64,000 nucleotides of DNA, taken from assembly GCA_035063765.1 (NCBI GenBank), contig JAPSFT010000001.1, positions 71,497-135,496 on the forward strand. Direction: 5' to 3'. Numbering within the stretch: position 1 is the first letter of the stretch; every line of letters starts with the position of its first letter. The position numbers and the translations under genes are program-made. Source of the DNA: Deltaproteobacteria bacterium. Lineage in GTDB: Bacteria > Myxococcota_A > UBA9160 > PR03. The notes under the pieces were generated by a model, which saw only the letters and a program-made list of their open reading frames with translations, ran no database searches and was not told the DNA's origin. Positions 1-64,000 of this stretch are shown here, piece after piece.

Positions 1-1
1 C

Positions 2-640
2 GGCACCGACGACGAGAAGACGCTCTACGCGCTCGGCGTGAGCGTCGCCCGCAACCTCGAGCCGTTCGCGCTGAGCCCCGAGGAGGTCGACTTCGTGGTG
101 GCCGGGCTGCGTGACGAGCTGGCCGGCAAGGAGTCGGCAGTGCCCCTCGACCAGTTCGGCCCCCGGATCCGCACGCTCGCGGAGACGCGGGCCACGGCCA
201 CCGCCGCCAAGGAGAAGGAGGCCGGTCAGGCCTTCGCCGCCCAGGCCGCCGCCGAGCCGGGCGCCGTCAAGAAGCCCTCCGGGCTCGTGATCCGCACCAT
301 CCAGGAGGGCAGCGGCGCCTCCCCTGGCCCCGACGACAGCGTGAAGGTCCACTACACCGGCACGCTGCGCGACGGCAAGGTCTTCGACAGCTCGGTGAAG
401 CGCGGCGAGCCCGCCCAGTTCAAGCTCGGCGGCGTGGTCCCGTGCTGGACCGAGGCGCTCCAGACCATGAAGGTCGGCGGCAAGGCCCGGATCATCTGCC
501 CGGCCGAGATCGCCTACGGCGACCGCGGCTTCCCGGGCTCGATCCCGCCCGGCGCGACGCTCGCCTTCGAGGTCGAGCTGCTCGAGATCGTGAAGCCCGC
601 GGCGGCAACGCCGCCGGCGGCGGAGACGCCGGCCGAGTGA
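2..640 (+). CDS. FKBP-type peptidyl-prolyl cis-trans isomerase, 5' end missing
   Basis: The reading frame is open from the first bases of the window, so the start lies outside. The visible N-terminal part (TLYALGV and following helices) matches the dimerisation domain of FkpA/Mip-type isomerases. An Ala-rich linker follows, then a complete FKBP domain over about the last 110 residues (VHYTGTL, DGKVFDSS, GEPAQFKLGGVVPCW, IAYGDRG, IPPGATLAFEVELLEI). The family folds proteins in the periplasm by isomerising prolyl bonds. A signal peptide would be in the missing part. The short Pro/Ala tail is typical of this GC-rich genome. Confidence 0.9.
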   Translation, partial: GTDDEKTLYALGVSVARNLEPFALSPEEVDFVVAGLRDELAGKESAVPLDQFGPRIRTLAETRATATAAKEKEAGQAFAAQAAAEPGAVKKPSGLVIRTIQEGSGASPGPDDSVKVHYTGTLRDGKVFDSSVKRGEPAQFKLGGVVPCWTEALQTMKVGGKARIICPAEIAYGDRGFPGSIPPGATLAFEVELLEIVKPAAATPPAAETPAE

Positions 641-647
641 CCGTACG

Positions 648-680
648 GGGCCGGACGGAGGCTCGTCCTCCGCCCGGCCC
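648..680 (+). terminator. Hairpin terminator after the FKBP gene
   Basis: Eight bases after the isomerase stop there is a stem GGGCCGG-A-CGGAGG / CCTCCG-C-CCGGCCC with a 5-base loop (13 paired bases and one mismatch). No T-run follows, so it may act as a strong stem without a U-tract or as a partial attenuator. Confidence 0.5.
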
Positions 681-718
681 GCGCACCCCTGCCGGCGAGC
701 AGCCGGAGGAGACGAGCG

Positions 719-1792
719 TTGGCGGGCGAAACGCTGCGCTACGGGGTGATCGGGACCGGCATGATGGGCTGCGAGCACATCCGCAGCCTCGCGCTCCTGC
801 CCGGTGTCGAGGTGACGGCGATCGCCGATCCCCACGAGACCAGCCGCGGCTGGGCGCGCAGCGCCCTCGCGGGGCGTGCGGTCGAGGAGTACGCGGACTA
901 CCGCGAGCTCCTGCGCCGCGCAGCGGTGGACGTGGTCGTGGTCGCCACGCCGAACCACACCCACCACGAGGTGCTGCGCGCGGTCTTCGCGACGCACAAG
1001 CACGTACTCGTCGAGAAGCCGCTCTGCACCGAGGTCGGCGACTGCAAGCGCGTCGTCGAGGCAGCGGCACGCCACCCGGGGATCGTCTGGGTGGGCATGG
1101 AGTACCGCTACGTCCGTCCGCTCGCGCGCCTCGTCGAAGAGGTGCACGGCGGCGCGATCGGACGCCTGCGCATGCTGGCGATCCGCGAGCACCGCTACCC
1201 GTTCCTGCCGAAGGTCGGCGACTGGAACCGCTTCGCCCGCTACACGGGCGGCACCCTGGTCGAGAAGTGCTGCCACTTCTTCGATCTCATGAACCTGATC
1301 GCGCGCGAGCGGCCCTTGCGGGTCTATGCCTCGGGCGGCGCCGACGTGAATCACCGCGACGAGCGCTACGGGGGCGAGGTCCCCGACATCCTCGACAACG
1401 CCTTCGCGATCGTCGATTTCGAGGGCGGGGCCCGCGCGCTGCTCGACCTGTGCATGTTCGCCGAGCACTCCACCCACGAGATGGAGGTGGCCGCGACCGG
1501 CGACGCCGGCAAGGCCGAGGCCTTCGTGCCAGCGCAGCGCCTCGTGCTCACCCGGCGCGACCGCGACGAGCCCGCGACGATCGCCTTCCCGCCCGACCCG
1601 GGGCTCGCGGGCTCGGGCGCCCACCACGGCGCCACCTTCTTCGAGCACCTGGCCTTCCGCGACGCGATCCGCAGCGGCGGGCGGCCGGTGGTCTCGGTCG
1701 AGGACGGGGCGCTCGCCGTCGCGATGGGCGTTGCCGCCGAGCGCTCCGTGCGCGAGCGGCGGCCGGTGGAGCTGCGCGAGCTCGGGTCCTGA
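719..1792 (+). CDS. Gfo/Idh/MocA family NAD(P)-dependent oxidoreductase
   Basis: A 357-residue protein starting at TTG (719), preceded by GGAGGA at 705-710. The N-terminal Rossmann domain shows GxGxxG (GTGMMG near residue 12) and the family motif EKPLC near residue 100. The C-terminal half is the alpha/beta substrate domain (WNRFARYTGGTLVEK, H-bearing CCHFFD). These enzymes oxidise or reduce sugars, inositols or related polyols; the substrate cannot be told from sequence. It sits alone between the isomerase and a lipoprotein gene. Confidence 0.88.
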   Translation: MAGETLRYGVIGTGMMGCEHIRSLALLPGVEVTAIADPHETSRGWARSALAGRAVEEYADYRELLRRAAVDVVVVATPNHTHHEVLRAVFATHKHVLVEKPLCTEVGDCKRVVEAAARHPGIVWVGMEYRYVRPLARLVEEVHGGAIGRLRMLAIREHRYPFLPKVGDWNRFARYTGGTLVEKCCHFFDLMNLIARERPLRVYASGGADVNHRDERYGGEVPDILDNAFAIVDFEGGARALLDLCMFAEHSTHEMEVAATGDAGKAEAFVPAQRLVLTRRDRDEPATIAFPPDPGLAGSGAHHGATFFEHLAFRDAIRSGGRPVVSVEDGALAVAMGVAAERSVRERRPVELRELGS

Positions 1793-1892
1793 GCCCGGCC
1801 CGGCCGCCCCGCGCGCGCCGCCCGGGCCTTGGTTACCGTCGGGTCGATTCCGGCCCAGGCCGGCCCCCATGACCCCCTTCCCGGAGCTCCCG

Positions 1893-4409
1893 ATGCGCCC
1901 CCGGACCCTGCTCGCCGCCCCCCTGCTCCTGCTCCTGCTCGCCACCGGCTGCCACCCCCAGGGCCTCCTCCGGGTCTTCGGACTGGGCTTCCTGTCGCCC
2001 GCCCCGGGCCTCCTCTCCCTGGCCGGCGAGGAGCCCCTCGCGGTACGCCTCCACCTGCCCCTGCTCGGTCGCGTGCAGTCGCTCGAGGTCCTCCTCGACG
2101 GCGAGCCCGTCCTCGACCTCGCCGGCGGCGGTCTCACCCTCGAGCCGCGCCACACCGCGGCCGGAAGCCTTCCGGGCCTTCCCGCAGGCGCCTACGAGCT
2201 CGAGGCGCGCGCCGTCGTGCGCTTCCTCTTCTTCCTGCGCGTCCCGATGACGGCCCGGACCTCGCTCGAGCGGATCGCCCTCGATCGGCCCGACCGGTGC
2301 GAGATCCTGAACGACGTCGAGTGCCTGCTGCCCTTCCCCTCCTCGCGCTTCCTGGTCGCCGCCGACACGGCGACCGGTGTGCGGGTCGAGTACCCGGAGG
2401 GCTCCCTGCCGGACCTCTCGCAGCCGCTCCACCCGGCGGCCTTCGGCGGCCAGGACGGCTTCAGCCCCGGCGTCCAGGTGCTGATGCACTTCCCGGGCGG
2501 CGTGGACCCGGCCCTCTCGGGCGCCTCGCGGCTGCTCCCCGACTCGCGCAGCTACGGCGAGACGTCGCTCGGCCGGCGCAGCCCCACGCTGCTGCTCGAC
2601 GCCAGCGCCGGCATGAAGCCCGTCCTCCACTGGATCGAGCGCGACGCCCGCGCCGCCGCCGGCCCGTCGCCTGCGCGCGAGGTGCTCTTCCTGCGCCCGG
2701 GCGTGACGCTGAAGGGCGGCCACCGCTACGTCGTGGCGATGCGCAACCTCGTCCACCCGGACGGGACGCCGGTCGAGGCCGAGCCCGCCTTCGCCGCGCT
2801 GCGCGACGGGAGGCCGAGCGACATCCCCGCCCTCGAGGCGCGCCGGCCCGCGATGGAGCGGCTCTTCCGAAGGCTCCGGCGGGCAGGCGTGCGGCGCTCG
2901 GAGCTGGTGCTCGCCTTCGACTTCGTGGTGCAGAGCGACGCGGAGCTCACGGGCCCGATGCTCGCGATGCGCGACCAGGCCTTCGCGTGGCTCGAGGCCC
3001 AGGCCGGCCCGACCTTCACCGTGTTCCCGCTCGCCGCGCCCGGCGCGAGCGGCGAGGTCTCGATCGCGCACGACTGCGCGGCGCCCGGCGCACGCACCTG
3101 GCGGCAGCTGCGCGGAACCTTCCAGGTCCCGCTCTTCCTCTCCTCGGACCCCCTGCTCGAGCCGACCACCGGCGGCCGCCTCGTCGACGCCGACGGGGAC
3201 GGCCTCCCGGAGCCGCAGGGTGTCATGGACGCACCCTTCGCGATCACGATCCCCTGCGCCGTCCTCGACCCCGCCACGCCCCCCCTGCGGCCGATCGTGA
3301 CCGGCCACGGTCTGTTCGGGAACGGCGCCTCGGTGGTGGACGCGCCGCAGGGCTTCGGCGCGATCGAGCTCGCCCACGGCGGCCCGGACTTCCTGCGCAT
3401 CGCGGGTGCGACCGACTGGCTGGGGCTCTCGAGCCACGACTTCTCGATCGAGCACCTGTTCGACAACTTCATCCTCCAGGCCATCCTGCTCGACCCGAAC
3501 AACTTCGGCGCCCTGCCCGACCGGCTGCGCCAGGGCATGACCAACGCGCTCGTGCTCGGGCGCATGCTGCGCGAGGGCCGCTTCGCCGGCGATCCCGCCT
3601 TCCAGACCCCCGACGGCCGCGAGGTCTTCGCCGAGCCGAACGAGCGGCTCGACTACTTCGGGATCAGTCTCGGCGGGATCATGGGCACCTGGTTCGCGGC
3701 CACCTCGCCCGACGTCGGCAACGTCGCGCTCGACGTGCCGGCCGCGAACTTCTCGATCCTGATCCAGCGCTCGACCGCGATCGGCCTGATCGACTTCGCG
3801 CTGAACCTCCTGAACCCGGACCCGATGGTGCAGGCCCTCTTCTTCGGGCTCGCCGAGGAGCTCTGGGACTCGGCGGAGCCCTCGGGCTACCTGCACCACG
3901 TGACCCGCGCCCCGCTCCCCGGCAGCGGCGCGGCGAAGGACCTGCTCTACGCCGTCGCCGAGTTCGACGGCGTGGTCTCGAACGAGGCCAGCGAGATCGC
4001 GATCCGCACGCTCGGCCTGCCGAACCTCGCCGACACCCGGAGCGACGAGGGCTCCTCGGTCGCGGATCGGGCCGGCATCCCCGACGTGGCGCCGCCGCTC
4101 GACCCGAGCGACCCCCACTTCGTCGGCGCCACCACCTGGTACGACGCCGGCATGTACGGCGACCTCTCCGATCCCGCCCTCGCCGCCTTCGCCCCCCCGC
4201 TCGTGAACCGCAGCGTCGGCTCGCCCTGCGACCCCCACGGCCGCACGCTCCAGATCCCCGCCGAGGTGCGCCAGATCACGACCTTCCTCGACGACGGCGG
4301 CATCGACAGCTTCTGCGACGGCCTGTGCGACACGCTCGTGAGAGGGGGCGGCTTCGAGCCGTTCGAGATCCCGGGCGGTGCCGCCCAGCCCTGTGACCCG
4401 CTCCCGTAG
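1893..4409 (+). CDS. Large lipoprotein with alpha/beta-hydrolase (lipase-like) domain
   Basis: The preferred start is ATG 1893 with GGAGCT just upstream; an in-frame ATG at 1869 is possible. The first 20 residues form a signal peptide with a lipobox ending ATG-C, so the 838-residue protein should be lipid-anchored. The C-terminal half carries a nucleophile elbow (GISLGG) and a preceding HGLFGNG segment typical of alpha/beta hydrolases; the N-terminal half looks like a beta-rich extracellular domain. The substrate is unknown. Similar large hydrolase lipoproteins are common in deltaproteobacterial genomes (general knowledge, not searched). An extracellular esterase/lipase role is inference. Confidence 0.72.
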   Translation: MRPRTLLAAPLLLLLLATGCHPQGLLRVFGLGFLSPAPGLLSLAGEEPLAVRLHLPLLGRVQSLEVLLDGEPVLDLAGGGLTLEPRHTAAGSLPGLPAGAYELEARAVVRFLFFLRVPMTARTSLERIALDRPDRCEILNDVECLLPFPSSRFLVAADTATGVRVEYPEGSLPDLSQPLHPAAFGGQDGFSPGVQVLMHFPGGVDPALSGASRLLPDSRSYGETSLGRRSPTLLLDASAGMKPVLHWIERDARAAAGPSPAREVLFLRPGVTLKGGHRYVVAMRNLVHPDGTPVEAEPAFAALRDGRPSDIPALEARRPAMERLFRRLRRAGVRRSELVLAFDFVVQSDAELTGPMLAMRDQAFAWLEAQAGPTFTVFPLAAPGASGEVSIAHDCAAPGARTWRQLRGTFQVPLFLSSDPLLEPTTGGRLVDADGDGLPEPQGVMDAPFAITIPCAVLDPATPPLRPIVTGHGLFGNGASVVDAPQGFGAIELAHGGPDFLRIAGATDWLGLSSHDFSIEHLFDNFILQAILLDPNNFGALPDRLRQGMTNALVLGRMLREGRFAGDPAFQTPDGREVFAEPNERLDYFGISLGGIMGTWFAATSPDVGNVALDVPAANFSILIQRSTAIGLIDFALNLLNPDPMVQALFFGLAEELWDSAEPSGYLHHVTRAPLPGSGAAKDLLYAVAEFDGVVSNEASEIAIRTLGLPNLADTRSDEGSSVADRAGIPDVAPPLDPSDPHFVGATTWYDAGMYGDLSDPALAAFAPPLVNRSVGSPCDPHGRTLQIPAEVRQITTFLDDGGIDSFCDGLCDTLVRGGGFEPFEIPGGAAQPCDPLP

Positions 4410-4442
4410 CCGCGGCAGACGGGCGGGCACATGGCGGCCAGA

Positions 4443-4519
4443 TGGCGCCCCCGGGCTGACTCGAACAGCCGACACGCGGTTTAGGAAACCGCTGCTCTAT
4501 CCATCTGAGCTACGGGGGC
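4443..4519 (-). tRNA. tRNA-Arg (anticodon CCT)
   Basis: A full cloverleaf on the minus strand: acceptor stem GCCCCCG/CGGGGGC, D-arm GCTC...GAGC, anticodon stem GCGGT/ACCGC with loop TTCCTAA (anticodon CCT), T-arm GGCTG/CAGCC, discriminator G and encoded CCA. The bases 4481-4519, anticodon loop to 5' end, belong to a repeat that is also found at 13688-13728, so this half was exchanged when the neighbouring element integrated. The integrase gene reads toward the tRNA on the same strand, 44 bases upstream. Confidence 0.95.
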
Positions 4520-4521
4520 GG
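4481..4521. repeat. Left attachment repeat, inside tRNA-Arg
   Basis: A 41 bp sequence identical to 13688-13728. It begins exactly at the anticodon loop and runs through the D-arm and the 5' acceptor strand to 2 bases beyond the tRNA 5' end. It completes the functional tRNA with the chromosomal 3' half (4443-4480). Confidence 0.93.
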
Positions 4522-4563
4522 AAGTCCAGAACCTAACGAAAGTCGGGCACTTGGCGCGAGCGC

Positions 4564-5829
4564 TCATGCTGACGCTCCGTCCGTTTTCGCGAGGTGGGGG
4601 GACTTGTGGGGGGACTCGATCGCCTCGATTCGCGCGATCAGGTCCGCCGGGACCTCTCCCGGCTCCACCTCGAGCGCCCGGCGGTAGGCCCCGGCGCCGG
4701 CCCAGGTGGCGTAGTGGCGCGCCGTCGTGGCCACGTCCTGATGCCCGAGTTGGCCGCTGATGTACCCGAGCTGGATGCCCGCGGTCAGGAGTTGCGAGGC
4801 GAACGTATCGCGAAGATCCTTCGGCGTTCGGCCCGCGAGCCCGGCGGCAGCGCAGATCCCCTCGAAGTGCCGCCCCTGGTAGTTGCGGTGGATGTAGCCC
4901 GGGAGCACGCGGGCTGAGGGCTCCGGCTGCCCCTGCGCCACGTAGAACTCCCGCAGGAGCCGCCGCAGGCGGCGCGAGAGCGCCACCTCCCGGCTTCGGC
5001 CGCTCTTCGGGGCCTCCTCGTACTTGCCCCGGGCCACGCTCGCGCGGATCACGAGCGCCCGGGTCACGTCGTCAGGGTCCCCGCCCCAGCGCACGTCCCG
5101 CCAGCGAAGCCCGGCCACCTCGCCAGCGCGCAGGCCAGCGTCGAGCATGAGCAGGGTCGCGACGTGCGAAGCCTGCGCTTCGCGCCGGGGGCGCCCGTTC
5201 CCGAAGCGCCGCTCGTACTCCACGCGCGAGGCGGTCACCAGCGCCCCGAGCTGCGCCGGCTCCTCGATCGGCCGGATGCTGCCGCCCTGCGCGGCCTCGG
5301 CCCGGCCCCGCTTCGAGCGGCGGCGCCGGCGGAGCGTCCCCCGGAACGTGTCGACCGGGTTCGCGTCGATCAGCTCGAGGTCCACGGCGTAGCCGAACAC
5401 GCCCGAGAGCGCGGAAAGCAGCGTCAGGCCCGTTCGCTCGTGTCGCCCGCGGCCTTCCACCTCGCGATACCACCAGTCGAGCAGGGTCGCGCGCCGGATG
5501 TCGCTCGCGCGCATCGCGCCGAAGTAGCGGCGAAGCTCACCGTCCGCGCCGAGCACGCGGTCGCGATCGTCCCGCGTCGTGCCCGACAGGTGGCCGGTCG
5601 CTTCCTTGAGGTAGCGCTCGGCCAGGGCGCCAAAGGTGTGCGCGGCCTCGCGGCCGGCGCGCTCCGCCCGCTTCCGCAAGTAGGCATCCCGCACCGCCGC
5701 CGCCGCATCCCAGTCGGCCTCTTCGGTGGAGAAGCGCACGCGCTGGCCGTCGAGCACGGCCTCGAAGTAGACCACGGCCCCGCGTCGGGTCAGGTTCCGG
5801 TACTTCGCGCCCTTCGGCTTCGCCTTCAT
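4564..5829 (-). CDS. int: Tyrosine-type site-specific recombinase (integrase)
   Basis: A 421-residue protein. The ATG at 5829 is chosen because GAGGAG lies just upstream; an upstream ATG at 5940 lacks support. There is an arm-binding type N-terminal region, a SAM-like core-binding domain, and a catalytic domain with box I DAGLRAGEVAGLRW, a Lys region (APKSGRSREVAL), LRDTFAS in place of the usual HxxR segment, LGHQDVATTARHY with His and the terminal nucleophile Tyr. The Asp replacing His in LRDTF occurs in many phage integrases. Its 3' end overlaps a repeat pair that may be an arm site, and the gene points at the tRNA it integrated into. Confidence 0.95.
   Translation of the reverse strand: MKAKPKGAKYRNLTRRGAVVYFEAVLDGQRVRFSTEEADWDAAAAVRDAYLRKRAERAGREAAHTFGALAERYLKEATGHLSGTTRDDRDRVLGADGELRRYFGAMRASDIRRATLLDWWYREVEGRGRHERTGLTLLSALSGVFGYAVDLELIDANPVDTFRGTLRRRRRSKRGRAEAAQGGSIRPIEEPAQLGALVTASRVEYERRFGNGRPRREAQASHVATLLMLDAGLRAGEVAGLRWRDVRWGGDPDDVTRALVIRASVARGKYEEAPKSGRSREVALSRRLRRLLREFYVAQGQPEPSARVLPGYIHRNYQGRHFEGICAAAGLAGRTPKDLRDTFASQLLTAGIQLGYISGQLGHQDVATTARHYATWAGAGAYRRALEVEPGEVPADLIARIEAIESPHKSPHLAKTDGASA
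4594..4616. repeat. Left arm-type repeat pair (GTGGGGGGACT x2)
   Basis: Two copies of GTGGGGGGACT, 12 bases apart, inside the 3' end of the integrase gene and about 73 bases from the attachment core. The same double motif, in the same orientation, occurs at 13550-13572 near the other end (21 of 23 bases identical). The position and pairing suggest integrase arm-binding or excisionase sites. Confidence 0.6.
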
Positions 5830-5962
5830 GGTTGCTCCTCGTTCGGCGCCGCATCCGCGGGCACCCGTCGGGTGAGAGGCTACGTCAGAAACGGCCCAGC
5901 CCAGCAACCCCCCTTGCGCGCATCTCGGGTGCGCCGGCACGTTCGGGCTCGGGGGGTGCGGC

Positions 5963-6475
5963 TTGAACGCCGATCAGGCCGTGTGGCGCTACCACCGCCT
6001 GCGCGCGGGTCTCTCGGCGCCGCGGAGCCAGGATGCCGCCGCCGTGCGCGGCTATCTGCTCGCGGCGCGCTGCACCTGCGGAGGCGAGGAGCGCCACGAA
6101 GTGCACAGCGCGCGCGGGCGCGCATGGGTCATGCGCTGCGCGCGCTGCGGACGCGCCTGGCGCCGGGAGCTCGCCTTCGTGCCGCGCGCCGCGATCCAGG
6201 GCGGACGCACCGTGCGCGAGCCCGCGGCGCTCGCCGATCTGGCGACGCTCGCCCGCTGCCTCGAGACGCTCGACCCCTGGCAGCGGCGCGTGATCGAGCA
6301 CTACGTCGCCTGGCCGGGCCCGGGCCGCGCCGACACGGGCATCGCACTCCTCGCGAGCGAACACTGGGCCGAGGCGCCCTTCGCGTGGACGCAGCACCGG
6401 GTCCGCCTGCTGCTGCGCACGGCGCGCGAGGCGCTCGACGCCGAGCTCGCCCGCCGCGGCCTCGCGCAGCACTAG
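5963..6475 (+). CDS. Zinc-ribbon / HTH-like protein of the element
   Basis: A 170-residue protein, the only rightward gene in the element, starting at TTG 5963 and divergent from the integrase. Two CxC/CxxC knuckles (CTCG near residue 37 and CARC near 59) suggest a zinc ribbon. The C-terminal 65 residues (LDPWQRRVIEHY...TQHRVRLLLRTAREAL) resemble a sigma-region-4 or ArpU/Q-type helix-turn-helix. The combination suggests a transcription activator or antiterminator of late genes, but this is inference; no named family is certain. Its 3' end overlaps the stop of the convergent gene at 6472. Confidence 0.55.
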   Translation: MNADQAVWRYHRLRAGLSAPRSQDAAAVRGYLLAARCTCGGEERHEVHSARGRAWVMRCARCGRAWRRELAFVPRAAIQGGRTVREPAALADLATLARCLETLDPWQRRVIEHYVAWPGPGRADTGIALLASEHWAEAPFAWTQHRVRLLLRTAREALDAELARRGLAQH

Positions 6476-6696
6476 GAGCGCCCCTCGATTCGCGCCTGCA
6501 AGCGCTCGCGCATCGCCTCCGGGTCGAGCTCGAGCGCCGCGCACCAGAACTCGCAGCGCGGGCCGCGCAGGAAGTCGAGCGCCGCAGCGCGGGCGGCCTC
6601 CGCCGCGGCGGGCCCGGGAGGCCGCATGGCGTCGTTCACGGCGTGCTCGAGGAGCCCCGCCGCGAGCCGGCGGACGTCCTCGCCGCTGAGCTCCAT
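6472..6696 (-). CDS. Small conserved-looking phage-type protein, 74 aa
   Basis: Starts at ATG 6696, two bases after the stop of the upstream terminase-like gene, so it is probably translationally coupled. It is helical, with a CEFWC segment near residue 49. The function is not known. The position directly after the packaging-type gene suggests a head or packaging accessory role. Confidence 0.55.
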   Translation of the reverse strand: MELSGEDVRRLAAGLLEHAVNDAMRPPGPAAAEAARAAALDFLRGPRCEFWCAALELDPEAMRERLQARIEGRS

Positions 6697-6698
6697 CG

Positions 6699-7163
6699 TC
6701 ACGGCGCCTTCCGCTTGCGCGCCACGAGCCGCGGGCGCGGCGGCGTCGCGAGCGCCTCGAGCGCCTCGCGGACGAGCTCGCCGAGGGCGGCCTGCAGCGC
6801 CGGCACCGATGCGAGGCCTACGAGCAGCGGGGCCCACCGCGCAGGGAGCGCCCGGAGGTGCCGGGCGACGTGCGCCCTCGCGCCGGCGACAGCCTCGCGC
6901 GCGGCCTGCGCGCCGACGAGCTCGCTGCGGAGCCGCTCGTTCGCCATCGCCTGCGCGTCGGCCTTCTCCTTCGCGAGCCGCGTCCACTCCCGGAGCCGGA
7001 CCGTGCGCGCGTCCTCGCGGCTGCGCGCCCGGGCCTCGAGCACGGCCTGGGCCGCCGCCAGGTCCTCGCGGGTGCGGATCGGGCGCACGATGCCGTCGGC
7101 CAGGAGGCGCCGAAGGTGCCGCTCGCTGATGCCGAGGGCCGTCGCGGCCTCACGCTGGCGCAT
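6699..7163 (-). CDS. Putative terminase small subunit, Nu1-like
   Basis: A 154-residue protein. Residues 4-28 form a MerR/Nu1-like winged helix-turn-helix (REAATALGISERHLRRLLADGI), followed by a charged coiled-coil (ARSREDARTVRLREW, AKEKADAQAMANERLRSEL) and a basic C-terminus. This HTH-plus-coiled-coil layout is typical of Nu1-type small terminases, which recognise cos DNA. The gene lies 3' of the capsid gene. It could also be a different HTH regulator. No large terminase is present in the element. Confidence 0.55.
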   Translation of the reverse strand: MRQREAATALGISERHLRRLLADGIVRPIRTREDLAAAQAVLEARARSREDARTVRLREWTRLAKEKADAQAMANERLRSELVGAQAAREAVAGARAHVARHLRALPARWAPLLVGLASVPALQAALGELVREALEALATPPRPRLVARKRKAP

Positions 7164-7206
7164 GGTCTACACCCCCTCGCGTCGGACGGACGGACACGGG
7201 TTTCGC

Positions 7207-7234
7207 GGGCCGGCGCCTAGGCCTAGCCGGCGCG
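7207..7234. other. Palindromic tract upstream of the small-terminase-like gene
   Basis: Between two genes of the element lies CTAGGCCTAG, a perfect palindrome, flanked on both sides by the self-complementary sequence GCCGGC. It may be an operator or an attenuating hairpin ahead of the terminase-like gene. Confidence 0.3.
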
Positions 7235-7285
7235 CGCGCGTACCCGCTTTCCGAACCCCCAGGAAGGACCCGCCCTCGCTGCTCC

Positions 7286-7588
7286 TCAATGGAGCCGGCC
7301 GCGCGCGAGGAGCGCGCCGAGCCGCGGCGCCGTTGCGGGGTCGGCCAGAAGCTCCGCCCCCTTCTCGCGCGCGACGAGGTCGATGCAGGCATCGACGAGC
7401 TCGTGTGCCTCGACCGCGCGCACCGGCTCCGCCTCGAGCGGGAGCAGGGCCCCGTAGAGGCGCAGCCCGCCCGCCAGGAGCGCCGCCAGGTGCTCGGGCT
7501 CGAGGAGTGCGCCGAGCTCGCGCAGCGGGATCAGCACCGGCTCGGGCGTCTCGTAGGCGGCGCGCAGCCGCGGCAGATCCCATTGCAT
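7286..7588 (-). CDS. Uncharacterised small protein downstream of the capsid gene, 100 aa
   Basis: An acidic, mostly helical 100-residue protein (ATG 7588) rich in Leu and Ala, with no recognisable motif. In phage head modules the gene directly after the capsid often encodes a head-tail connector or decoration protein; nothing in this sequence proves that. The neighbours on the same strand are the protease-capsid fusion upstream and the terminase-like gene downstream. Confidence 0.5.
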   Translation of the reverse strand: MQWDLPRLRAAYETPEPVLIPLRELGALLEPEHLAALLAGGLRLYGALLPLEAEPVRAVEAHELVDACIDLVAREKGAELLADPATAPRLGALLARGRLH

Positions 7589-7667
7589 CCGTGTGTACCT
7601 CTCGAGCTCACCCGCCCGCGCCGGCCGTGATGGGGGCAGCCGGCGCGAGCGGGTGGCCCTGACGCGC

Positions 7668-9467
7668 TCAGGTGGTCGTTGCGTCCGTCAGGATCGCGAA
7701 CGACTCGGGGTGCCGGACCGCCACGTCGACGTCATAGAACGCGCGCAGCACGAGGCCGCCCGAGTCGGCGAGCGTGATCGGATCAGTCGTCACGTCGAGC
7801 ACGCCCCATTCGCCGATCAGCAGATCGCGCCAGTTGCCGAAGATGATGGCCGAGCAGACGGCGCCGCTCGAGCCCTTCACGAGGTTCGAGGGCACCTGGT
7901 TCGAGACCGCGGCGCGGCTGCCGTTCAGGAGCCCGAACCCGGGCAGCGTGCCCGCCGGGTGCTCCCACACGAATTCGGCGGTATCCGTGGCCTTCTCCGT
8001 CGTCTTGAGCTTGCTACGCACTTTCGCGTTCGTGAGGTAGGCGAGCGAGCCCACGTCGGCGTTGTCCGCCGCGACCTCGCGCTCGAGCGCCACGACGTGC
8101 GCCCAGGTGGGCGGCCCGCCGTTCGCGCCGATGGCGACGCTCCCGACGCCCGTCGTCCCGAGGATGCCGAGCGGCTGGTTGCCGGCGCCCGAGCCCGCGA
8201 TCGCGGCCAGGTCGACCGCGAGGCCGAGGACGAGCGCCAGGTCGTTGCGCACGAGATGCTCGATGGCCGGCGTACCCTGGAGCAGCATCTTGCGCGTCAC
8301 GTTCGTTCGCGCAGCGACCGTCTTCGGCGTCATCGAGACCGCGTCGAAGCCGGAGTCCGAGGCGGTCACCGTGCCGCCCTCGGCGAGCCATTGCGCCGAG
8401 GCCGCACCGCTCTGGCGCGGGATGTCGACGTCGCCGACGAGCCCCGGGAGGATCGTCGCGCCGAGGGCCCGCACCGCCGCGTTGTTGCGCAGGAGGTCGA
8501 TGAACGAGCCCGCGAGGAGCTCGGTCCCGACGAGCGCCGCGCCCGCCGCGCCGCCGCCCTTCTCGATCGTGCGCGCCTGCGGCGCCGTCAGCACGTCCGG
8601 CGGAACGAAGAACCCGCGCGCCTCGCGGCCGAGCTGCTTCGCGACCGCTTCGGACGCCTCGAGCTCGAGGCCCGCGCTACGCCAGTCGCGCGAGGCGAAG
8701 GCCTTCGCCGCGCGCACGAGCGAGTAGCGCTCGATCTCGCGCCCGCCCATGCCGATGGTCGGCATCTCGAGCGGCTTGGCGGGCGGCACGGCGTTCTTCA
8801 GCGTCCAGGCCTTGAAGTCGCCGCTCGCCCACTCCTCGTTGATCGCGCGCTCGCCCTGCTCGCGCACGTTCCATCGCTCCGCCACCGCGCGGATCTCGGC
8901 GATCCGCTCGCGCTCGAGCTGCGCGGGAGTCTTTCCGTTGGGTTCCATGATCTCGATCCTCTCCTGCGCGCGGCCGATGCCCACGGTCGGGTCGGCCGCG
9001 ATCGCCACAAGCGACACCTCGAACGGCGTCCACCTGGTTGCCGTGTAGGTGTCGCGCTCCTCGCCTTCCTGGCGCTCGACTTGGTCGAGCGAGTACCCGA
9101 TCGAAATCTCCGGTAGGAGGCCCTCGAGGACGTCCGCGAAGAGCTCACGGGCGCGGCGCCCGTTCCCGAACCGCAGGCGCCCGCGCAGGCGCCGGCCCTC
9201 GAGGCGGATCGCCTCGACGCGACCGATGGGCTCGCGCGGATCGTGCGCGAAGAGGAGCGCCAGGCCCCGCTTCGCTCGCGAGAGGTCGACGGCCTCGCGG
9301 GTGTGCCGGAGCACCTCGCGCCCGTACGCCCGCTCGACCGGCTCCTCGCTCGAGAGCGAGGCCTCGACGACGCGCTCGGTGTCGCCCGACGCTCGCTCGC
9401 CGAGCTCGAGCGTGAAGACGCGACGCGCCACGCTACCCCGGGCCGGAGGCCCGCCAGGCTGGCTCAT
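7668..9467 (-). CDS. Fused prohead protease and HK97-fold major capsid protein
   Basis: A 599-residue protein from ATG 9467. Residues 1-165 match the S78 (HK97 gp4-type) maturation protease: catalytic His in LLFAHDPREPIGRV and catalytic Ser in LPEISIGYS. A helical delta-like scaffold segment follows (about 175-270, EPNGKTPAQLERERI). Residues about 300-599 are an HK97-type major capsid domain (AQWLAEGGTVTASD, MTPKTVAARTNVTRKML, GAGNQPLGIL, DVAVRHPESFAIL). The fusion would deliver protease, scaffold and shell as one polypeptide. The gene is the strongest phage marker in the element and looks intact. Confidence 0.92.
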   Translation of the reverse strand: MSQPGGPPARGSVARRVFTLELGERASGDTERVVEASLSSEEPVERAYGREVLRHTREAVDLSRAKRGLALLFAHDPREPIGRVEAIRLEGRRLRGRLRFGNGRRARELFADVLEGLLPEISIGYSLDQVERQEGEERDTYTATRWTPFEVSLVAIAADPTVGIGRAQERIEIMEPNGKTPAQLERERIAEIRAVAERWNVREQGERAINEEWASGDFKAWTLKNAVPPAKPLEMPTIGMGGREIERYSLVRAAKAFASRDWRSAGLELEASEAVAKQLGREARGFFVPPDVLTAPQARTIEKGGGAAGAALVGTELLAGSFIDLLRNNAAVRALGATILPGLVGDVDIPRQSGAASAQWLAEGGTVTASDSGFDAVSMTPKTVAARTNVTRKMLLQGTPAIEHLVRNDLALVLGLAVDLAAIAGSGAGNQPLGILGTTGVGSVAIGANGGPPTWAHVVALEREVAADNADVGSLAYLTNAKVRSKLKTTEKATDTAEFVWEHPAGTLPGFGLLNGSRAAVSNQVPSNLVKGSSGAVCSAIIFGNWRDLLIGEWGVLDVTTDPITLADSGGLVLRAFYDVDVAVRHPESFAILTDATTT

Positions 9468-9841
9468 TGGATGAGTCTCGTTCGGTGAGCTGCGGCGCGG
9501 GTTGCTGTGCTCGCCGCGCTCGGGGCCGGCCGCCAGGCCGGGTGCGGAGTCGCGATCGCGCGCAGGGTGCGCCTGGAGCCCTCGTCCCGCCGGCGGCGAG
9601 CTCCTCGGCGCGGTCCCCCGCGCGGGGTCGTCTCGCTACCTCGGGTCGCGATGGGCTGGGCTCCCGAGCCCATCGCGTCGGCCCCGCGAGTCCGCCGCCC
9701 TCCCGGGCGCCGCCCTCGCGGCGGCTTCCGATCCGCGGCCGGGTCGCTCCCTCCCGGGAGCGACACGCCACCGCGGCCGGCTGCTTGACGGCAGAGGCTA
9801 TCACGGCACGCCAGGAGCGCGAGCATTCGCGTGGCCCTCCT
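9468..9841. other. Structured non-coding tract between annealing protein and capsid genes
   Basis: 374 bases with no convincing gene. It contains an 11 bp perfect stem with a 9-base loop (CGCGATGGGCT 9647-9657 / AGCCCATCGCG 9667-9677), a 9 bp stem with a 4-base loop (GTCGCTCCC 9743-9751 / GGGAGCGAC 9756-9764) flanked by direct copies of CCGCGGCCGG (9733-9742, 9771-9780), and a 12 bp palindrome CCCCGCGCGGGG at 9616-9627. It could hold the head-gene promoter, an RNA, an antitermination site or a packaging site. Confidence 0.5.
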
Positions 9842-10639
9842 TCAGTCGAACGGGTTCCCTTCGCTGGCGGCCGCCGCGCCCGGGCCGTCGGTGAAGGCGC
9901 CCGCGATCGCGGACACGAGCGCGTCGTAGTCGCGCGCGAGCACGTCGCCGGAGTGCTCGTAGCCGTGCGTCGCGAGGAGCGCGCGCACGCGCGCCTCGAC
10001 GTCGGCGCGGTCGAAGCCCTGCGCCGTGCCGGCCTCGGCAGCGACGGCGAACAGGCGCCTACGCTGCGCGTCGCTGATGCGCCGCTCGGCGCCGCCGCTG
10101 CGCGCCGGCCGCTCCGGCGCGCGCGACTGGCGCCGGGGCTCGCGCTCCTCGCGCGCCTCGGCCGAGCGCCGCGAGGGCGGCGCGCAGGCGGCCTGGCCGT
10201 CGTCGTCGTCGTCGGTCGCGATGCCAAGGAGCGCCGCCAAGGCGTAGCGCCGGGCGTAGGTGAGGGCCGAGCCGACCCCCTGCGCGTCAGCGCGCGTGAC
10301 GGGTAGCAGGAGCTCCGTCTCGAGCGCGGCACCCGATGCGTGCAGCACGATCGTGCGCACGCCCGCGCTCCGTGGGTCGGCGACGAGCGGTATCTGCACG
10401 ATGGCCAGCGCGTGCCGCGCGAGCACCGGGCGCGCGAGCTCGAGCACCTGGCCGAGCGTCGCGTAGGCGTAGGAGTAGTTGCCCTTGTCGGTGCGGACGT
10501 CCGCGCGGGCGTCGGCGGCCACGTTGCGGAGCTCGCCGAGGGCGGACACGAGCGCCGCCGCGAGCGTCGGCGCGACGCTGGCGCCCGGGTCGACCGGCGG
10601 CGGGGTCGGCTCCTGGGGGGGCGTCGGGTCATCGGTCAT
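9842..10639 (-). CDS. erf: ERF-family single-strand annealing recombinase
   Basis: A 265-residue protein (ATG 10639). The core GNYSYAYATLGQVLELARPVLARHAL, near residues 45-70, and GVGSALTYARRYALAALLGI, followed by an acidic DDDDDG, are hallmarks of the ERF superfamily, which anneals single strands during phage replication and recombination. A basic linker leads to a C-terminal helical domain ending in the short NPFD tail. The start overlaps the upstream zinc-protein gene by 11 bases. Confidence 0.9.
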   Translation of the reverse strand: MTDDPTPPQEPTPPPVDPGASVAPTLAAALVSALGELRNVAADARADVRTDKGNYSYAYATLGQVLELARPVLARHALAIVQIPLVADPRSAGVRTIVLHASGAALETELLLPVTRADAQGVGSALTYARRYALAALLGIATDDDDDGQAACAPPSRRSAEAREEREPRRQSRAPERPARSGGAERRISDAQRRRLFAVAAEAGTAQGFDRADVEARVRALLATHGYEHSGDVLARDYDALVSAIAGAFTDGPGAAAASEGNPFD

Positions 10640-11003
10640 GGCGTGTCTCCCTCTGGCGCATGAGCGCCTCGATCTGCCTGCGCCCGCCGGCCCGCCGCGG
10701 CTGGGGTCTCGGCCTGGCGGCGAGCCCACGCAGGCGGTCGGTCTCGAGGGCCTCGCAGCGGGTGCAGCGCACCGGCGCCCCGAGCTGCGGGTGCCGGCGG
10801 CGGAAGGTCGGCTCGTCGCAGGCGCAGCACTCGACGAGCGGCAGGTGGGCGTCGTCACGCCGGGACACCTCCCCCTCTTGGGTGGCCCGGCTCGGGTGTC
10901 CCGAGTGTCCCCCCTCCGTAGGAGGGGACACCTCGGGACACCGGGACACCGGGGGTGTCCCGAGTGTCCGGGACACCTCGGGACACGCGGGACACTCCAG
11001 CAT
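10629..11003 (-). CDS. Zinc-binding small protein overlapping an iteron tract
   Basis: A 124-residue frame whose ATG overlaps the helicase stop (TGATG at 11001-11005). The C-terminal half has two Cys pairs (CCAC and CTRC) spaced like a zinc ribbon. The N-terminal part is low-complexity, encoded by the GGGACAC repeat cluster, and repeats CPEVS twice. A shorter version starting at an internal GTG (near 10867) just before the zinc ribbon is possible. The role is unknown; it lies between helicase and annealing protein in the replication block. Confidence 0.5.
   Translation of the reverse strand: MLECPACPEVSRTLGTPPVSRCPEVSPPTEGGHSGHPSRATQEGEVSRRDDAHLPLVECCACDEPTFRRRHPQLGAPVRCTRCEALETDRLRGLAARPRPQPRRAGGRRQIEALMRQRETRHDR
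10862..10995. repeat. GGGACAC heptamer cluster (iteron-like)
   Basis: Ten exact heptamers in 134 bases: GGGACAC at 10862, 10925, 10935, 10943, 10970, 10980 and 10989, and its complement GTGTCCC at 10896, 10905 and 10955, with one imperfect copy at 10964. Most neighbouring copies are 8-10 bases apart, close to one helical turn. The cluster lies directly downstream of the helicase gene, the position of the replication origin in several satellite families. Confidence 0.75.
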
Positions 11004-12493
11004 CAGAGCACCTCCAGGCCGCTCTCGGGCAGCAGGCGGAATCGATCCGGCAGCTCGTCGGCGATCCGGCGCGCGAGCGCCTTCGCGTCCGTGCGGCGCT
11101 TGCCCGAGGGCTTCCTCTCGGGCGCGATCTCGAACAGGTGCCGCGCCAGGTCGGTCACGGTGTAGGAGCCCGACTCGAGGTCGAGCAGGCGTGCCCGGAG
11201 CGCCTCGGCCTCGGCGCAGGTCGGCGGCCCGGCCAGCTCCCAGCGGATCACACGGTCGCCGTGGGTCGCCGTCGCGAAGTAGAGCTCGGAGAGCGGGGGC
11301 ACGTCGTTGACGACCGCGTCGAGCATCCGCACGCCCGGCTCGATCTCCCAGAGGGTCGCCACGCTGCGCGCGAGCTGCGCCAGGACGGCGCTCCCGCGGA
11401 TCTCCTCCATCCGCTCGCCCTTCGTCAGCTCGGCGGCCGGCTTCGCCTTCGGCGGGCGCTTGCGCGGGTGGTGGATCAGGACGCCCGACGGGCCGAGCGA
11501 CTCGGCGATCCGGTCGAGCTGATCGATCGCGAGGCGCGCGCCCTCGTCGTCGTTCACGGTCAGTCCCGGCGGCAAGAAGTGCTGGTAGGGGTCGATCACG
11601 AACACGTCGTAGCGGCCGTCCGCGATCGTGTTGCCGAGCACCTCCACGCCATGATCGTCGAGCGGGAGCGCGCGCTTCTCCTTGCCGATGATCGCGACGC
11701 GGCCGTCCATCCATGCGCCGTCCGGGGCGAGCGCGGCGAGCTTGCGGACGATTGACAAGGTGGTGTCGTCCTTGCTCACGATCAGGGCGCGCATCGGGTC
11801 GCGGCCGTCGTGGCGGCCCGTCCAGGGCTCGCGGCCGTAGATCAGGTCCACGACTACCCGGACGATCGAGGTCGTCTTGCCGATGCCTGTCTGCCCCGCG
11901 TAGACGGTCGTCAGGCCGGGGTAGAGGACATGCGTCGCGACGGGGACGATCGAGGGCGCCGCGGCTAGCGTGGCGAGCTGCTCGCGGGTGGGCACCAGCT
12001 CGACGTAGCTCCGGATGCGCGGCTCCTGCGCGCCCAGCTCCGACGCGATCGCGCCGAGCTCCCGGCGCGCCACCTCGCGCAGATCGTCGGGCGTCGCGGG
12101 CTCGACGAGCCGCGCCGCCAGGAGCCGCTCGCGGCGCTCGAGCGCCTCGCGATGGACGGCGCGCGCGTGCGCCAGGACGTGCGCACCCGTCGCCGCGCCA
12201 TCGGCCAGCTCGGCGAGCCGCACCGCCGCACGGTGCGCGTCGCCCGTGGACTCGCGCGACATCGCGGCGTGTAGGGTCGGTAGGTCGATCGGGTCGCCGC
12301 GGTCGGCCAGGTCGAGCATCGCCTGCGCGACCCGCGCGAGGAGCGGGTCGGCGAGGTCCGCGGGCGTCGCGATCGCGAGCGCCTCGCGCACCCGCTCGGG
12401 GTCGCCCCCCACGAGGAGGCCGCCGAGCAGGGACTCCGCCGGCGACGGGATCGCGCGGTCGGGGGGCGGCGCTACACTTGCGGGCACCTGCAT
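11003..12493 (-). CDS. Replicative helicase-like ATPase (DnaB-N domain plus RepA-type motor)
   Basis: A 496-residue protein from ATG 12493. Residues 15-110 resemble the DnaB N-terminal domain (SPAESLLGGLLVGG, ADRGDPIDLPTLHAAM). From about 185 there is a RecA-like motor with Walker A GQTGIGKTT, Walker B VFVIDPY, a GVLIHHPRKR sensor segment and RGSAVLAQLARSV, as in RepA-type helicases of plasmids and phage. The C-terminus looks like a winged helix. It would unwind the element's origin. It is translationally coupled to the zinc protein gene. Confidence 0.88.
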   Translation of the reverse strand: MQVPASVAPPPDRAIPSPAESLLGGLLVGGDPERVREALAIATPADLADPLLARVAQAMLDLADRGDPIDLPTLHAAMSRESTGDAHRAAVRLAELADGAATGAHVLAHARAVHREALERRERLLAARLVEPATPDDLREVARRELGAIASELGAQEPRIRSYVELVPTREQLATLAAAPSIVPVATHVLYPGLTTVYAGQTGIGKTTSIVRVVVDLIYGREPWTGRHDGRDPMRALIVSKDDTTLSIVRKLAALAPDGAWMDGRVAIIGKEKRALPLDDHGVEVLGNTIADGRYDVFVIDPYQHFLPPGLTVNDDEGARLAIDQLDRIAESLGPSGVLIHHPRKRPPKAKPAAELTKGERMEEIRGSAVLAQLARSVATLWEIEPGVRMLDAVVNDVPPLSELYFATATHGDRVIRWELAGPPTCAEAEALRARLLDLESGSYTVTDLARHLFEIAPERKPSGKRRTDAKALARRIADELPDRFRLLPESGLEVL

Positions 12494-12544
12494 CCGTGTC
12501 CTCGACCCCGCCGTGGTCTCGTCGCCGCGGCGGGGTCACTCGTC

Positions 12545-12817
12545 TCAGCCCGCGCTCCTCGCCTCGCGCTCGAGCACGCGCTCGGCGACGGCCTCGGCGC
12601 GCGCCGTCGTGCGCGCGGCCTCGCGGCGCCACCACGCCTCGACGTCGACGCGCAGGACGCGGATCGCGCGCCCGCGCCGGACGCCGGGGATCTCGCCGCG
12701 GCGGATCAGCTCACCCAGGTACGCGCGCGACAGGCCGTACACGCGCTCTACCCCGCGCATGGACAGCGTCGCGCGGTCGTGGTCGCGCTCGATGATCGGT
12801 CGAGTGTCGCGGGGCAT
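12545..12817 (-). CDS. AlpA/excisionase-like helix-turn-helix protein
   Basis: A 90-residue protein from ATG 12817 with a MerR-type winged HTH (MRGVERVYGLSRAYLGELIRRGEIPGVRRG, shown here only to locate residues 20-49) followed by VDVEAWWRR, the standard ending of AlpA/Xis-type DNA-binding domains. In satellites and integrative elements such proteins act as excisionase or activate the integrase. It lies directly upstream of the helicase. Confidence 0.78.
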   Translation of the reverse strand: MPRDTRPIIERDHDRATLSMRGVERVYGLSRAYLGELIRRGEIPGVRRGRAIRVLRVDVEAWWRREAARTTARAEAVAERVLEREARSAG

Positions 12818-12875
12818 GGGCGCACACTGCGCCGATTGCGCGCGGCGTGCACGTCAGAACTTGGTGCCACCTTTT

Positions 12876-13448
12876 TCATCGTGCGCGCGGCGGCAGCGGC
12901 TTCCGAGGTGTCGGGTCGTGGTCCCGGGCTGCGTGGAGCGCCGCCAGGAGCGCGCTCTCACTGTTCGCCGCGTAGAGCTCGCGGAGCCTGGCGATCGCGG
13001 CTCCTGGGGCCAGCGGGCAGCCCGGGACGCCCACCTCGAGCGGAGCGCGCGGGCCGGATTCGATCGCGAGGCGCACGATGCCCTGCCCCTGCGTGAGCGC
13101 GCGGTAGGCGGCGATGAGCTCGCGCGGGTCGCGCTTGCGGGGCCGCTGCCAGCCCATCGCGCGCTGGACGCGCTGGAGCTTCTGGCGGTCGGTTGCCTCG
13201 GAGCCCAGCACCTCGAGCGCCAGGCGCTCGCGTGCCGCGCGATCGTCGCCCTGCGCGTGGAGGCGGCCGAGCTCGGCCGCCATCTCCTCGCCTAGCGCGC
13301 GCAGCGCAGCGAGCACGGTCGCGCGCGAGGCGCCGGTCTCGATCGCCTGGCCGAGCGCCTGGTAGGCCGCTGCCGTTCGCGCGCGGCCGCGGAAGCGGCC
13401 GATGCTCTCCGCCATCCGGCGGAGCCGTCGCATCTCCGGGTCGGACAC
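12876..13448 (-). CDS. Uncharacterised helical protein, first gene of the element's left-directed block
   Basis: 190 residues if translation starts at GTG 13448, which has GAGGAG 10 bases upstream; the frame remains open to 13610. It is rich in Arg, Ala and Leu, with helical segments (RARTAAAYQALGQAI, RKRDPRELIAAYRAL) and no Cys/His cluster. No family is recognised. Its position at the head of the replication block suggests a regulator or replication accessory. Confidence 0.5.
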   Translation of the reverse strand: MSDPEMRRLRRMAESIGRFRGRARTAAAYQALGQAIETGASRATVLAALRALGEEMAAELGRLHAQGDDRAARERLALEVLGSEATDRQKLQRVQRAMGWQRPRKRDPRELIAAYRALTQGQGIVRLAIESGPRAPLEVGVPGCPLAPGAAIARLRELYAANSESALLAALHAARDHDPTPRKPLPPRAR

Positions 13449-13687
13449 GCTGCCGCTGCTCCTCGCGGCGCTCCGGTGGGAGCCTCGGGGCAGGGAGCGG
13501 AGCGGCTCCCGTTCGGCTGGCCGGCCTAGCCCCGAGGCGAATCGCTCAGGTGGGGGGACTACTGGGGGGACTCCCCTCATTCGTCGCCACACCGGGCCAT
13601 GTAAGGCCATTGCGAGGGGATGCGCAACCCCGCGGAATCACAGGAAGTCGAGTAGAGACGCAGAGATGCGTCAGACACTCGAGCCCA
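13449..13687. other. Right-end control region of the element
   Basis: Non-coding stretch between the first element gene and the right attachment repeat. It holds the right arm-type repeat pair (13550-13572), a GACGCA-GAGA-TGCGTC hairpin at 13657-13672, and probably the promoter of the leftward operon. Confidence 0.45.
13550..13572. repeat. Right arm-type repeat pair
   Basis: GTGGGGGGACT followed 12 bases later by CTGGGGGGACT, same orientation as the left pair at 4594-4616, and 115 bases from the right attachment core. Candidate integrase or excisionase arm sites. Confidence 0.6.
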
Positions 13688-13728
13688 TTAGGAAACCGCT
13701 GCTCTATCCATCTGAGCTACGGGGGCGG
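13688..13728. repeat. Right attachment repeat: orphan 5' half of tRNA-Arg
   Basis: Identical to 4481-4521. It holds the 5' acceptor strand, D-arm and anticodon loop of the tRNA on the minus strand, but no 3' half follows. It is the chromosome's original 5' half, still joined to the original upstream sequence. Confidence 0.93.
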
Positions 13729-13737
13729 GAGGCGGGA

Positions 13738-13767
13738 AGGCTAGCGACCGTGGGGACTCGTTGCGAA
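13738..13767 (-). promoter_or_regulatory. Possible original tRNA-Arg promoter, now driving a half tRNA
   Basis: On the minus strand TTCGCA and TAGCCT are separated by 18 bases and lie just upstream of the orphan tRNA 5' half. A weak match, supported mainly by its position. Confidence 0.3.
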
Positions 13768-13904
13768 CGATCCTCGTGGCGATCCCTCTCGGGTGAGCGA
13801 AGGGGACGGAGCCGAAGGCAGCGCCCATCAGCTTGTGGACTCGTTCCTTCGAGTTCGAGTCGGAACGACGCTCCCGTGCGTCGAAGAGGTGACGGGGGTG
13901 CGCC

Positions 13905-14327
13905 GTGCCTGGTCTCCTCCTCGCCGCCCTGCGGGTCGGCTCCCTACTCGTGCTCGGAGCGCCAGCGCTCGCGGGTGACGACTACACCGGTTCCATCGCG
14001 CCGGGTCTGCACCCGCGCCTGACGGCCGCGACGGTCGCGGATCTCGTCGGGGCCGGCGGCAGCGCCGCGCCCGCGGGCGTGCGCCGGATCACGGCGTTGG
14101 AGTGCGTCCGTGGGGACGACATCGGGCGAGCGGGAAGCACGGCGCCCTTCTGGATCGTACGTGTGGAGGGCCATTTCGTGAACCTGCGCACGCCGCCGGG
14201 GTGCCCCGCGCAGGTGGCTCCCGAGGGCTTCTACGTGATCGACGATGCGACCGGCAGCATGGTCGCCCGGGGATTCGTCGGCGGGCGATTCACTGGGCCT
14301 TGCGACCGGCTGCAGAAGGGTCGGTAG
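13905..14327 (+). CDS. Small secreted protein of unknown function
   Basis: A 140-residue protein beginning at GTG 13905 with a hydrophobic signal peptide (LLLAALRVGSLLVLGAPALAG) and likely cleavage near residue 23. The mature part has three Cys residues (ECVRGD, PGCPAQ, GPCDRL) and a compact, probably beta-rich core. No family is recognised. It is the first host gene past the element and converges with the methyltransferase gene. Confidence 0.55.
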   Translation: MPGLLLAALRVGSLLVLGAPALAGDDYTGSIAPGLHPRLTAATVADLVGAGGSAAPAGVRRITALECVRGDDIGRAGSTAPFWIVRVEGHFVNLRTPPGCPAQVAPEGFYVIDDATGSMVARGFVGGRFTGPCDRLQKGR

Positions 14328-14375
14328 ACGCGGACCGGTCTCGGCTCGGCCGCGCTGAACGCGGTTCGCGCTGCG

Positions 14376-14846
14376 CTACAGCCAGCGCCGCGTCGAGCGC
14401 TTGTAGGCGAGGTACTCGTCGCCGAACTTGGCCTCGAGGTAGGCCTCCTCGTGACGGATCGCCGTCGCGTAGACGATGGCGAGGACGAGCGGGATCGCGA
14501 GCAGGACCCAACCGTTCCCCCAGCCCCAGCCGATCGCGAGGAGCAGCAGCGCCATGCCCACGTACATGGGATTGCGCGAGCGGCGGTAGACGCCGCTCGA
14601 GACGATCGAGGGCGTGCTCTTCCACGGCTTCGGGTCCTGGCCGGTGCGGCGGAAGAGGCCGAGCGCGCCGGCCAGGAAGGCGACGCCGAGCGCCGCACCG
14701 AGCATCGCCCCCACCGCCCGCGCGGCGGGCGAGAGCGGAAGCCGCAGGGGCACGATCCCGTGGAGCCCGCCAGCGACGAGCAGGGCGAGCAGGTACACGA
14801 GCGGCGGGGGCAGCCGGACCTTCGCACCGTCGCGCTCGGCCGTCAT
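14376..14846 (-). CDS. Isoprenylcysteine/phospholipid methyltransferase-type membrane protein
   Basis: A 156-residue integral membrane protein with about four hydrophobic segments. The conserved C-terminal signature is clear: GVYRRSRNPMYVGM, then RHEEAYLEAKFGDEYLAYKRSTRRW, as in the ICMT/PEMT family that binds S-adenosylmethionine at the membrane face. Short bacterial members act on small lipids or amines; the substrate here is unknown. It may share a transcript with the secreted protein gene upstream (15407). Confidence 0.8.
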   Translation of the reverse strand: MTAERDGAKVRLPPPLVYLLALLVAGGLHGIVPLRLPLSPAARAVGAMLGAALGVAFLAGALGLFRRTGQDPKPWKSTPSIVSSGVYRRSRNPMYVGMALLLLAIGWGWGNGWVLLAIPLVLAIVYATAIRHEEAYLEAKFGDEYLAYKRSTRRWL

Positions 14847-14858
14847 CGCGGCGCCGCT

Positions 14859-15407
14859 CTAGTTCGCGCCTTCGGTGTTGGTGCGCTGCGCTTCGTCGAT
14901 CTCCTCCTGGGAGAGGCCGATCTCGCGCAGGCGCTTCTGGATCTCTTCGGGCGACATGCGGATCTGGACCATCTTGAGCAGATACCTGGGATCCCCTTCG
15001 CGCGGCTCGAAGGAGAAGACGACGGCGCGGTCGGTGGGGATCGCGGCGACCGCCGACTTGAAGCCCTCCTTGGTGCCGCTGTTGTCGAGGCCGCCGCCCT
15101 TCGAGGCCTTGATGACGGTGCGCTTGAGCACGCTGCCCTCGGGCACCACCTCGAGCTCGAGCTCCTCGCCGCTCTTCAGGCCCGGGGCCGGCTTGCCGGC
15201 GACGCCGCCGCTGCCGAAGCCGCCCGACACCTTGGGGCTCGTGATCTTGACCTTGAAGACGCTCCGGGCCTCGTCGTAGCCGAGCAGCATGCCCTCGGCG
15301 CCGTAGCGCTTGGCCTCGGCGGCCCGGGCGGCCGGCGGGGCGACGAGCAGCGGTGCCAGCGCGAGGCCGAGCACGAGGAAGGCGGGGAGCGGGCGGGCGC
15401 GCAGCAT
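14859..15407 (-). CDS. Exported protein of unknown function
   Basis: 182 residues with a signal peptide (cleavage near AARAAEA) and a good AAGGAG site before ATG 15407. The mature protein has a Gly/Ser-rich region around residues 60-75, a beta-type middle (GEELELEVVPEGSVLKRTVIK) and a C-terminal amphipathic helix (SPEEIQKRLREIGLSQEEIDE). No family is recognised. Periplasmic location is inferred. Confidence 0.6.
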   Translation of the reverse strand: MLRARPLPAFLVLGLALAPLLVAPPAARAAEAKRYGAEGMLLGYDEARSVFKVKITSPKVSGGFGSGGVAGKPAPGLKSGEELELEVVPEGSVLKRTVIKASKGGGLDNSGTKEGFKSAVAAIPTDRAVVFSFEPREGDPRYLLKMVQIRMSPEEIQKRLREIGLSQEEIDEAQRTNTEGAN

Positions 15408-15500
15408 GTCGGAGCTCCTTGGGCGGCCGTGGATGGTTTGGCGCCGCGGCCCGCGAGGATACCGCGGCTCGCCCCGTCGATCAGGCGCCCCGCCCCGGCT

Positions 15501-16025
15501 CTAGTAGCGGAGCAGCACCTGGACGTCCTCGACGCCGAGCTGCGCCCGGCCGCCGAGGGCCGTCAGCTCGACCAGGAACGAGCAGCCCACCACCTCGGCG
15601 CCCGCCTCGCGTGCGAGCTGCACGGCTGCCGCCGCGGTGCCGCCGGTCGCGATCAGGTCGTCCACGACGAGCACGCGCTCGCCGGGCCGCAGCGCGTCCT
15701 CGTGCATCTCGACGGTGTCGCTACCGTACTCGAGGTCGTAGGTGACCCGCCGGGTCTTCCAAGGGAGCTTGCCGGCCTTGCGCACCAGCACGAAGCCGGC
15801 CTCGAGCGCCAGCGCGACGGGCGGGCCGAAGACGAAGCCGCGCGACTCGATGCCGAGCACCTTCTGGACGCCACGCCCCCGGAAGGGCTCGACCAGGCCG
15901 TGCACCGCGGCGGCCAGGGCGCGCGCGTCGGCCAGCAGCGGCGTCACGTCGCGGAACAGGATGCCGGGCTTCGGGAAGTCGGGAACGTCGCGGACGAAGG
16001 CGCGCAGATCGACGGCGTCGGGCAC
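15501..16025 (-). CDS. apt: Adenine phosphoribosyltransferase
   Basis: 174 residues, the usual length for the family, from GTG 16025 with AGAGGAG upstream. It shows the N-terminal FPKPGILFRDVTPLL, the IESRGFVFGPPVA segment and the PRPP loop VLVVDDLIATGGTAAA. It converts adenine and PRPP to AMP in purine salvage. The gene follows a peptidase gene on the same strand and reads away from it with a short gap. Confidence 0.95.
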   Translation of the reverse strand: MPDAVDLRAFVRDVPDFPKPGILFRDVTPLLADARALAAAVHGLVEPFRGRGVQKVLGIESRGFVFGPPVALALEAGFVLVRKAGKLPWKTRRVTYDLEYGSDTVEMHEDALRPGERVLVVDDLIATGGTAAAAVQLAREAGAEVVGCSFLVELTALGGRAQLGVEDVQVLLRY

Positions 16026-16049
16026 GGGGCTCCTCTCTCGTGGGAACGC

Positions 16050-16781
16050 TCAGGGCAGGCAGACACGCGGGTCGCGCGGGCGATTGCTGCGCCGGATCTC
16101 GAAGTGCAGGTGCGGCGCCGTCGCGTTTCCGGTCCGCCCGACGCGCGCGATCGGATCGCCCCGCTCGACGAAGTCCCCCTCCTCGACGAGGTTGTCGTCG
16201 TTGTGGGCGTAGACCGTAGCCCAGCTCCCGAGGTGCTTGATCACGACCACGCGGCCGTAGGCGCCGAGCTCGTCGCCCGCGTAGACGACCTTGCCGGCCT
16301 CCGCGGCGTGGATCGGGGTGCCGCGCCGGGCGGCGACGTCGATCCCGTCGTGGGGACGCCCGTGGCGCTCGCCGTAGGCCGAGGTGAGCGTGCCGAGCAC
16401 GGGCCACTCGAAGCGCAGCCCGTGCTCCCGGGCGGCGTCCGAGCAGTCGCCTCCCCAGCCCTCGCGTCGCTCGAGCGTGTCGGGGCCGCGCGACGCCGCG
16501 GCGCTCACCGCCGGAGCGCCGGTGCGGCCGTCGCCCTTCGGGACCCAGAGCCGCTGGCCGATCTGGAGCGTGCGGACGTCGTCGACCCGGTTCACGCGCC
16601 GGATCACCTCGGCCGGCGTCCCCGTGGCCTGCGAGATGCGCCACAGGTTGTCGCCGGCACGGACCACGTACCAGGCGCCGGGGCCCGCGCCCTTCGGACT
16701 CGAGCGGCAGCCCGCGCTCCCGGCCAGCACGGCGAGGCCAGCGAGCGCGAGCGCCGCGTGGGCCCGTGCTACGCGGCCCAT
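16050..16781 (-). CDS. NlpD/EnvC-like LysM and M23 peptidase lipoprotein
   Basis: The ATG at 16781 overlaps the end of pcm and gives a signal peptide with lipobox ending AGC (residue 25). A LysM domain follows (WYVVRAGDNLWRISQATG...QIGQRLWVP), then a C-terminal M23 metallopeptidase-like domain (HGRPHDGIDVAARRGTPI, HLHFEIR). A GTG at 16814 is an alternative start. It binds peptidoglycan and either cleaves it or activates amidases, as NlpD does. The pcm-nlpD order is common in proteobacteria. Confidence 0.88.
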   Translation of the reverse strand: MGRVARAHAALALAGLAVLAGSAGCRSSPKGAGPGAWYVVRAGDNLWRISQATGTPAEVIRRVNRVDDVRTLQIGQRLWVPKGDGRTGAPAVSAAASRGPDTLERREGWGGDCSDAAREHGLRFEWPVLGTLTSAYGERHGRPHDGIDVAARRGTPIHAAEAGKVVYAGDELGAYGRVVVIKHLGSWATVYAHNDDNLVEEGDFVERGDPIARVGRTGNATAPHLHFEIRRSNRPRDPRVCLP

Positions 16782-17425
16782 CCGTGCCGGCCGACGAGGT
16801 CCACGAAGCGGCACGGCCCGAGCGTCTCGGCGCGCAGGCGGCCCTCACCCGTGCGCCGCACGCGCACGAGCCGCTGCCCGCCGCGCGGCCCGACGGGCGC
16901 CACCAGGCGCCCGCCCGGCGCGAGCTGCGCGAGCAGCGGGCGCGGCAGGTCTGGCGCGCCGGCCGTCACCACGATCGCGTCGTAGGGGCCGTCGTGCGGG
17001 CGTCCGAGCGAGCCGTCCCCCAGGTGGACGACGACGTTGCGGATCCCGAGCCGGTCGAGGGCGCGCCGCGCCGCCGCGGCGAGCCGCGGCAGCCGCTCGA
17101 TCGAGACGACCCGCTCGGCCAGCATGCCGAGCACCGCCGCCTGGAAGCCCGAGCCGGTGCCGATCTCGAGCACCCGCTCGCGCCCGGCGAGCTCGAGCGC
17201 CTCGCTCATGCGCGCGACCGTGGACGGCGCCGAGATCGTCTGGCCGTCGCCGATCGGCAGCGCGTGGTCCCGATAGGCCTGGGCGTGGAGGGCCTCGGGC
17301 ACGAGCTGGTGTCGCGGAAGGGACTCGAGCGCGGCGAGCACGCGCCGATCCCGCACCCCGCCGCTTGCCAGCCGCTCCACCATGCGCCGGCGCGCGCCGC
17401 GCAGCTCCGCGCCTGCGGTTTCCAC
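16769..17425 (-). CDS. pcm: Protein-L-isoaspartate O-methyltransferase
   Basis: 218 residues from GTG 17425. Family motifs are clear: LPRHQLVPEALHAQAYRDHALPIGDGQTIS (residues about 37-66), SAM motif I VLEIGTGSGFQAAVL, and the post-I region RVVSIERLPRLA. It repairs isoaspartyl damage in ageing proteins using S-adenosylmethionine. Its 3' end overlaps the start of the NlpD-like gene. Confidence 0.95.
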   Translation of the reverse strand: METAGAELRGARRRMVERLASGGVRDRRVLAALESLPRHQLVPEALHAQAYRDHALPIGDGQTISAPSTVARMSEALELAGRERVLEIGTGSGFQAAVLGMLAERVVSIERLPRLAAAARRALDRLGIRNVVVHLGDGSLGRPHDGPYDAIVVTAGAPDLPRPLLAQLAPGGRLVAPVGPRGGQRLVRVRRTGEGRLRAETLGPCRFVDLVGRHGWAA

Positions 17426-17500
17426 CTCGCCCCCCCCGGCGCCGCAGCTTGGGGCAGCGCGGGGGGATTCGCAAGTTGACCGCTGAAGTTCCTGGAATTC

Positions 17501-17836
17501 CTAGCTGCTACGGCCTTCCGGGGGCATCGCGAGCCAGAGCGCCAGGTAGAGGATCACGAAGATGCCGCCGGTGAAGAAGGCGCCGAGCACGAAGGCGAGG
17601 CGCACGAGCGTGACGGAGATCCCGAACCGCTCGGCAAGGCCCGCGCAGACGCCCGCGAGCATCCGGCCCTCCTGCGGGCGCAGCCACGGCTCGGTGACGA
17701 AGCGCATCGAGCCGGGCTCGAGCGCCGAGCCGCAGAAGCGGCACTTCACCGCCTCGGCGCGGATCGTCTCGGCGCACCAGGGGCAGCGCTGCGTGCCGGG
17801 TGCTTCGCCGGGAACGGGCAGGTCGAGGTCGCTCAT
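17501..17836 (-). CDS. Zinc-ribbon PspC-domain membrane protein (copy 1)
   Basis: 111 residues. The N-terminal zinc ribbon has CPWC and CRFC pairs; a PspC domain follows (MLAGVCAGLAERFGISVTLVRLAFVL, then TGGIFVILYLALWLAMP) with two membrane segments. PspC proteins sense or transmit envelope stress. The ATG overlaps the stop of the anti-sigma gene (ATGA), so it belongs to that operon. The same architecture is repeated at 18830-19252. Confidence 0.85.
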   Translation of the reverse strand: MSDLDLPVPGEAPGTQRCPWCAETIRAEAVKCRFCGSALEPGSMRFVTEPWLRPQEGRMLAGVCAGLAERFGISVTLVRLAFVLGAFFTGGIFVILYLALWLAMPPEGRSS

Positions 17837-18336
17837 GTTCCACTCTCCAGGACGCCGGCACCTGGCGTACGTGCGCTCCGGATCGTGGCCAGCCAGAGGG
17901 GGACCAGCGCGTAGAGCGTCCCCACGGCCAGGGCGAGCGAGCCGAAGTAGGCGACGCCGAGCCCGTCGAGGAGCAGCGGCGGCAGGATCCCGCCGAGCAG
18001 CGCGAGAGCGCCCTCGGCGACCAGCCAGGCGTGCGCGAGCACGAGCGGGAGCCCGACCGAGAGCACCGCGAGGGCGCCCGCGAGCTCGCGCCGGAACGCG
18101 CCGCCGCCGGGCGCCGGCGCATGGGCGCGCAGCGCCCGCACGGCGCGCACCCGCGTGCGGGCGAGCAGCTCGGGCCCCGGGGACGGCGGCGGAGCGGGGC
18201 TCGCGGTGGCCGCAGCGAGCGCGTGCAGGAAGCGCGCGTGCGCCGCGCATGCGGCGCACGCGATGAGGTGTGCGCGCATGCCAGGAGCTTCCACCGCGGC
18301 CTCGTCGAGCGCCGCCTGCACGGTCTCGCAGCTCAC
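17833..18336 (-). CDS. Anti-sigma factor with zinc motif and membrane segments
   Basis: 167 residues from GTG 18336, overlapping the sigma gene stop (GTGA). Residues 22-30 carry the ZAS motif HxxxCxxC (HLIACAAC), which binds the sigma factor. After a Pro-rich linker there are about three hydrophobic membrane segments (LAGALAVLSVGLPLVLAHAW and two more). It should hold the ECF sigma factor inactive until an envelope signal is received. Confidence 0.85.
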   Translation of the reverse strand: MSCETVQAALDEAAVEAPGMRAHLIACAACAAHARFLHALAAATASPAPPPSPGPELLARTRVRAVRALRAHAPAPGGGAFRRELAGALAVLSVGLPLVLAHAWLVAEGALALLGGILPPLLLDGLGVAYFGSLALAVGTLYALVPLWLATIRSARTPGAGVLESGT

Positions 18337-18851
18337 GTCCCGTCCTCCCAGCCGTCCTTCAGGGCGCGGAGCGCGCCGTGGAGCCTGCTCTTCACGGTTC
18401 CGCGCGGGATGCCGAGCGCGGCGGCCATCTCGGCCTCGTCGAGCCCCGCGTAGAAGCGCAGCCACACCACCTCGCGGAGCCGCTCGGGCAGCTCCGCCAC
18501 GCGCTCGCGCAGCGCGAGCCCCTCGAGCGGGGACTCGGCGGGCCGCGACGGCTCGTGCGCCCGCGCGGCAACGGCGCGCGTGCGGACCGCGCGCCGCCGC
18601 CACAGATCGGTGGCGAGATGCGAGGCGATCCCGTAGAGCCAGGGCCGCACCGGCCGATCCGGCCGCCAGGTGCGCGCGCCGCGCGCGACCCGCAGCCAGG
18701 TGTCCTGGAGCAGGTCGTCGGCATCGTCGCGGCTGCCGCAGATCCGCACGAGGTGCGCATGGATGCGCGCCGCGTGGCGGTCCACGAGCGCGCCGAGCGC
18801 CCGCTCGTCGCCTCGTGCCACCGCCGCCATCAGCTCCTCGTCGGACTCCAT
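18333..18851 (-). CDS. ECF-type RNA polymerase sigma factor
   Basis: 172 residues from ATG 18851. Region 2 (DADDLLQDTWLRVARGART, RPWLYGIASHLATDLWRRR) and region 4 (LPERLREVVWLRFYAGLDEAEMAAALGIPRGTVKSRLHGALRALK, residues about 120-165) are both complete. The gene overlaps the PspC gene upstream by 22 bases and the anti-sigma gene downstream by 4, so the four genes are probably translated in concert. Autoregulation is likely for this class but no promoter was identified. Confidence 0.93.
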   Translation of the reverse strand: MESDEELMAAVARGDERALGALVDRHAARIHAHLVRICGSRDDADDLLQDTWLRVARGARTWRPDRPVRPWLYGIASHLATDLWRRRAVRTRAVAARAHEPSRPAESPLEGLALRERVAELPERLREVVWLRFYAGLDEAEMAAALGIPRGTVKSRLHGALRALKDGWEDGT

Positions 18852-19252
18852 TCGTCCGGCTGGCCGTCGCGATCGTCGCGCCGCACCGCGGGACCGCTCC
18901 GGTGCCGGCCGTGGTCACCGAGCAGGTCGCGAACCACGTCGAGGACGCGATCGAAGGCCGAGCGCTGGCCCGGTCCGTCGGGCAGCACGAACCAGAAGGC
19001 CGCGTAGAGGAGCAGGCCCATCCCGTGCAGGAAGAGCGTGGCGAGCACGAAGACGGCTCGCACCGCGGTCACCGGGAGCTCGAGGTTGTGGGCGAAGGCG
19101 GCGCACACGCCTGCGAGCTTGCGCTCGCCGTGGCCGCGGTGCCACTCGCCCGGGTCGCGCGGGCCGCCGCCGAGCCGGCTCCCGCACCAGCGGCACTTGA
19201 TCGCCTCGGCCTGGATCTCCTCGGCGCAGTAGGGGCAACGCTTCGTGGCCAT
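18830..19252 (-). CDS. Zinc-ribbon PspC-domain membrane protein (copy 2)
   Basis: 140 residues from ATG 19252: N-terminal CPYC/CRWC zinc ribbon, then a PspC domain (KLAGVCAAFAHNLELPVTAVRAVFVLAT, GLLLYAAFWFVLP) and a charged C-terminal tail rich in Asp and Arg. It is the first gene of the sigma operon and is paralogous to the protein encoded at 17501-17836, with a longer tail. An envelope-stress sensing or sigma-modulating role is inferred from the operon. Confidence 0.85.
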   Translation of the reverse strand: MATKRCPYCAEEIQAEAIKCRWCGSRLGGGPRDPGEWHRGHGERKLAGVCAAFAHNLELPVTAVRAVFVLATLFLHGMGLLLYAAFWFVLPDGPGQRSAFDRVLDVVRDLLGDHGRHRSGPAVRRDDRDGQPDEWSPTRS

Positions 19253-19373
19253 GGGTCCCTCCGGTCGGGCGCGAATGGGTGCGGGAGCCTTCGATCGCCC
19301 TCGCTTCCACGATCGTTCTACGCGCGAAGCCGGGCCGCGGTTCACGGGGCAGTCCCGCCGACCTCGCGGCGGC

Positions 19374-20057
19374 TCACGAGCCGCCTTCGGCCCCCGGCGG
19401 GAAGCGCCGCCGGACCGCCTCGACGACCAGCGCCGCGGCGGCGTCGGTGGCCAGCGTCCCGGTGTTGAGGACGAGGTCGTAGAGGCACGGGTCGTCCCCG
19501 GACACCCCGAGGCGATCGCGCAGGAAGGCGAGGCGCCCGGCGTCCTCGCGTGCGAGCTCGGCCGCAGCAGCGCCGGGCGCGAGACCGCGCCCGGCCCCGA
19601 GCCGCCGCACCCGCTCCTCGTGCGGCGCCACGACGAGCACCCGCAAGGTCCGCTCCCGCGGCAGGATCGGGATCGCCCCGCGCCCGACCACGACCGCCAT
19701 CCCGCGCTCCCCCAGCGCAGCCACGACCCCCGCCAGCTCCCGGGCCTCGGCCGGGTCCAGATCGCCGAAGACCGCGCGCGTGCGCGCTTCGATGGCGGCA
19801 CGCACCTCGGGTGCGAGCGGCCCGACCAGTCGGTCGCGAAGATCGGGGTCGCGCGCCAGCTCGCGGAGCTCGTCGAGCCCGAACAGGCCGTAGTCGAGCC
19901 AGCCGGCGACACGCTCGGCCACCGCGTCGCCGCCGGCCCAGGGCTGGCGCGACACCGAGACGACGGCGCCGCGCGAGGCCGGCATGCCGGCCCCACCGGC
20001 GATCGCCCAGCGCCGGGCCTGCCGCTCGAAGAGCTCCGCGAGCGGCTTGGCGGCCAT
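19374..20057 (-). CDS. Cytidylate kinase-like family protein
   Basis: 227 residues from ATG 20057, with GGAGGAGG upstream. SRQPWAGGDAVAERVA (about 34-50) corresponds to the phosphate loop of the cytidylate-kinase-like family, and VVVGRGAIPIL and LYDLVLNTGTL are conserved later segments. Members phosphorylate nucleotides or regulate unknown targets; the true substrate is not evident. It is divergent from the CBS gene. Confidence 0.75.
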   Translation of the reverse strand: MAAKPLAELFERQARRWAIAGGAGMPASRGAVVSVSRQPWAGGDAVAERVAGWLDYGLFGLDELRELARDPDLRDRLVGPLAPEVRAAIEARTRAVFGDLDPAEARELAGVVAALGERGMAVVVGRGAIPILPRERTLRVLVVAPHEERVRRLGAGRGLAPGAAAAELAREDAGRLAFLRDRLGVSGDDPCLYDLVLNTGTLATDAAAALVVEAVRRRFPPGAEGGS

Positions 20058-20176
20058 CGTCCCCCTCCTCCGCGGCGCGGGAGCGTACCCCGCGGCCACG
20101 GACCTCGCTTTGGGTGGGCGAAACGTCATCTCGAAGGGGTATGCTGGGGCCCATCGACGAACGACGGGAGAGCATC

Positions 20177-20737
20177 ATGGCCTCGAACCCCCCGCACGAC
20201 GACGATTTCTCCGAGGACGAGGGCTACTTCGAGAGCGAGTCCGCCGCGCCGAACCGCTTCGACGCGAGCCTGCTGCGCGCCCCGACCCGACACCTGCCCA
20301 CCCGCTTCCCCCTCCTCTTCTCGCCCACCCACACCGTCACCCAGGCGATGCGGGCGATGCAGAAGGAGCACCGCGGCTGCGTGCTCGTCACCGAGGACGG
20401 GAGCAACCAGACCCGCGTCGTCGGGATCTTCACCGAGCGCGACGTGCTGCTGCGGATCGTGGACCGCGGCCGCAATCCTGCGACGCTGCCCCTCGCCGAG
20501 GTGATGACCCGGGATCCCGAGTCGCTGCCCAAGGACGCGAGCATCGCGTGGGTGCTCAACAAGATGAGCGTCGGCGGCTTCCGGCACGTTCCGGTGGTGG
20601 ACCGCGCGGGTCGCCCGGTGTGCGTGGTGTCGGTGCGCGACGTGGTGGAGATGCTCGTCGAGCGCTTCCCGCGCGAGGTGCTGACGCTTCCGCCCGAGTA
20701 CGGCGCCGACTTCGCGCGCACCCGCGAAGGCGCCTGA
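20177..20737 (+). CDS. Two-CBS-domain protein
   Basis: 186 residues from ATG 20177. The acidic N-terminus (DDDFSEDEGYFESES) is followed by two CBS domains: TVTQAMRAMQKEHRGCVLVTED...VGIFTERDVLLRI and MTRDPESLPKDASIAWVLNKMSVGGFRHVPVVD. Such proteins bind adenine nucleotides and adjust partner enzymes; no partner is fused here. Confidence 0.85.
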   Translation: MASNPPHDDDFSEDEGYFESESAAPNRFDASLLRAPTRHLPTRFPLLFSPTHTVTQAMRAMQKEHRGCVLVTEDGSNQTRVVGIFTERDVLLRIVDRGRNPATLPLAEVMTRDPESLPKDASIAWVLNKMSVGGFRHVPVVDRAGRPVCVVSVRDVVEMLVERFPREVLTLPPEYGADFARTREGA

Positions 20738-20795
20738 GCGGCGCCCGTTCTCGCGCGCCGCTACGCTGCTCCACCTCGAAGGAGGAGGGGGCGGC

Positions 20796-21587
20796 GTGGC
20801 GCGCGAGACGGTGCTGGAGACGCTCGCGGAGGGCGTGCTGACGCTCGCCTGGAACCGCCCGCGGCGCAAGAACGCCTTCGACGAGACGATGTGGCACGAA
20901 GGGGCCGCCGCGCTGCGCGACGCGCGCGCCGACGATCGCGTGCGCAGCGTCGTCGTGACCGGTGCCGGGGAAGCGTTCTCCGCGGGACAGGACCTCGGGG
21001 AGATGGCGAAGCCCCCGGGCGGCAGCGAGGGCCCCGGCTTCCCGCGCTTCATGGACGAGCTCGTGGCCTTCGACAAGCCGCTGCTCGCGGCGGTGAACGG
21101 CGTCGGCGTGGGGATCGGGCTCACGCTGCTGCTGCACTGCGACGTGGTGTGGATGGCCGAGGAGGCGCGGCTGCGGGCGCCCTTCGTACCGCTCGGGGTG
21201 GTGCCGGAGGCGGCCAGCAGCTTCCTGCTCCCCCTCCAGCTCGGGCACCAGCGCGCCGCCGAGCTGCTCTACACCGCAGAGTGGATCGACGCCGCGCGGG
21301 CCTGCGAGCTCGGGCTCGCGAGCCGCGTGCTCCCGCGCGCGCGGCTGCTGCCGGAGCTCCAGGCGCTGGCGGCGCGCATCGCGGCCCAGCCGCTCGGCGC
21401 ACTCCGCTACACCAAGCGCCTGCTCCTCGCCGTCCGCAGCGACGGGATCCGCGCGGCGCGCGCCCGCGAGGACGCGGCCTTCCGGGTGCGCGTGGGCTCG
21501 CCCGAGAACGTCGAGGCGCTCCGGGCCTTCCTCGAGAAGCGCCCGGCGGACTTCACGAAGGTGCCGGCGACGGACCGGGACGCCTGA
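20796..21587 (+). CDS. Enoyl-CoA hydratase/isomerase family protein
   Basis: 263 residues from GTG 20796 with GGAGGAGG just upstream. It has the crotonase fold: NRPRRKNAFD near the start, oxyanion-hole segments GEAFSAGQDL and GVGVGIGLTLLLHCDVVW, and the acidic active-site region VPLGVVPEAASSFLLP, which resembles the isomerase-type (PaaG/ECI-like) members. It acts in fatty acid or aromatic acid breakdown. Its stop overlaps the start of the following membrane protein frame. Confidence 0.88.
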   Translation: MARETVLETLAEGVLTLAWNRPRRKNAFDETMWHEGAAALRDARADDRVRSVVVTGAGEAFSAGQDLGEMAKPPGGSEGPGFPRFMDELVAFDKPLLAAVNGVGVGIGLTLLLHCDVVWMAEEARLRAPFVPLGVVPEAASSFLLPLQLGHQRAAELLYTAEWIDAARACELGLASRVLPRARLLPELQALAARIAAQPLGALRYTKRLLLAVRSDGIRAARAREDAAFRVRVGSPENVEALRAFLEKRPADFTKVPATDRDA

Positions 21588-22504
21588 ACGCGCTCCGGCT
21601 CGCGGCGCTGCTCGCGCTGGTCGGGCTCACCGCCAGCCGGCTGGGCCTCGTGCTCCACGAGGCCCTCGGCCACGGCGCGGTCGCGGAGGCGTTCGGCTGC
21701 CGGCTCACCGGCCTGCGGCTCTTCCTCTTCGGCGGCGGCTACGTGACCTTCGGGTGCACGGCCCTGTCCCTCGGCGGCACGCTTGCGATCGACCTCGGCG
21801 GGATCGCGCTCGAGCTCGCGCTCGGCGCCGCGCTGCTCGCGCTCGTGCGCGGGCGGCGCGGCGTCGCGGGCCTCTTCGCCACGGCGATCGGCCTGCTCTT
21901 CGTCCTCCACGGGCTCTTCTACCTGGCGACGGGCGTCCACTACGGCGCGGGCGACGGGCGCACCCTCCACGGGCTGCTCGGCGCGGGGCGCACCGCGTTC
22001 GTCGCCGCCGCGAGCGCCGTGCTGGTCGCGGCGAGCTTCGTGGCGGGGCACCGGCTCGGCGCGCGGATCGGGGTCTGGGTGGCGGCTCCGCGACGCGGAA
22101 CGCGCATCGCGATCGTGGCGGCCGCCGCGCTCGCCGCCGCCGCGGCCCACGGCGTCCTACAGCGCGCCGAGCAGCGCTGGCTCGCGGATCCCGTCTACGC
22201 CGCGACCTTCGAGCCCGAGCACGAGCGCCGGATCGCCGCCGAGCTGCGCCGTCTCGAGGAGCAGCCCCACGCGCCGGGCGAGATCGCCGAGGAGCGGCGG
22301 CGCCTCGAGCGGGAGCACGCGCCCTTCCCGCTGACGCCGGTGCTCGGCGTGGCAATCGCGCTCGCGGCGCTGGCCGGCATCGTCGCGTCCTCGCGACGGC
22401 CGCCCGCGGCGCCGCCCGAACCGGTGCCGCTCGCGGGGGCCGCGCTCGCGTGCGCCGCCTCGATCGCGCTCGTGCTCGCCCTCGACCGCTGGTGGCCGCC
22501 CTGA
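21584..22504 (+). CDS. Multi-pass membrane protein with HEALGHG motif, start uncertain
   Basis: An open frame of about 306 residues begins just at the end of the hydratase gene. The only start-like codon that keeps the first hydrophobic segment is CTG 21584 (CTGA overlap); the first GTG (21650) lies immediately before the HEALGHG motif. That motif, within a membrane segment, resembles zinc sites of M50-like proteases but with an extra residue (HExxxH). There are about six hydrophobic segments and a soluble helical part (about 205-260). A membrane metalloprotease is possible but unproven. Confidence 0.6.
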   Translation: MNALRLAALLALVGLTASRLGLVLHEALGHGAVAEAFGCRLTGLRLFLFGGGYVTFGCTALSLGGTLAIDLGGIALELALGAALLALVRGRRGVAGLFATAIGLLFVLHGLFYLATGVHYGAGDGRTLHGLLGAGRTAFVAAASAVLVAASFVAGHRLGARIGVWVAAPRRGTRIAIVAAAALAAAAAHGVLQRAEQRWLADPVYAATFEPEHERRIAAELRRLEEQPHAPGEIAEERRRLEREHAPFPLTPVLGVAIALAALAGIVASSRRPPAAPPEPVPLAGAALACAASIALVLALDRWWPP

Positions 22505-22569
22505 GGAGCCCCCCGGCCCCTCGACGACGGATGCCTCGAGCGTCTCACCGAGCCGCCCTTCCCGCCGCC

Positions 22570-22818
22570 TCAAGGCAGCGAGCCCGGCGGCTCGTCCGCC
22601 TCCCGCCCGGCCACCGCGAGGCCACTCGCGGCCGACCGCTCGCGCTGCGTGCGAGCCCGGATCGGGTCGAGAGCGCTCATGGGATCCGGGGCGGCGTGCG
22701 TGCCGGCGTGCACGACCCCGCTCCCTTCGGGCCCGGCACCGATCCGGGCGAGGTCGGCGACGGCGAGCAGGAGGGCCGCCACGAGCACGGCGAGCAGGAT
22801 CAGGTGATCGCGGGCCAT
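22570..22818 (-). CDS. Small single-pass membrane or exported protein, 82 aa
   Basis: ATG 22818 is preceded by GAGGAG at ideal spacing, inside a palindrome. Residues 5-24 are hydrophobic (LILLAVLVAALLLAVADLA), followed by a polar tail. No family is recognised. Confidence 0.45.
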   Translation of the reverse strand: MARDHLILLAVLVAALLLAVADLARIGAGPEGSGVVHAGTHAAPDPMSALDPIRARTQRERSAASGLAVAGREADEPPGSLP

Positions 22819-22826
22819 CCACGAGG

Positions 22827-22842
22827 CTCCTCGATCGAGGAG
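22827..22842. promoter_or_regulatory. Perfect 16 bp palindrome over a ribosome binding site
   Basis: CTCCTCGATCGAGGAG is a perfect palindrome located immediately upstream of ATG 22818 and containing its Shine-Dalgarno sequence. It could be an operator or an RNA stem hiding the binding site. Confidence 0.4.
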
Positions 22843-22986
22843 GCTCGCACGCCGCGCGAGCGCGCGCTGTGAGCGGGCCCACAGCCGCGAGCGGATGCAC
22901 GCGCCCGACCTGCCGGCCCGGCACCGGCGCCGCGCCGCCCGCCCGCACGAGGAGCACGCCGGCAGAGAGCGCGGGAGCGCCCGCGG

Positions 22987-24417
22987 CTAGGGCTCGGCGC
23001 AGAGCTCCTCGAGCGAGCGGCGCTCGGCGTCGACGCCGAGCACGCGCGCCACGATCGCCGCGCCGATCATCAGCGCCGACGAGAGCGCGTAGCCGGCGAA
23101 GAGCTGCCTCGGGTCCTGGGTGTCGACGAGGGCGCCGAAGAGCGCGGGCGCCCCGACGCCGCCGACCAGCGTGCCGAAGGCGTAGAACACGGCGATCGCC
23201 ATCCCGCGCAGCTCGACCGGGAAGAGCTCGCTGACCGTCAGGTAGGCCGAGCTCGCGGCTGCCGACGCGAAGAAGAAGACGAGCGACCACGCGAGGGTCT
23301 GCGTGAGCGCGTCGAGGAAGCCGGCGACGAAGAGCCCGCCGGTCGCGAGCAGGAGCAGGCCCGCGAGCGCATAGGTCGCGGGGATCATCACGCGCCGCCC
23401 CCAGCGGTCGAAGGAGCGCCCGAGCAGGATCGGGCCGAGGAAGTTCCCGGCCGCGAACGGGATCACGTACTTGCCGACGTCGCCGGCGGGTACCCCGTGG
23501 AAGGCCTCGAGGATCAGGCCGTAGCTGAAGAAGATCGAGTTGTAGAGGAAGGCCTGCGCCAGCATCATCACGAGGCCGAGGATCGTGCGCCGCGGGTAGC
23601 GGCGGACGAGCGTGCGGATCAGGTGGGGGATGCCGACGGGGCCGTGCACGCGGACGCGCACGGGCGCCACCTCGCTCCGGCGTCCGGCGCCGGGGCCACG
23701 GACCTGCGCCTCGATCCGATCGACGGTCTCGGAGGCCGCGGCGAGGTAGCCGTGGCTGAGGAGCCAGCGCGGGCTCTCGGGCATGTGGCGGCGCACGAGC
23801 ACGATGCCGAGGCCGAGCGTTGCGCCGAGCGCGAAGACGAGCCGCCAGCCGATCCCGACCGGGAGCAGCTCGGGATCGAGCAGCACCAGCGTGAGCCCCG
23901 CGCCTAGGCCGACGCCGACCCAGTAGCTCCCGTTGATGGCGAGATCGACCTGGCCGCGGATGCGTGCGGGCACGAGCTCGTCGATCGCGGAGTTGATCGC
24001 CGAGTACTCGCCCCCGATGCCGGCGCCGGCGAAGAAGCGGAAGACGAGGAACACGCCGTAGCCCGGCGCGAGCCCGCTGAGTGCGGTCGCGACCAGGTAG
24101 AGACCGAGCGTCACGAGGAACAGCCGCTTGCGGCCGAGGCGATCGGTCAGGTAGCCGAAGACGAGCGCTCCGGCGACCTGGCCCGCGAGGTAGACCGAGC
24201 TCGCGAAGCCCACCTCGGCGGCCGAGAGCCCGAGCGCGCGCGGATCGCGCAGGGTGGGCGCGAGGTTCGCGATCAGGCTCGCTTCGAGCCCGTCGAGGAT
24301 CCACGTGACCCCGAGCGCGATCACGAACAGGCGGTGCCATCGCGACCAGCCGAGCGCGTCGAGCCGGGGCGGCACGTCGGTCTCGACCCAGGCCCCGAAG
24401 GGCGTGTCCCTTCGCAT
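22987..24417 (-). CDS. Major facilitator superfamily transporter (sugar/organic acid type)
   Basis: 476 residues with 12 hydrophobic segments. Typical loops are seen: GYLTDRLGRKRLFL after segment 2, FRFFAGAGIGGEYSAINSAI around segment 4-5, RRHMPESPRWLLSHG, and a second-half FDRWGRRVM. These match the metabolite:H+ symporter and sugar-porter branches. It ends close to the dimethylformamidase-like operon on the same strand, and may import its substrate (inference). Confidence 0.9.
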   Translation of the reverse strand: MRRDTPFGAWVETDVPPRLDALGWSRWHRLFVIALGVTWILDGLEASLIANLAPTLRDPRALGLSAAEVGFASSVYLAGQVAGALVFGYLTDRLGRKRLFLVTLGLYLVATALSGLAPGYGVFLVFRFFAGAGIGGEYSAINSAIDELVPARIRGQVDLAINGSYWVGVGLGAGLTLVLLDPELLPVGIGWRLVFALGATLGLGIVLVRRHMPESPRWLLSHGYLAAASETVDRIEAQVRGPGAGRRSEVAPVRVRVHGPVGIPHLIRTLVRRYPRRTILGLVMMLAQAFLYNSIFFSYGLILEAFHGVPAGDVGKYVIPFAAGNFLGPILLGRSFDRWGRRVMIPATYALAGLLLLATGGLFVAGFLDALTQTLAWSLVFFFASAAASSAYLTVSELFPVELRGMAIAVFYAFGTLVGGVGAPALFGALVDTQDPRQLFAGYALSSALMIGAAIVARVLGVDAERRSLEELCAEP

Positions 24418-24477
24418 CGGACCCGACCGTAGTGCAGATCGTGGGCCGTTGGGCCGCCGAGCGGCGCGCGCGGGCGC

Positions 24478-26064
24478 TCAGCGTGCCCGGCGCTCTCGCG
24501 GGGCTCCGCTCTTTGCGGCGCGCTCGAGGACGTTGCGCGTGATCCGGTCGATGAAGGGGTCCGGAGCGCTGAGGCCCCAGGGCCACTCGGTGGTGCCCGC
24601 GCTGAAGACCTCCCCGCGCCCGCGGCGGAAGCTGCCGAAGGCAGCATGGCCGCGCAGGGCGCGCTCGATGTCGCCGCCGAAGACGCGATCGGCGACGAAG
24701 CGCGCGTCGTCGCGGCCGAGGAGCCCCTCGCCCGGCGTGTGCGCCGGCTCGCCGAGCGTCGCCGGGGCCAGGCCGACGATCTCGAAGTCCTCGGGCGTCC
24801 CGCCGACCCCCGTCGGCACCGGAAGCCCGTTCTCGAAGCGGAAGTCGCAGCCATCCGTCTCGTAGGCGCAGAGCGCGAAGTCGTCGCCGAGGACGTCGCC
24901 GTAGAACAGGTCCGTCCCGGCCAGCGACCAGTGCTCCGGGCGATGGATCGTGTAGCCGGCCGAACCACGCGAGAGCGCGTAGCCGACCCGCGCATAGCCG
25001 GCGCGCGCGAAGCTGAGGCCGGTCATCGCGGTCTCGGGCCGCCCGATCAGCGGGTCGGACCACAGGCTCGTCACGCGCCGCTCGCGCGGGGTGCCGAGGA
25101 CGGGATCGTCGGTCGGCGCCGTGAACTTGTAGCCGGCCATCTCGCGGCCATCGCGCTCGAAGCGCACCTGCCAGAACGCCGCGTTGCCGGAGAAGAACGA
25201 GGCCTGACCGCCCGCGTCCACGAAGGCCTCGACCGCGTCGCGCTCCTCCCAGGTCCAGTACTCGTCGTGACCGACACTCAGGTACGACGGATAGGGGGCG
25301 AGCGCATCGGGCCTCGCATCGAGATCGCTCTGGGCCAGGTAGTCGAGCGCGATCCCCTGGCGCTCGGCCCAGGCCACGAACTGCTGCTCCCACTTGTGGA
25401 GGAAGCCGGCGGGCAGGTCCCAGAGGGAGGCGCCCGCCACCGCGAGCGCCGCCGCGGCATCGGGCAGACCGAGGGCCTGGCCCATCCCGCGCCGGCGGCT
25501 CGTCGGGATGCGCGCCGGCCCGGGCGGCGCGAGGAGGCAGCGCGAGTACGGGCGATCCCAGGCGACGACGGGCGCGGGCGCCGGGCGGTGGACGAGCTGG
25601 TTGGGGCCGTCGGTGAAGGCGGCGTCGTTGCCGTAGAGGTTCTTGCCGCCCCAGCTGTTGTAGGCCTGGTAGGTGTTGGTGGCGAGCACGAGGACGTGGC
25701 GCGCGCGCGCACCCGGGTTCGCCGAGCGCACGACGAGGAAGTGCTCGGCGTCGAGATCTCCCCCGCGCAGCCGGACCCGGTAGTACCCGCTCGGCCAGTC
25801 CGTTCCGACGCGCAGGGAGAAGCTTTCCGGCCAGCCACAGCCGGCCCGGTAGGCGTCCGCGGGCACCTCCCGCGGCGCGGCGTGGATGCCGCCCTGCTCG
25901 ACCACCGTCTGCTCGGCGGCGCCCGCGCGCGAGACCGTGCAGGTGAGCGCGTCCGAGCGCGGGCTCGAGACGAAGAAGGTGGCGGTCTCGCCCGGCGCGT
26001 AGCTCGTGGCGTCGGCGTAGAGCCACAGGGCGCTCTCGTAGTAGCCGGGCGGACGGGCGCTCAT
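24478..26064 (-). CDS. N,N-dimethylformamidase large-subunit-like protein
   Basis: 528 residues from ATG 26064, overlapping the kinase stop (ATGA). The N-terminal beta domain (GYYESALWLYADATSYAPGE) precedes a long region that resembles the C-terminal domain of dimethylformamidase beta subunits: TNTYQAYNSWGGKNLYG, YPSYLSVGHDEYWTWEERDAVEAF, GQASFFSGNAAFWQV. DMFases hydrolyse the C-N bond of dimethylformamide. No separate small subunit gene is visible nearby, so another amide substrate is likely. Confidence 0.72.
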   Translation of the reverse strand: MSARPPGYYESALWLYADATSYAPGETATFFVSSPRSDALTCTVSRAGAAEQTVVEQGGIHAAPREVPADAYRAGCGWPESFSLRVGTDWPSGYYRVRLRGGDLDAEHFLVVRSANPGARARHVLVLATNTYQAYNSWGGKNLYGNDAAFTDGPNQLVHRPAPAPVVAWDRPYSRCLLAPPGPARIPTSRRRGMGQALGLPDAAAALAVAGASLWDLPAGFLHKWEQQFVAWAERQGIALDYLAQSDLDARPDALAPYPSYLSVGHDEYWTWEERDAVEAFVDAGGQASFFSGNAAFWQVRFERDGREMAGYKFTAPTDDPVLGTPRERRVTSLWSDPLIGRPETAMTGLSFARAGYARVGYALSRGSAGYTIHRPEHWSLAGTDLFYGDVLGDDFALCAYETDGCDFRFENGLPVPTGVGGTPEDFEIVGLAPATLGEPAHTPGEGLLGRDDARFVADRVFGGDIERALRGHAAFGSFRRGRGEVFSAGTTEWPWGLSAPDPFIDRITRNVLERAAKSGAPRERRAR

Positions 26065-27101
26065 CCGCTCTCCCCGAGGTAGGCCGGCGCGAAGGCCTCG
26101 AGCGCCGCGAGCAGGCGCGGCGCGATCTCCTCGGCCTTGCGCAGGTGCGAGCGCGTGGCGCTCCAGCCGAGGTAGCTGAGCGCGCGCGCGAGCAGGAACG
26201 TGGGCAGCCGCGCCAGCTGCTCCTCGGCGAGCGCGCGGCGCTCGCGGAATCCCGCCACCAGGGCACCCAGGCAGGCGTCGAAGGAGGGCTCGCCGAGCAG
26301 GTCGAAGACGGCGGTGGCGAAGTCGAGCAGGGTCCAGCCCTCCCCGCAGTCGTCGAAGTCGAGCAGGCGCAGGCCCGTGTCGCCGAGCATCAGGTTCTCG
26401 GGAAGGAAGTCGCCGTGGCAGAGGCCGAAGCGGTCGGGGGTGCGGCCGAAGGCGGCGAGGTCGGTGCGCAGGCGCTCGGCCAGGCGGTCGAGGAGCGCGC
26501 GCTGCGCGGGCGCGAGGCGCGCGAGCCGCCGCCAGTCGCCGAGCTGGGCGGTCGCGCCGAAGATCCCCTCGGCGTCCCAGACCGGGCGCGTGAAGCCCGG
26601 CGGGCGCTGCCAGGCCTCGGCGATGTTGGCGATCGAGGCCGCCTGGCGTCCGACGTCGGCGTAGACGCGCGCGAGCTCCTCGTCCGGGAGCGAGAGGGCC
26701 GCTCCCGTGGCCCGCAGCGGCCGGCCCTCGATCCACTCGAAGAGATCGCACTGGCGCGGCTCGGGCACGGCCGGGCTCGTCGCCCGGACGAAGGGCGCGC
26801 CGTCGCGCGCCGCCACGACCTCGGGCGTCGCGACGCCGCCCTCGCGCAGCGCGCCCATGAAGGCGAGCTCGCTCGCGATCTCGGCGTCGCTGCGGTAGCC
26901 GGCCTGGTGGATGCGCAGGGCGAAGCGGCCGCGCGCGCCGGCCTCCACGCGGAAGGTCATGTTCTCGCGGTAGGCCACGGGCGCGAGGCCGGCGTCCCCG
27001 AGCGCCCAGGCTTGCAGGGCCTCGCGCGCCAGGGTCTCGAGGCCGCGGATCTGCTCGGCCTCGGGCTGCGCGTAGAAGGCCGGGCGCTCAGCCCGCGACA
27101 C
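26061..27101 (-). CDS. APH-family (aminoglycoside/choline kinase-like) phosphotransferase
   Basis: 346 residues from GTG 27101. The catalytic loop LCHGDFLPENLML and the metal site LLDFDDCGEG of the APH kinase fold are intact; the N-terminal nucleotide region (ENMTFRVEAG, FALRIHQAGYRSDAEIASEL) is also present. It overlaps the PLP enzyme by 14 bases. Next to such an enzyme the closest known logic is an amino-alcohol or hydroxylysine kinase whose phosphorylated product is cleaved by the PLP lyase. Substrate unproven. Confidence 0.82.
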   Translation of the reverse strand: MSRAERPAFYAQPEAEQIRGLETLAREALQAWALGDAGLAPVAYRENMTFRVEAGARGRFALRIHQAGYRSDAEIASELAFMGALREGGVATPEVVAARDGAPFVRATSPAVPEPRQCDLFEWIEGRPLRATGAALSLPDEELARVYADVGRQAASIANIAEAWQRPPGFTRPVWDAEGIFGATAQLGDWRRLARLAPAQRALLDRLAERLRTDLAAFGRTPDRFGLCHGDFLPENLMLGDTGLRLLDFDDCGEGWTLLDFATAVFDLLGEPSFDACLGALVAGFRERRALAEEQLARLPTFLLARALSYLGWSATRSHLRKAEEIAPRLLAALEAFAPAYLGESG

Positions 27102-28356
27102 GCTTCACCGCGGTCTCGAGCTTGTCGAGCGCCTCGTCCACGTAGGCGCGGTCGACGAGGAGGCCCGTCTTCCACTGGAGATAGCGGCGGTCGAAGCCTG
27201 CGAACATCGCCCAGAGGCCCACCTGGTAGAGCGCAGCCGCCATCCGGAGGCCGCCGTTCGGGTCGTCGAAGCCGAGGCCCACGATCAGGCCCTGCTGGCG
27301 CACGTCGCAGAGGTAGGGGCGGCGGGCGCGCAGGTCCGCGAGGCCGCTCGCGAGATGGGCGGAGATCTCCGCCACGTTGCGCGCGGTCTGCTCGGAGGCG
27401 CAGAGCTCGAGCGCGTGCAGGGCCACCACGCAGCCGAGCTCCGAGCCGCCGAAGGTCGAGACGTAGCCCCAGCCGCGCTCGTGGAGCCAGCGGCCCGCGC
27501 GGCGGCCGAGGACGCAGACGCCGATCGGGTAGAGACCGGCGCCGAGACCCTTGCCCGAGATCAGGAGGTCGGGCTCCACGCCGAAAGCCTCGACGGCCCA
27601 GAGCCTCCCCGAACGGCCGAGTCCGGTCTGCACCTCGTCGGCGACGAGCAGGGTCCCGTAGCGATCGCAGAGCGCCCGCAGGCCCGGCAGGTAGTCCGGG
27701 GGCGGGACGGGGAAGCCGAAGGTCGCCGGGATCGGCTCGATCAGGACCGCGGCGACGTCGCGCGGGGCCAGCGCCGTCTCGGCGGCGTCGAGGTCGCCGA
27801 AGGGGATCTTCGTGAACTCGCCGGGGTGGTCGGAGAGGAAGAAGGCCGCGTCGGCGTCGTTGCCCGCCGCGCCCGAGAGCCCGGAGGTGCCGTGGAAGCC
27901 CGCCCCGAGCGACACGATCCGGCGCCGTCCCGTGGCATGGCGCACGGACTTGATGGCCACGTCGTTGGCCTCGCTCCCGCTCGGCGTGAGCACCGAGTAG
28001 TGGAGGTCGCCCGGGGTGAGGGCTGCCAGACGCTCGGCCAGCCGGCCGCGCGCCTCCGAGGGGAAGTGGTGGTTCCCGACGTCGAGGGTCTCGAGCGCGC
28101 CGGCGAGCGCCGCCAGCATCCCGGGGTGGCGATGCCCGAGGTTGTAGGTGCCGCCGTTGAGGTGCAGGTCCTGGAGCTCGTGGCCGTCCACGTCCCAGAT
28201 CCGGTAGCCCTCGCGCCGCCCGATCACGAGCGGGATCCCGGCGCCCGTCCAGGCCTCGACCCGGTTCGGCATCAGATAGGCGTGGTTACGGAGCAGGGCC
28301 TCCCGCTTGCGCGGCGAGACCCCGAGGCGATCGAGCTGGTCCTGGAACGACGTCAC
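27088..28356 (-). CDS. Class III PLP-dependent aminotransferase/phospho-lyase
   Basis: 422 residues from GTG 28356; the frame extends upstream but runs into the tRNA-Pro remnant. Motifs: GTYNLGHRHPGMLAAL, TPSGSEANDVAIKSVRHATGRRR, LVADEVQTGLGRSG and the PLP lysine in SGKGLGAGLYPI, then STFGGSELGCVVAL. Most members move an amino group from amines to keto acids, but the ethanolamine-phosphate and phosphohydroxylysine lyases belong here as well, and the adjacent kinase suggests that branch. Confidence 0.88.
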   Translation of the reverse strand: MTSFQDQLDRLGVSPRKREALLRNHAYLMPNRVEAWTGAGIPLVIGRREGYRIWDVDGHELQDLHLNGGTYNLGHRHPGMLAALAGALETLDVGNHHFPSEARGRLAERLAALTPGDLHYSVLTPSGSEANDVAIKSVRHATGRRRIVSLGAGFHGTSGLSGAAGNDADAAFFLSDHPGEFTKIPFGDLDAAETALAPRDVAAVLIEPIPATFGFPVPPPDYLPGLRALCDRYGTLLVADEVQTGLGRSGRLWAVEAFGVEPDLLISGKGLGAGLYPIGVCVLGRRAGRWLHERGWGYVSTFGGSELGCVVALHALELCASEQTARNVAEISAHLASGLADLRARRPYLCDVRQQGLIVGLGFDDPNGGLRMAAALYQVGLWAMFAGFDRRYLQWKTGLLVDRAYVDEALDKLETAVKRVAG

Positions 28357-28389
28357 GACCGGGTTGGAGTCCGAGGCAACGGCGGTGGC

Positions 28390-28434
28390 TGGTCGGGCCG
28401 GCGGGATTCGAACCCGCGAGCTCCTGAACCCCAT
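28390..28434. repeat. Displaced 3' half of tRNA-Pro (attachment scar)
   Basis: 45 bases matching 29741-29785 with a single mismatch: CCA end, acceptor 3' strand, T-arm and part of the anticodon arm on the minus strand. The 5' half is absent. It marks the far end of an old tRNA-Pro insertion. Confidence 0.88.
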
Positions 28435-28625
28435 CGCGCCCGATCGGCATACGCAGTAATGCGATACGTTGCGCTCGCGTGCGATTCCTCTCGCATGTCT
28501 CCGCTTTTCATCTCGACGCCTCCGAACGCCTCCACATCATCGAAATCGGCCCCGATTGCTGGCCCTGGGCCTTCCCGGAACGCGAACCGACTCACCGAAG
28601 GAAGTCGCGAGCGAAGGAACGTCGG

Positions 28626-28967
28626 ATGGCGAAGCGCAACAAGCGTACCGTCGACGCCGCAGCCCCGCGAGAGCGCGACTGCGGCATCCGGCGCGATCCC
28701 GAGAACCGGCGGGAGCGCTTCCTCTCCGCGGCCGAGCCGACGCGCCGGGGCGCGGCCCGGAAGGGGCTGGAGGAGTCCTGCGAGGCCGGCAAGGACCCCC
28801 GGCGCCAGCAGTCGGAGCTTCCGGCCGCCCTGGCTGCCGTGCGACTCCTCGTGTTCACCGGGGTTCGGGTGGGCGAGATCCGAGAAGGGAGTAGCGTCCG
28901 GCGAGGCTCACCGGCCAACGCCCCGCCCGATCGGGCCACGCAGGAAGCCACCCGGGTGGCCAGGTGA
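28626..28967 (+). pseudogene. Truncated tyrosine integrase remnant
   Basis: The frame from ATG 28626 (open further upstream to 28479) contains RRERFLSAAE and ELPAALAAVRLLVFTGVRVGEI, the start of an integrase catalytic domain including the first catalytic Arg region. After this the sequence diverges and stops; Lys, HxxR and Tyr boxes are missing. It is a broken recombinase of the tRNA-Pro element. Confidence 0.65.
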
Positions 28968-29000
28968 CACCTGCACTCGTTCCGGTCCAAGCTTGCAACC

Positions 29001-29018
29001 GATACCACTGTTGGTAAC
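29001..29018. promoter_or_regulatory. Imperfect palindrome upstream of the DUF4160/HTH pair
   Basis: TACCA (29003-29007) and TGGTA (29012-29016) flank a CTGT centre, 10 bases before the GTG start at 29027. A likely operator for autoregulation by the downstream HTH protein. Confidence 0.4.
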
Positions 29019-29026
29019 ATCTGCCA

Positions 29027-29221
29027 GTGGCTAAGGTCCGCCGGGGAGGCCACGTCTTCCTTACCTGGAAGGGGGACCACAGCCCCCGCCACGTGCATGT
29101 CTACCGGGACGGCAAGCTCGTGGTGAAATGGGACCTGGACAACTGGCAGCCCATGAAGGGCCGGGCCACAGCGAGGGTCCGCCGGCTGATCCGCGAGCTC
29201 GACAACGAGGGCGCACTGTGA
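29027..29221 (+). CDS. DUF4160-type small protein
   Basis: 64 residues from GTG 29027. The segment DHSPRHVHVYRDGKLVVKWDL matches the core of DUF4160 proteins (HxPxHVHV pattern). Its function is unknown; such genes often pair with an HTH or DUF2442 partner in a layout like toxin-antitoxin systems. The stop overlaps the next start (GTGA). Confidence 0.75.
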   Translation: MAKVRRGGHVFLTWKGDHSPRHVHVYRDGKLVVKWDLDNWQPMKGRATARVRRLIRELDNEGAL

Positions 29222-29694
29222 AGATCCGCAAGGTCGAAGCGAACAACCGAAAGGGCGAGTTCCGAGTCGTCACCTACTCCGGCGACACCTACGTCTTCCC
29301 CTACGTGAAGGCCGAGCCTCAGCCGAATTCGGCCGACAGGGTCGCGGACGCCTACGTGGACCAGGAGCTGGGAAGGGAGGCCTTCACCTACGTCCTGGAG
29401 TCCGGTGACGAAGGATCCGTGCATCTCGACCAGGTGCTCGAGTACAACGAGGATCCCAACTACCTCCGCGACCTCCTCATCTATCAACTCACTGTGGAGG
29501 CCAAGAAGCGCGTCGACGAGAGCGGCCTCAGCCGCCGCGAGCTGGCCCGACGGCTCAAGACGTCCGTGCCGCAGCTCTATCGCCTACTCGACACGACGAA
29601 TACCCGGAAGTCCATGAACCAGCTGATCTCGCTTCTCCAAGTGCTCGATTGCAGCGTTGACGTGATCGTCACTGGCAATGAGACTGGCGCGTAG
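29218..29694 (+). CDS. HTH (XRE-like) partner of the DUF4160 protein
   Basis: 158 residues from GTG 29218. The N-terminal part is a beta-rich DUF2442-like or sensor region (VEANNRKGEFRVVTYSGDTYVFPY). The C-terminal part holds a helix-turn-helix (GLSRRELARRLKTSVPQLYRLLDTTN) followed by KSMNQLISLLQVLDCSVDVIV, as in HTH antitoxin-type proteins. The overlap with DUF4160 and the upstream palindrome fit a coupled, self-repressing pair. Confidence 0.75.
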   Translation: MKIRKVEANNRKGEFRVVTYSGDTYVFPYVKAEPQPNSADRVADAYVDQELGREAFTYVLESGDEGSVHLDQVLEYNEDPNYLRDLLIYQLTVEAKKRVDESGLSRRELARRLKTSVPQLYRLLDTTNTRKSMNQLISLLQVLDCSVDVIVTGNETGA

Positions 29695-29740
29695 GCGCGG
29701 GATCAAGAGAACGGCCGCGCTCGGCTCGTTCCGGAGGCAT

Positions 29741-29785
29741 TGGTCGGGCCGGCGGGATTCGAACCCGCGACCTCCTGAACCCCAT
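29741..29785. repeat. tRNA-Pro 3' half, intact attachment copy
   Basis: The functional copy of the 45-base repeat shared with 28390-28434, covering CCA, acceptor 3' strand, T-arm and the 3' side of the anticodon arm. Confidence 0.88.
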
Positions 29786-29817
29786 TCAGGCGCGCTACCA
29801 GGCTGCGCTACGGCCCG
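29741..29817 (-). tRNA. tRNA-Pro (anticodon GGG)
   Basis: Cloverleaf on the minus strand: acceptor CGGGCCG/CGGCCCG, anticodon stem CCTGA/TCAGG with loop ATGGGGT (anticodon GGG), T-arm GCGGG TTCGAAT CCCGC, discriminator A and encoded CCA. The 3' half duplicates 28390-28434 with one mismatch, marking it as an integration target. A promoter-like TCGACA-18-TACACC lies upstream on the minus strand. Confidence 0.95.
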
Positions 29818-29881
29818 ACTCGGGGAGGGTGTAGCGGGCGGGGGTCGGGGCTGTCGATGGCCGGGGCGGCGGCGCGCGGCC

Positions 29882-30607
29882 TCAGGCCCCGGCGGGTGCG
29901 CGCGGAGCGGCGTCCGGGGCGGCGCGCTCCCTGGCCTCGATCGCGGCCCAGGCACGGCGCGTGACCTGGATCGTGACGAGAACGCACGCCACGAGACCCA
30001 GGACGAAGAGCACACCCCCGGTCTCCCACTCGCGGTGACGGCTCGCCGCCATCCGCGTCACGTGGGCGGCGACGGCGCCGACGTACACGGTCGGGAGGAT
30101 GTGGGCGAGCATGGCGACGTTGCCGAGCAGGGCGAAGCGGAGCGGGGCCCCCGCCGCGCCGAGGGCGTAGCTGAGCAGCGCCTGGTTCACCGGGAGCAGG
30201 CGGATCAGGAAGGTGAGGCGCGGGCCTCCCTCACGAGCCGCAGCGACCACGGCGCGCAGGCGCGGCTCCGCGGCGAGCAGCCGCAGCACCCGAGCGCCGA
30301 GCCAGCGGCCGCTCGCCCACTGCACGAGCAGGCACATCGGGTAGGCACCGGCGAAGTACGCGGCGCTCCCGAGGCCGAGGCCGAAGCAGGCGCCGGCCGT
30401 GACCCCGAAGACCGAATCGGGGATCAGCAGCGGGCCGAGGAGCACGATCGCGAGCGCCAGCCCGATCGGTCCCCAGGGTCCGAGCTCGGCGATCACGCGC
30501 TCGAAGGCCGGCAACGCATGCTCGACGCGGTGGCCCTGCCAGGCGAGCAGGGCCACCAGCGCGGCGCCGCCGGCGAGCGCGGGGGTCGAGCGGCCGGGCG
30601 GCCTCAC
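29882..30607 (-). CDS. VTT/DedA-family membrane protein
   Basis: 241 residues from GTG 30607. Several membrane helices surround the VTT/SNARE-associated core (LLIPDSVFGVTAGACFGLGLGSAAYFAG, then AREGGPRLTFLIRLLPVNQALLSYALGAAG), typical of DedA-like proteins that flip lipids or support envelope proton balance. The C-terminal tail is Arg/Ala-rich. It lies downstream of a MerR gene on the same strand. Confidence 0.8.
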   Translation of the reverse strand: MRPPGRSTPALAGGAALVALLAWQGHRVEHALPAFERVIAELGPWGPIGLALAIVLLGPLLIPDSVFGVTAGACFGLGLGSAAYFAGAYPMCLLVQWASGRWLGARVLRLLAAEPRLRAVVAAAREGGPRLTFLIRLLPVNQALLSYALGAAGAPLRFALLGNVAMLAHILPTVYVGAVAAHVTRMAASRHREWETGGVLFVLGLVACVLVTIQVTRRAWAAIEARERAAPDAAPRAPAGA

Positions 30608-30675
30608 GCAGAGCGCCCGCCGGCCGCCTTCGGCACCCGATGGCGCAGCGAAGTCATCCGCCCGGCCCCGCCCGC

Positions 30676-31059
30676 CTAGAGCAGCGCGCGAATCGCCCGC
30701 AGCTCCTCGCGCACGCGCCGCAGGCTCTCGATCGGCTCGACCTCGAGGCCCAGGTCCAGCTGCGGCTTGTCGAGAGCGCGGTGGATGCCCATCTCGCGCA
30801 GCTTCTTGCGCGCGCCCGCGATCGTGAAGCGCTCCTCGTGCAGCAGGCGCTTCAGGAGCTGGACCACCTCGATGTCGCGCTGGCGGTACATGCGCTGCTT
30901 GGAGCGCGACTTGGCGGGCGCCATCCAGCGGAACTCGGACTCCCAGTAGCGGAGCACGTGCGGCTTCACGCCCGTGATCCTCGCCACCTCGCCGATCCGG
31001 AAGTAGCGCTTCTCGGGCGCCGTCCCGTCGGCGGCGTCCGGGCCACCCGTCGGTGTCAC
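30676..31059 (-). CDS. MerR-family regulator of the phe/ihf operon type
   Basis: 127 residues if starting at GTG 31059; a TTG at 31077 is also possible. It has a winged HTH (RYFRIGEVARITGVKPHVLRYWESEFRW) and a second half with ERFTIAGARKKLREMGI and a C-terminal coiled coil. Genes of this exact type commonly follow ihfA in deltaproteobacteria. No metal-binding Cys residues are present, so it is not a metal sensor. Confidence 0.88.
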   Translation of the reverse strand: MTPTGGPDAADGTAPEKRYFRIGEVARITGVKPHVLRYWESEFRWMAPAKSRSKQRMYRQRDIEVVQLLKRLLHEERFTIAGARKKLREMGIHRALDKPQLDLGLEVEPIESLRRVREELRAIRALL

Positions 31060-31179
31060 GTGGGCAGGACCTTCCAAGCGCCCCTCCCCTCTTCGGATCC
31101 CCTGCGTCCGGCTCCGCGCGGCTCACCCGTCCCGTCGATCGCTTTCGCAGCCCCCCTCCGCGAGCCCGCCCTTCCGCGG

Positions 31180-31503
31180 CTATTCCTCGTCGTCCTCCTC
31201 GTCGTCGGAGCCGGCCAGCTCGGGGTTGTCCTCGTTCAGGAGGTTCTTTAGCACGAGACTGGGCTTGAAGGTGAGGACTTTCCGCGCCTCGAGCAGGATC
31301 TCCTCGCCGGTCTGGGGATTGCGGCCCTTGCGGGCGTTCTTCTCGCGGACCACGAAGTTCCCGAAACCGGAGATCTTGACCTTCTCCCCGCGCTCCAGGG
31401 TCTCCTTGATGATCTCGAAGACCTTCTCGACGAGGTCCGCCGACTCCTTCTTCGAGAAGCCGACCCGCTCGTAGATCTGCTCCACGATCTCGGCCTTGGT
31501 CAT
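31180..31503 (-). CDS. ihfA: Integration host factor subunit alpha
   Basis: 107 residues from ATG 31503, which has GGGAGGGCGG upstream. The HU/IHF fold is complete: MTKAEIVEQIYERVGFSKKES, then GFGNFVVREKNARKGRNPQTGE, the DNA-inserting arm with its Pro. An acidic tail (DEEDDEE) extends the usual length. It bends DNA for transcription and site-specific recombination. It directly follows pheT, as in enterobacteria. Confidence 0.93.
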   Translation of the reverse strand: MTKAEIVEQIYERVGFSKKESADLVEKVFEIIKETLERGEKVKISGFGNFVVREKNARKGRNPQTGEEILLEARKVLTFKPSLVLKNLLNEDNPELAGSDDEEDDEE

Positions 31504-31534
31504 GGTCCGCCCTCCCATCGAGTCGTCCCCCACC

Positions 31535-33949
31535 TCAGTCGCCTCCCTGTCGCAGCTCGCCCTGGAAGCGGTCTGCCAGCATGCCCACGACCCGCTCGAG
31601 CGCCCGCGTCACCTCGGCGTCGGTGAGCGTGCGATCGCGCCGCTGGAACACGAGCCGGAAGGCCACGCTGACGCGCCCCTCGGGCACGCCGCGGCCCTCG
31701 TAGCGGTCGAAGACGGCCGCCTCGGCGAGGTGCGGGCCCGCCGTCGCGCAGATCGCCTCGAGCACCCGGGCCGCCGCCACGCCGTGCGGGAGCAGGACGG
31801 CCAGGTCCCGGCGCACGTGCGGATGGCGCGACGGCTCCTCGAAGCGGTGCGGCTCGGGCCGTGCGGCGGCGAGCGCCGCGAGGTCGAGCACGAGCACGGC
31901 GCAGGGGACGTCGATCCCGAGCCGGGCGGCGGCGTCGGGATGCAGCTCGCCGAGCCCTCCGACCACGCGGCCCCCCACCTCGATCCTGGCGCTGGCCGCC
32001 GGGTGCCACCAGGGCGCGCCGGCGCCGGCCTCGAAGCGGGCACCGAGCCCGAGGGCCTCGAGCACCTGCTCTGCTGCGCCCTTCAGCTCGAAGTAGACGG
32101 GGACGGGCGGGCCCGCCTGCCACAGGCCGTCGGCGCTCCCCGCGATCGCCGCCACCAGCTCCGGCCGCTCCTCGGGAAGCTCGCCGGGCGCCCGGGGATG
32201 GAAGGTCGCGCCGAGCTCGAAGAGGCGTACCCGCTCGAGCTGCCGGCTCCGGTTGCCGCGGACGGCGGCGAGGATCGAGGGCACGAGCGTGGTCCGCAGC
32301 GCGCCCTCCTCCTCGGTCAGGGGGTTCTGCACCCGCACCAGGCGCCGGCGCGGGTCGTCCCCGGCGAGCCCGAGCTCGTCGAGCGCCGCCGGGCTCGTGA
32401 AGGGCAGCGTCATGCACTCGAGGAGCCCCGCGGCGCGGAGCGCGTCGCGGGCGGCGCCGGCGAGCACGCGCGCGCGTGCCTCCTCGACCGGAGCGAGTCG
32501 CTCGCTCGGCATCGTGGTCGGGATCCGGTCGTAGCCGTGGATGCGGGCGATCTCCTCGACCAGGTCCACCGGCCGGCGCAGGTCGTTGCGAAAGCTCGGG
32601 ACCCGACAGCGGAGCGGCGTCGCGTGGGGATCCTCGACCCCGACGTCCACCCGCGCGAGGAGCGCGACGATCTCCTCCCGCGTGAGGGCCGTGCCGAGCA
32701 GGCGGTTCGCGCGCGCCGGATCGAGCGCGAGGATCGGCACGGGCTCGAGCGGCGCGCCGGCGGCCTCGACGACCCCTGGCGCCACCTGGCCGCCGGCCAG
32801 CTCGGCGAGCAGGCGCGCAGCCCGGTCGCAGGCGCGGTGCACGCCCTCGCGGTCGACCTGGCGCTCGAAGCGATAGGAGGCCTCGCTGTGGAGGCCCAGG
32901 CGGCGCGCCGTACGGCGCACGCGGGTCGGGTCGAACTGGGCGCTCTCGAGGAAGACGTCCCGGGTGCGCTCGCCCACCTCGGTCTCGGCGCCGCCCATCA
33001 CGCCCGCCAGCGCGATCGCGCGCTCGGCGTCGGCGATCACGAGGTCGCCCGGCTCGAGCGCGCGGCACTCGCCGTCGAGGGTCGCGAGCTTCTCGCCGGG
33101 GACCGCGCGCCGCACGCGCACGACGCCGCCGCGCAGGAGCGCCGCGTCGAAGGCGTGGAGCGGCTGGCCGAGCTCGAGCAGCACCAGGTTCGTCACGTCG
33201 ACGACGACGTTGATCGCGCGCAGGCCGGCCGCCTGGAGTCGCTCCTGGACCCAGGCCGGGCTCGGGCCGACCCGGACCCCCCGCACGAGCCGCCCGGCGT
33301 AGCGCGCGCAGCCCTCCGGGTCGGCGATCTCGACCCGGAACGAGCCGGCCGCCGGCGCCCCGGCCTCGGGCGGCTCGGAGGGCGGCACGCGCAGGGCGCC
33401 TCCGAAGTGCGCCCTCACCTCGCGCGCGATCCCGAGCAGCGAGGCGCAGTCGCCGCGGTTCGGGGTGAGCGCGATCTCGACCACGCGATCGCCGGCCGCC
33501 AGCACCTGGTCGAGGGGCGCGCCGACCGGCGCCGCGGGATCGAGCACGAGGATCCCGGCCTGGTCGTCACCGAGGCCCAGCTCGCGGGCCGAGCAGATCA
33601 TGCCGTGGGAGCTGACGCCGCGGATCTTCGCCTTCTCGAGCTTGCGCCCGTCGGGGAGCGTGGCACCGGGTGAAGCCACCGCGACCTTCTGGCCCGCCGC
33701 CACGTTCGGGGCACCGCAGACGATCTCGACCGGCTCGCCGCCGCCCAGGTCCACGCGGCAGAGCGCGAGCCGGTCCGCGTTCGGGTGGCGCTCGCGGCTC
33801 ACGACCAGCCCCACGCGCACGCCCGAGAGGTCGGGCCCCACGCGCTCGACGCCCTCCACCTCGAGCCCGCCCTGGGTGAGCCGCGCCAGCAGCTCCGGCT
33901 CGGGCGGAAGCGCGATCCACTCCGCGAGCCAGCGCAGCGGCACGCGCAT
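31535..33949 (-). CDS. pheT: Phenylalanyl-tRNA synthetase beta subunit
   Basis: 804 residues. MRVPLRWLAEWIALPPEPE starts the protein, followed by the tRNA-binding EMAP-like domain (VGLVVSRERHPNADRLALCRVDLG, near 45-70), B3/B4 editing domain (INVVVDVTNLVLLELGQPLHAFD) and the C-terminal ferredoxin-like FDX-ACB (HPHVRRDLAVLLP). It forms an alpha2beta2 enzyme with PheS. The ATG overlaps the pheS stop (TGATG). Confidence 0.97.
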   Translation of the reverse strand: MRVPLRWLAEWIALPPEPELLARLTQGGLEVEGVERVGPDLSGVRVGLVVSRERHPNADRLALCRVDLGGGEPVEIVCGAPNVAAGQKVAVASPGATLPDGRKLEKAKIRGVSSHGMICSARELGLGDDQAGILVLDPAAPVGAPLDQVLAAGDRVVEIALTPNRGDCASLLGIAREVRAHFGGALRVPPSEPPEAGAPAAGSFRVEIADPEGCARYAGRLVRGVRVGPSPAWVQERLQAAGLRAINVVVDVTNLVLLELGQPLHAFDAALLRGGVVRVRRAVPGEKLATLDGECRALEPGDLVIADAERAIALAGVMGGAETEVGERTRDVFLESAQFDPTRVRRTARRLGLHSEASYRFERQVDREGVHRACDRAARLLAELAGGQVAPGVVEAAGAPLEPVPILALDPARANRLLGTALTREEIVALLARVDVGVEDPHATPLRCRVPSFRNDLRRPVDLVEEIARIHGYDRIPTTMPSERLAPVEEARARVLAGAARDALRAAGLLECMTLPFTSPAALDELGLAGDDPRRRLVRVQNPLTEEEGALRTTLVPSILAAVRGNRSRQLERVRLFELGATFHPRAPGELPEERPELVAAIAGSADGLWQAGPPVPVYFELKGAAEQVLEALGLGARFEAGAGAPWWHPAASARIEVGGRVVGGLGELHPDAAARLGIDVPCAVLVLDLAALAAARPEPHRFEEPSRHPHVRRDLAVLLPHGVAAARVLEAICATAGPHLAEAAVFDRYEGRGVPEGRVSVAFRLVFQRRDRTLTDAEVTRALERVVGMLADRFQGELRQGGD

Positions 33950-34974
33950 CAGACCTGCTCCAGCACGCGGGCGTCGCCGTCGAAGAGCAGGTGGATGTTC
34001 GGGATGCCCCAGCGCAGCATCGCGGCGCGGTCGAGCGTCATGCCGAAGGCGAAGCCCTGCCACCGTTCGGGATCGATCCCGCAGTGCTCGAGCACGACCG
34101 GGTGGATCATCCCGCAGCCGCCGGCCTCGATCCAGCCCGACTGCGAGCAGGTGGCGCAGCCGGCTCCCGCGCAGATCCGGCAGCGGTAGTCCATCTCGGC
34201 GGAGGGCTCGGTGAAGGGGAAGTAGGAGGAGCGGAAGCGCAGCTCGACGTCGGCGCCCATCATGTGACGCTGGAACGCGTAGAGGATGCCCTTCAGGTCG
34301 GCGAACGAGGCCGTCTCGTCGACCATGAAGCCCTCGACCTGGTGGAACATCGGCGAGTGACGCGGGCTGCGGTCGCAGCGGTAGACCCGGCCCGGCGCGA
34401 TGAAGCGGAAGGGCGGCGTGCGACCGGTCATGGTGCGGATCTGGACCGGCGAGGTGTGGGTGCGCAGCACGTGGCCGCCCTCGACGAAGAAGGTGGCCTG
34501 CATGTCCCGCGCCGGGTGGTCGGCGGGCATGTTGAGGGCCTCGAAGTTGTTCCACTGGCTCTCGACCTCGGGCCCTTCCTCGACCGAGAAGCCGAGCCCG
34601 TGGAAGAAGGCCACCACGTCGCGCTCGACGCGGGTCACCGGGTGGAGCGCACCGCGCGGCGGGCGCCAGCCGGGCAGCGTGACGTCGAGGCGCGGCGCTC
34701 CGAGCGCGCTTGCACGCGCGTCCCGCTCGAGCTCGGCGCGGCGCGCCTCGACGAGCGCCTCGATGCGCGTCTTGATCGCATTGGCCTGCTCGCCCGCGCG
34801 CGCTCGTTCCTCGGGCGAGAGCTGCCCGATCCCGCGCAGCGCCGCGGCGAGTGCGCTCTTCCTGCCGAGCAGGCGCGCGCGTACCTCGGCCAGCGCCGGC
34901 AGGCTCGAGGCCCCGGCCAGCGCCTCGCGCGCCTGCCCCTCGAGCGCCTCGAGGCTCGCGTGCTCGGCCGCCAC
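33949..34974 (-). CDS. pheS: Phenylalanyl-tRNA synthetase alpha subunit
   Basis: 341 residues from GTG 34974. N-terminal coiled coil, then the class II catalytic core: HPVTRVERDVVAFFHGLGF, motif 2 region FRFIAPGRVYRCDRSPRHSPMFHQVEGF, and motif 3 GMTLDRAAMLRWGIPNI. It charges tRNA-Phe. It lies 11 bases after rplT and is coupled to pheT. Confidence 0.97.
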   Translation of the reverse strand: MAAEHASLEALEGQAREALAGASSLPALAEVRARLLGRKSALAAALRGIGQLSPEERARAGEQANAIKTRIEALVEARRAELERDARASALGAPRLDVTLPGWRPPRGALHPVTRVERDVVAFFHGLGFSVEEGPEVESQWNNFEALNMPADHPARDMQATFFVEGGHVLRTHTSPVQIRTMTGRTPPFRFIAPGRVYRCDRSPRHSPMFHQVEGFMVDETASFADLKGILYAFQRHMMGADVELRFRSSYFPFTEPSAEMDYRCRICAGAGCATCSQSGWIEAGGCGMIHPVVLEHCGIDPERWQGFAFGMTLDRAAMLRWGIPNIHLLFDGDARVLEQV

Positions 34975-34985
34975 GCCCGTCCCGG

Positions 34986-35342
34986 TCAGGCCGTCTTCGC
35001 GCGCGCCCGCTGGACCAGCGCCGCGAACGCCTGCGGATCCACCGCCGCCAGCTCCGCCAGGTGCTTGCGGTCGATCTCGACGCCGGCCTTGCGCAGGCCG
35101 TCCATGAGCTGGCTGTAGGACAGGCCGTGCTCGCGGGCCGCCGCGTTGATGCGCGTGATCCACAGGCTGCGGAAGTCGCGCTTGCGCTGCTTGCGGTCGC
35201 GGTACGCGTAGGTCCAGGCCCGCTCGACGGTCTCCCGTGCGACCTTGAACAGACGGTGCCGCGAGCCGAAATAGCCCTTGGCTTCCTTCAGGATCCGGTT
35301 GTGCCGGCGCCGCTTCGCGACGCCCCGCTTGACTCTCGGCAT
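34986..35342 (-). CDS. rplT: 50S ribosomal protein L20
   Basis: 118 residues, standard length. [39 protein letters not shown] and [22 protein letters not shown] are the conserved L20 segments. It binds 23S rRNA and is needed early in 50S assembly. In many bacteria L20 represses its own operon; no leader element was identified here. Confidence 0.98.
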
Positions 35343-35380
35343 GCTTCGACCCTTCCTTGCGCCGGCTCGCGCCGCCGGGC

Positions 35381-35575
35381 TCAGCCCGGCAGCAGCTTCT
35401 CGAGCCGCTTCTGGTCCACCGCGGAGGCCACCACCCGATCGCGCAGGTGGCGCTTCCGCTTGGAGCTCTTCTTGGTGAGGATGTGGCTCATCCCCTTCTG
35501 GGAGCGGACGAACTTGCCCGTGCCCGTGCGCTTCACGCGCTTGGCCGCTCCCCGGTGCGTCTTCATCTTCGGCAT
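35381..35575 (-). CDS. rpmI: 50S ribosomal protein L35
   Basis: 64 residues: [21 protein letters not shown] and [15 protein letters not shown], typical for L35. Its start overlaps the infC stop (TGATG at 35573-35577), consistent with coupled translation. Confidence 0.97.
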
Positions 35576-36243
35576 CAGTTCTCTCCCGGCGCCGGCTCGG
35601 CGGCCGGCGCTCCCTGCTCTTCCGTCCCGCCGGCACCCGGCTCGCCGGACCCGGTCCCGTCGGCCTGTTGCCGGGCCCGTTCGAGGCGTGCGATGGCGTC
35701 GCGGTTCGGGACCAGGATCATCGACATGAACCGCCCCTCGAGCCGCGGCGTGCTCTCGACGTTGGCGATGTCGGCCAGCATGGCCTTCACCCGATCGAGC
35801 TGCTCGAAGCCCAGGCTGGTGTGCACGATCTCCCGGCCCCGGAACATCAGCGTCACCTTGACCTTGTCGCCCTCGATCAGGAAGCGCCGCGCGCTCCGCA
35901 CCTTGAAATCCAGGTCGTGGTCGTCGGTGCGCGGCCGTAACTTCACTTCCTTGAGCGTGGCGGCATGCGCCTTGGCCTTGCTGGCCGCCTGCTTCTTCTT
36001 CTGCTCGTACTTGTACTTCCCGTAGTCCATGATGCGACACACGGGAGGATTGGCTCCGGGCGCCACCTCGACCAGGTCGAGGCCGCGCTCCTGCGCCTTC
36101 TGGAGCGCGTCCCAGGGCGTCATCACGCCGAGCTGCGACCCGTCGTCGTCGACGACACGGATCTCACGGGCGCGGATGCGCTCGTTGACACGCTCGGCGC
36201 TCTCGGGCCGGACGTCGCGTTCACCTCGCTTGGGGAATCGGAT
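35575..36243 (-). CDS. infC: Translation initiation factor IF-3, apparent ATC start
   Basis: 222 residues if translation begins at ATC 36243. GGAGGA lies six bases upstream, and the conserved N-terminal domain ([17 protein letters not shown]) lies before the first standard start codon (GTG near 36129), so a canonical start would remove it. The remainder is typical IF3: [31 protein letters not shown], then the C-terminal domain [21 protein letters not shown] and MFRGREI. E. coli infC uses ATT and is repressed by its own product through that rare start; the same logic likely applies here. It follows thrS by 27 bases. Confidence 0.95.
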
Positions 36244-36270
36244 GCGCGTTCCTCCGCGGGACGGTTCGGT

Positions 36271-38205
36271 TCAGGCCCTCGCCCGGCGCTCGGCCACCGC
36301 GGCCGCGAGCTCGGATGCGAAGGCGTCGAGGGCCAGCGCCTGTGCCGCCCCCTGGGCGCCGTGCCGGCGGCGCGGGGTGACGGTCCCGCTCGCCACCTCC
36401 TGGTCGCCGACCACGGCCATCACCGGGATCTTCTGCGTCTCCGCCTCCCGGATCTTGAAGTTGAGCTTCTCGTTGCGCTCGTCGAGGACGGCGCGCAGCC
36501 CGCGCGCGGCCAGCGCGTCGCGCACGCGCGCGCCCCACGCCGCGTGGCGCTCGGCGATCGGCAGCACCACCACCTGGACGGGCGCGAGCCAGAGCGGGAA
36601 GTCGCCCGCCGTGTGCTCGAGGTAGATCGCGAGGAAGCGCTCGAGCGAGCCCAGGATCGCGCGGTGCAGCATGGCCGCCCGGTGCTCCTGGCCGTCGCTC
36701 CCCGTGTAGCGCAGGTCGAATCGCTCGGGCGCCGACATGTCGACCTGGATCGTGCCGAGGGTCCAGGTGCGGCCCATCACGTCGCGGAAGTCGCACTCGA
36801 CCTTGGGCGCGTAGAAGACCGCCTCGCCGGCCTTGATGCCGCAGGCGTAGCCGGCCGCCTCGACCGCGCGCACCAGCAGCCGCTCGGCGCGGTCCCAGTC
36901 CTCGGGCGCGCCGATGAAGCGCTCGGGCCGCGTCGACACCGACACCTGGACGTCGTCGAGGCCGAGCGCGCCGTAGACCTCGCGGAGCATCTCGAAGAAG
37001 CGAGCGAGCTCCGGCTCGACCTGCTCGGGCATGCAGAAGACGTGGGCGTCGTCCTGCGCGAAGGAGCGCACCCGCGACAGCCCGTGCAGGGTCCCCGAGC
37101 GCTCGTTGCGGTGCAGTCGCGTGAACTCCGCGTAGCGCAGCGGCAGCTCGCGGTAGCTGTGCTTCGCGGTGTTGTAGAAGGCGCAGTGGCCGGGGCAGTT
37201 CATCGGCTTGACGAAGAGCTCCTCCTCCTCGTCGCCCTGGAAGCGGAACATGTCGTCGCCGAAGTTCTCGTAGTGGCCCGAGGTCTTGAAGAGCTCGGCC
37301 CGGAAGAGCTGCGGCGTGATCACCTCCTGGAAGCCGTACTTCGGGTACAGGCTCCGCACGTAGCCGACCAGCTCGTTGACGAGCACGACGCCCTTCGGGT
37401 GGAAGAAGGGCGAGCCCGGCGAGAGCGGGTCCACGTGGAAGAGGTCGAGCTCCTGGCCGAGCCGGCGGTGGTCGCGGCGGCGCGCCTCCTCGATCCGCGC
37501 CAGGTGCTGGTCGAGCTCCTTCGGGGTGGCGAAGGCGGTCCCGTAGACGCGCTGGAGCATCGGGTTGCGCTCGTCGCCCCTCCAGTAGGCGCCGGCCAGC
37601 TCGACGAGCTTCACCGCGCCGATCTGGTCGGCGCGCTGCACGTGCGGGCCGCGGCACAGGTCCTGGAAGCCGCCGTGGTGGAAGATCGTGATCGGCTCGC
37701 CGTGCGGGATGTCGTCGATGCGCGCCACCTTCAGGTGCTCGCCGAGGCCCGCAAAGCGCGCCTTCGCCTCCGCGCGATCCACCACCTCCCGGGTGAACGT
37801 GGCTCCCTCGGCGAGGATGCGGCGCATCTCGTCCTCGATGCGCTCGAGGTCCCCGGGCGTGAAGGGGCGCTCGACCAGGAAGTCGTACTGGAACTTCTCG
37901 CTGTGGTCGCTGCGGCCGACGTCGATCTGGGCGTTCGGGAACAGGCGCTTCACGGCGTCGGCCATCACGTGCTCGGCCGAGTGCCGGATCACCTCGCCGG
38001 CCTGGGGGTCGCGCGCGGTCACGATCTCGACGGCGCAGTCGCCCGCGAGCGGCAGGCGCAGGTCCACCAGGCGGCCGTCGACGCGGCCCGCGAGCGCGGC
38101 GCGCGCCAGCCCCGGGCCGATGCGCTCCGCCACGGCGAGGATCGTCGAGCCCTCCGGCACGGCGAGGGTCTTGCCGTCCGGCAGGCGGACCGAGATCTCG
38201 CTCAT
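36271..38205 (-). CDS. thrS: Threonyl-tRNA synthetase
   Basis: 644 residues, family length. TGS domain at the N-terminus (SVRLPDGKTLAVPEGSTI), editing domain with the HxxxH zinc-type site in HSAEHVMADAVKRLF, catalytic core with the zinc ligand Cys in KPMNCPGHCAFY, motif 2 LHRNERSGTLHGLSRVR and motif 3 HRAILGSLERFL, then the anticodon domain. First gene of the thrS-infC-rpmI-rplT-pheST-ihfA cluster. Confidence 0.98.
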   Translation of the reverse strand: MSEISVRLPDGKTLAVPEGSTILAVAERIGPGLARAALAGRVDGRLVDLRLPLAGDCAVEIVTARDPQAGEVIRHSAEHVMADAVKRLFPNAQIDVGRSDHSEKFQYDFLVERPFTPGDLERIEDEMRRILAEGATFTREVVDRAEAKARFAGLGEHLKVARIDDIPHGEPITIFHHGGFQDLCRGPHVQRADQIGAVKLVELAGAYWRGDERNPMLQRVYGTAFATPKELDQHLARIEEARRRDHRRLGQELDLFHVDPLSPGSPFFHPKGVVLVNELVGYVRSLYPKYGFQEVITPQLFRAELFKTSGHYENFGDDMFRFQGDEEEELFVKPMNCPGHCAFYNTAKHSYRELPLRYAEFTRLHRNERSGTLHGLSRVRSFAQDDAHVFCMPEQVEPELARFFEMLREVYGALGLDDVQVSVSTRPERFIGAPEDWDRAERLLVRAVEAAGYACGIKAGEAVFYAPKVECDFRDVMGRTWTLGTIQVDMSAPERFDLRYTGSDGQEHRAAMLHRAILGSLERFLAIYLEHTAGDFPLWLAPVQVVVLPIAERHAAWGARVRDALAARGLRAVLDERNEKLNFKIREAETQKIPVMAVVGDQEVASGTVTPRRRHGAQGAAQALALDAFASELAAAVAERRARA

Positions 38206-38274
38206 GAACGCGGCAGGGTCATGGGATGGGGCTCTTCGATGTCCGTGGGAGCGCGGGAAGCCGAAGGGAGGCCG

Positions 38275-38349
<75 letters not shown>

Positions 38350-38372
38350 GAAAGCCGCCTAACGTGGCGCAG

Positions 38373-38401
38373 TCGATACCGTTTTGGGTGCGGTTCGTCA
38401 A
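38373..38401 (-). promoter_or_regulatory. Sigma-70 promoter of tRNA-Val (and possibly thrS)
   Basis: TTGACG (38396-38401) and TATCGA (38373-38378) on the minus strand are separated by exactly 17 bases and sit just upstream of the tRNA 5' end. It is the clearest housekeeping promoter in the window and might also feed the thrS cluster. Confidence 0.7.
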
Positions 38402-38423
38402 ATCCGCGAACCCTGCCGGAGGG

Positions 38424-39206
38424 TCACGGAGAGGGCGGAGAGGCAGGGTCCGTGGCGGGCGCCGGGGCTGGGTCGGAGGAAGGTGCCGCGGCGGGCTCGG
38501 ACCCCGGCACGTCGAGCGCCGGGGACGCCGCTGCGACCATGCGCAGGCGCAGGGTTCCGGGCGCCGAGGCCGCCACCGCGACCCCGAGCGAGTCGCCAAC
38601 CGCTCGGCGCAGGCGCTCGACCAGCGCCTCGTTGCTCTCGTCCGTCTGCATCTCGGCGACGACGACCCCGCGGGCGAACTCGATCGGCCGCACGTCGCTG
38701 CCGCGCGCCGCGAGCGCCCGCCGCACGCGCTCCCAGGTCGGCCATGCCTCGACCCCCTCGATCGTGAGCCAGAGCGAGTGGACCCCGCCGGGCGCCGCCG
38801 CCCCGAGGAGCCCCCCCCGGCGCAGCGCCTCGCGCACGCGCCCCGCCTCCACCTGGGCGGCCACGACCACCACGTACTCCCGCTCCACCCCGGGCTCCTG
38901 GACGAGCTGCGCCGGGCGCTCGCCGCGATCCTCGGAGAGCTGGTACTGGACCGCGTAGCCGCGCAGGTCGGCGCCGAGGGCCGCCTCGAGCGCGGCGCGC
39001 TCGGTCACGGCCGCGCCCCCCTCGCGCGCGAGCTCATCGGCCACGAGCAGCACGGCCTCGCGCAGGCCCGAGGCGAGTGCGGCCTGGCGCGCGCCCTCGC
39101 CCGCCGGCGCCGCCCCGACCGCGTCCACCTGGACGAGCTCGGCCGCGGCGGGCCGGGCCACCGCCAGCAGCACGGCGAGCACCCGGAGCGCCCGCGCACC
39201 CCTCAT
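38424..39206 (-). CDS. Exported DUF2066-like protein
   Basis: 260 residues from ATG 39206, overlapping the dnaE stop (ATGA). The signal peptide ends near AAA-ELVQ. The N-terminal region (APAGEGARQAALASGLREAVLLVADEL) resembles DUF2066 and FlgT-like periplasmic proteins; a long Pro/Ala/Ser tail closes the protein. Function unknown. Confidence 0.6.
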   Translation of the reverse strand: MRGARALRVLAVLLAVARPAAAELVQVDAVGAAPAGEGARQAALASGLREAVLLVADELAREGGAAVTERAALEAALGADLRGYAVQYQLSEDRGERPAQLVQEPGVEREYVVVVAAQVEAGRVREALRRGGLLGAAAPGGVHSLWLTIEGVEAWPTWERVRRALAARGSDVRPIEFARGVVVAEMQTDESNEALVERLRRAVGDSLGVAVAASAPGTLRLRMVAAASPALDVPGSEPAAAPSSDPAPAPATDPASPPSP

Positions 39207-42200
39207 ACCACCACCTCCGCCACGCGCCGGCCGAAGAGCTGGTCGAGCGCCCGCAGGAGCCCGTCGTCCGGGTCTACGGCCCAGGCGTCGGGCAGCGCGA
39301 TCACGGTCTCGCTCTCGCCGGGGATGCGGACGCTCAGCAGCACGGGGCAATCGCCGGGATGCTGGCCGAGGGCCTGGCGCAGCGCCAGCAGCCGATCGCG
39401 GCTCGCCTCGGCCGCCACCACCTCGAGGCGCAGCCGCTTGGCGAAGCGCACCTCGGCCTCCTCGATCGTGACCGCGTCGTTCACGAGCAGCTTCGGCGGG
39501 TCGCCCGCCTCGAGCTTGCCGCTGACGAGGAGCGGCAGCGGCGGGCTCCCGGGCTCGGGCTCGAGCGCGCGCTTGAGCAGCGCGCGCAGCCGCGCGTAGG
39601 GCGCCGGGAAGAGGACGAGGTCGAAGGCGCCCTCGAGGTCCTCGAGCGTGCCGAAGGCCATCGTCTCGCCGCGCCGGCTGCGGGTCTCGCGGAGCGCCGT
39701 CACGAGGCCTCCCACCCGTACCTCGCGCCCGTCGTAGTCGGCAGCCTGGCCGGCCCGCAGGTCGGCGAAGCGCGCGAGCTCGGGCGCCACCGCCGCCAGC
39801 GGATGGCCCGTCACGTAGAAGCCGAGCAGCTCCTTCTCGAATCCGAGCCGCTCGCGCTCCGTCCAGGGCGCGGCCTCCGCGAGCCGCGGGGCCTCGCCCG
39901 CCGCCGCGGCCGCGGTGCCCCCGAAGAGGCTCGCCTGCCCGATCTCGCGGTCGCGCTGCGCGGCCGCGCCGCGCTCGAGCGCCGGGTCGAGCGACGCCCA
40001 GACCGCCGCCCGGTTCGGGTGCAGCGAGTCGAAGGCGCCGCACTTGACGAGGCTCTCGACGACGCGGCGGTTCACGCGCCGGCCGTCCACGCGCTGCGCG
40101 AAGTCGAAGAGGTCCGGGAAGCGCCCCGCGTCCGCGCCGCGCGCCTCCAGGATCGCCTCGATCGCGCCCTCGCCCACGTTCTTCACGCCGGCGAGCCCGA
40201 AGCGCAGGCCGCCCGCCGCGACCGTGAAGTCCCGCGCGGACTCGTTCACGTCGGGCGGCAGCACCTCGATCCCCTGCGCGCGGGCGTGCGCGATGTAGCG
40301 GGCGAGCTTGTCGTGGTTGCCCGCCTCGACCGTGAGCAGGGCCGCCAGGTACTCGCGCGGGTGGTTCGCCTTGAGCCAGGCCGTCTGGTAGGTGATCAGC
40401 GCGTAGGCCGTCGAGTGCGACTTCGCGAAGCCGTACTCGGCGAACTCGGCGATCAGGTCGAAGACCTCGGCCGCGCGCCCGGCGTCGATCCCGTTGCGCG
40501 TGCAGCCCGAGACGAAGCGCTCGCGCTGCCTCGCCATCTCCTCGACCTTCTTCTTGCCCATCGCGCGGCGCAGGAGATCCGCCTCGCCGAGCGAGTAGCC
40601 CGCCAGCTTGTTCGCGATCTGCAGCACCTGGTCCTGGTAGACGATGACCCCGAGGGTCTCGGCCGTGATCTCGGCCAGCTCGGGCAGCATGTAGTCGACC
40701 TTCGTGATCCCGTGCTTGCGGTTCACGTAGTCCTCGACCATGCCCGAGTTGAGCGGGCCCGGCCGGTAGAGCGCGACCAGCGGGATCAGCTCCTTGAACT
40801 GGCGCGGGCGCAGCTTCACGACCAGGTCCGTCATGCCGGACGACTCGACCTGGAAGACGCCCTCCGTGTCGCCCTTGCAGAGCAGGTCGTAGGTGGCGGC
40901 GTCGTCGAGCGGCACGGCCTCGACCGAGAAGCCGGGCTCGCGGGACCGGATCGCGCGCTCGGCGTCGGCGATCACGGTGAGCGTCTTGAGCCCGAGGAAG
41001 TCGAACTTGATCAGCCCGACCTTCTCGACGCAGCGCATGTCGTACTGGGTCATCACGTCGCCGGTGCGCGCGTCGCGGTAGAGCGGCACCGAGCGGATCA
41101 GGGGCTCGGTGCCGATCACGACCCCGGCCGCGTGCTTGCTCGCGTGGCGGGTCAGGCCCTCGAGCTTGCGCGCGGTCTCGAAGAGGCGCGCCACCTGCCC
41201 GTCCGCCTCGATCCGCGCGCGCAGGTCGGGCGACTGCGCGATCGCCTCGTCGAGCTTGATGCCGAGCGTCTCGGGCACGAGCTTCGCGATCCGGTCCACG
41301 TCGCCGAAGGGCATCCCGAGCACGCGCCCCACGTCGCGGATCGCGGCGCGCGCCTGGAGCGTCCCGAAGGTCGCGATCTGCGCGACCCGCATCTCGTCGG
41401 GCGCGGGTGTCCTGGTCCCGTCGTACTTCTCGGCGACGTAGCGGATCACCTGGTCGCGGCCGCGCATGCAGAAGTCCACGTCGATGTCCGGCATCGAGAC
41501 CCGCTCGGGGTTCAGGAAACGCTCGAAGATGATGTCGTACTCGATCGGATCCACACCGGTAATTCCAAGGCCCCAGGCCGCCAGGCTCCCGGCCGAGGAG
41601 CCGCGCCCGGGCCCGACCGGGATGCCGCTGCGCCGGGCGTAGTCGATGAAGTCCGCGACGATCAGGAAGTAGCCGGCGAAGCCCATCGACTGGATCACGC
41701 CGAGCTCGCTCTTCATGCGCTCTTCGTAGACGCGGTGCTTCGTCGGGATCGGCTCGTCGGGCGCGAGGCCGAGGCGGCGGCGCAGCCCCGCCCAGGCCTG
41801 CTCCTCGAGCACCTGCTCGCGGGTACGCCCCGCCGGCACCTGGTACTCGGGCAGGTGGTAGCGGCCGGTCTCGATCTCGAGCGAGCAGCGCTCGGCGATC
41901 TCGAGCGTGGCCTCGACCGCCGAGGGGTGGTCGTGGAAGAGCTCGCGCATCTCGTCGCCGTCGCGCACGTAGAAGCCCTGGCCGTCGAAGCGGAAGCGCT
42001 TCGGGTCCTCGAGGTTCGCGGCCGTCCCGATGCAGAGCAGCACGTCGTGATGGGGGTGGTCGCCCTGCTCGAGGTAGTGCGCGTCGTTGGTGGCGACGAG
42101 CGGCAGCCGCAGGTCCGCCGCCATCTTCACGAGCTCGGCGTTCACCTGGTCCTGGGCGGGGATGCCGTGGCGCTGGAGCTCCAGGTAGAAGCGGCCCGGG

Positions 42201-42712
42201 AAGATCCGGCCGAAGTCCTCGACCAGGCGCCAGGCGCGCTCGGCCTGGCCGTCGAGGATCGCGCGACACACCATCGACGAGAGGCAGCCGGAGGTGGCGA
42301 TCAGGCCCTCGGCGTGCTCGCGCAGGAGGTCGAGGTCGATGCGGGGCTTGTAGTAGAAGCCCTCGAGGTAGCCCTTGGAGACCAGCGTGACGAGGTTGCG
42401 ATAGCCGGTCTCGTCCATCGCGAGGAGCAGGAGATGGTGGATCGCGTCGAAGCCGGACTCGTCGCGCTCGCGCCCGGCCTTCTCGAAGCGCGAGCCGGCC
42501 GCGATGTAGGTCTCGCAGCCCAGGATCGGCTTCACGCCCGCGGCGCGCGCCTTCTCGTAGAAGTCGACGGCGCCGAAGAGGTTGCCGTGGTCCGTCATCG
42601 CCACCGCCGGCATGCCGAGCGCGGCGGCGCGCTCCATCAGCGGCCCGAGCTTGATCGCCCCGTCGAGCAGCGAGTACTGGGTGTGCAGGTGGAGGTGCGT
42701 GAACGGACGCAT
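39203..42712 (-). CDS. dnaE: DNA polymerase III alpha subunit
   Basis: 1169 residues. PHP domain at the N-terminus (FTHLHLHTQYSLLDGAIKL), polymerase palm with PDIDVDFCMRGRD (catalytic Asp pair) and GPGRGSSAGSL, fingers KFDFLGLKTL, then helix-hairpin-helix and OB fold (VRVGGLVTALRETRSRRGE). No intein interrupts it. It is the replicative chain-elongating subunit and is a sensible length for the DnaE1 type. Confidence 0.97.
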   Translation of the reverse strand: MRPFTHLHLHTQYSLLDGAIKLGPLMERAAALGMPAVAMTDHGNLFGAVDFYEKARAAGVKPILGCETYIAAGSRFEKAGRERDESGFDAIHHLLLLAMDETGYRNLVTLVSKGYLEGFYYKPRIDLDLLREHAEGLIATSGCLSSMVCRAILDGQAERAWRLVEDFGRIFPGRFYLELQRHGIPAQDQVNAELVKMAADLRLPLVATNDAHYLEQGDHPHHDVLLCIGTAANLEDPKRFRFDGQGFYVRDGDEMRELFHDHPSAVEATLEIAERCSLEIETGRYHLPEYQVPAGRTREQVLEEQAWAGLRRRLGLAPDEPIPTKHRVYEERMKSELGVIQSMGFAGYFLIVADFIDYARRSGIPVGPGRGSSAGSLAAWGLGITGVDPIEYDIIFERFLNPERVSMPDIDVDFCMRGRDQVIRYVAEKYDGTRTPAPDEMRVAQIATFGTLQARAAIRDVGRVLGMPFGDVDRIAKLVPETLGIKLDEAIAQSPDLRARIEADGQVARLFETARKLEGLTRHASKHAAGVVIGTEPLIRSVPLYRDARTGDVMTQYDMRCVEKVGLIKFDFLGLKTLTVIADAERAIRSREPGFSVEAVPLDDAATYDLLCKGDTEGVFQVESSGMTDLVVKLRPRQFKELIPLVALYRPGPLNSGMVEDYVNRKHGITKVDYMLPELAEITAETLGVIVYQDQVLQIANKLAGYSLGEADLLRRAMGKKKVEEMARQRERFVSGCTRNGIDAGRAAEVFDLIAEFAEYGFAKSHSTAYALITYQTAWLKANHPREYLAALLTVEAGNHDKLARYIAHARAQGIEVLPPDVNESARDFTVAAGGLRFGLAGVKNVGEGAIEAILEARGADAGRFPDLFDFAQRVDGRRVNRRVVESLVKCGAFDSLHPNRAAVWASLDPALERGAAAQRDREIGQASLFGGTAAAAAGEAPRLAEAAPWTERERLGFEKELLGFYVTGHPLAAVAPELARFADLRAGQAADYDGREVRVGGLVTALRETRSRRGETMAFGTLEDLEGAFDLVLFPAPYARLRALLKRALEPEPGSPPLPLLVSGKLEAGDPPKLLVNDAVTIEEAEVRFAKRLRLEVVAAEASRDRLLALRQALGQHPGDCPVLLSVRIPGESETVIALPDAWAVDPDDGLLRALDQLFGRRVAEVVV

Positions 42713-42750
42713 CGACCCTTCTTGCGCCTCTCACCCGTGCGAGCGGCGGC

Positions 42751-44328
42751 CTATTCCCACTCGATCGTCGCGGGCGGCTTCGAGGAGACGTCGTAGACGA
42801 CGCGGTTGACGCCGCGCACCTCGTTCGTGATCCGGCTCGAGGCGCGCGCCAGCACCTCGTGCGGGATCCGCGCCCAGTCGGCGGTCATCGCGTCGACCGA
42901 GGTGACCGCGCGCAGCGCGATCGTGTGCTCGTAGGTGCGCTCGTCGCCCTGCACGCCGACGCTCTGGATCGGCAGGAAGACGGCGAAGGCCTGCCAGATC
43001 CGGTCGTAGAGGCCGGCGCGGCGGATCTCCTCGATGAAGATCGCGTCGGCCCGGCGCAGGATCGCGAGCCGCTCGGCCGTCACCTCGCCGAGGATGCGGA
43101 TCGCGAGGCCCGGCCCCGGGAAGGGGTGGCGGCCGATCAGCTCCGCGGGCAGGCCGAGCCGGCGGCCCACCTCGCGCACCTCGTCCTTGAAGAGCTCGCG
43201 CAAGGGCTCGACCAGGGCGAGGCGCATGCGCTCGGGGAGCCCTCCCACGTTGTGGTGGGTCTTGATCGTCTGCGAGGGGCCGCGCACCGAGACGCTCTCG
43301 ATCACGTCCGGGTAGAGCGTGCCCTGCACGAGGAAGTCCGGCCGCGCCCCGGGCCCGGAGCCGCCCAGACGCTGCGCCTCCTCCTCGAAGACCTCGATGA
43401 AGAGGTGCCCGATGATCCGGCGCTTGCGCTCGGGGTCGCTCACGCCGGCCAGCGCGCGCAGGAAGCGCTCGCGGGCGTCGACGACGTCGAGGTGGATCCC
43501 GAGCGCGTCGCGGAAGGCCCGCTCGACCTCGGCCGCCTCCCCTTCGCGCAGGAGCCCGTGGTCCACCAGGATGCAGTGCAGCCGCTCGCCCACCGCGCGG
43601 TGCACGAGGGCGGCCGCGACCGAGGAGTCCACCCCGCCCGAGAGACCGCAGACCGCGCGCCCCTCGCCCACCTGCTCGCGCACCCGGTCGATCGCCTCCT
43701 CGAGGAAGGCCTCCATCGACCACGACGAGCCGCAGCCGCAGATCCCGTGCACGAAGCCCGCGAGCAGCTCGCCGCCGCCCTCGGTGTGGACGACCTCGGG
43801 GTGGAACTGGAGGCCGTAGAGGGGCGCCCCGCGCCGGCGCACCGCAGCAAAGGGCGAGTGGTCGCTCGACGCCAGCACCTCGAAGTCCGCGGGCAGGCGC
43901 AGCACGCGGTCGCCGTGGCTCATCCAGACCGTGCGCTCGCGCGCGCCGCCCGCCCAGCCGGCGAAGAGCGGGTCGTCGCGCTCGACCTTGAGCTGGGCGC
44001 GGCCGTACTCGCGGTCGTCGGCCTTCTCGACGACGCCGCCGAGCGTGTGGCAGATCCACTGGAGGCCGTAGCAGATGCCGAGCACCGGGACGCCGAGCGC
44101 GAGGATCTCCGGCGACGCCACGGGCGCGTCCGGGGCGAGCACACTCGCCGGCCCGCCGGAGAGCACGATCCCGCGCGCGCCCCAGGCCCGGATCCGCTCG
44201 AGCGGCAGGTGGCAGGGGTGGATCTCGCAGTAGACGCCGCGCTCGCGGATGCGCCGTGCGATCAGCTGCGTGTACTGGCTCCCGAAGTCCAGGATCAGCA
44301 CGCGATCGCGATGGGCCTCCGCGGACAT
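42751..44328 (-). CDS. guaA: GMP synthase (glutamine-hydrolysing)
   Basis: 525 residues. Glutamine amidotransferase domain with nucleophile Cys in [10 protein letters not shown] and HGD/FHPE residues ([12 protein letters not shown]), ATP pyrophosphatase P-loop [14 protein letters not shown], and C-terminal dimer domain ([15 protein letters not shown] is seen as [15 protein letters not shown]). It converts XMP to GMP. It lies 14 bases after guaB. Confidence 0.98.
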
Positions 44329-44342
44329 CGGCGCGCGCCTCC

Positions 44343-46401
<2,059 letters not shown>

Positions 46402-46405
<4 letters not shown>

Positions 46406-47925
46406 GGGAGCAGCCTCGAGAACGCGCCGCGCAGCAGGTCGAGCGGGTCGCGCCGGCCCTCGAGCGGGAGCAGGAAGAGGGTGGACTCCTCCATCCACTC
46501 GAGGTTGCGGCGCATCTCCTCGGCGAGGTCCGCCTCGCCGGGCCGCACCAGGAGCAGGTGCAGGAGGCGCGAGCGCGGCAGCGAGCGCAGGGCCTCGCCG
46601 AGCGGGCGCAGGGCGGCCACGCCCTCGGCGACCGGGCCGTCGAGGAGCAGCATCGTCCCGATCGCGCCGTGACCCGCCAGGGGCCAGAGCGGCGCGTAGC
46701 CGTCGCTCGTCGGCACGTGCACGAGCTCGATCCCGAGGTCGTCCTCGAGCCGCAGGCGCGCAATCGGGGCGAGCGCGTGGGCGGGGATCCCGTCGGCCAT
46801 GCGCGGGTGCGGCACCAGGCCGGGAACGGCGCGCAGGACGCGCAGGAAGTCGCGGGTGGCGGCGGCGCTCGCGGAGGCGATCAGGAGCTTGCCGTCGCGC
46901 TGGACGCCGCCGCGCGCGCCCAGCCACTCGCGCACGCGCCGGATCTGGGTGGCGCGGAACAGGCCCGCGTCGGGCGGCGGCACCGGCGCGCCGGCGCGGA
47001 CCTCGACGATGCCGCGCTGCACGAGCGTCTGGAGGGTGCGGAGCACCTGGTAGTCGGGGTAGGAGGAGTGGTCCACCACCTCGCCCACCTGGCTGTAGAG
47101 CTCGAGCAGGAGGAGCACCTCCTGCGTCAGGGGGTGCACGACGCTCGGCAGCGCGCCGCTGCGCACGCGCAGGCTCACGTGGGCGTCGAGCGACGGCAGC
47201 TCGGCGCGCTGGCGGCGCCACTCGTCGAGCTGGCGCATGCCCTCCATCAGGAGCGCGCGCGTGGTGGCGGTGATGCGCGGCGGGAGCGTGATCGGCTCGG
47301 GCCGGAAGGCGAAGCTGCCCTCGCCCCAGGTGAGCAGGCGGAAGAGCGCCTTCTCGCCGTCCACGGGCCCCGTCACGGCCTGCACGACGTCGCCCTCGTG
47401 CAGGTGGACGCGGCCCCGCTCGCCGCGCCCGTCGGGCGTGCGCCGGCGCAGCTCGAAGGTGCCGCTGCGCCGGTTCAGGTGGAAGAGCTGGAGGAGGTCC
47501 GCGAGCGGGATCTGCGAGAGCCGGCCCTCCACCTCCTCGCGCGACTCGCGCATCATCGCGTCGAGCTCGGAGCTGCGCGCCGTCAGCTCCGCCACGCGCT
47601 CGCCCACCTCGTCGGGGTCGGCGTCGAGCGGCAGGTGCACCGCGCCCCACTCGCCCGGCGGCAGGTGCTCGCTGTCGGCCACGAAGACGAAGCGCACGCG
47701 CCGCGTGCGCGGATTCGTACGCAGGATCTCGACCAGCTTGCCGGCCTCGATCAGCGACAGGGCGCCGACCGTGACCAGCACCTCGGGCACCTCGGCGACG
47801 CAGGCCTCGAGCGCATCCGCCCCGTTCGCGACCGCACGCGTCGCGTAGCCGCGCACGGCGCAGGCCTCGCGGATCCTGTCGGCCCGGTCCGGGTTCGCGT
47901 CGGCGACGACGACGAGGCGGCTCAC
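46402..47925 (-). CDS. REC-like and DUF4388 (PatA-type) regulatory protein
   Basis: 507 residues from GTG 47925. The N-terminal receiver-like domain lacks the usual phosphoacceptor pattern (EVLVTVGALS where Asp is expected). DUF4388 follows (GRLSQIPLADLLQLFHLNRRSGTFELRR, GRVHLHEGDVVQAVTGPVDGEKALFRLL, about 135-215). The C-terminal half has a GTPase-like beta/alpha pattern without a P-loop. The family is common in myxobacteria. It sits between a REC/GGDEF protein and a cNMP-binding protein in one operon. Confidence 0.8.
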
Positions 47926-47935
47926 GGAGGCCCTC

Positions 47936-49771
47936 CTAGCGCGCGATCGGGACGCCGAGCGCCCGCTGGAGCTGGAACGCCAGGTGCTCGACGAGCACCC
48001 GGTCGGCGGTCTGGAAGAGGTTCGCGGCGTCGCCCGCGGCGCCGGGCTCGCCGACCAGCGCGTAGGCGGGCCCCTCGGCGTAGTAGAGGAGGAAGGGGCG
48101 CCGCGAGCCGATCTGCTGCGGCGCGACGCAGGTGACGGGCACGCCCGCGAGCGCCTCGGCGCGGCCGTCGGTGACGACCACGAGCTCCGTGCGCGTCGCG
48201 GCGGGGTCGAGGCGCGCGAGGCCGTCGCGGACCACGTGGAGCAGCGACGGGCCCGGCGAGATGCACAGGATCCCCCGCTCGGTGGCGCGCCGCTCGACCT
48301 CCGCGATCACGAAGCGCACGACCTGCTCGAAGGCCTCGGCCGGGAGCGGCTCGCCGCGGCCGGCCAGCGCGTCGAGCAGGATCGGGAAGGGCTTGTGCTC
48401 GAGGCCGAGCGCGTGCACGAGGCTCTCGCGATCCTCGGCGAGGCGCGCGCCGAGCGTGCGCTCGAGCTCCTCGAGCTGGGTGCCGTCCACCGGGTAGCTC
48501 GCGGCCGCCAGCACCAGGCGCGGGCGGGGCCCGGCGTCGCGGGCCAGGAGCTCGCCGCGCTCCAGCACCTCGCCGATGCGCCGCTTCAGGACGGCCGCGC
48601 CCAGCGCGTCGGTCTCGGGCAGCAGGATCGCGAAGCGGCTCTCGCTCTCGGCCGCCAGGAGGTCCGTCGTGCGCAGCACGCGGCCCACCTGGAAGGCGAA
48701 GCGCTCGAGCCAGGCGGCGAAGTCGGCGTCCACCATCTCGCGCCGGAACTCGGCGAGCCCGGAGAGCTCGACCTCGAGCAGCGAGAAGGCGCGCCCGAAG
48801 CGGTTCGCCTTGCGGATCTCGTTGCGCACCACGTCGTCGAAGAAGGCGCAGGTGTAGGCCTTGGTGAGCGGGTCGCGGAAGGAGCGGTGCTCGAGCGCGC
48901 GGAAGCGCAGCGCGTTGGCGACCGCGATCGCGGCCGAGACCGCGAAGCGCTCGGCGACGAGGTGGTCGCGGTCCTCGAAGGGCGCCGCGGCGAGCTTGTC
49001 GGTGAGGCGCGCGAAGCCGAGCAGGCGGCCCTCGTGGCGGAAGGGCACGACCAGCGCCGGGCTCGCGTCCCCCTCGCCGGGCCGTTCGAAGGGCATCCCG
49101 TCGGGCGTCTGCAGCGGCTCGAGGCCCGGCGGCAGGGAGTCGAGCGCGATCTCCTCGGGCTCGCGCGCGACCTCCACGAGGCCGCGGGTGGCCGCGAGCC
49201 GCAGGCGCGCGGGATCGTCGGCGCGCGCGAGCCAGACGACGCCGCCCTCGGCCCGGGTCTCCAGGCACAGGCCCTCGACGATGCGATCGGCGAGGGGCTC
49301 GAGCGAGAGCGTCGAGAACAGGGCCAGGGTGCGCTCGTAGAGCGAGAGGACGCCCAGGTACTCGAGGTTCTCCGCCATGAGCGACGCGTGCTCCTGGCGG
49401 AGCCGGCGGCGCTGGAGGATCTGCTCGAGGGAGCGGTTGAGGAGCGAGGCGTCGAGGGGCTTCAGCAGGTAGTCGCTGGCGCCGGCCCGCATCGCTTCCA
49501 CCGCAGTGCGCACGTCGCCGACGCTGGTCACGACCACCACGTCCTGCTCGGGCCAGCGGGCCTTCACCCGCTCGACGAGCTCCGCGCCGGAGAGGCCCGG
49601 CATCACCAGGTCCGTCACCAGCACGTCGAAGGCCTCGCGCTCGAGCAGGTGGAGCGCCTCCTCGCCGGCGCCCGCCGTGCGCACCTCGTAGCCCTGCTGC
49701 TCGAGCAGGTCCTCGAGGTACACGCGGAAGTAGCGCTGGTCGTCGACCGCGAGGATGCGCGCCTTGGCCAT
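47936..49771 (-). CDS. Response regulator with GAF and degenerate GGDEF domains
   Basis: 611 residues. REC domain at 5-125 with the phosphoacceptor Asp in VTDLVMPG and conserved Lys in YLLKPLD. A GAF-like region follows (about 145-280), then a GGDEF-type domain (FRDPLTKAYTCAFFDDVVRNEI) whose signature is replaced by AAESESRFAIL, so cyclase activity is unlikely. A further alpha/beta region completes the protein. It probably passes phosphorylation signals to the neighbouring DUF4388 protein. Confidence 0.82.
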   Translation of the reverse strand: MAKARILAVDDQRYFRVYLEDLLEQQGYEVRTAGAGEEALHLLEREAFDVLVTDLVMPGLSGAELVERVKARWPEQDVVVVTSVGDVRTAVEAMRAGASDYLLKPLDASLLNRSLEQILQRRRLRQEHASLMAENLEYLGVLSLYERTLALFSTLSLEPLADRIVEGLCLETRAEGGVVWLARADDPARLRLAATRGLVEVAREPEEIALDSLPPGLEPLQTPDGMPFERPGEGDASPALVVPFRHEGRLLGFARLTDKLAAAPFEDRDHLVAERFAVSAAIAVANALRFRALEHRSFRDPLTKAYTCAFFDDVVRNEIRKANRFGRAFSLLEVELSGLAEFRREMVDADFAAWLERFAFQVGRVLRTTDLLAAESESRFAILLPETDALGAAVLKRRIGEVLERGELLARDAGPRPRLVLAAASYPVDGTQLEELERTLGARLAEDRESLVHALGLEHKPFPILLDALAGRGEPLPAEAFEQVVRFVIAEVERRATERGILCISPGPSLLHVVRDGLARLDPAATRTELVVVTDGRAEALAGVPVTCVAPQQIGSRRPFLLYYAEGPAYALVGEPGAAGDAANLFQTADRVLVEHLAFQLQRALGVPIAR

Positions 49772-49840
49772 GCCGCCTCTCGGACGCGCGCCCGCCGTCC
49801 CGGCCGGGAGGGCCGGGCGGGGAGGACGCGTCGCCCCTCC

Positions 49841-51295
49841 TCATCGGCCGGAGGCGGCAGCTCCTGAAAGGAAGGCGCGGGGCGGCTCGGGAAGCTCCCC
49901 GGAGGCTCCGGGGGCGCAGGGGGTCCCCAGGAGGGAATGGGGAGTGGCCTCGGCGATCCGGACCTCCACGAGCGCCCCCGGGCCCGTCCGGGGCCCCGGG
50001 TCGCCGCCGGCCCCCGGCTCCGCCTCGAGGTGGACGATCCGGTGCTGGGGGTCGCGGCCCTGGAGCCCCCCGCCCTTCCGGCTCGGGCCCTCGACGAGCA
50101 CCTCCGTGCGCGAGCCCACCCGGCCCCGGTGGTAGGCGATCGTGAGCCCGCGCTGGAGCGCCTGGAGGGCCTCGAGGCGGGCCTGGGCCTCCCCGGCCGG
50201 AACGGAGCCCTCGCTCTCGCCGGCGGCGGCGGCCGTGCCGGGGCGCGGCGAGTACTTGAACGAGTACGCGTCGACGAAGCCCACGTCGCGCACGAGCGCC
50301 AGGGTGTCCTCGAAGTCGCGCTCGCTCTCGCCCGGGAAGCCCACGATCAGGTCCGTCGTCAGGACGAGGTCCGGCCTGGCGGCGCGCAGCCGGGCGGCGA
50401 GCGCGCGCACGTCGTCGGCGCGATAGCGGCGTCGCATGCGGGCCAGGACCGCATCCGAGCCGCTCTGGGCCGGCAGGTGGACGTGCGGCTGGAGGGTCGC
50501 GAGCGCGCCGTGGGCCGCGATCAGGGCGTCGTCGAAGAAGATCGGGTGGGGGCTCGTGTAGCGGAGCCGGCGCAGACCCGGGACGGCATCGAGGCGGTGC
50601 AGGAGCTCGGCGAAGGCGACGGTGCCCGTGCGCTCCGCGTGGCCCCGCCGCCGGTCGTGGCGGCCGTAGGCGTTCACGGTCTGCCCGAGCAGGGTCACCT
50701 CGACCACCCCGCCCGCCGCCAGCGCCTCCACCTCGCGCACGATCGCCTCGGCCGGCCGGCTGATCTCGCGGCCGCGCGTGTGGGGGACGATGCAGAAGCT
50801 GCAGAACATGTCGCAGCCTTCCATCACCGTGACGAAGGCGCGGCCCGGGGTCTCGCTCGAGAGGGCCGGGTGGCGGCCCGGCAGGTCGAAGCGGGCGAGA
50901 TCGCGCTGCTCGCCCGTCTCCGCGCGGCGCTGGCCGGCCAGGGCGGCGTCGGCGAGCGCCGGGACGAGCCGCAGGTTGTGGGTGCCGAAGACGAAGTCGA
51001 CCTGCGGGAACCGGGCCAGGAGGAGATCGCCCTCCTGCTGGGCCACGCAGCCGCCGACCCCGACGAGGCGGCCCGGCTGCTCCTCCTTCCACCGCCGCAG
51101 GAGGCCGAGGTCGCTGTAGAGCTTGTGCTCCGCCTTCTCGCGGACGGAGCAGGTGTTGACCACCAGGAGATCCGCCGCCTCGGCGCCGCCGGCCGCAGCC
51201 CAGCCCGCGTGGAGCAGGAGGTTCGCGACCTTCTCCGAGTCGTGGGCGTTCATCTGGCACCCGAAGGTGCGGATCGCGAAGCGCTTTTCGGCCAT
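49841..51295 (-). CDS. miaB: tRNA (N6-isopentenyl adenosine)-C2 methylthiotransferase
   Basis: 484 residues. UPF0004 domain with Cys residues in FGCQMNAHDSEKV, TCSVREKAE and GGCVAQQEG, a radical-SAM CxxxCxxC (EGCDMFCSFCIVP) and TSPHPIFFDD, then a TRAM domain with a Gly/Pro-rich extension. It adds the methylthio group at A37 of tRNAs reading UNN codons using two iron-sulfur clusters. Confidence 0.96.
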   Translation of the reverse strand: MAEKRFAIRTFGCQMNAHDSEKVANLLLHAGWAAAGGAEAADLLVVNTCSVREKAEHKLYSDLGLLRRWKEEQPGRLVGVGGCVAQQEGDLLLARFPQVDFVFGTHNLRLVPALADAALAGQRRAETGEQRDLARFDLPGRHPALSSETPGRAFVTVMEGCDMFCSFCIVPHTRGREISRPAEAIVREVEALAAGGVVEVTLLGQTVNAYGRHDRRRGHAERTGTVAFAELLHRLDAVPGLRRLRYTSPHPIFFDDALIAAHGALATLQPHVHLPAQSGSDAVLARMRRRYRADDVRALAARLRAARPDLVLTTDLIVGFPGESERDFEDTLALVRDVGFVDAYSFKYSPRPGTAAAAGESEGSVPAGEAQARLEALQALQRGLTIAYHRGRVGSRTEVLVEGPSRKGGGLQGRDPQHRIVHLEAEPGAGGDPGPRTGPGALVEVRIAEATPHSLLGTPCAPGASGELPEPPRAFLSGAAASGR

Positions 51296-51421
51296 GGGCG
51301 GGCCGAACCTATCCGACGGGGTCGGGGCCTGCCAAGCGCTGCGACGGCCAGGACCCCGCGGGGCTCCGAGGCTTCTCCCGCCCGTCCGCGCGAACGAAAT
51401 GCAGCGATCGACAAATCATGT

Positions 51422-51451
51422 TTGACACGGCGATGTGACCGCAGGCATACT
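51422..51451 (+). promoter_or_regulatory. Promoter of the candidate small RNA
   Basis: TTGACA (51422-51427), a perfect -35 consensus, followed after 18 bases by CATACT (51446-51451), in a stretch unusually AT-rich for this window. No gene lies downstream on the plus strand; a structured region and terminator do. Confidence 0.6.
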
Positions 51452-51457
51452 GCGTTC

Positions 51458-51628
51458 GTTGCCAGAGAGAGGTCGCCCAGACAACGATTCACTCAGGTTA
51501 CGGAGCGGCGGTGGATATGGCATTTCGACACGAAATGTCCAACCTCTCACCCCCCATCATCTATCCACCGCCACTCCCCCCTGTACGACGCCCCGCCCGA
51601 GCCCCGGCTCCGGCGGGGCGTCTCGTTT
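51458..51628 (+). ncRNA. Candidate structured small RNA with C-rich loops
   Basis: Between a consensus-like promoter and an intrinsic terminator lies about 170 bases without a gene. Perfect stems: GGCGGTGGATA (51507-51517) with TATCCACCGCC (51562-51572), enclosing CATTTCG-ACA-CGAAATG (51521-51537). Two unpaired C-rich runs (51541-51555 and 51573-51582) could pair with Shine-Dalgarno sequences. It converges with the VWA gene. No match to 6S, SRP, tmRNA or RNase P is apparent. 5' end estimated. Confidence 0.6.
51587..51628 (+). terminator. Intrinsic terminator of the candidate small RNA
   Basis: An 11 bp perfect stem GACGCCCCGCC / GGCGGGGCGTC, continuing past a C/C mismatch into GAGC/GCTC, followed by TCGTTT. 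It is the best terminator in the window. Confidence 0.75.
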
Positions 51629-51702
51629 CGGCAGGGCGGGACGGTCCCCGGTGATCGAATGCGCAACGGTGCAAGAGATCGGCGGTGGGAGTCGAGATCG
51701 GA

Positions 51703-53130
51703 TCAGAGCACGAGCTTGTCGACGACCTTGGAGAGCTGGCGGAGGTTGCGGCATTCCTCGGCGACGCTCGTGTAGGGGAGGTACTTGTCCATCACGCTGT
51801 CGCCGAAGCCCCAGGCGCTCGGGCTCTCGGGGTTCAGCCAGATCACGTTCTTGGCCTTGGCGTGCACGTCGCGCAGGCACCAGGCCTTCGGGTCGTTGTA
51901 GTTGTTGCGGGCGTCGCCGAGCACGAGCACGGTGGTCTTGGCGTCGATCGCGTTCAGGTAGTCGCGCCAGAAGGTGTGGAAGGCCATCCCGAAGTTCGAG
52001 CGCGTGTAGACGTTGATGACGCCCCCGCCCTCGAGCGCCTCCTCGATCGCCTTGCCCACCTCGTGGTCGTGGAAGACCTGGGTCACCTCGCCGAGCTCCG
52101 CCACGAAGACGAAGCTGCGGATCTTCGTGAAGCACTCCTGGAGGCTGTAGACGAACTGCAGCATGAAACGCGAGACGTTCGCGACCGACGACGAGACGTC
52201 GCAGAGGATCACGAGCTTCGGGCGGTCCTTGCGCCGCTCCTTGAACACCAGCTCGAAGGGCACCCCGCCGCGCGCCATGTTGCGGCGCAGCATGGTGTGG
52301 AGGTCGAGCTTGCCCTTCTTGAGCCGCCGGCGGCGGATCGACATCACGTTCTTGATGCGCTGGGCGAGGCGGTTCACCACCTCGCGCATCCGCGCGATCT
52401 CCTCCTCCGTGAGGCTGTAGAAGCTCTTCTCGAAGAGCGCCTCACGGCGGAACTTCTCCATGTAGTCGAAGTTCCGGGTCTGGAGCTCGCGCTCCATGTA
52501 GCTGCGCACGCTCTGGCGCAGCGCCTCGAAGAAGCGCTCGGCGAGCCGCCCGATCGCCTCGGCCTCGGCGTCGCCCATCCCGGCGGCGCGCAGGCGCGCG
52601 GCCAGGTCGCGCAGCTCGCGGGTGGCGCCCTCGGCGTTCATCGCCTCGAGCGTCCGGCGGCCGAAGAAGCCGATCTGGAGCATGTTCTCGATCCGCGCGA
52701 CGCCGCTCTGGGCGGCGGCGGCGCGGATCATCTGCTCGAGCTCCGAGAGGTCGCCGGTGAGCAGCGCCCGCGCCAGGTCCGAGAGGTCCACCTCCCCTTC
52801 CGGCACCTGTCCGCTCTCGAGCATCTCGCGGATCTTCTGGAGCAACTGCTCCATGTCGATCCCGTCGGTGGCGAGCGCCCCGGCCGCCTGCTCGAAGGCG
52901 TGCTTCAGGTTGTCGTGGAAGCCCGACCAGTAGAGGTCGAAGAGCTGGTCGTAGGTGGCGACGTCGTCGCCGCGCTTCACCAGCGAGGCGCGCAGCGCGT
53001 CGCGGAACACCTCGCGATCGTCGATCGAGAGCTCGTCGAGGGCCGCGAAGGCGTCGATCGCCTCCGCCACCGACACGCGCAGCCCGCTCTTGCGCAGCAG
53101 GTTCGCGAACTCGACGATCTTGCGTTGCAC
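51703..53130 (-). CDS. VWA-domain protein, CoxE-like
   Basis: 475 residues from GTG 53130. Helical N-terminal region (FANLLRKSGLRVSVAEAIDAF), then a von Willebrand A domain with MIDAS residues in LVILCDVSSSVANVSRFML, matching DUF444/CoxE proteins. Such proteins pair with a MoxR ATPase to mature metal cofactor enzymes or act on protein complexes. The MoxR gene lies upstream, separated by a small inserted element. Confidence 0.9.
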   Translation of the reverse strand: MQRKIVEFANLLRKSGLRVSVAEAIDAFAALDELSIDDREVFRDALRASLVKRGDDVATYDQLFDLYWSGFHDNLKHAFEQAAGALATDGIDMEQLLQKIREMLESGQVPEGEVDLSDLARALLTGDLSELEQMIRAAAAQSGVARIENMLQIGFFGRRTLEAMNAEGATRELRDLAARLRAAGMGDAEAEAIGRLAERFFEALRQSVRSYMERELQTRNFDYMEKFRREALFEKSFYSLTEEEIARMREVVNRLAQRIKNVMSIRRRRLKKGKLDLHTMLRRNMARGGVPFELVFKERRKDRPKLVILCDVSSSVANVSRFMLQFVYSLQECFTKIRSFVFVAELGEVTQVFHDHEVGKAIEEALEGGGVINVYTRSNFGMAFHTFWRDYLNAIDAKTTVLVLGDARNNYNDPKAWCLRDVHAKAKNVIWLNPESPSAWGFGDSVMDKYLPYTSVAEECRNLRQLSKVVDKLVL

Positions 53131-53159
53131 GCGCTCGACTCCGCGGGCCGCGTCGCTAG

Positions 53160-53349
53160 TGCCCTGTCTCGGAAGTTCGCCTGCATTCGATCGCGGCTAC
53201 GGGCCGCTCGCAGCGTTGCGCTCCCTCCCCATGGCGACGGCCATGACTCGGTCGCGCGCCTTGCGAGCGGCCCGTAGCCGCGATCTCGGTGCACACCCAG
53301 CCGCCCGCGACGGCTCGAGACTTCGACGGCGAACTTCCGACACAGGACA
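53160..53349. mobile_element. MITE-like non-autonomous element between moxR and the VWA gene
   Basis: 190 bp with 22-base terminal inverted repeats (53160-53181 and 53328-53349, 20 of 22 matching), flanked on both sides by CTAG (53156-53159 and 53350-53353), a plausible 4-base target duplication. Internally a second, perfect 24 bp inverted repeat (53189-53212 / 53262-53285) can form a long hairpin. It has no transposase. Length, paired inverted repeats and target duplication fit a MITE mobilised by an IS in trans. Confidence 0.82.
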
Positions 53350-54351
53350 CTAGTGCAGCGTGCCCTTCTTGGCAGGCGTGGCCGGCCCGCTGCCCGCGGG
53401 CGGGGCGGCGCCGGGCGCCGCTCCCGGCGCCGCGGCGGGCGGGCGCGCCGCCATCATGCGGGACAGCTCCTGCTGCGCCTTCCGGATGTCCGCCTCGTAC
53501 TTCAGGATCACGCTCATGGTGTCCTTCACGACCTCCTCGCCGAGGCTCTCGGCGTTGAGCGCGAGCAGCGCCCGCGCCCAGTCGATCGTCTCCGCGATCG
53601 AGGGCGTCTTCTTGAGGTCCACCTGGCGCAGCCGCTGCATCATCGTGACGAGGTCCTCGGCCAGCTTGCGGTCGATCCCGGGCACCTTGGTCGCGAGGAT
53701 CTTCAGCTCGACGGCCTCGCTCGGGTAGTCGATCCACAGGTGCAGGCAGCGGCGCTTGAGGGCGTCGCTCATCTCACGGGCGTCGTTCGAGGTGAGGAAG
53801 ACGAGCGGGCGGTGCTTGGCGGCGAAGGTGCCGATCTCGGGCACCGTCACCTGGAAGTCCGAGAGCACCTCGAGCAGGAAGGCCTCGAACTCGGGGTCGG
53901 ACTTGTCCACCTCGTCGATCAGCAGCGCGCAGGGCGCGTCGGTGGTGATCGCGTGGAGGAGCGGGCGCGGCACCACGAACTGGTCCGAGAAGAAGACGCT
54001 GTCCTGCTGCCCGACCCGCTCGGCGGCCTCGCGCAGGCTCTTCGTGCCCGCCATCACCTCGCCGATCTTCTCCTTCAGGATCTGGGTGTAGAGGAGCTGC
54101 TTCGAGTACTCCCACTCGTAGAGGGCCTTGGCCTCGTCGAGGCCCTCGTAGCACTGGAGGCGGATCAGCTCGCGGCCGGTGGCGGCAGCCACGACCTTCG
54201 CGAGCTCGGTCTTGCCGACGCCCGCCGGGCCTTCGACCAGGATCGGCTTCTCGAGCCGGTGGGCGAGGAACACGACGGTGGCGATGCGCTTGTCGCAGAT
54301 GTAGCCCTGCTTCTCGAGCTGCTTCTGGACGTCCTGGACGCTGTCGAACAT
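53350..54351 (-). CDS. MoxR-family AAA ATPase
   Basis: 333 residues from ATG 54351. Walker A VEGPAGVGKTELAK, Walker B LLIDEVDKSDPEFEAFLLEVLSDF, sensor 1 FLTSNDAREMSDALKRRC. A Pro/Ala/Gly-rich tail ends the protein. MoxR proteins act as chaperones with VWA partners. The TAG stop comes from the CTAG repeat flanking the MITE-like element, so the insertion may have altered the C-terminus. Confidence 0.93.
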   Translation of the reverse strand: MFDSVQDVQKQLEKQGYICDKRIATVVFLAHRLEKPILVEGPAGVGKTELAKVVAAATGRELIRLQCYEGLDEAKALYEWEYSKQLLYTQILKEKIGEVMAGTKSLREAAERVGQQDSVFFSDQFVVPRPLLHAITTDAPCALLIDEVDKSDPEFEAFLLEVLSDFQVTVPEIGTFAAKHRPLVFLTSNDAREMSDALKRRCLHLWIDYPSEAVELKILATKVPGIDRKLAEDLVTMMQRLRQVDLKKTPSIAETIDWARALLALNAESLGEEVVKDTMSVILKYEADIRKAQQELSRMMAARPPAAAPGAAPGAAPPAGSGPATPAKKGTLH

Positions 54352-54402
54352 GGGGCCTCTACCGGGTTGGTGGTGGCGGACGCGAAACGGGCGGGGCGGC
54401 CC

Positions 54403-55707
54403 TCAGCTCATCAGGTGGAGCAGGTGGCCGAGCCGCTCCTTCTTCGTGCGCAGGTACTCGTAGTTCTTCTCGTTGGGCGCGATCTCGAGCGGCACGCGCT
54501 CGACGATCGTGAGGCCGTAGCCCTCGATGCCGGCGCGCTTGCCCGGGTTGTTGGTGATGAGGCGCATGCGCCGCACCCCGAGGTCTACCAGGATCTGGGC
54601 GCCGACGCCGTAGTCGCGCAGGTCCGGCGGGAAGCCGAGCCGCTCGTTGGCGTCCACCGTGTCGAGCCCCTCCTGGTCCTGGAGCGCGTAGGCACGGATC
54701 TTGTTCTTGAGCCCGATCCCACGGCCCTCCTGGCGCATGTACAGGATCACGCCGCGGCCCTCGCTCTCGATCATCTTCATCGCGGCGTGGAGCTGCTCGC
54801 CGCAGTCGCAGCGCATCGAGCCGAAGGCGTCGCCCGTCAGGCACTCGCTGTGGACGCGCACCAGCACCTCGTCGTCGGGCCCGATCGTGCCCTTCACGAG
54901 CGCCATGTGATCCACGTGGTCGATGTCGTTCTCGTAGACGAAGGTCTGCCAGGGCCCGGCGATCGAGGTCGGGAGCTCGGCCTCGGCCACGCGCCGCACG
55001 AGCTTCTCGTTGCGCAGCCGGTACTCGATCAGGTCCGCGACGGTCACGATCACGAGGCCGTGGGCGCGTGCCACCTCGACCAGGTCCGGCATGCGCGCCA
55101 TCGAGCCGTCGTCCTTCATGATCTCGCAGATCACGCCGGCGGGCTTGCGGCCGGCGAGGCGCGCCAGGTCGACCGCCCCCTCGGTCTGGCCCGCCCGCCG
55201 CAGGACCCCGCCGTCGCGCGCGCGCAGCGGGAAGACGTGGCCCGGGCGCGAGAGGTCGTGGGGCTTGCTGTCGTCGTCGATCGCGACCTGGATCGTGCGC
55301 GCGCGGTCGGCCGCCGAGATGCCGGTGGTGACACCGTGGCGTGCCTCGATCGAGATCGTGAAGGCGGTCCCGAAGGCGGTGGTGTTGTCCTGGTCGGGGA
55401 CCATCATCGGCAGCCGCAGCTCGCGGATGCGCTCCTCGGTGAGCGGCAGGCAGATCAGGCCCCGGCCGTGGCGCGCCATGAAGTTGATGGCCTCGGGCGT
55501 CACGCACTCGGCGGCCATGCACAGGTCGCCCTCGTTCTCGCGGTCCTCGTCGTCGGTGAGGATGATCATGCGGCCGGCGCGGATCTCGGCGATCCCGCGC
55601 TCGACGGGCACGATCACGTCCGCCCACTCCGGCGGGACGCGCCGGGGCTTCAGGCGGTAGGTCGGAGCGGAGCCGGGAGGCGTGGGCGACATCGGGTGGG
55701 CCGGCAT
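54403..55707 (-). CDS. ribBA: Bifunctional riboflavin biosynthesis protein RibBA
   Basis: 434 residues from ATG 55707 (55692 also possible). Dihydroxybutanone-phosphate synthase domain (residues about 20-230): [13 protein letters not shown] and [20 protein letters not shown] cyclohydrolase II domain (about 235-430): zinc Cys residues in [14 protein letters not shown] and [15 protein letters not shown]. It makes both precursors of riboflavin. No FMN riboswitch was recognised in the 183-base gap upstream. Confidence 0.95.
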
Positions 55708-55890
55708 CGTGAGCAACCTCGCGTACGGACCGCCACGGCGGTTCCGTCGTTGCGCTCCCCACGGGAAATCGGCGCAGCGGAAGCTATCAGCGTTCGACTT
55801 GGGAGTCAAAGGGCGGCGCGGCAGGCGCCCCCGGCTCGGGCCTCGGCGGGGCGCTCGCGGCTCGGGCCCCGGCGCGGGCTCGGCTCGCGG

Positions 55891-56571
55891 CTACCCCGCG
55901 GCGGCGGCGCCTTCGCTCTCGGTGCGGGCGACGTTCTTGAAGACGCCCGCCAGGAACTCGTCCTCGGTGATCCCGAAGTTCCGCACGAGCTGGTGCTTCT
56001 GCTCGAGGTGGCGGTAGAGGCGGCGCAGGAGCTCGCGGAAGGTCTCGATCACGCCCTCGCCGCGGGCGGCGACGGCCGGGTAGGTCGGGATGTCGGCCCA
56101 GGCCTTGCGGATCTCGGCGAGCGGCTTCACGTCGGGCAGGTCGCGCTTGTTGAACTGCACGACCTTGGGGATCCCGTCGAAGTCGATCCCGTTGGCGCGC
56201 AGGTTCGCCTCCATGTCGCGCCACGAGTAGGCGTTGGCGCTCGCGCACGAGCGCTGGGAGTCCGCGACGAAGGCGACCGCGTCGGCGCCCGCCAGCACGA
56301 CCTTGCGCGTGGACTTGTGCATGACCTGCCCGGGCACCGTGAAGAGCTTGATCTTCACCGACACGCCCTTGCCGGTGCCGAACTGGATCGGGAGGAAGTC
56401 GAAGTAGAGGGTGCGGTCGTCCGCGGTATCGAGCGTCACCATCTTGCCGCGCGACGCCGGGTCGATCAGCGCGTGGAGCTGCTGGAGGTTCGTGGTCTTC
56501 CCGGACAGCGCCGGGCCGTAGTAGACCACCTTCAGGGTGATCTCCCGGGCGGCCATGTTGATCTGGACCAT
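55891..56571 (-). CDS. mglA: MglA-type small Ras-like GTPase
   Basis: 226 residues from ATG 56571. P-loop YYGPALSGKTTN, G3 region TVPGQVM, G4 NKRD. It carries the PSVT/TVPG-type switch of bacterial MglA GTPases, which in Myxococcus control polarity and motility; other members act in gene regulation with DUF4388 proteins such as that encoded here at 46402-47925. Its partner MglB is not in the window. Confidence 0.92.
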   Translation of the reverse strand: MVQINMAAREITLKVVYYGPALSGKTTNLQQLHALIDPASRGKMVTLDTADDRTLYFDFLPIQFGTGKGVSVKIKLFTVPGQVMHKSTRKVVLAGADAVAFVADSQRSCASANAYSWRDMEANLRANGIDFDGIPKVVQFNKRDLPDVKPLAEIRKAWADIPTYPAVAARGEGVIETFRELLRRLYRHLEQKHQLVRNFGITEDEFLAGVFKNVARTESEGAAAAG

Positions 56572-56703
56572 GCGTGTCTTCCGCCATCGGGGGCGCAACC
56601 GCCTGCGGGCCGCGGCCCCTCCTGGGATCCTCCATCGGCACGACGGGCAGGCCGGTGAAGCCTGCCGTTGCCGCCGGCAGGCCCCGCGGGGCCACCCGCG
56701 GGC

Positions 56704-57699
56704 TCAGCGCTCGCGGCCGGTGAAGGCGGCGAGGAGCGCGCGGGCGGCGGCCGCCGGGGTGGTCTTGCGATCCTGCACCTCCGCCTCGAGGCGCGGGATC
56801 GCCCGCGCCACGGCCGGGTGCTCGCGGAGGGCGTGCTCGAGGCCTTCTCCGACGAGCGCCCAGAGCCACGCGCGCGCCTGCTCGCGGCGGCGGGCCCCGA
56901 GCTCGCCGCTCGCCTCGAGCGCCGCGCGGTGCGCGAGCACCGTCTCCCAGACCGCGCCGATCCCCGCGCCCGTGGCCGCGCTCGCGAGCAGGACCGGCGG
57001 CCGCCAGTGCGGCGAGGCCGGCCGCAGCAGGTCGAGCGCGTGCTGGTAGGCGACGCGCGCGCGCTTCGCCGCGGGCAGGAGCTCGCCGTCGGCCTTGTTC
57101 ACGATCAGCGCGTCGGCCAGCTCGAGCACGCCCTTCTTCATGCCCTGGAGCTCGTCGCCCGCGCCCGGCTGGAGGAGCACGCCGAAGAAGTCGACCATCG
57201 AGGCCACGGCCGCCTCCGACTGGCCGACCCCGACCGTCTCGACGAGCGTCACCTCGAAGCCGGCCGCCTCGCACAGGAGCAGCGCCTCGCGCGTGCGGTG
57301 GGCGACGCCGCCGAGCGAGCCGCCCGAGGGCGAGGGCCGGATGAAGGCGCGCTCGTCGTGCGCGAGCCGCTCCATGCGCGTCTTGTCGCCGAGGATGCTG
57401 CCGCCGCTGCGCGGGCTCGACGGATCGACGGCGAGCACGGCCACGCGCTTGCCGAGCCCCGTCAGGTGCAGCCCGAAGGCCTCGATGAAGGAGCTCTTGC
57501 CGACCCCGGGCGTGCCGGTGACGCCGATCCGCACCGCCGCGCCGGTGTCGGGCACGAGCGCCTCGAGGACCGCCTCGCCGAGCGCGGCGTGGTCGGCCCG
57601 CCGGCTCTCGAGCAGGGTGATGGTCTTGGCCAGCAGCCGCCGGTCGCCGCGCCGCACGCCGTCGCGGTGCTCGGCGACGGCGCGCTCGTCCACCTTCAT
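56704..57699 (-). CDS. meaB: Methylmalonyl-CoA mutase-associated GTPase MeaB
   Basis: 331 residues from ATG 57699, overlapping the mutase stop (ATGA). Walker [45 protein letters not shown], and a GTP-specific NKADG. It chaperones B12 loading and protects the adjacent mutase. Confidence 0.95.
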
Positions 57700-59843
57700 G
57701 CGCGGCGCGCGCGGATCTGGCGCAGCACCTCGCGCGCCGCCTTCGGGATCGGCGTGCCGGGCCCGAAGACCGCCGCGACGCCAGCCGCCTCGAGCGCCGG
57801 CACGTCCTTCGGCGGGATCACACCGCCCGCCACCACCACGACCTCGGCCGCCCCCTGCGCGCGCAGCGCCGCCACGAGCTGGGGGATCAGCGTCTTGTGT
57901 CCGCCGGCCTGGGTCGAGACGCCGACCACGTGCACGTCGTTCTCGACCGCCTGGCGCGCCGCCTCCTCGGGCATCTGGAAGAGCGGCCCGATGTCCACGT
58001 CGAAGCCCAGGTCCGCGAAGGCGCTCGCGATCACCTTCATGCCGCGGTCGTGCCCGTCCTGGCCGAGCTTGGAGACCAGCATGCGCGGGCGGCGGCCCTC
58101 GGCTGCGGCGAAGGCCTCGACCTCGGCGCGCGCGCCGTCGAACTCCGCGTCCCCGCTCGACACCCCGGCGTACACGCCCGAGATCGTACGGGTCTCGGGG
58201 CGGTGTCGCCCGTAGACCCGCTCGAGCGCCTCCGAGATCTCGCCGAGCGTCGCGCGGGCACGCGCCGCCTCGACCGCCAGCGCGAGGAGGTTGCCCTTCC
58301 CGCTCCGCCCCGCCTCTTCGAGCGCCGCGAGCGCGCGCTGCACCGCTGCGCCGTCGCGGGCGGCGCGGGTGGCGGCGAGGCGCTTCCCCTGTGCCTCGCG
58401 CACCGCGCTGTTGTCGATCTCGAGCAGGTCGAGCTCGGCCTCGGCGCCGGGCGCCAGGTACTTGTTGACGCCCACCACCGTGTCCTCGCCGCGGTCGATG
58501 CGGGCCTGGCGGCGCGCCGCGCACTCCTCGATGCGCAGCTTCGGCATGCCGGCGTCGATCGCCCGCGCCATCCCGCCGAGCTCCTCCACCTCCGCGATCA
58601 CGCGGCGCGCCTCGGCGGCCAGGCTCGCGGTCAGCGACTCCATGAAGTACGAGCCGCCCCAGGGGTCCACGACCGCCGGGATCCCGGTCTCCTCCTGGAG
58701 GATGAGCTGCGTGTTGCGTGCGATCCGGGCGCTCGCCTCGGAGGGCAGCGCCAGGGCCTCGTCGAAGGCGTTGGTGTGCAGCGACTGGGTGCCGCCGAAG
58801 ACCGCGGCCATCGCCTCGACGGTGGTGCGCACGATGTTGTTGAGCGGGTCCTGGTAGGTGAGGCTCGCCCCCGAGGTCTGGCAGTGGGTGCGCAGCATCG
58901 CGCTCTCGGCCTTCTGCGGCGCGAAGGGCGCGATCGTCTCCGCCCACAGCAGGCGGGCCGCCCGCAGCTTCGCGACCTCCATGTAGAAGTTCATGCCGAT
59001 CGCGAAGAAGAAGGACAGGCGCGGCGCGAAGTCGTCGATCGCGAGGCCCTTCGAGAGGGCCGCGCGCACGTACTCGAGGCCGTCGGCGATCGTGAACGCG
59101 AGCTCGAGCACCGCGTTCGCGCCCGCCTCCTGCATGTGGTAGCCGCTGATCGAGATCGAGTTGAACTTCGGCATGTGCCGTGCCGTGTACTCGATGATGT
59201 CGGCGACGATGCGCATGCTCGGGCCGGGCGGGTAGATGAAGGTGTTCCGGACCATGAACTCCTTCAGGATGTCGTTCTGGATCGTGCCGGCGAGCTTCTC
59301 GCGCGGCACGCCCTGCTCCTCGCCCGCCACGAGGAAGCAGGCCATCACGGGCAGGACCGCGCCGTTCATGGTCATCGAGACCGTGACCTGGTCGAGCGGG
59401 ATCCCGTCGAAGAGCCGCTTCATGTCCTCGACCGAGTCGATCGCGACCCCGGCCTTGCCGACGTCGCCCACCACGCGCGGGTGGTCGGAGTCGTAGCCGC
59501 GATGGGTGGCGAGGTCGAAGGCCACCGAGAGGCCCTGCTGGCCACCGGCCAGGTTCTTGCGGAAGAAGGCGTTGGTCTCCTCGGCGGTCGAGAAGCCGCC
59601 GTACTGGCGGATCGTCCAGGGGCGGTTGGCGTACATGGTGGCGCGCACGCCGCGCAGGTAGGGCGGCAGGCCGGGCAGCGCGCCGAGGTGCTCGAGGCCC
59701 TCGAGGTCGGCCGCCGTGTAGAGGGGCTCCACGCGCAGGCCCTCGGGCGTCTCCCAGGCGAGGCCGGCGGGGTCCTTGCCGCGCAGCTCCCGGGCGGCCA
59801 GGGCGCGCCAGCGCTCGCGATCGGTTTGCGGGGGGTTCGACAT
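57696..59843 (-). CDS. scpA: Methylmalonyl-CoA mutase
   Basis: 715 residues in a single chain (catalytic alpha type). [18 protein letters not shown] has the Tyr that recognises the methylmalonyl group, and [18 protein letters not shown] the carboxylate-binding Arg. The C-terminal B12 domain has [11 protein letters not shown] with the base-off His (residues about 595-615). It links propionyl-CoA to succinyl-CoA. A partial carboxylase-like gene lies at the window end. Confidence 0.96.
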
Positions 59844-59939
59844 CGCCAGGAGCCTCCGTGGCCGGGCAGGATAACCGAGCTGCCGGGAAGGATGACCCGC
59901 GGGCCCCGCGGCCGGCGACCCGCAGGGCGGCGCGCGCCT

Positions 59940-62900
59940 CTACATCGCGCGGCGGTAGCGCCCGCCGACCTCGAAGAGCGCGTCGCTGATCTGGCCGAGG
60001 CTCGCGACCTGCACGGTCTCCATCAGCTCGGCGAAGACGTTGCCGCCGCGGCCCGCGGCCTGCTGCAGGCGCCGCAGCGCGGCGGGAGCGCGCTCGGCGT
60101 GGCGCGCATGGAAGGCGCGCAGCGCCGCGAGCTGGCGGCGCTTCTCGTCGTCGCTCGCGCGCACGAGCGCCTCGGGCCGTGGCGCGGGCGGCGCGGCGCC
60201 GGGCGCCACGAAGGTGTTGACCCCCACGACCGGCAGCGCGCCCGAGTGCTTGCGCTCCTCGTAGCGGAGGCTCTCCTCCTGGATCCGGCTGCGCTGGTAG
60301 AGCGTCTCCATGGCCCCGAGCACCCCGCCGCGCTCCGAGAGCCGCTCGAACTCGCGCAGCACGGCCTCCTCGACCGCGTCGGTCAGCCACTCGACCGCGT
60401 GCGAGCCCTGCAGGGGATTCTCGTTCTTCGTGATGCCGAGCTCGCGGTGGATGACGAGCTGGATCGCGAGCGCCCGGCGCACCGACTCCTCGGTGGGGGT
60501 CGTCACCGCCTCGTCGTAGGCGTTCGTGTGCAGGCTGTTGCAGTGGTCCTCGATCGCGGTGAGCGCCTGGAGGGTCGTGCGGATGTCGTTGAAGGCCATC
60601 TCCATGGCGTGCAGCGAGCGGCCCGAGGTCTGCACGTGGTACTTGAGCTTCTGGCTGCGCTCGGAGGCGCCGTAGAGCTCGCGCAGGGCCACGGCCCAGA
60701 TCCGGCGCGCCACCCGGCCGATCACCGTGTACTCGGCGTCGAGCCCGTTGCTGAAGAAGAACGAGAAGTTCGGCGCGAAGTCGTCGACGGCGAGCCCGCG
60801 CGCGCGGTAGACCTCGAGGAGCGTGAAGCCGTTCGCCAGCGTGAAGGCGAGCTGGGTGATCGGGTTCGCGCCGGCCTCGGCCATGTGGTAGCCCGACACC
60901 GAGACCGAGTAGAAGTTGCGCACCGCGTACTCGACGAACCAGGCCTGCACGTCACCCATCGCGCGCAGCGCGAACTCGGTCGAGAAGATGCAGGTGTTCT
61001 GGGCCTGGTCCTCCTTCAGGATGTCGGCCTGGACCGTGCCGCGGACGGTGCGCAGGACGTCGGCGCGGATGCGCGCGTAGGTCTCCGCGTCCACCGCCTC
61101 GGCGCCGGGGATCCCGAGGAGGCCGAGGCCGAGGCCGTCGTGGCCCGCCGGCAAGGGGCCCTGGTAGGCGGGCAGCGCGCCCTGCGCCGCACAGCGCGCG
61201 CGCACGGCGTCGAGCGCCCCCGTCGCGCGCAGGTGGCGCTCCACCTGCTGGTCGATGGCGGCGTTCAGGAAGAAGGCGAGCACCATCGGCGCGGGGCCGT
61301 TGATGGTCATCGAGACCGAGGTGCTCGGCCGGCACAGGTCGAAGCCCGAGTAGAGCTTCTTCGCGTCGTCGACGGTGCAGACCGACACGCCGGAGTTGCC
61401 GATCTTGCCCCAGATGTCGGGCCGCTCGGCGGGGTCGCGGCCGTAGAGGGTCACGCTGTCGAAGGCGGTCGAGAGGCGCGCCACGCCGGTGCCCGCCGCC
61501 AGCAGGTGGAAGCGGCGGTTGGTGCGCTCGGGCGTGCCCTCGCCCGCGAACATCCGGGTCGGGTCCTCGTCCTCGCGCTTGAAGGGGAAGACACCGGCGG
61601 TGAAGGGGAAGGACCCGGGGAGGTGCTCCTGGCCGAGGTAGCGGGCGAGCGCGCCCCAGCTCCCGGCGCGCGGCAGCGCCACGCGCGGGAGCCGCGTGCC
61701 CGAGAGCGTCTCGACCTGGTTCTCGACCTCGATCGCGCGCTCGCGCACGGCGTAGGCCTGCCGGGCCGCCTCGTAGCGCGCGCGGGTGGCCGGCCAGGCG
61801 GCGAGCGCCTCGCGCAGGCCGGGCGGCAGCGCAGCGAGCGCGGCGTCGTAGCGGCGGCGCAGGGCCACGACCGCGGGCGCCGCGGCGGCGTCGGCGAGTG
61901 CCGCCTCGGGGAGGCGCGCCAGATCCGGGGGCGGCTCGTCGCCGAGGGCGCGCAGGGCGCGCGCCAGGGCCCAGGCGTCGTCGGCCCGCTCGGCGGCGGC
62001 CTCGCTCGCGGCCCGGTAGCCCCGCACCGTCTCGGCGATCTCCGCCAGGTAGCGGCGCCGGGCGCCGGGCAGGAGCGGCGCCGCCGGTCCGGGCGCATCC
62101 GCCTCCTCGCCGGCGGCCGGCAGCCCGGCGCCCTCGAGCCGGGCCGCGAGCGCGCGGTAGAAGCGCTCGCAGCCGGGGTCCTGGAAGCGGCTCGCGACGG
62201 TGGCGAAGACCGGCACCTCCGCGCCCGCGCCCGGGTGGTTGCGCCGCCACTGCTTGCGCACGTCACGCAGGGCGTCCTCGGCGCCGTAGCGGTCGGCCTT
62301 GTTCAGGACGACCAGGTCCGCGAGGTCGAGCATGTCGATCTTCTCGAGCTGCGAGGGCGCGCCGTACTCGGGCGTCATCACGTAGACCGAGATGCCGGCG
62401 AGCTCGGTCACCTCGGAGTCGCTCTGGCCGATGCCCGCGGTCTCGACCAGCAGGAGGTCGAAGTCGGCGGCCTGGAGCACCGCCAGCGCGTCGCGCACGG
62501 CCTGCGAGAGCGCCAGGTGCATCTGGCGCGTGGCGAGCGAGCGCACGAAGATCCCGGGCGCGTCGATCGCGTTCATCCGGATCCGGTCGCCGAGGAGCGC
62601 GCCGCCCGTGCGCCGGCGGGTGGGATCGACGAGCAGCGCGCCGATCGTGAGCGCGGGCTGGTCGCGGCGCAGGCGCCGGATCACCTCGTCCACGACGCTC
62701 GACTTGCCGGCCCCGCCGGTGCCCGTGAAGCCCACGACCGGCGCCGGCGCGCGCCGCCGCCGCGTCGCCAGGGTGCGCCGCACGGCCTCTACGCGCGGGC
62801 CGCCCGCGGCGCCGTGCTCCTCGAGCCAGCTCACGAGCCGCGCCACCGCCCCGGGCGCGCCCGGCGCGAGCCGCGCGAGGCAGTCGTCGGGGTCGGCGGC

Positions 62901-63350
62901 CGGCCGCCGGGCGGCCTCCTCGAGGATCACGCGGATCATGCCCTCGAGGCCGAGGCGGCGGCCGTCCTCGGGGCCGAAGATGCGCGCGACCCCGCCGGCG
63001 TGGAGCGCCTCCGCTTCCGCCGGCGTGATCGTCCCGCCGCCGCCTCCATACACCCGCACGTGTCCAGCACCGGCTTCGCGCAGGCGCTCCACGAGATAGC
63101 GGAAGAACTCCATGTGCCCGCCCTGGTAGGACGAGATCGCGACCGCGTGGGCGTCCTCCTGGACGGCCGCGCCGACCACCTCCTCCACCGCGCGGTCGTG
63201 CCCGAGGTGGATCACCTCGGCACCCTGCGCCTGGAGGAGCCGGCGCACGATGTGGATCGCCGCGTCGTGGCCGTCGAAGAGCGAGGCCGCGGTGACGACC
63301 CGTACGGGGCCCCGGGCGGCCCCCGCCTCGGGCACGCGCGCGGCGCTCAC
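59940..63350 (-). CDS. icmF: Fused isobutyryl-CoA mutase IcmF
   Basis: 1136 residues from GTG 63350. N-terminal B12 domain (SLFDGHDAAIHIVRRLL with the ligand His), then a MeaI-type GTPase (VVGFTGTGGAGKSSVVDEV, Walker A; VVLNKADRYGAEDAL), then a mutase domain from about residue 500. At the position of the methylmalonyl-CoA mutase Arg there is Gln (KEDQAQNTCIF), and Phe (NRRFHLL) replaces the Tyr, matching isobutyryl-CoA specificity. It interconverts isobutyryl- and n-butyryl-CoA. Confidence 0.95.
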   Translation of the reverse strand: MSAARVPEAGAARGPVRVVTAASLFDGHDAAIHIVRRLLQAQGAEVIHLGHDRAVEEVVGAAVQEDAHAVAISSYQGGHMEFFRYLVERLREAGAGHVRVYGGGGGTITPAEAEALHAGGVARIFGPEDGRRLGLEGMIRVILEEAARRPAADPDDCLARLAPGAPGAVARLVSWLEEHGAAGGPRVEAVRRTLATRRRRAPAPVVGFTGTGGAGKSSVVDEVIRRLRRDQPALTIGALLVDPTRRRTGGALLGDRIRMNAIDAPGIFVRSLATRQMHLALSQAVRDALAVLQAADFDLLLVETAGIGQSDSEVTELAGISVYVMTPEYGAPSQLEKIDMLDLADLVVLNKADRYGAEDALRDVRKQWRRNHPGAGAEVPVFATVASRFQDPGCERFYRALAARLEGAGLPAAGEEADAPGPAAPLLPGARRRYLAEIAETVRGYRAASEAAAERADDAWALARALRALGDEPPPDLARLPEAALADAAAAPAVVALRRRYDAALAALPPGLREALAAWPATRARYEAARQAYAVRERAIEVENQVETLSGTRLPRVALPRAGSWGALARYLGQEHLPGSFPFTAGVFPFKREDEDPTRMFAGEGTPERTNRRFHLLAAGTGVARLSTAFDSVTLYGRDPAERPDIWGKIGNSGVSVCTVDDAKKLYSGFDLCRPSTSVSMTINGPAPMVLAFFLNAAIDQQVERHLRATGALDAVRARCAAQGALPAYQGPLPAGHDGLGLGLLGIPGAEAVDAETYARIRADVLRTVRGTVQADILKEDQAQNTCIFSTEFALRAMGDVQAWFVEYAVRNFYSVSVSGYHMAEAGANPITQLAFTLANGFTLLEVYRARGLAVDDFAPNFSFFFSNGLDAEYTVIGRVARRIWAVALRELYGASERSQKLKYHVQTSGRSLHAMEMAFNDIRTTLQALTAIEDHCNSLHTNAYDEAVTTPTEESVRRALAIQLVIHRELGITKNENPLQGSHAVEWLTDAVEEAVLREFERLSERGGVLGAMETLYQRSRIQEESLRYEERKHSGALPVVGVNTFVAPGAAPPAPRPEALVRASDDEKRRQLAALRAFHARHAERAPAALRRLQQAAGRGGNVFAELMETVQVASLGQISDALFEVGGRYRRAM

Positions 63351-63787
63351 GGCGCCTCCCGCTTGCGCGCGCGCAGCGCGCCGGCCCGGCTGGCCGCGCG
63401 GGCGCGGTACTTCTCGATCTGGTCGCGCAGGTCCACGAGCTCGGCGATCCGCCCGTCGAGCTCCGCGAGGCGCCGGGCCAGGAGCTGGTCGAGGCGCTCG
63501 AGCATGGCGGCGGTCGAGCCCCCGAGCGCGTGGACGGCGTCGAGCTCGCGGATCTCCGCGAGCGGGAGGCCGAGGAGCTGGAGGCGCTGGATGAAGCGCA
63601 GCCGCTCGAGCTGCTCGGCGCCGTAGACGCGCCGCCCGCCGGCGCGCCGGCGCACGCCGGGCAGGAGCCCGAGCTCCTCGTAGTAGCGCAGCGTGCGCGC
63701 GGAGAGGCCGGTGCGCGCGCAGACCTCGCCGATCGCCAGGAGCGGCTCCTCGCGCGGTCCGGACCGGGGACTCGTTTGCCAGCTCAC
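63347..63787 (-). CDS. MerR-family regulator upstream of icmF
   Basis: 146 residues from GTG 63787. The stop overlaps the icmF start (GTGA). N-terminal HTH (LAIGEVCARTGLSARTLRYYEELGLLPG) and a C-terminal coiled coil (LDQLLARRLAELDGRIAELVDLRDQIEKY). No metal-binding Cys residues are seen. It probably regulates the acyl-CoA mutase operon it heads. Confidence 0.9.
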   Translation of the reverse strand: MSWQTSPRSGPREEPLLAIGEVCARTGLSARTLRYYEELGLLPGVRRRAGGRRVYGAEQLERLRFIQRLQLLGLPLAEIRELDAVHALGGSTAAMLERLDQLLARRLAELDGRIAELVDLRDQIEKYRARAASRAGALRARKREAP

Positions 63788-63862
63788 GTCAACTGGCTAG
63801 CACGGGCCGCGACCGGCCGCCAGCCGCCCCTCCCCCGCCTGGCCCCGCCTGGCTTCGGGCCG

Positions 63863-64000
63863 CTACATCGGGACGATCGCGCGCCGCTTCGGGAGCGCCG
63901 GGTCGCGCGGGCGCCCGGCGATTCCGGCCAGGCGCGCCACCAGCTCGTCGCGCAGCGCCTCGGGCGCGACGATCGCGTCGATCACGAGCTCGCTCGCGAG
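63863..64000 (-). CDS. C-terminal fragment, acyl-CoA carboxylase-like subunit
   Basis: 45 residues to a TAG at 63863-63865; the rest lies beyond the window. The visible end (ASELVIDAIVAPEALRDELVARL, then RDPALPKRRAIVPM) matches the C-terminus of carboxyltransferase (propionyl/acetyl-CoA carboxylase beta) chains. That would fit the mutase genes next to it. A short fragment, so the identity is tentative. Confidence 0.55.
   Translation of the reverse strand, partial: LASELVIDAIVAPEALRDELVARLAGIAGRPRDPALPKRRAIVPM

Follow-up and report, generated by a model that had tools for sequence, protein, structure and literature searches.

Within the window (the whole stretch of bacterial DNA that was analyzed, 64,000 nucleotides), positions 4481-13728 raise the question whether a small element with a capsid gene, but without recognizable genes for a portal, a large terminase subunit (TerL), a tail or lysis, is a satellite in its own right or the residue of a prophage. 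The evidence presented here identifies it as a real satellite, which is PICI-like and capsid-bearing and comparable to phiRv1/2 and EcCICFT073, with its helper and its capsid size being inferred. This kind of capsid-bearing satellite is already known; new is the evidence for cos packaging, an origin and an int-alpA leader. As our home-made gene caller errs on the strand in DNA of 75% GC, the gene models rest on homology, together with profile searches (Pfam, PHROG and NCBIfam). The features are as follows:

4443-4519, minus strand: tRNA-Arg(CCT), the target gene (ARAGORN)
4481-4521, no strand: attL, 41-bp core repeat with a perfect copy at 13688-13728
4564-5829, minus strand: tyrosine integrase, 421 aa (Phage_integrase 3e-15, PHROG 1 3e-41)
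4592-4617, no strand: tandem GTGGGGGGACT sites within the 3′ end of int, likely integrase arm-type
5963-6475, plus strand: zinc-ribbon-like protein, 170 aa, putative regulator (no family match)
6472-6696, minus strand: ORF of unknown function, 74 aa (no credible match in profile searches)
6699-7163, minus strand: Nu1-type terminase small subunit (TerS), 154 aa (PHROG 57 1.3e-13)
7224-7273, minus strand: putative cos site, core CGGGTCCTTCCTGG at 7259-7272
7286-7588, minus strand: conserved ORF between TerS and capsid, 100 aa (no family match)
7668-9467, minus strand: fused prohead protease (S78) and HK97-fold major capsid protein, 599 aa
9842-10639, minus strand: ERF-type single-strand annealing protein, 265 aa (ERF 1.3e-19, PHROG 2324 4e-33)
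10632-11003, minus strand: possible zinc-ribbon ORF, 124 aa, start uncertain (two CxxC pairs in an open frame)
10862-10995, no strand: iteron array, putative replication origin, 10 copies of GTGTCCC/GGGACAC
11003-12493, minus strand: DnaB-N/AAA_25 replicative helicase, 496 aa (AAA_25 6e-17, DnaB N-domain 7e-13)
12545-12817, minus strand: AlpA-like excisionase/regulator, 90 aa (HTH_17 4.5e-9, PHROG 66 9e-7)
12876-13448, minus strand: first ORF of the AlpA operon, 190 aa, unknown function (GTG start at 13448)
13449-13537, minus strand: structured leader of the AlpA operon, likely int-alpA RNA (Rfam part 13470-13536)
13548-13573, no strand: second arm-type repeat, 26 bp
13688-13728, no strand: attR, displaced 5′ half of tRNA-Arg, exact match to attL

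The element is integrated within tRNA-Arg(CCT), the 5′ half of which is now provided by element sequence. Entry occurred via this 5′ half, tRNA positions 1-39 being carried on attL. The 26-bp repeats at 4592-4617 and 13548-13573 are 92% identical and the GTGGGGGGACT motif is found nowhere else in the window; these repeats are likely arm-type sites of the integrase, a role which is inferred. Only a single gene (5963-6475) opposes the direction of all other element genes. An earlier note had claimed a 9.2-kb element with clear ends, carrying an integrase, AlpA, a helicase, ERF, a protease/HK97 capsid fusion and a Nu1-like TerS, and lacking portal, large terminase, tail and lysis genes. All of this held: the ends by the exact 41-bp repeat, which delimits a unit of 9,207 bp, each of the genes by profile, and the absences by profile search. 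The cos-like site, the iteron array and the structured RNA had not been part of that note, which is further corrected or supplemented by the reversed gene and by the entry via the 5′ tRNA half.

A collinear element of 9.0 kb is present in a genome of the same genus (G001), where it resides in a tRNA-Leu (locus L051) between 64-bp repeats that are 98% identical and spaced by 8,993 bp; the tRNA-Arg of this genome is intact and empty. The integrases of both elements share 47% identity. The 170-aa protein has a 56% identical homologue in the G001 element, likewise encoded on the opposite strand, but no relative in IMG/VR, and its AlphaFold model is weak (pLDDT 57) and too poor for a structure search. 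The 100-aa ORF shares 37% identity with an ORF adjoining the capsid gene of the G001 element, and the ERF gene is missing from the latter. Only these two close members are known. Three further tRNA-flanked elements of 9.1-10.3 kb were found in the phylum, all with a capsid gene, two of the three with a TerS and none with TerL or portal: one of 9,107 bp in G070 with a capsid, one of 9,351 bp in G084 with a P27 TerS and a capsid, and one of 10,284 bp in G330 with a Nu1 TerS and a protease/capsid fusion of a different PHROG. A scan of genome contigs with a two-sequence capsid alignment, for which only two peptide patterns were used, yielded 2 loci. In IMG/VR, those capsid relatives with sufficient flanking sequence belonged to ordinary phages or to fragments, and the capsid gene mostly had TerL and portal genes next to it.

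The protease/capsid fusion matches Phage_capsid (5.6e-39), Peptidase_S78 (1.6e-8) and PHROG 617 (3e-146, over residues 26-597 of 599), is 58% identical to the G001 capsid, and its residues H75, S122 and E150 are kept in A2. The PHROG 57 match covers nearly the whole length of TerS, which is 51% identical to the TerS of the G001 element. A complete phage with a TerS and a capsid of the satellite's type exists in the same family (G003). In the TerS tree the protein clusters with that of G001 and next with that of the G003 prophage, with the caveat that no branch clears both support cut-offs; in the capsid tree, too, the G003 prophage adjoins both satellites.

The core CGGGTCCTTCCTGG is located 109 nt upstream of terS and matches in 14 of 14 positions the motif which ends the record of the linear phage Arya; the motif also occurs at the end of the record of phage PPpW-3 and in the G003 prophage. 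Among 16 related phages, six have it 108-128 nt upstream of terS (expected: 0.12). The surrounding block is common to the G001 element (74%) and to the G003 prophage (82% over 50 bp), and a viral scan for the cos pattern returned no matches. The test for a cos site of the Nu1/GpA type, which asks for a motif at a short distance upstream of terS that also marks the ends of phage genomes, was passed, and 7224-7273 is putatively a phage-type cos site, with TerS binding and packaging being inferred from sequence alone.

Portal, TerL, tail and lysis genes were not found in the element by Pfam, PHROG and NCBIfam profile searches, and as the unassigned frames (74, 100, 124, 170 and 190 aa) are too short, a portal or TerL hidden in them can be excluded. 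A helper phage in the same genome was searched for and not found. As the genome contains no GpA-type TerL (its matches to PHROG 2 are weak, at about 22 bits), a helper would have to come from outside or from the part missing from the assembly. Neither TerS nor the helicase has a relative among 50,697 phage records, and no defense genes were detected by PADLOC.

The iteron array is located directly 3′ of the helicase stop, with 10 copies within 134 bp and only 1 further copy in 64 kb; in 30 shuffles the count reached 6 at most. At the same place the relatives have ten copies of CCGTGCC (G001) and seven of GGGGACC (G084). The array is a putative origin, inferred from its sequence, in the position known from PICIs. 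The 124-aa ORF overlaps this array.

The leader of the AlpA operon likely consists of the Rfam int-alpA RNA (RF02996), a pseudoknot strand and a hairpin around the Shine-Dalgarno site. It scores 34.2 bits (E 1e-5) against RF02996, just under the gathering cut-off of 35.8, and its G001 copy, 91% identical over 87 bp, scores 45.2 bits and thereby exceeds this cut-off. Its placement in a mobile element, with int and alpA on either side, agrees with that of the Rfam RNA; unlike in the Rfam model, there is a pseudoknot strand and a Shine-Dalgarno hairpin, which lie at or past the model end and are absent from the cmscan structure line. The pseudoknot is supported by covariation (0 of 20,000 swaps), the P4-hairpin more weakly (88 of 20,000). 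These counts are not probabilities, as the segments were picked visually and from related sequences. By minimum-energy folding the leader is not distinctive (z of -1.6 and -0.5); it is covariation which distinguishes it. The idea that this conserved 3′-end block is a packaging site was dropped, as the Rfam match and the position show an RNA leader. Where the block matched in many genomes with E values higher than about 1e-3, the matches were discounted as GC-rich chance, int-alpA matches at two loci (L162 and L164) are not within recognizable elements, and a viral scan for the leader core gave no matches. The leader is followed by the 190-aa ORF, a slot which unrelated ORFs occupy in other elements. 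We propose that the leader gates expression of the AlpA-helicase operon, the function of the RNA being inferred.

Mycobacterium elements with an integrase and a major capsid gene, phiRv1 and phiRv2 included, have been termed candidate PICIs (PMC10654092), and the criterion of both genes in one small element is met here. Shared are the integrase and the HK97-type major capsid, frequently also a helicase and sometimes a terminase gene, and their sites are tRNA or serine-integrase sites; unlike the present element they are actinobacterial, and PMC10654092 describes neither a cos site nor an iteron origin nor an int-alpA leader (sequences were not compared). Among the PICIs of E. coli, EcCICFT073 has a major capsid gene together with a decoration gene, and small heads arise from the MCP-bearing PICI PmCI172 and via Ccm of SaPIbov5, a phage capsid homologue (PMC6092414). 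EcCICFT073 and PmCI172 share with our element int, AlpA, a replication gene with an iteron origin behind it, and an MCP without portal or TerL, but use a primase instead of a helicase; EcCICFT073 lacks a TerS and gave no int-alpA match, whereas the present element has its own TerS as well as a fused protease/capsid. Of the Gram-negative PICI traits (PMC6092414), an integrase with att ends, an AlpA/MerR-type regulator and an iteron origin 3′ of the replication gene are met, while uniform transcription direction is not, the 170-aa gene being opposite here and in the G001 element. SaPIbov5 shares a capsid homologue and cos packaging, but has no protease fusion, is Gram-positive and is under Stl-type control. 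The cf-PICIs (PMC10690885) likewise have their own shell, TerS and protease, but additionally carry portal, TerL, connectors and HNH, all absent here; their criterion of an own portal, TerL and connectors is unmet, no frame being large enough. Genes of the P4 Sid/Psu/delta type had no PHROG, Pfam or NCBIfam match, leaving the criterion for a P4-like satellite unmet.

It appears likely that the element is a functional or recently functional satellite which contributes its own shell, TerS and cos and takes portal, TerL and tail from a helper, although no induction, excision, particle or helper has been observed. In this model, infection by a Nu1/GpA-type cos phage would be the trigger, whereupon AlpA and the integrase would release a circle of 9,207 bp. 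Starting at the iterons, the helicase would replicate this circle, and recombination by ERF would aid concatemer formation. The satellite TerS would bind the satellite cos and recruit the helper TerL, while the satellite shell would assemble on the helper portal and be trimmed by the satellite's protease; after being filled with DNA from one cos to the next, it would receive the connectors and tails of the helper. A small head of about T=3 would fit the unit sizes of 9.0-9.4 kb.

The strongest competitor, which we nonetheless regard as unlikely, is that the capsid gene does not form a whole shell but encodes a size-redirecting or interfering factor, which like Ccm co-assembles with the helper capsid. 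In its favor, the Ccm of SaPIbov5 makes small heads and PmCI172, with its MCP homologue, yields them as well (PMC6092414), a TerS and a capsid without portal are the minimal set for redirection, and the satellite capsids are still related to the G003-prophage capsid. A mere poison would, however, not need its own maturation protease, the processing region and the full-length fusion, all of which were kept. That a prophage decayed by losing portal, TerL, tail and lysis genes could be argued from the TerS and capsid of satellite type in the complete G003 phage. It is very unlikely, as the collinear G001 element shows the same losses at a different tRNA with 55-58% identity in conserved proteins, none of the frames, ends, cos, iterons and leader has been lost, similar-sized elements recur with independent capsid and TerS types, and the phage collection holds no relatives of the helicase or the regulator; a prophage remnant was rejected on the collinear G001 element. 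Equally improbable is a cf-PICI with secondary loss of portal and TerL. While capsid, protease and TerS do occur in cf-PICIs (PMC10690885), portal, TerL and connectors are absent here and in the relatives, and the phylum yielded no cf-PICI-like ancestor.

The claim of the earlier note against random decay of a prophage thus held, the nearest relative being the collinear G001 satellite and not a full prophage, and its two refuting outcomes (portal, TerL or tail genes in these frames, or a full-length parent prophage) were examined without either being met. The check for the same gene order at tRNA-Arg in related genomes found the collinear relative at tRNA-Leu and the related tRNA-Arg empty. 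Its suggestion of a possibly undescribed family held in part: the lineage is new, but capsid-bearing satellites without portal and TerL have precedent.

The satellite reading fills a gap between classical PICIs, which take the entire virion from a helper, and cf-PICIs, which form a complete head themselves: the present element would have a shell and a packaging specificity of its own, and portal and motor would be borrowed. It makes clear predictions on an own shell assembling on a foreign portal and on head size, and the cos motif offers a handle for finding helpers in viromes. The orphan int-alpA RNA is linked to the operon by which satellite-type elements are induced, and its function thereby becomes testable. 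A bolder joint reading, for which the balance of evidence still falls slightly short, is a widespread undescribed class of satellites which contribute shell, TerS and cos alone and inhabit uncultured lineages of the deltaproteobacterial type. They would form hybrid small-headed virions on the portal, motor and tail of a helper, and their induction would be gated by the pseudoknotted int-alpA leader with the Shine-Dalgarno site in a hairpin. If this were true, the orphan int-alpA RNA class would gain a function.

The element at 4481-13728 is flanked by perfect 41-bp repeats (4481-4521 and 13688-13728) and has a unit length of 9,207 bp. Its host gene is:

4443-4519, minus strand, tRNA-Arg(CCT)

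In G001, a genome of the same genus, tRNA-Arg(CCT) is intact and without insertion. As the left flank there resembles the left side of the window and the sequence beyond the repeat its right side, this locus is the empty site. The repeat spans tRNA positions 1-39 and the element therefore restores the 5′ half of tRNA-Arg, which is the rarer arrangement (159 of 3,919 islands in Islander; PMC4383910). About 1.15 kb of right-flank chromosome (13747-14900) is absent in G001 between tRNA-Arg and the next common gene.

Profile searches confirmed the gene content claimed in the earlier note: a tyrosine integrase, AlpA, a DnaB-N/AAA_25 helicase, ERF, a Nu1-type TerS (PHROG 57) and a protease/capsid fusion matching PHROG 617 over its full length (3e-146). 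The claimed lack of portal, TerL, tail and lysis genes also held, as these families and connectors gave no profile matches among the element's proteins; the frames left without a family are all too short for a portal or TerL. The GpA-type TerL family was found neither in the element's own genome, where PHROG 2 yielded matches of merely ~22 bits, nor in G001. Over its first 48 residues, the AlpA protein (12545-12817) also hits models of ribosomal protein S14 (30.6 bits in Pfam, exceeding the cut-off of 27), probably a chance likeness near RRGEIPGVRR.

Could the element be the remnant of a prophage? A capsid search across the bacterial family yielded contig C44 of G001, whose locus (L051) is a collinear element, and more remote tRNA-flanked elements of the same plan occur in the phylum, all without portal or TerL:

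G001, 64-bp repeats (98% identical) spaced 8,993 bp at tRNA-Leu: unknown ORF, AlpA, helicase, capsid fusion, small ORF, opposite-strand 170-aa homologue, TerS, integrase
G070, 9,107 bp: capsid
G084, 9,351 bp: P27-type TerS and capsid
G330, 10,284 bp: Nu1-type TerS and protease/capsid fusion of a different PHROG

Proteins of the window and G001 elements share 58% (capsid), 56% (170-aa protein), 51% (TerS) and 47% (integrase) identity. The G001 element lacks ERF and its 170-aa gene is relocated beyond terS, which indicates an independent history. Given the differing TerS and capsid types among the tRNA-flanked elements, both genes were probably acquired repeatedly. G003 and G166, in contrast, contain ordinary phage head genes. 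There is thus little doubt that the window element belongs to a family of elements rather than being a remnant, and the earlier reading of a satellite instead of a randomly decayed prophage held. Gene order at tRNA-Arg of related genomes had been proposed as a check; the collinear element was found in G001, but at tRNA-Leu.

Further loci were noted. In G028, a capsid gene and ERF lie next to a serine integrase, with an HTH gene, at a contig end (L083:6042-12373), similar to serine-integrase candidate PICIs of mycobacteria. G034 has an 8.2-kb tRNA-Met element (L158:3684-11938) that appears as a capsid-less cousin: its integrase is 51% identical to the window's, it encodes a DUF3631 primase/helicase together with int-alpA RNA, and no capsid gene was identified in it. 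Adjoining the capsid gene of the G330 element is a C4 antisense RNA (L108:8652-8732, plus strand; RF01695, 51.5 bits, gathering 45); C4-type RNAs occur in P1/P4-type immunity.

Among known systems, Mycobacterium elements with integrase and MCP were termed candidate PICIs (PMC10654092), EcCICFT073 contains genes for an MCP and a decoration protein, and small heads are produced by PmCI172, which has an MCP homologue (PMC6092414). As cf-PICIs have a full head set (PMC10690885), which is incomplete here, this identity is ruled out. An earlier description of such an element beyond the open-access literature searched cannot be excluded.

Directly after the helicase stop, ten GTGTCCC/GGGACAC copies (10862-10995) form a putative replication origin; the rest of the window has one, and shuffled element sequences reached at most six per stretch of the same size. 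The corresponding position holds ten CCGTGCC in G001 and seven GGGGACC in G084. In Gram-negative PICIs, too, iterons directly follow the 3′ end of the replication gene (PMC6092414).

An 87-bp block before the AlpA operon is 91% identical between window and G001 (coding DNA 65-70%) and matches int-alpA RNA of Rfam (RF02996) with 34.2 bits in the window (gathering 35.8) and 45.2 bits in G001. Matches occur in 9 of 379 genomes of the phylum. At no fewer than six other loci the RNA immediately precedes an ORF, after which come AlpA and, in most cases, a helicase or primase. In 12 sequences, pairing between the P3 loop and a strand further downstream keeps its complementarity while the bases vary (CUCCG/CGGAG, UGCUCG/CGAGCA, CCGCA/UGCGG), and none of 20,000 partner swaps scored as well as the own partners. 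Covariation is seen as well in a hairpin that encloses the Shine-Dalgarno site, for which 88 of 20,000 swaps matched the own partners. As segments were picked by eye and the sequences are akin, these counts are indicative and not probabilities. The leader may gate the AlpA operon at translation; transcription attenuation is equally possible. In the open-access literature searched, only one paper, PMC12370729, named int-alpA, merely as a list entry. A serine-recombinase element in G052 (L140:8876-15607) also carries the RNA, with an unknown 454-aa ORF, AlpA and helicase; this genome additionally has two GpA-type TerL genes.

The intergenic block upstream of terS (7182-7272) is 74% identical to the block preceding terS in G001. 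Over its first 50 bp the block shares 82% identity with a prophage stretch in G003, a genome of the same family, located upstream of TerS-TerL and downstream of a putative HNH-type gene (judged from the N-terminus, no profile). The core CGGGTCCTTCCTGG lies 109 nt upstream of terS in the window and ~140 nt in G001, and with at most one mismatch 108-128 nt upstream in Persinger and five other phages, i.e., within 150 nt of terS in 6 of 16 tested phages (expected 0.12). Phage Arya's linear record starts with TGCGGGGGC and ends with ...CGGGTCCTTCCTGGCGGCACTGCCT; that of PPpW-3 ends with ...CGGGTCCTTCCGGG...GCGGGGGCATAGACTC, its final 13 nt recurring at its start. Linear phage records are usually opened at cos, and because the motif stands at record ends it appears likely, by inference, that the block is a cos site. 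The TerS tree groups the two satellites together (90/85) and places the G003 prophage nearest to them (94/96), with no branch passing both support cut-offs of the tool together; the capsid tree likewise unites the satellites (91/83), and there this prophage branches beside them.

In the proposed mechanism, the satellite's own helicase would replicate the element from the iterons and ERF would help to make concatemers as substrate for cos packaging by satellite TerS and helper TerL, while the satellite protease/capsid would form the shell. A T=3 head would have ~0.28 of the volume of a T=7 head, with room for 9-12 kb, a purely arithmetical estimate that assumes T=7 heads for the related 33-44 kb phages. 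In both satellite fusions, two segments of 13 alignment columns are missing between the protease domain and the capsid domain; most related phages have them, and this could conceivably be a place where head size was altered. Two G003 contigs (L084, TerS-TerL-gpW; L052, portal-capsid-Hc1) are apparently pieces of one Nu1/GpA-type prophage, which provides a model for the helper.

Follow-up and report, generated by a model that had tools for sequence, protein, structure and literature searches.

An integrated element in the 5' half of tRNA-Arg(CCT)

The window analysed here is a stretch of 64,000 nucleotides (74% GC) from the genome of an uncultured Myxococcota-type bacterium. Near its left end, a tyrosine recombinase gene and several phage-like genes lie between two copies of a direct repeat, one of which is part of a tRNA-Arg(CCT) gene. 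The features of the locus are the following:

4443..4519, minus strand: hybrid tRNA-Arg(CCT) (ARAGORN; Rfam tRNA, 61 bits; repeat boundaries)
4481..13687, no strand: integrated element, 9207 bp, the interval between the repeats
4481..4521, no strand: att copy, integrase side; 41-bp direct repeat, tRNA positions 1-39 plus 2 bp upstream
4530..4540, minus strand: predicted element-borne tRNA-type promoter, extended -10 TTCGTTAGGTT (position weight matrix from real tRNA promoters)
4564..5829, minus strand: tyrosine recombinase (integrase), reading toward the tRNA 5' end (PF00589, E=2.9e-15; phrog_1, E=3e-41)
4593..4616, plus strand: putative arm-type sites, integrase side, GGTGGGGGGACT-TG-TGGGGGGACT, inside the integrase C-terminal codons
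6699..7163, minus strand: terminase small subunit-like (TerS-like) gene (phrog_57, E=1.3e-13)
7668..9467, minus strand: fused prohead protease and major capsid protein (PF05065, E=5.6e-39; PF04586, E=1.6e-8; phrog_617, E=3e-146)
9842..10858, minus strand: ERF-like single-strand annealing protein (PF04404, E=2.4e-19)
11003..12493, minus strand: DnaB-like helicase (PF00772 and PF13481)
13549..13572, plus strand: putative arm-type sites, distal end, GGTGGGGGGACT-AC-TGGGGGGACT, oriented as at 4593
13688..13728, no strand: att copy, distal; orphan 5' half of the tRNA, which has kept its original chromosomal upstream DNA
13738..13743, minus strand: original host tRNA promoter, -10 TAGCCT (matrix score 11.35; matches the native upstream sequence of G001, a genome of the same genus)

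The repeat is exact; within the tRNA it starts at the 5' end and runs through the whole 7-nt anticodon loop (positions 33-39), the hybrid tRNA taking positions 1-39 from the element and 40-77 from the chromosome. This agrees with an earlier note on this DNA, which had placed the attachment site in the tRNA 5' half and had counted 44 bases between the tRNA (end at 4519) and an integrase reading toward it; the integrase ORF is intact (421 aa), with its stop at 4564. A tyrosine integrase thus lies inside the interval from the tRNA to its displaced fragment, as defines tRNA-targeted integrative elements, and the element does not have the classical 3'-half form, in which the repeat takes in the tRNA 3' end and the gene retains its host promoter.

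Integrase and packaging/capsid genes are present without the full virion set, the gene criterion for phage satellites, and among the element ORFs tested no portal, large terminase (TerL) or tail gene was found. Judged by its genes alone, the 9.2-kb element looks like a phage satellite. It resembles the PICI satellites in being a small tRNA-integrated element with an integrase, TerS-like and capsid genes and in the missing portal, large terminase and tail genes, a likeness of gene content only, and differs from them by its ERF and DnaB-like genes. Near-identical paired motifs, GGTGGGGGGACTnnTGGGGGGACT, occur at both ends of the element, about 110-140 bp from the core, and GGGGGGACT is confined in the whole window to these four places. 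The pairs at 4593 and 13549 look like integrase arm sites, of which the former doubles as C-terminal codons of the integrase (SPHKSPH).

The native upstream region lies on the far side of the element

We looked for the empty site in close relatives, a comparison that the earlier note had proposed. In G001 the left flank, the tRNA and the sequence on the right (orphan) side are contiguous: the genes of window positions 1-1785 are found on one side of the tRNA, and matches to 13727-13746 and from 14903 onward on the other. Moreover, a cluster of phosphoribosyltransferase, LysM/M23 peptidase and PCMT genes (15504-17500, right of the element) is conserved beside tRNA-Arg(CCT) in G001 and G002, and partly in more distant genomes. 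Since both the G001 upstream matches and this cluster fall on the right, it is the native upstream region that the element displaced, and this region has stayed with the orphan half at 13688. The displaced host -10 box (TAGCCT) now precedes the orphan half and points into the element. The repeat and the G001 empty site therefore bear out the earlier proposal that both the 5' half and all DNA upstream of it come from the element, the opposite of what most of its relatives do. The reverse history, in which the copy at 4443 and its upstream DNA would be native and the copy at 13688 brought in by the element, could draw on the plausible -10 box present at both copies. It is contradicted by the empty site, which matches the right-hand upstream sequence, and by the conserved phosphoribosyltransferase, M23 peptidase and PCMT genes on the right, and we give it almost no credence.

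About 1.1 kb to the right of the orphan half (13747-14860), starting just past its -10 box, is absent from G001. Its one arm-like GTGGGGACT, at 13750, may be left over from an earlier element; a search of the stretch for an integrase relic or a third tRNA half found neither.

A probable tRNA-type promoter between integrase and tRNA

In this order, tRNA-Arg(CCT) genes have the extended -10 motif TnCGnTAGnnT some 17-20 nt upstream, with a weak -35. We built position weight matrices from 43 other tRNAs of the same genome, from the tRNA-Arg(CCT) upstream sequences of 29 relatives, or from both, the tRNAs being gathered by Rfam search and by ARAGORN on the loci. The element sequence immediately preceding the tRNA is TTCGTTAGGTTCTGGACTTCC, and a TAGGTT box lies at 4530-4535, inside the 44-bp gap and 16 nt before the tRNA. 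Results showed that this box scores 8.6-12.2 across the matrices, at the usual position. Among real tRNA promoters it stands at the 56th (own-genome), 86th (relatives) and 78th (both) percentile, with P = 0.0037, 0.0006 and 0.00035, respectively, against random element 42-mers. A rebuilt matrix gave 10.58 (P 0.0009) at a distance of 18 (median 19), and with it ten related 3'-side elements score at most 6.5 in the equivalent gap. The -35 of the element is non-consensus (3/6), and most native tRNA promoters here are also devoid of a strong -35. Considering that a lineage-type -10 box scores high at the normal distance and that the ten 3'-side elements have none there, a replacement tRNA promoter borne by the element is the most likely reading, the activity of the box being predicted from its sequence.

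The earlier note had seen no good promoter here and had suggested that tRNA-Arg(CCT) expression depends on integrase transcription. The first statement holds for a strict E. coli sigma-70 scan of the gap, which returned no promoter, and does not hold against the tRNA promoters of the lineage itself. We set the strict scan aside as uninformative in DNA of 74% GC; the native host-side promoter fails it too. The second statement is countered by the lineage-typical box 16 nt upstream of the tRNA and within the element.

Two other accounts of how the tRNA is expressed have to be considered. The tRNA could be cut from integrase read-through transcripts with no promoter of its own, a host dependency as described for archaeal pTN3-type integrations. 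The co-directional integrase only 44 bp away speaks for this, as does a gap in which the strict scan detects neither promoter nor terminator; the lineage-typical -10 box at the right distance speaks against it, and so does the native promoter that fails the same scan, and we regard this account as rather unlikely. Alternatively, the hybrid tRNA could be poorly expressed or not at all, a promoterless site being tolerated because AGG is read by two tRNA-Arg(TCT). Two such genes are indeed present elsewhere in the assembly and could read AGG by wobble, and AGG is rare (about 3 per 1000 codons, a rough estimate from the window). On the other hand, the hybrid tRNA is intact and scores well, the promoter-like box is present, and the assembly (~96% complete) yielded no further tRNA-Arg(CCT), so that poor expression seems still less probable than read-through. 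A separate, element-borne promoter is the reading that the sequence favours over expression from the integrase promoter. As no terminator was found between integrase and tRNA, integrase read-through may nonetheless add to tRNA expression.

Relatives of the integrase use the 3' half of tRNA genes

A scan of the contigs with the integrase sequence alone gave no matches; an alignment query gave 29 loci. Across 79 genomes of the order, the relatives share 36-56% identity with the integrase. Twelve of them have a convergent tRNA at the integrase 3' end, on the 3' side (Met x3, Thr x2, Arg x3, Lys x2, Phe and Leu). At every locus where both ends could be mapped (7/7), the repeat is the tRNA 3' half and in most cases starts at the edge of the anticodon loop; at C47 of G050 it is shorter because the distal copy has diverged. 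All mapped integrase relatives except one use the 3' half.

The window repeat ends at the last base of the loop, and its overlap with the 3'-side kind is essentially the 7-nt loop, which corresponds to the expected 7-bp overlap. Judged from these boundaries, the crossover in the window and in the 3'-side relatives is the same, with opposite polarity. In both polarities the 3' end of the integrase adjoins the tRNA half supplied by the element. A sister satellite in G001 (C44:57857-66945; L120, L130) sits at the 3' half of tRNA-Leu(GAG), and its capsid, TerS-like and p170 proteins are 56%, 49% and 55% identical to those of the window element. In the integrase tree, the 5'-side members (the window and G062, described below) are not grouped with support; therefore, one and several switches of polarity are both compatible with it.

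At G050:C4:956-1003 (L112), 436 bp separate an integrase from a tRNA 3' half that lacks the matching 5' half. This may be attP in a circular form, or the remnant of a tandem arrangement. Elsewhere in the window, positions 33-77 of tRNA-Pro(GGG) are repeated (45 bp, 98%) at 28390-28434 and 29741-29785, 1351 bp apart. This is a shrunken 3'-side scar, likewise starting at the anticodon loop, and the earlier note was right to take it as the usual 3' case.

A model for integration with opposite polarity

We consider it probable that a satellite-like element entered the anticodon loop of tRNA-Arg(CCT) with a polarity opposite to that of its relatives and brought its own replacement tRNA promoter. 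The repeat, the empty site, the crossover point common with the 3'-side relatives and the promoter-like box are read from the sequence; the working promoter and the reason why polarity could flip are inferred. In this model, the tyrosine recombinase would integrate the 9.2-kb element at the loop, and the element would rebuild the tRNA by bringing the 5' half together with a promoter in the 44 bp between integrase stop and tRNA, where the TAGGTT box would act as working tRNA promoter. The anticodon stem is a palindrome around the 7-bp overlap TTNNNAA, which reads TTCCTAA one way and TTAGGAA the other, and polarity could flip on this account. The tRNA would then depend on about 40 bp of element DNA and not on integrase transcription, a host dependence comparable with that of ordinary integrations supplying the 3' half, and excision would rejoin the tRNA to its native promoter.

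The usual explanation for why tRNA genes are safe integration sites is that the host promoter survives the event. If a bacterial element can occupy the front of the gene and bring along a lineage-matched tRNA promoter, as predicted here, promoter retention is not a strict rule. Bacterial tRNAs have been described as keeping their own promoter with very few exceptions (PMC8371274). For archaea, integration into the 5' half is on record (pTN3), and for bacteria it is described as a rare event; it is thus not new in kind. In a limited literature search we found neither a carried tRNA-type promoter nor a sister pair of opposite polarity in one genus. Such a pair, at the 3' half of tRNA-Leu and the 5' half of tRNA-Arg, makes the polarity flip at a palindromic anticodon loop testable.

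Known systems share parts of this arrangement. In the pTN3/TKV4-type integrations of Thermococcales, attB is likewise the tRNA 5' half and the restored tRNA is cut off from its original promoter (PMC5495485, PMC8371274); pTN3 shares 41 bp with its tRNA (PMC5495485). There, however, the integrase gene has the att site within it and is broken in two when the element integrates, and expression of the tRNA is attributed to the integrase promoter (PMC8371274), whereas the element here has an intact integrase and a separate predicted tRNA-type promoter in between. Classical integrations at the anticodon-loop sublocation (Williams 2002, described in PMC8371274) also have a tyrosine recombinase, a crossover in the loop and a fully restored tRNA, but supply the 3' half, while the element here supplies the 5' half and the upstream region. 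In the tRNA-dependent lysogeny of mycobacteriophage Fionnbharth (PMC10865867), the element also supplies tRNA function including its own promoter, as predicted here; that phage, however, brings a whole tRNA gene, and its 10-bp core destroys the host copy, whereas the contribution here is limited to the 5' half and its predicted promoter. The search strategy of Islander already allows for displaced 5' fragments (PMC4383910); island finders limited to 3' fragments would miss 5'-side elements.

Other candidate integrations on the 5' side

In G062, tRNA-Sec has on its 5' side an integrase related to that of the window (46%) and reading into the tRNA, and the downstream DNA is syntenic with the tRNA-Sec loci of other genomes. 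TAGTAT lies 14 nt before this tRNA (P about 0.008), and the general matrix score is weak (P 0.15). G042 has two relevant contigs: in one, tRNA-Arg(CCT) has its host upstream region, syntenic with congeners; the other shares this tRNA and its 3' flank (163 bp, 98.8%) and has upstream of it an integrase reading away, and the gap there scores at chance (P 0.6). In G050, the conserved upstream cluster is flanked by an orphan tRNA-Arg(CCT) 5' half that stops at the loop. In all three genomes one end of the element is seen. An orphan 5' half in G011 (C156) is without conserved neighbours and was counted as weak, and no match to the element genes of relatives was found alongside the orphan halves of G050 and G011. 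A candidate in G030 (C117) stops precisely at tRNA position 39; because a break in the assembly could explain this, it was left uncounted. The loci of G062, G042 and G050 together suggest repeated use of the 5' side, with tRNA-Arg(CCT) as its most frequent target. The high-scoring promoter box of the window is a single case among the 5'-side elements.

A broader idea is that several satellites of the order dock 5' of tRNA genes in a promoter swap: the tRNA would get the element promoter, and the displaced host promoter and 5' half could drive co-directional element genes only when integrated. If so, the element could sense its integration; we hold this as a speculative and on the whole unlikely extension of the model.

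The motif AAGTGCC[CT]nA occurs near the att ends of several elements (L197 at 6185, L198 at 4133, the distal end of L118/L128), and a similar form is found in the integrase-tRNA gap of the window (4540-4555) and of G062; it is perhaps a candidate accessory binding site.

Follow-up and report, generated by a model that had tools for sequence, protein, structure and literature searches.

GGGACAC iterons downstream of an AAA_25 helicase gene as a probable replication origin of a satellite-like element, with parallels in phages

Introduction

In SaPI and PICI elements, the replication origin lies immediately 3′ of the rep gene (PMC6092414), and in both SaPI Rep and the SCCmec helicase Cch2 the iterons on the 3′ side are read by the C-terminal domain of the protein (PMC7581432).

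The origins of most environmental phages are unknown. As a rule, replicative helicases of the DnaB/RepA class depend on a separate initiator and in many cases also on a loader. In a Lactococcus phage, a protein that resembles RepA and AAA_25 is a proven 5′–3′ helicase (PMC8965321). A link between AAA_25 helicases and iterons was not reported in the open-access literature that we searched, from which earlier work may have escaped us.

Here, we describe a dense array of GGGACAC heptamers in a 64-kb window (the window being the whole stretch of DNA analysed) which, judging from its sequence features, is very probably the replication origin of the mobile element that carries it.

A satellite-like element in a tRNA-Arg gene

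The array belongs to an element of 9.2 kb (4481–13728). A 41-bp segment of a tRNA-Arg gene, repeated exactly, marks its two ends, and its features are the following:

4481–4521, no strand assigned: attachment site repeat, a 41-bp exact repeat within the tRNA-Arg(CCT) gene (4443–4519, minus strand)
4564–5904, minus strand: tyrosine integrase (family matches)
6699–7163, minus strand: terminase small subunit-like protein, TerS (PHROG 57, E 1e-13)
7668–9467, minus strand: prohead protease-capsid fusion (family matches)
9842–10639, minus strand: ERF single-strand annealing protein (Pfam ERF, 1e-19)
11003–12493, minus strand: replicative helicase, DnaB-N plus AAA_25, RecA-fold (Pfam AAA_25 6e-17, DnaB 7e-13)
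12545–12817, minus strand: AlpA/excisionase-like HTH protein (HTH_17 and PHROG excisionase matches)
13688–13728, no strand assigned: second attachment site repeat at the other element end, a 41-bp exact repeat

The small, att-bounded element has the gene content of a PICI satellite, with an integrase, an AlpA-like protein, TerS and an incomplete structural module; a capsid-protease gene is present, while searches with ten element ORFs revealed no gene for a portal, a large terminase or a tail. Pfam and PHROG searches with these ten ORFs matched no known initiator family. One ORF (5963–6475, plus strand) runs opposite to the other genes of the element and has a 55% identical counterpart in the sister element introduced below; its cysteine pairs suggest a zinc-ribbon protein.

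The iteron array

10862–10995, no strand assigned: iteron array of ten GGGACAC heptamers, the proposed origin
Heptamer starts, with strand: 10862 plus, 10896 minus, 10905 minus, 10925 plus, 10935 plus, 10943 plus, 10955 minus, 10970 plus, 10980 plus, 10989 plus

Ten exact GGGACAC copies occupy 134 bp, seven on the plus strand and three on the minus strand, and the array begins 7 bp past the helicase stop. This confirms the number, orientation and 134-base extent given in the original prediction, and its placement of the array immediately 3′ of the helicase gene stands as well. The predicted spacing of 8–10 bases describes the start-to-start distances over much of the array and fails at wider gaps of 34, 20, 12 and 15 bp. 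Two further sites are degenerate by one base (GTGTCCG at 10964–10970 and GTGGCCC at 10882–10888).

The window holds 11 copies of GGGACAC in total, the copy outside the array being at 24404, and the heptamer is more strongly clustered than every other 7-mer in the window (the runner-up, CGCGCGC, reaches 8). When the whole window was dinucleotide-shuffled 200 times, the best GGGACAC cluster per 134-bp span had 2 copies, while 2000 shuffles of the 134-bp span alone gave a mean of 0.3 and a maximum of 3. Near-identical short sites are thus clustered beside a replication gene, as in an iteron-type origin. The array itself is 27% A+T, 40-mers within about 500 bp reach at most 38% A+T, and no AT-rich melting region was found in the array or in the approximately 500 bp around it.

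An overlapping small ORF

10629–10868, minus strand: small zinc-ribbon-like ORF with two CxxC motifs (sequence and codon-position G+C)

The array had been described as falling inside a small coding frame, to which it would give a low-complexity N-terminus. The frame is open and runs from 10629 to 11003 (minus strand) with an ATG at 11003 that shares bases with the helicase TGA; its extent across the iterons is probably a start-codon over-extension, since G+C differs less between codon positions within the array and the alternative start GTG 10868 follows a purine-rich stretch. The iteron part of the ORF has values of 0.71/0.67/0.78, without a coding signature, compared with 0.78/0.61/0.91 in the rest of the ORF and 0.77/0.50/0.95 in the helicase. 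With GTG 10868 rather than ATG 11003 as the probable true start, the iterons fill a 135-bp intergenic gap between the helicase and the zinc-ribbon gene. Family searches with this small ORF gave no match.

Small ORFs that lie over the helicase stop and run through or beside the iterons recur (L018, 7996–8280; L540, 4291–4617; and the window, 10629–11003), and are likely to be annotation over-extensions or coupling-translated leaders.

The open frame lends some support to the idea that the array is a low-complexity coding repeat, or a product of slippage, with no function at the DNA level. Against this idea, the heptamers are spread over both strands and two reading frames, so that they encode no tandem peptide repeat, and the codon-position bias is lost across them.

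Relatives within the genus

A sister element with the gene order of the window element is found in a congeneric genome (L533, 9165–16772). Its proteins are 46% (integrase), 49% (TerS), 56% (capsid), 36% (AlpA) and 27% (helicase) identical to those of the window. GGGACAC is absent from L533, and 11 copies of CCGTGC/GCACGG (GGCACGG-type) are found at the corresponding place. Relatives that keep the protein without the heptamers had been named as the case that would speak against the origin reading; L533 is such a relative, yet another repeat occupies the spot, and a conserved place with a different repeat fits lineage-specific origin recognition rather than coding constraint.

The genome of the window itself encodes a second element-type replication gene (L531; G000 contig C49, 944–3250) with Prim-Pol, PriCT-1 and AAA_25 domains, and directly after this gene lie GGCACGG-type iterons and a CCCCCTATAGGGGCAC dyad that match those of L533. 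The helicase tail and the GGCACGG-type iterons are thus common to a Prim-Pol-AAA_25 protein (L531) and a DnaB-N-AAA_25 protein (L533), whereas the window helicase, which also has DnaB-N, differs from both in its tail and in its iteron. This natural swap, in which tail and iteron change together and the N-terminal module varies, argues for the tail as the reader of the iterons.

A dyad between the iteron groups

10905–10931, no strand assigned: imperfect dyad GTGTCCCCCCTCC-GTA-GGAGGGGACAC between the iteron groups, with equivalents in L533, L531 and phages

The dyads of L533 and L531 are CCCCCTACAGGGG and CCCCCTATAGGGG, and those of the phages ACACCCCTATAGGGGTGT, with a shorter version in loci with TTGGACA iterons. 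Dyads with G+C-rich arms and A+T loops were counted in 44 of 95 iteron-bearing flanks versus 13 in shuffles, a comparison that uses a crude two-base-block shuffle as its control and includes some dyads built by the iterons themselves. As single-stranded DNA, the array is predicted to fold strongly (z −5.7 and −4.5). RSF1010 with its ssi hairpins and pRN1 with its stem-loop offer a comparison (PMC4234260), and by analogy one may speculate that the dyad serves for helicase entry or priming.

A repressor could also bind such densely packed inverted sites and G+C-rich dyad, or transcription could stop there, and the dyad is similar to a terminator stem; the array might then be a regulatory site behind the helicase gene (an operator, a terminator or a copy-control element) rather than an origin. 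This is improbable. The dyad is not followed by a T-run, a set of 10–18 sites located 3′ of a replicative helicase gene with none at its 5′ end would be unusual for an operator, and the layout is that of PICI and SCCmec origins that have been tested (PMC6092414, PMC7581432).

Iterons downstream of phage helicase genes

In viral contigs, the mixed-orientation GGGACAC pattern was found in at least 120 stretches compared with 12 for the reversed control. The direct-only pattern was discarded as evidence, being indistinguishable from its reversed control in viral contigs, and in bacterial genomes direct-only arrays are mostly coding tandem repeats. Both observations on direct-only arrays would suit a coding repeat in the window too; set against them are the at least tenfold excess of the mixed-orientation pattern and the position 3′ of helicase genes that is kept across phage loci, and a purely coding origin of the array is extremely unlikely.

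Genes near the arrays (at most 600 bp from mixed arrays, with a small selection of direct-pattern loci added) were set against distant genes of matching length, drawn from the same loci at distances above 4 kb. Primases and helicases dominate near the arrays, while capsid, portal, terminase and integrase genes dominate far from them. AAA_25 was present in 29 of 129 near genes and falls outside the 25 commonest families of far genes, a list that reaches down to single-member families. With an iterated AAA_25 profile seeded from the array-adjacent phage helicases, an AAA_25 gene was found within 500 bp of the array in 45 loci out of 112. The array is at the 3′ side of the gene in every one of the 45, many of these loci being mutually related; the AAA_25 genes of the set form 17 groups at 40% identity. 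Arrays of control motifs had an AAA_25 gene within 500 bp in 0 of 12 and 0 of 120 cases. The window helicase was picked up by the profile before its own inclusion (E 6e-13).

Other arrangements were also encountered. Five GGGACAC arrays (L375, L387, L408, L356 and L352) are located 3′ of probable D5/VapE-type helicases, recognised by a P-loop motif, and the repeat is therefore not confined to a single helicase class. Four loci (L044, L109, L120 and L122) carry GGGACA repeats within a gene, where they encode GT/RDT repeats; this gene seems to encode a replisome organiser of the winged-helix kind, in resemblance to an origin within an initiator gene. About 50 A+T-rich viral contigs (L008–L126) have GGGACACCAT-type iterons in two groups flanking an A+T-rich stretch, often with TTGATAT inside, which look like the origin of a different group of phages.

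In a reverse test, 80 viral loci were chosen by helicase protein alone, with an alignment of GGGACAC-associated helicases as the query, which makes the test only partly independent. The 56 loci with complete flanks were scored by their most frequent 6-mer within 400 bp spanning the stop codon, with a threshold of at least 6 copies. Such a repeat surrounds the stop in 45 of the 56, many of these again mutually related, and neither the 5′ end nor the middle of the gene has one in any locus (0/56 each). The repeat sequence varies from lineage to lineage (GGGACA, TTGGACA, TCGGTAC, TCGGTGC, CATCCGA, AACCGAA and GGCACC), which indicates that iterons 3′ of the helicase are a common feature of these phages, with GGGACAC as one specificity among several.

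Among isolated phages, Escherichia phage ZCEC10 (Dhillonvirus; L546, 575–2839) carries six GGGACA copies about 100–230 bp 3′ of its AAA_25 primase-helicase, Roseobacter phage CRP-406 has 3′ repeats of a sequence other than GGGACA, and Burkholderia phage BcepGomr is equivocal. Clear 3′ repeats were not found in the five isolated actinophages examined or in Vibrio phage 1245, so the 3′-iteron rule is not universal. Among the best-scoring AAA_25 genes from the phylum, where the gene was located in about half of the loci, such repeats were found only in the sister element; the rule thus applies to phage-type helicases and not to the AAA_25 domain as such. Close relatives of the window helicase were not found in viral contigs, genome contigs or named phages. 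Overall, these results support the origin reading of the original prediction and extend the 3′ position and the array architecture to many phages.

Which protein reads the iterons

11003–11230, minus strand: helicase C-terminal region (last ~75 residues), the proposed iteron-reading domain, based on the phage helicases and the swap within the genus

In a set of phage helicases that are about 85% identical over 600 columns, the ratio of identity within to identity between iteron types is 1.01–1.09 outside the tail and 1.7–2.1 in the last ~75 columns; TCGGTAC-type and CATCCGA-type proteins, for instance, have near-identical cores. After removal of near-duplicates, C-terminal identity is 0.71 within versus 0.43 between iteron types, and core identity 0.87 versus 0.83; the C-terminal difference was reached in 0 of 5000 permutations of the iteron-type labels, which ignore relatedness and carry no tree correction. 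The C-terminal domain of the phage helicases is predicted to be a winged helix (pLDDT mostly 87–95), and the solved structures nearest to it are largely winged helices, with E-values of just 0.04–0.3. The motif [KR]A[FLW]xR occurs in 6 of 22 non-redundant GGGACA-type tails and in 0 of 66 others; at 6 of 22, no single recognition helix accounts for all GGGACAC origins. We consider with considerable confidence that in the phages the C-terminal tail is the iteron reader.

The corresponding role of the tail in the window protein is probable. Its predicted structure (pLDDT ~40) is too uncertain for a fold assignment, and its profile did not match that of the phage tails. This uncertain tail leaves some room for an origin whose iterons are read by a separate protein (the AlpA-like protein, the zinc-ribbon ORF or a host factor), the AAA_25 helicase being merely recruited. 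Such a division of labour exists in RSF1010, where RepC reads the iterons (PMC4234260, PMC8965321), and GGGACAC arrays adjoin unrelated helicases and initiators as well. It is nevertheless unlikely here: iteron type follows the helicase tail both in the phages and in the genus, homologues of the ERF protein and of the small zinc-ribbon ORF were not detected in the L533 region examined, and the element has zero GGGACAC copies outside the array, hence none near alpA. Of the two binders originally put forward, the helicase, through its C-terminal domain, is thus favoured by the co-variation of tail and iteron over the AlpA-like protein.

Proposed mechanism and implications

Taken together, the sequence comparisons give good confidence that array and dyad form the origin, with the helicase tail as reader, of a compact satellite-like element that is integrated at tRNA-Arg and carries a capsid gene. 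The DnaB-N/AAA_25 helicase would bind GGGACAC behind its own gene via a C-terminal domain of winged-helix type and, by analogy with SaPI Rep, assemble on both groups of iterons, one at either side of the dyad; the DNA would open or extrude at the dyad and the helicase would load, while DnaG, the primase of the host, may be recruited through the DnaB-N domain.

On balance, we favour a broader generalisation. In a large and diverse class of phages and satellites, RecA-fold helicases (AAA_25, RepA/DnaB-type) would be their own origin recognisers, with a swappable winged helix that reads iterons just 3′ of the gene, in many cases next to an ACACCCC-TATA-GGGGTGT dyad that is independent of the iterons; tail and iterons would travel as a specificity cassette while DnaB-N, Prim-Pol and Toprim modules replace one another at the N-terminus. 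As the DnaB/RepA class normally works with a separate initiator, a fused origin-reading tail would represent a different initiation logic for this class. As a rule, a repeated 6–8-mer 3′ of an AAA_25 helicase gene would predict both the origin and its reading domain from sequence. The natural swaps, in which either the core is kept while tail and iteron change, or the N-terminal module changes while tail and iteron are kept, make a DNA-recognition code of winged helices directly testable, and ZCEC10, an isolated E. coli phage with a GGGACA array, is a convenient test system.

Comparison with known origins

The RepA helicase of RSF1010 is of the same broad type as the window helicase (a RecA-fold hexamer), and oriV likewise combines iterons with short stem-loops (PMC4234260, PMC8965321); in RSF1010, however, the iteron reader RepC is separate and the primase is a separate protein, whereas the tail is the proposed reader in the window, where Pfam and PHROG searches recognised no RepC-like gene among the ten element ORFs. 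The pRN1 origin also lies downstream of the replication gene, with a stem-loop and a protein that contains a winged helix (PMC4234260), but the protein is an SF3 primase-helicase, the stem-loop measures 100 nt and the origin has no iterons. In SCCmec, iterons (AAGTG) directly downstream of the helicase gene are bound by the isolated C-terminal domain of Cch2 (PMC7581432); there, the repeats are three 5-nt units, the helicase is of the D5 type and the origin is putative.

SaPI and PICI elements share with the window element the short iterons directly behind the element's helicase gene, together with an integrase, an AlpA-like protein and TerS (PMC6092414, PMC7581432). They differ in that Rep is described as related to DUF927 or D5-type primase-helicases, while the window protein combines a RecA-fold AAA_25 domain with DnaB-N, and in that the window element has a capsid gene of its own. 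In PICI origins an AT-rich region lies between two sets of iterons, whereas in the window array a G+C-rich dyad lies between the two groups. The window array thus shares the 3′ position of SaPI/PICI origins and has neither their AT-rich region nor a Rep-type (DUF927 or D5-like) helicase; with another helicase class and no AT-rich core, we do not file it as a PICI origin. The SaPI analogy drawn at the outset, an iteron origin beside the rep gene, holds by its 3′ layout (PMC6092414, PMC7581432).

Follow-up and report, generated by a model that had tools for sequence, protein, structure and literature searches.

A conserved small RNA candidate of an uncultured Myxococcota class with a predicted antisense match to ftsZ and ftsA

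Several small RNAs act on ftsZ or on other cell-cycle genes. DicF, a 53-nt RNA from the Qin prophage of E. coli, pairs with ftsZ mRNA and represses its translation, and division is inhibited; Hfq matters for this action (PMC5069750). DinR, which is specific to Klebsiella, is a cleavage product of the dinI mRNA 3′ end, is LexA-controlled and Hfq-dependent, and base-pairs at the ftsZ ribosome-binding site (PMC10907235). StfZ of E. coli is antisense to ftsZ and encoded in cis within ftsA-ftsZ (PMC9628754). EcpR1 of Sinorhizobium, a repressor of cell-cycle genes, has a loop UCCGCCGCAUCU and two separate stem-loops; dnaA and gcrA are its confirmed targets, and regulation of ftsZ is unconfirmed (PMC4414408). 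Within the Myxococcota, Pxr of Myxococcus xanthus has a predicted sigma-54 promoter and three stem-loops and controls fruiting-body development, and M. xanthus is reported to be without Hfq (PMC5684412). Of the ftsZ-targeting RNAs in the literature we searched, DicF and DinR are species-specific or carried on a prophage, and StfZ is a cis-antisense RNA.

Here we describe a candidate small RNA of an undescribed family, found in a window (the whole stretch of DNA analysed) of 64,000 nucleotides. Like DicF, it is complementary to the ftsZ translation start and has viral copies as well. Unlike prophage-borne DicF, it is a core chromosomal gene of its class with fixed synteny and its own promoter and terminator; it also matches ftsA, has no Rfam match and resides in a genome without detectable Hfq. 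The site it is predicted to match is the one bound by DinR and, unlike StfZ, it is unlinked to ftsZ. It shares with EcpR1 a chromosomal location and a strongly conserved unpaired loop; the EcpR1-type sequence itself is absent, the unpaired bulge being CAACCUCUCACCCCCCAUCA. Like Pxr, it is a stem-loop RNA from the same phylum and from organisms without detectable Hfq; no sigma-54 promoter was found at the locus, where the promoter is of sigma-70 type by consensus. The best reading is that the RNA would work like DicF or DinR while being related to neither. It is likely, in our view, a trans-acting antisense RNA, acquired by phages as well, that prevents translation of ftsZ and ftsA. In the literature searched, outside which most subscription journals lay, we found no description of the RNA, of its fixation across the class, of its two predicted targets or of the loop that cell and virus share.

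Locus, fold and distribution of the RNA

The gene lies between divergent miaB and a convergent VWA-domain gene, where G+C content is 58.5% (positions 51400–51599) compared with 65–77% in the surroundings (Table 1). Over 1.1 kb, no sigma-70-like site other than its promoter, TTGACA/CATACT, was detected; shuffled sequences give 0.1. Homologue promoters are nearly invariant, reading (G)TTTGAC-N17-CATAAT in the order to which this genome belongs and (G)ATTGAC...CATAAT in a second order. A G+C hairpin 3′ of the outer helix P1 also recurs in homologues, and at the sequence level the conserved promoter and terminator mark out an independent transcription unit. A sequence-only reading of this DNA had proposed the near-consensus promoter, the strong terminator, the gap between the miaB and VWA genes and the drop in G+C, all of which held up. 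Beyond the VWA gene follow a moxR-like ATPase gene, ribBA and mglA homologues. Within positions 51703–54351, the VWA and MoxR-like proteins match the NCBIfam MadC and MadB models, below the cut-offs of those models.

Table 1. Features of the candidate RNA locus (window positions) and of its viral copies.
Feature	Positions	Strand	Remarks
Candidate small RNA	51502–51622	+	undescribed family
Promoter	51422–51451	+	−35 TTGACA 51422–51427, 18-nt spacer, −10 CATACT 51446–51451
5′ leader	51458–51501	+	sequence and length vary among homologues (alignment); predicted start site
Outer helix P1, 5′ strand	51502–51517	+	GGAGCGGCGGUGGAUA; folding, alignment, covariation
Inner hairpin P2	51519–51539	+	GGCAUUUCG/CGAAAUGUC; folding, alignment, covariation
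Unpaired bulge	51540–51559	+	CAACCUCUCACCCCCCAUCA; essentially invariant, on the 3′ side; kept in viral copies
Part of bulge complementary to ftsZ/ftsA Shine-Dalgarno	51543–51555	+	CCUCUCACCCCCC
Outer helix P1, 3′ strand	51562–51577	+	UAUCCACCGCCACUCC; folding, alignment, covariation
Intrinsic terminator	51587–51629	+	stem 51587–51597/51612–51622, then UCGUUUC
miaB	49841–51295	−	divergent neighbour, kept in class; TIGR01574 above cut-off
VWA-domain gene	51703–53130	−	convergent neighbour, kept in class
Viral copy L367			stem GGCCCCGCAGGG/CCCTGCGGGGCC; adjoins serine recombinase
Viral copy L368			stem TGCCAGAGGCGGAACA/TGTTCCGTCTCTGGCA; contig with terminase and portal genes
Viral copy L370			stem AGAGTGGCGGTGGATT/AGTCTGCCGCCACTCT; T4-like clamp, clamp loader, Hsp20
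Viral copy L397			stem GGAGAGGCGG/CCGCCTCTCC; relative of L370, RNA at same place

Folding of positions 51458–51632 gave an energy of −82 kcal/mol (z = −6.5), and 0 of 200 shuffles came as low. The fold contains the perfect stems noted in the sequence-only reading, GGCGGUGGAUA/UAUCCACCGCC (11 bp) and CAUUUCG/CGAAAUG (7 bp), and leaves unpaired the C-rich run that had been read as such. The conserved unit consists of positions 51502–51577 plus the terminator, laid out as GGAGNGGCGGUGGAU-[GNCAUUUC..GAAAUGUC]-CAACCUCUCACCCCCCAUCA-NNNAUCCACCGCC(N)CUCC and then the terminator; the 5′ leader is the one unconserved part, and upstream of GGAG it is down to ~10 nt in L021 and L025. Across 62 distinct sequences, standard pairs occupy 98% of pair cells. 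Two-sided changes were seen in 9 of 20 pairs, which was matched by 0 of 500 shuffles and by no slid register, and compensatory changes fall on 6 of the 13 P1 pairs and on 3 of the 4 pairs at the base of P2. The bulge CAACCUCUCACCCCCCA shows almost no variation in either order, unlike the stems and flanks, and its median unpaired probability is 0.99 (50 homologues). An open loop that is kept while the paired letters are free to change is the pattern that would be expected of an antisense seed. We also considered a conserved short ORF (ATG GAG CGG CGG in many homologues) and rejected it, as other homologues have ACG, CCG or CTG for ATG and frame-breaking indels.

Of 60 relatives, 52 gave a match to the RNA in a DNA search, with essentially one copy each. 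Searching relatives with a covariance model, as the sequence-only reading had suggested, found a single copy in 76 of the 90 genomes that represent an uncultured Myxococcota class, both sampled orders included; the genomes compared are kin and these counts are not independent. We take this class to be UBA9160 of GTDB. Across it, the arrangement miaB, RNA, VWA-moxR-ribBA-mglA is fixed, sometimes with an insert of 1–3 kb. Outside the class, the rest of 377 phylum genomes gave no credible match; a 32-bit match in G255 proved to be palindromic, repeat-like sequence without the bulge. When 84,980 species genomes were scanned for CCAACCTCTCACCCCCCAWMA, 48 stretches came back, mostly in deltaproteobacterial or Myxococcota metagenome assemblies, UBA9160 included. 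One of them, on a Granulicella contig (L070), has the exact bulge without a surrounding scaffold and was taken as chance. Together, the breadth of conservation, the compensatory stem changes and the essentially invariant unpaired loop agree with the earlier proposal of a stand-alone structured small RNA.

That proposal had named no known family, and the Rfam scan likewise gave no match at gathering score and none of relevance at E up to 10; at the locus, neither the DicF nor the 6S RNA (RF00013) model matched. A diverged 6S RNA or other housekeeping RNA would fit the single copy, the class-wide presence and the own promoter, and the Rfam 6S model matches 2 of 30 genomes (G000–G029). However, the shape and length differ, even the permissive Rfam scan gave nothing relevant, and G002 carries an over-cut-off 6S match besides the candidate RNA, which leaves this explanation a negligible probability. 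Separately, 6S RNA may have diverged or been lost in this order.

Complementarity to ftsZ and ftsA

The ftsZ and ftsA Shine-Dalgarno sites can base-pair with the bulge, GGGGGGUGAGAG-AUG being the best match. The starts of both genes were read in 53 class members and in 18 genomes from elsewhere; FtsA and FtsZ of the genome containing the window pass NCBIfam cut-offs. In its order, at least eight contiguous Watson-Crick pairs form at 32 of 40 ftsZ sites (8–14 pairs) and at 25 of 45 ftsA sites (8–13 pairs). Such matches occur at 2 of 8 ftsZ and 0 of 8 ftsA sites in the second order, where complementarity mostly spans 5–8 nt and the sites still usually contain five or six consecutive G, and at 0 of 9 ftsZ and 0 of 18 ftsA sites outside the class. 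Examples at ftsZ include TGGGGGGTGAGAGG-ATG (G040), GGGGGGTGAGAG-ATG (G010, G014 and G011) and GGGGGGTGAGTC-ATG (the genome under study); at ftsA they include GGGGGGGTGAGAGG-ATG (G012), GGGGGTGAGAGGA-ATG (G002, G004 and G005) and GGGGGGAGAGGGAG-ATG (the genome under study). Some RNA-bearing genomes are without a good site at one of the genes, for instance at ftsA in L181, L198 and L261. In G019, an order member that is 74% complete, the RNA was not found and neither the ftsZ nor the ftsA site is present. Because the bulge is essentially invariant, covariation between bulge and targets is not seen.

Several measures set these two genes apart from 15 other gene groups, taken from the cell-wall/division cluster and from genes next to the RNA. 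The median duplex energy is −24.7 kcal/mol at ftsZ and −23.3 kcal/mol at ftsA, versus −15.9 kcal/mol or weaker in the other groups, and GGGGUGA is present in 69%, 53% and 0%, respectively. Among 349 crudely called starts (400 kb) of G010, ftsZ ranked first and ftsA second; a ranking from G014 was left out for its poor gene calls (wrong strand). Shuffled seeds reached the real median in 2 of 1,000 trials for ftsZ and 1 of 1,000 for ftsA, or in 3 and 2 of 1,000 when the C6 run was kept. By energy alone, equally strong sites occur elsewhere, mostly within genes, at 25–28 per 800 kb scanned, and the case for the targets therefore rests on position and recurrence. The sequence-only reading had remarked that regulatory RNAs often block Shine-Dalgarno sequences with C-rich loops; the comparative evidence agrees and indicates ftsZ and ftsA as the likely targets.

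A G-rich Shine-Dalgarno partly fits any C-rich RNA. As an alternative, the bulge might resemble the 16S rRNA 3′ end and pair broadly with many G-rich sites, ftsZ and ftsA being just the most visible. UCACC-CC is indeed common to the bulge and the 16S tail, ftsZ and ftsA have the strongest predicted ribosome pairing among the gene groups tested, and single-genome matches exist at pilC, at a LapA-like gene and upstream of dnaA. Yet among starts with GGGGUGAGAG in 24 genomes, ftsA (9) and ftsZ (4) alone recur, nothing was found at the 15 other gene groups, and the usual Shine-Dalgarno of G010, GGAGG, fits the C run poorly. We therefore judge a broad regulator unlikely. When the complement UGGGGGGUGAGAGGUUG was searched in the 24 genomes with up to two mismatches, one match was the ftsA Shine-Dalgarno of G012.

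The letters of the sites point the same way. The middle base of GGNGG is G rather than A at 33:0 ftsZ and 30:2 ftsA sites, that is, G in 63 of 65, versus 14:56 (G in 14 of 70) in other G010 genes. With GGGGG over the GGAGG usual in G010, the ftsZ and ftsA sites therefore fit the RNA better than the ribosome. The base 3′ of GGUGA is G in 35 sites, A in 10 and never U, which is the preference of the 16S tail. These bases, the class-specific complementarity at two operon partners and the order-of-letters test (1–3 per 1,000) all speak against a bulge that serves as a protein-binding site, with the RNA titrating or guiding a C-rich-binding protein and the ftsZ/ftsA match secondary. Such strict conservation of the bulge across the two orders would suit a protein ligand too, and target matches are weaker in the second order; on balance, we find this explanation quite improbable and continue with antisense pairing at ftsZ and ftsA.

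Other candidate targets were considered. Neighbouring genes gave no consistent match, and the matches in L167 and L168 lie antisense to one conserved XerC-like coding stretch that the two genomes share. GGGGUGAGAG-AUG near many G008 contig ends was set aside as a repeated element; GGGGTGAGAGATG, seen close to the ends of some nine G008 contigs (for example, L248), is probably a mobile or repeated element. Single-genome sites with GGGGGGUGAGAG at a start lie at a pilC-like gene (L157, G022), a LapA-like gene (L247, G021) and a gene for a small exported protein (L160, G010). Across 400 kb of G014, the seed matches most strongly at L161 (G014:C4:59579–59595, − strand), where GGGGGGGUGAGAGGUUC (−35.7 kcal/mol) falls within the leader of an apparent dnaA, a possible second cell-cycle target.

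Viral copies

We searched IMG/VR contigs for the exact 18- or 16-nt bulge, which yielded L367, L368 and L370, and a 14-nt scan added L397. In these at least four viral contigs the bulge is kept within the same architecture, with an outer stem of 10–16 bp. The stems of L370 and L397 are similar to cellular P1 (GAGTGGCGGTGGATT, GGAGAGGCGG), and those of L367 and L368 are dissimilar. At random positions, 7 of 1,960 trials gave an outer stem with 12 or more pairs, including 6 G-C. Other viral contigs with a 14–16-nt piece of the bulge have no enclosing scaffold and were taken as chance, and L393 was rejected for wrong spacing despite its stem. That the bulge persists in otherwise altered RNAs supports a role through pairing, and a loop common to cell and virus suggests that both hold back cell division with the RNA. 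In the T4-like contigs L370 and L397, the RNA sits between the same two genes, upstream of a phrog_1574 gene; more distant relatives of the pair (52–69% protein identity) have no RNA at that place.

Proposed action on division

Transcription from the RNA's own promoter would end at its own terminator and give an RNA of ~125–170 nt, in which P1 and P2 would hold the C-rich bulge open on the 3′ side. CCUCUCACCCCCC would then pair with GGGGGGUGAGAG-type Shine-Dalgarno sequences at ftsZ and ftsA. The duplex would mask the ribosome-binding site as far as the start codon and presumably lower translation of both division proteins. This mechanism is known in kind, because DicF and DinR, occupying the ftsZ ribosome-binding site, repress FtsZ and block division. 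Phages would use RNAs that keep this bulge on stems of mostly different sequence, probably to stop the infected cell's division. Hfq gave no model match in the genome under study (96% complete) and was found in 5 of 14 control genomes; pairing would therefore proceed there without Hfq.

Complementarity by itself is also compatible with an RNA that activates or protects the ftsZ and ftsA mRNAs, or with mRNAs that act as sponges for the RNA. Pairing would, however, cover the Shine-Dalgarno itself, and the known binders of the ftsZ Shine-Dalgarno, DicF and DinR, repress (PMC5069750, PMC10907235); we hold activation or sponging to be very improbable and repression to be the preferred reading.

A more far-reaching version stands, in our estimate, at an even chance. 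Here, one core, apparently Hfq-independent RNA would control FtsZ and FtsA throughout the class, the Shine-Dalgarno sites would be locked into GGGGGGUGAG, away from GGAGG, and several phage lineages would independently have captured or re-evolved the loop to shut down host division. If true, RNA control of the divisome would be an ancient housekeeping layer, class-wide, at a fixed locus and with no detectable Hfq. The viral copies constitute a natural test, as phages kept the loop and changed the stems. The RNA would also offer a first regulatory handle on this uncultured class, with a covariance model for finding it in metatranscriptomes.

A separate observation concerns FtsZ itself (L177–L199 and L254–L280): the stretch before the GTPase core spans 38–97 residues in this order, compared with 13 in the second order and 13–26 outside the class.
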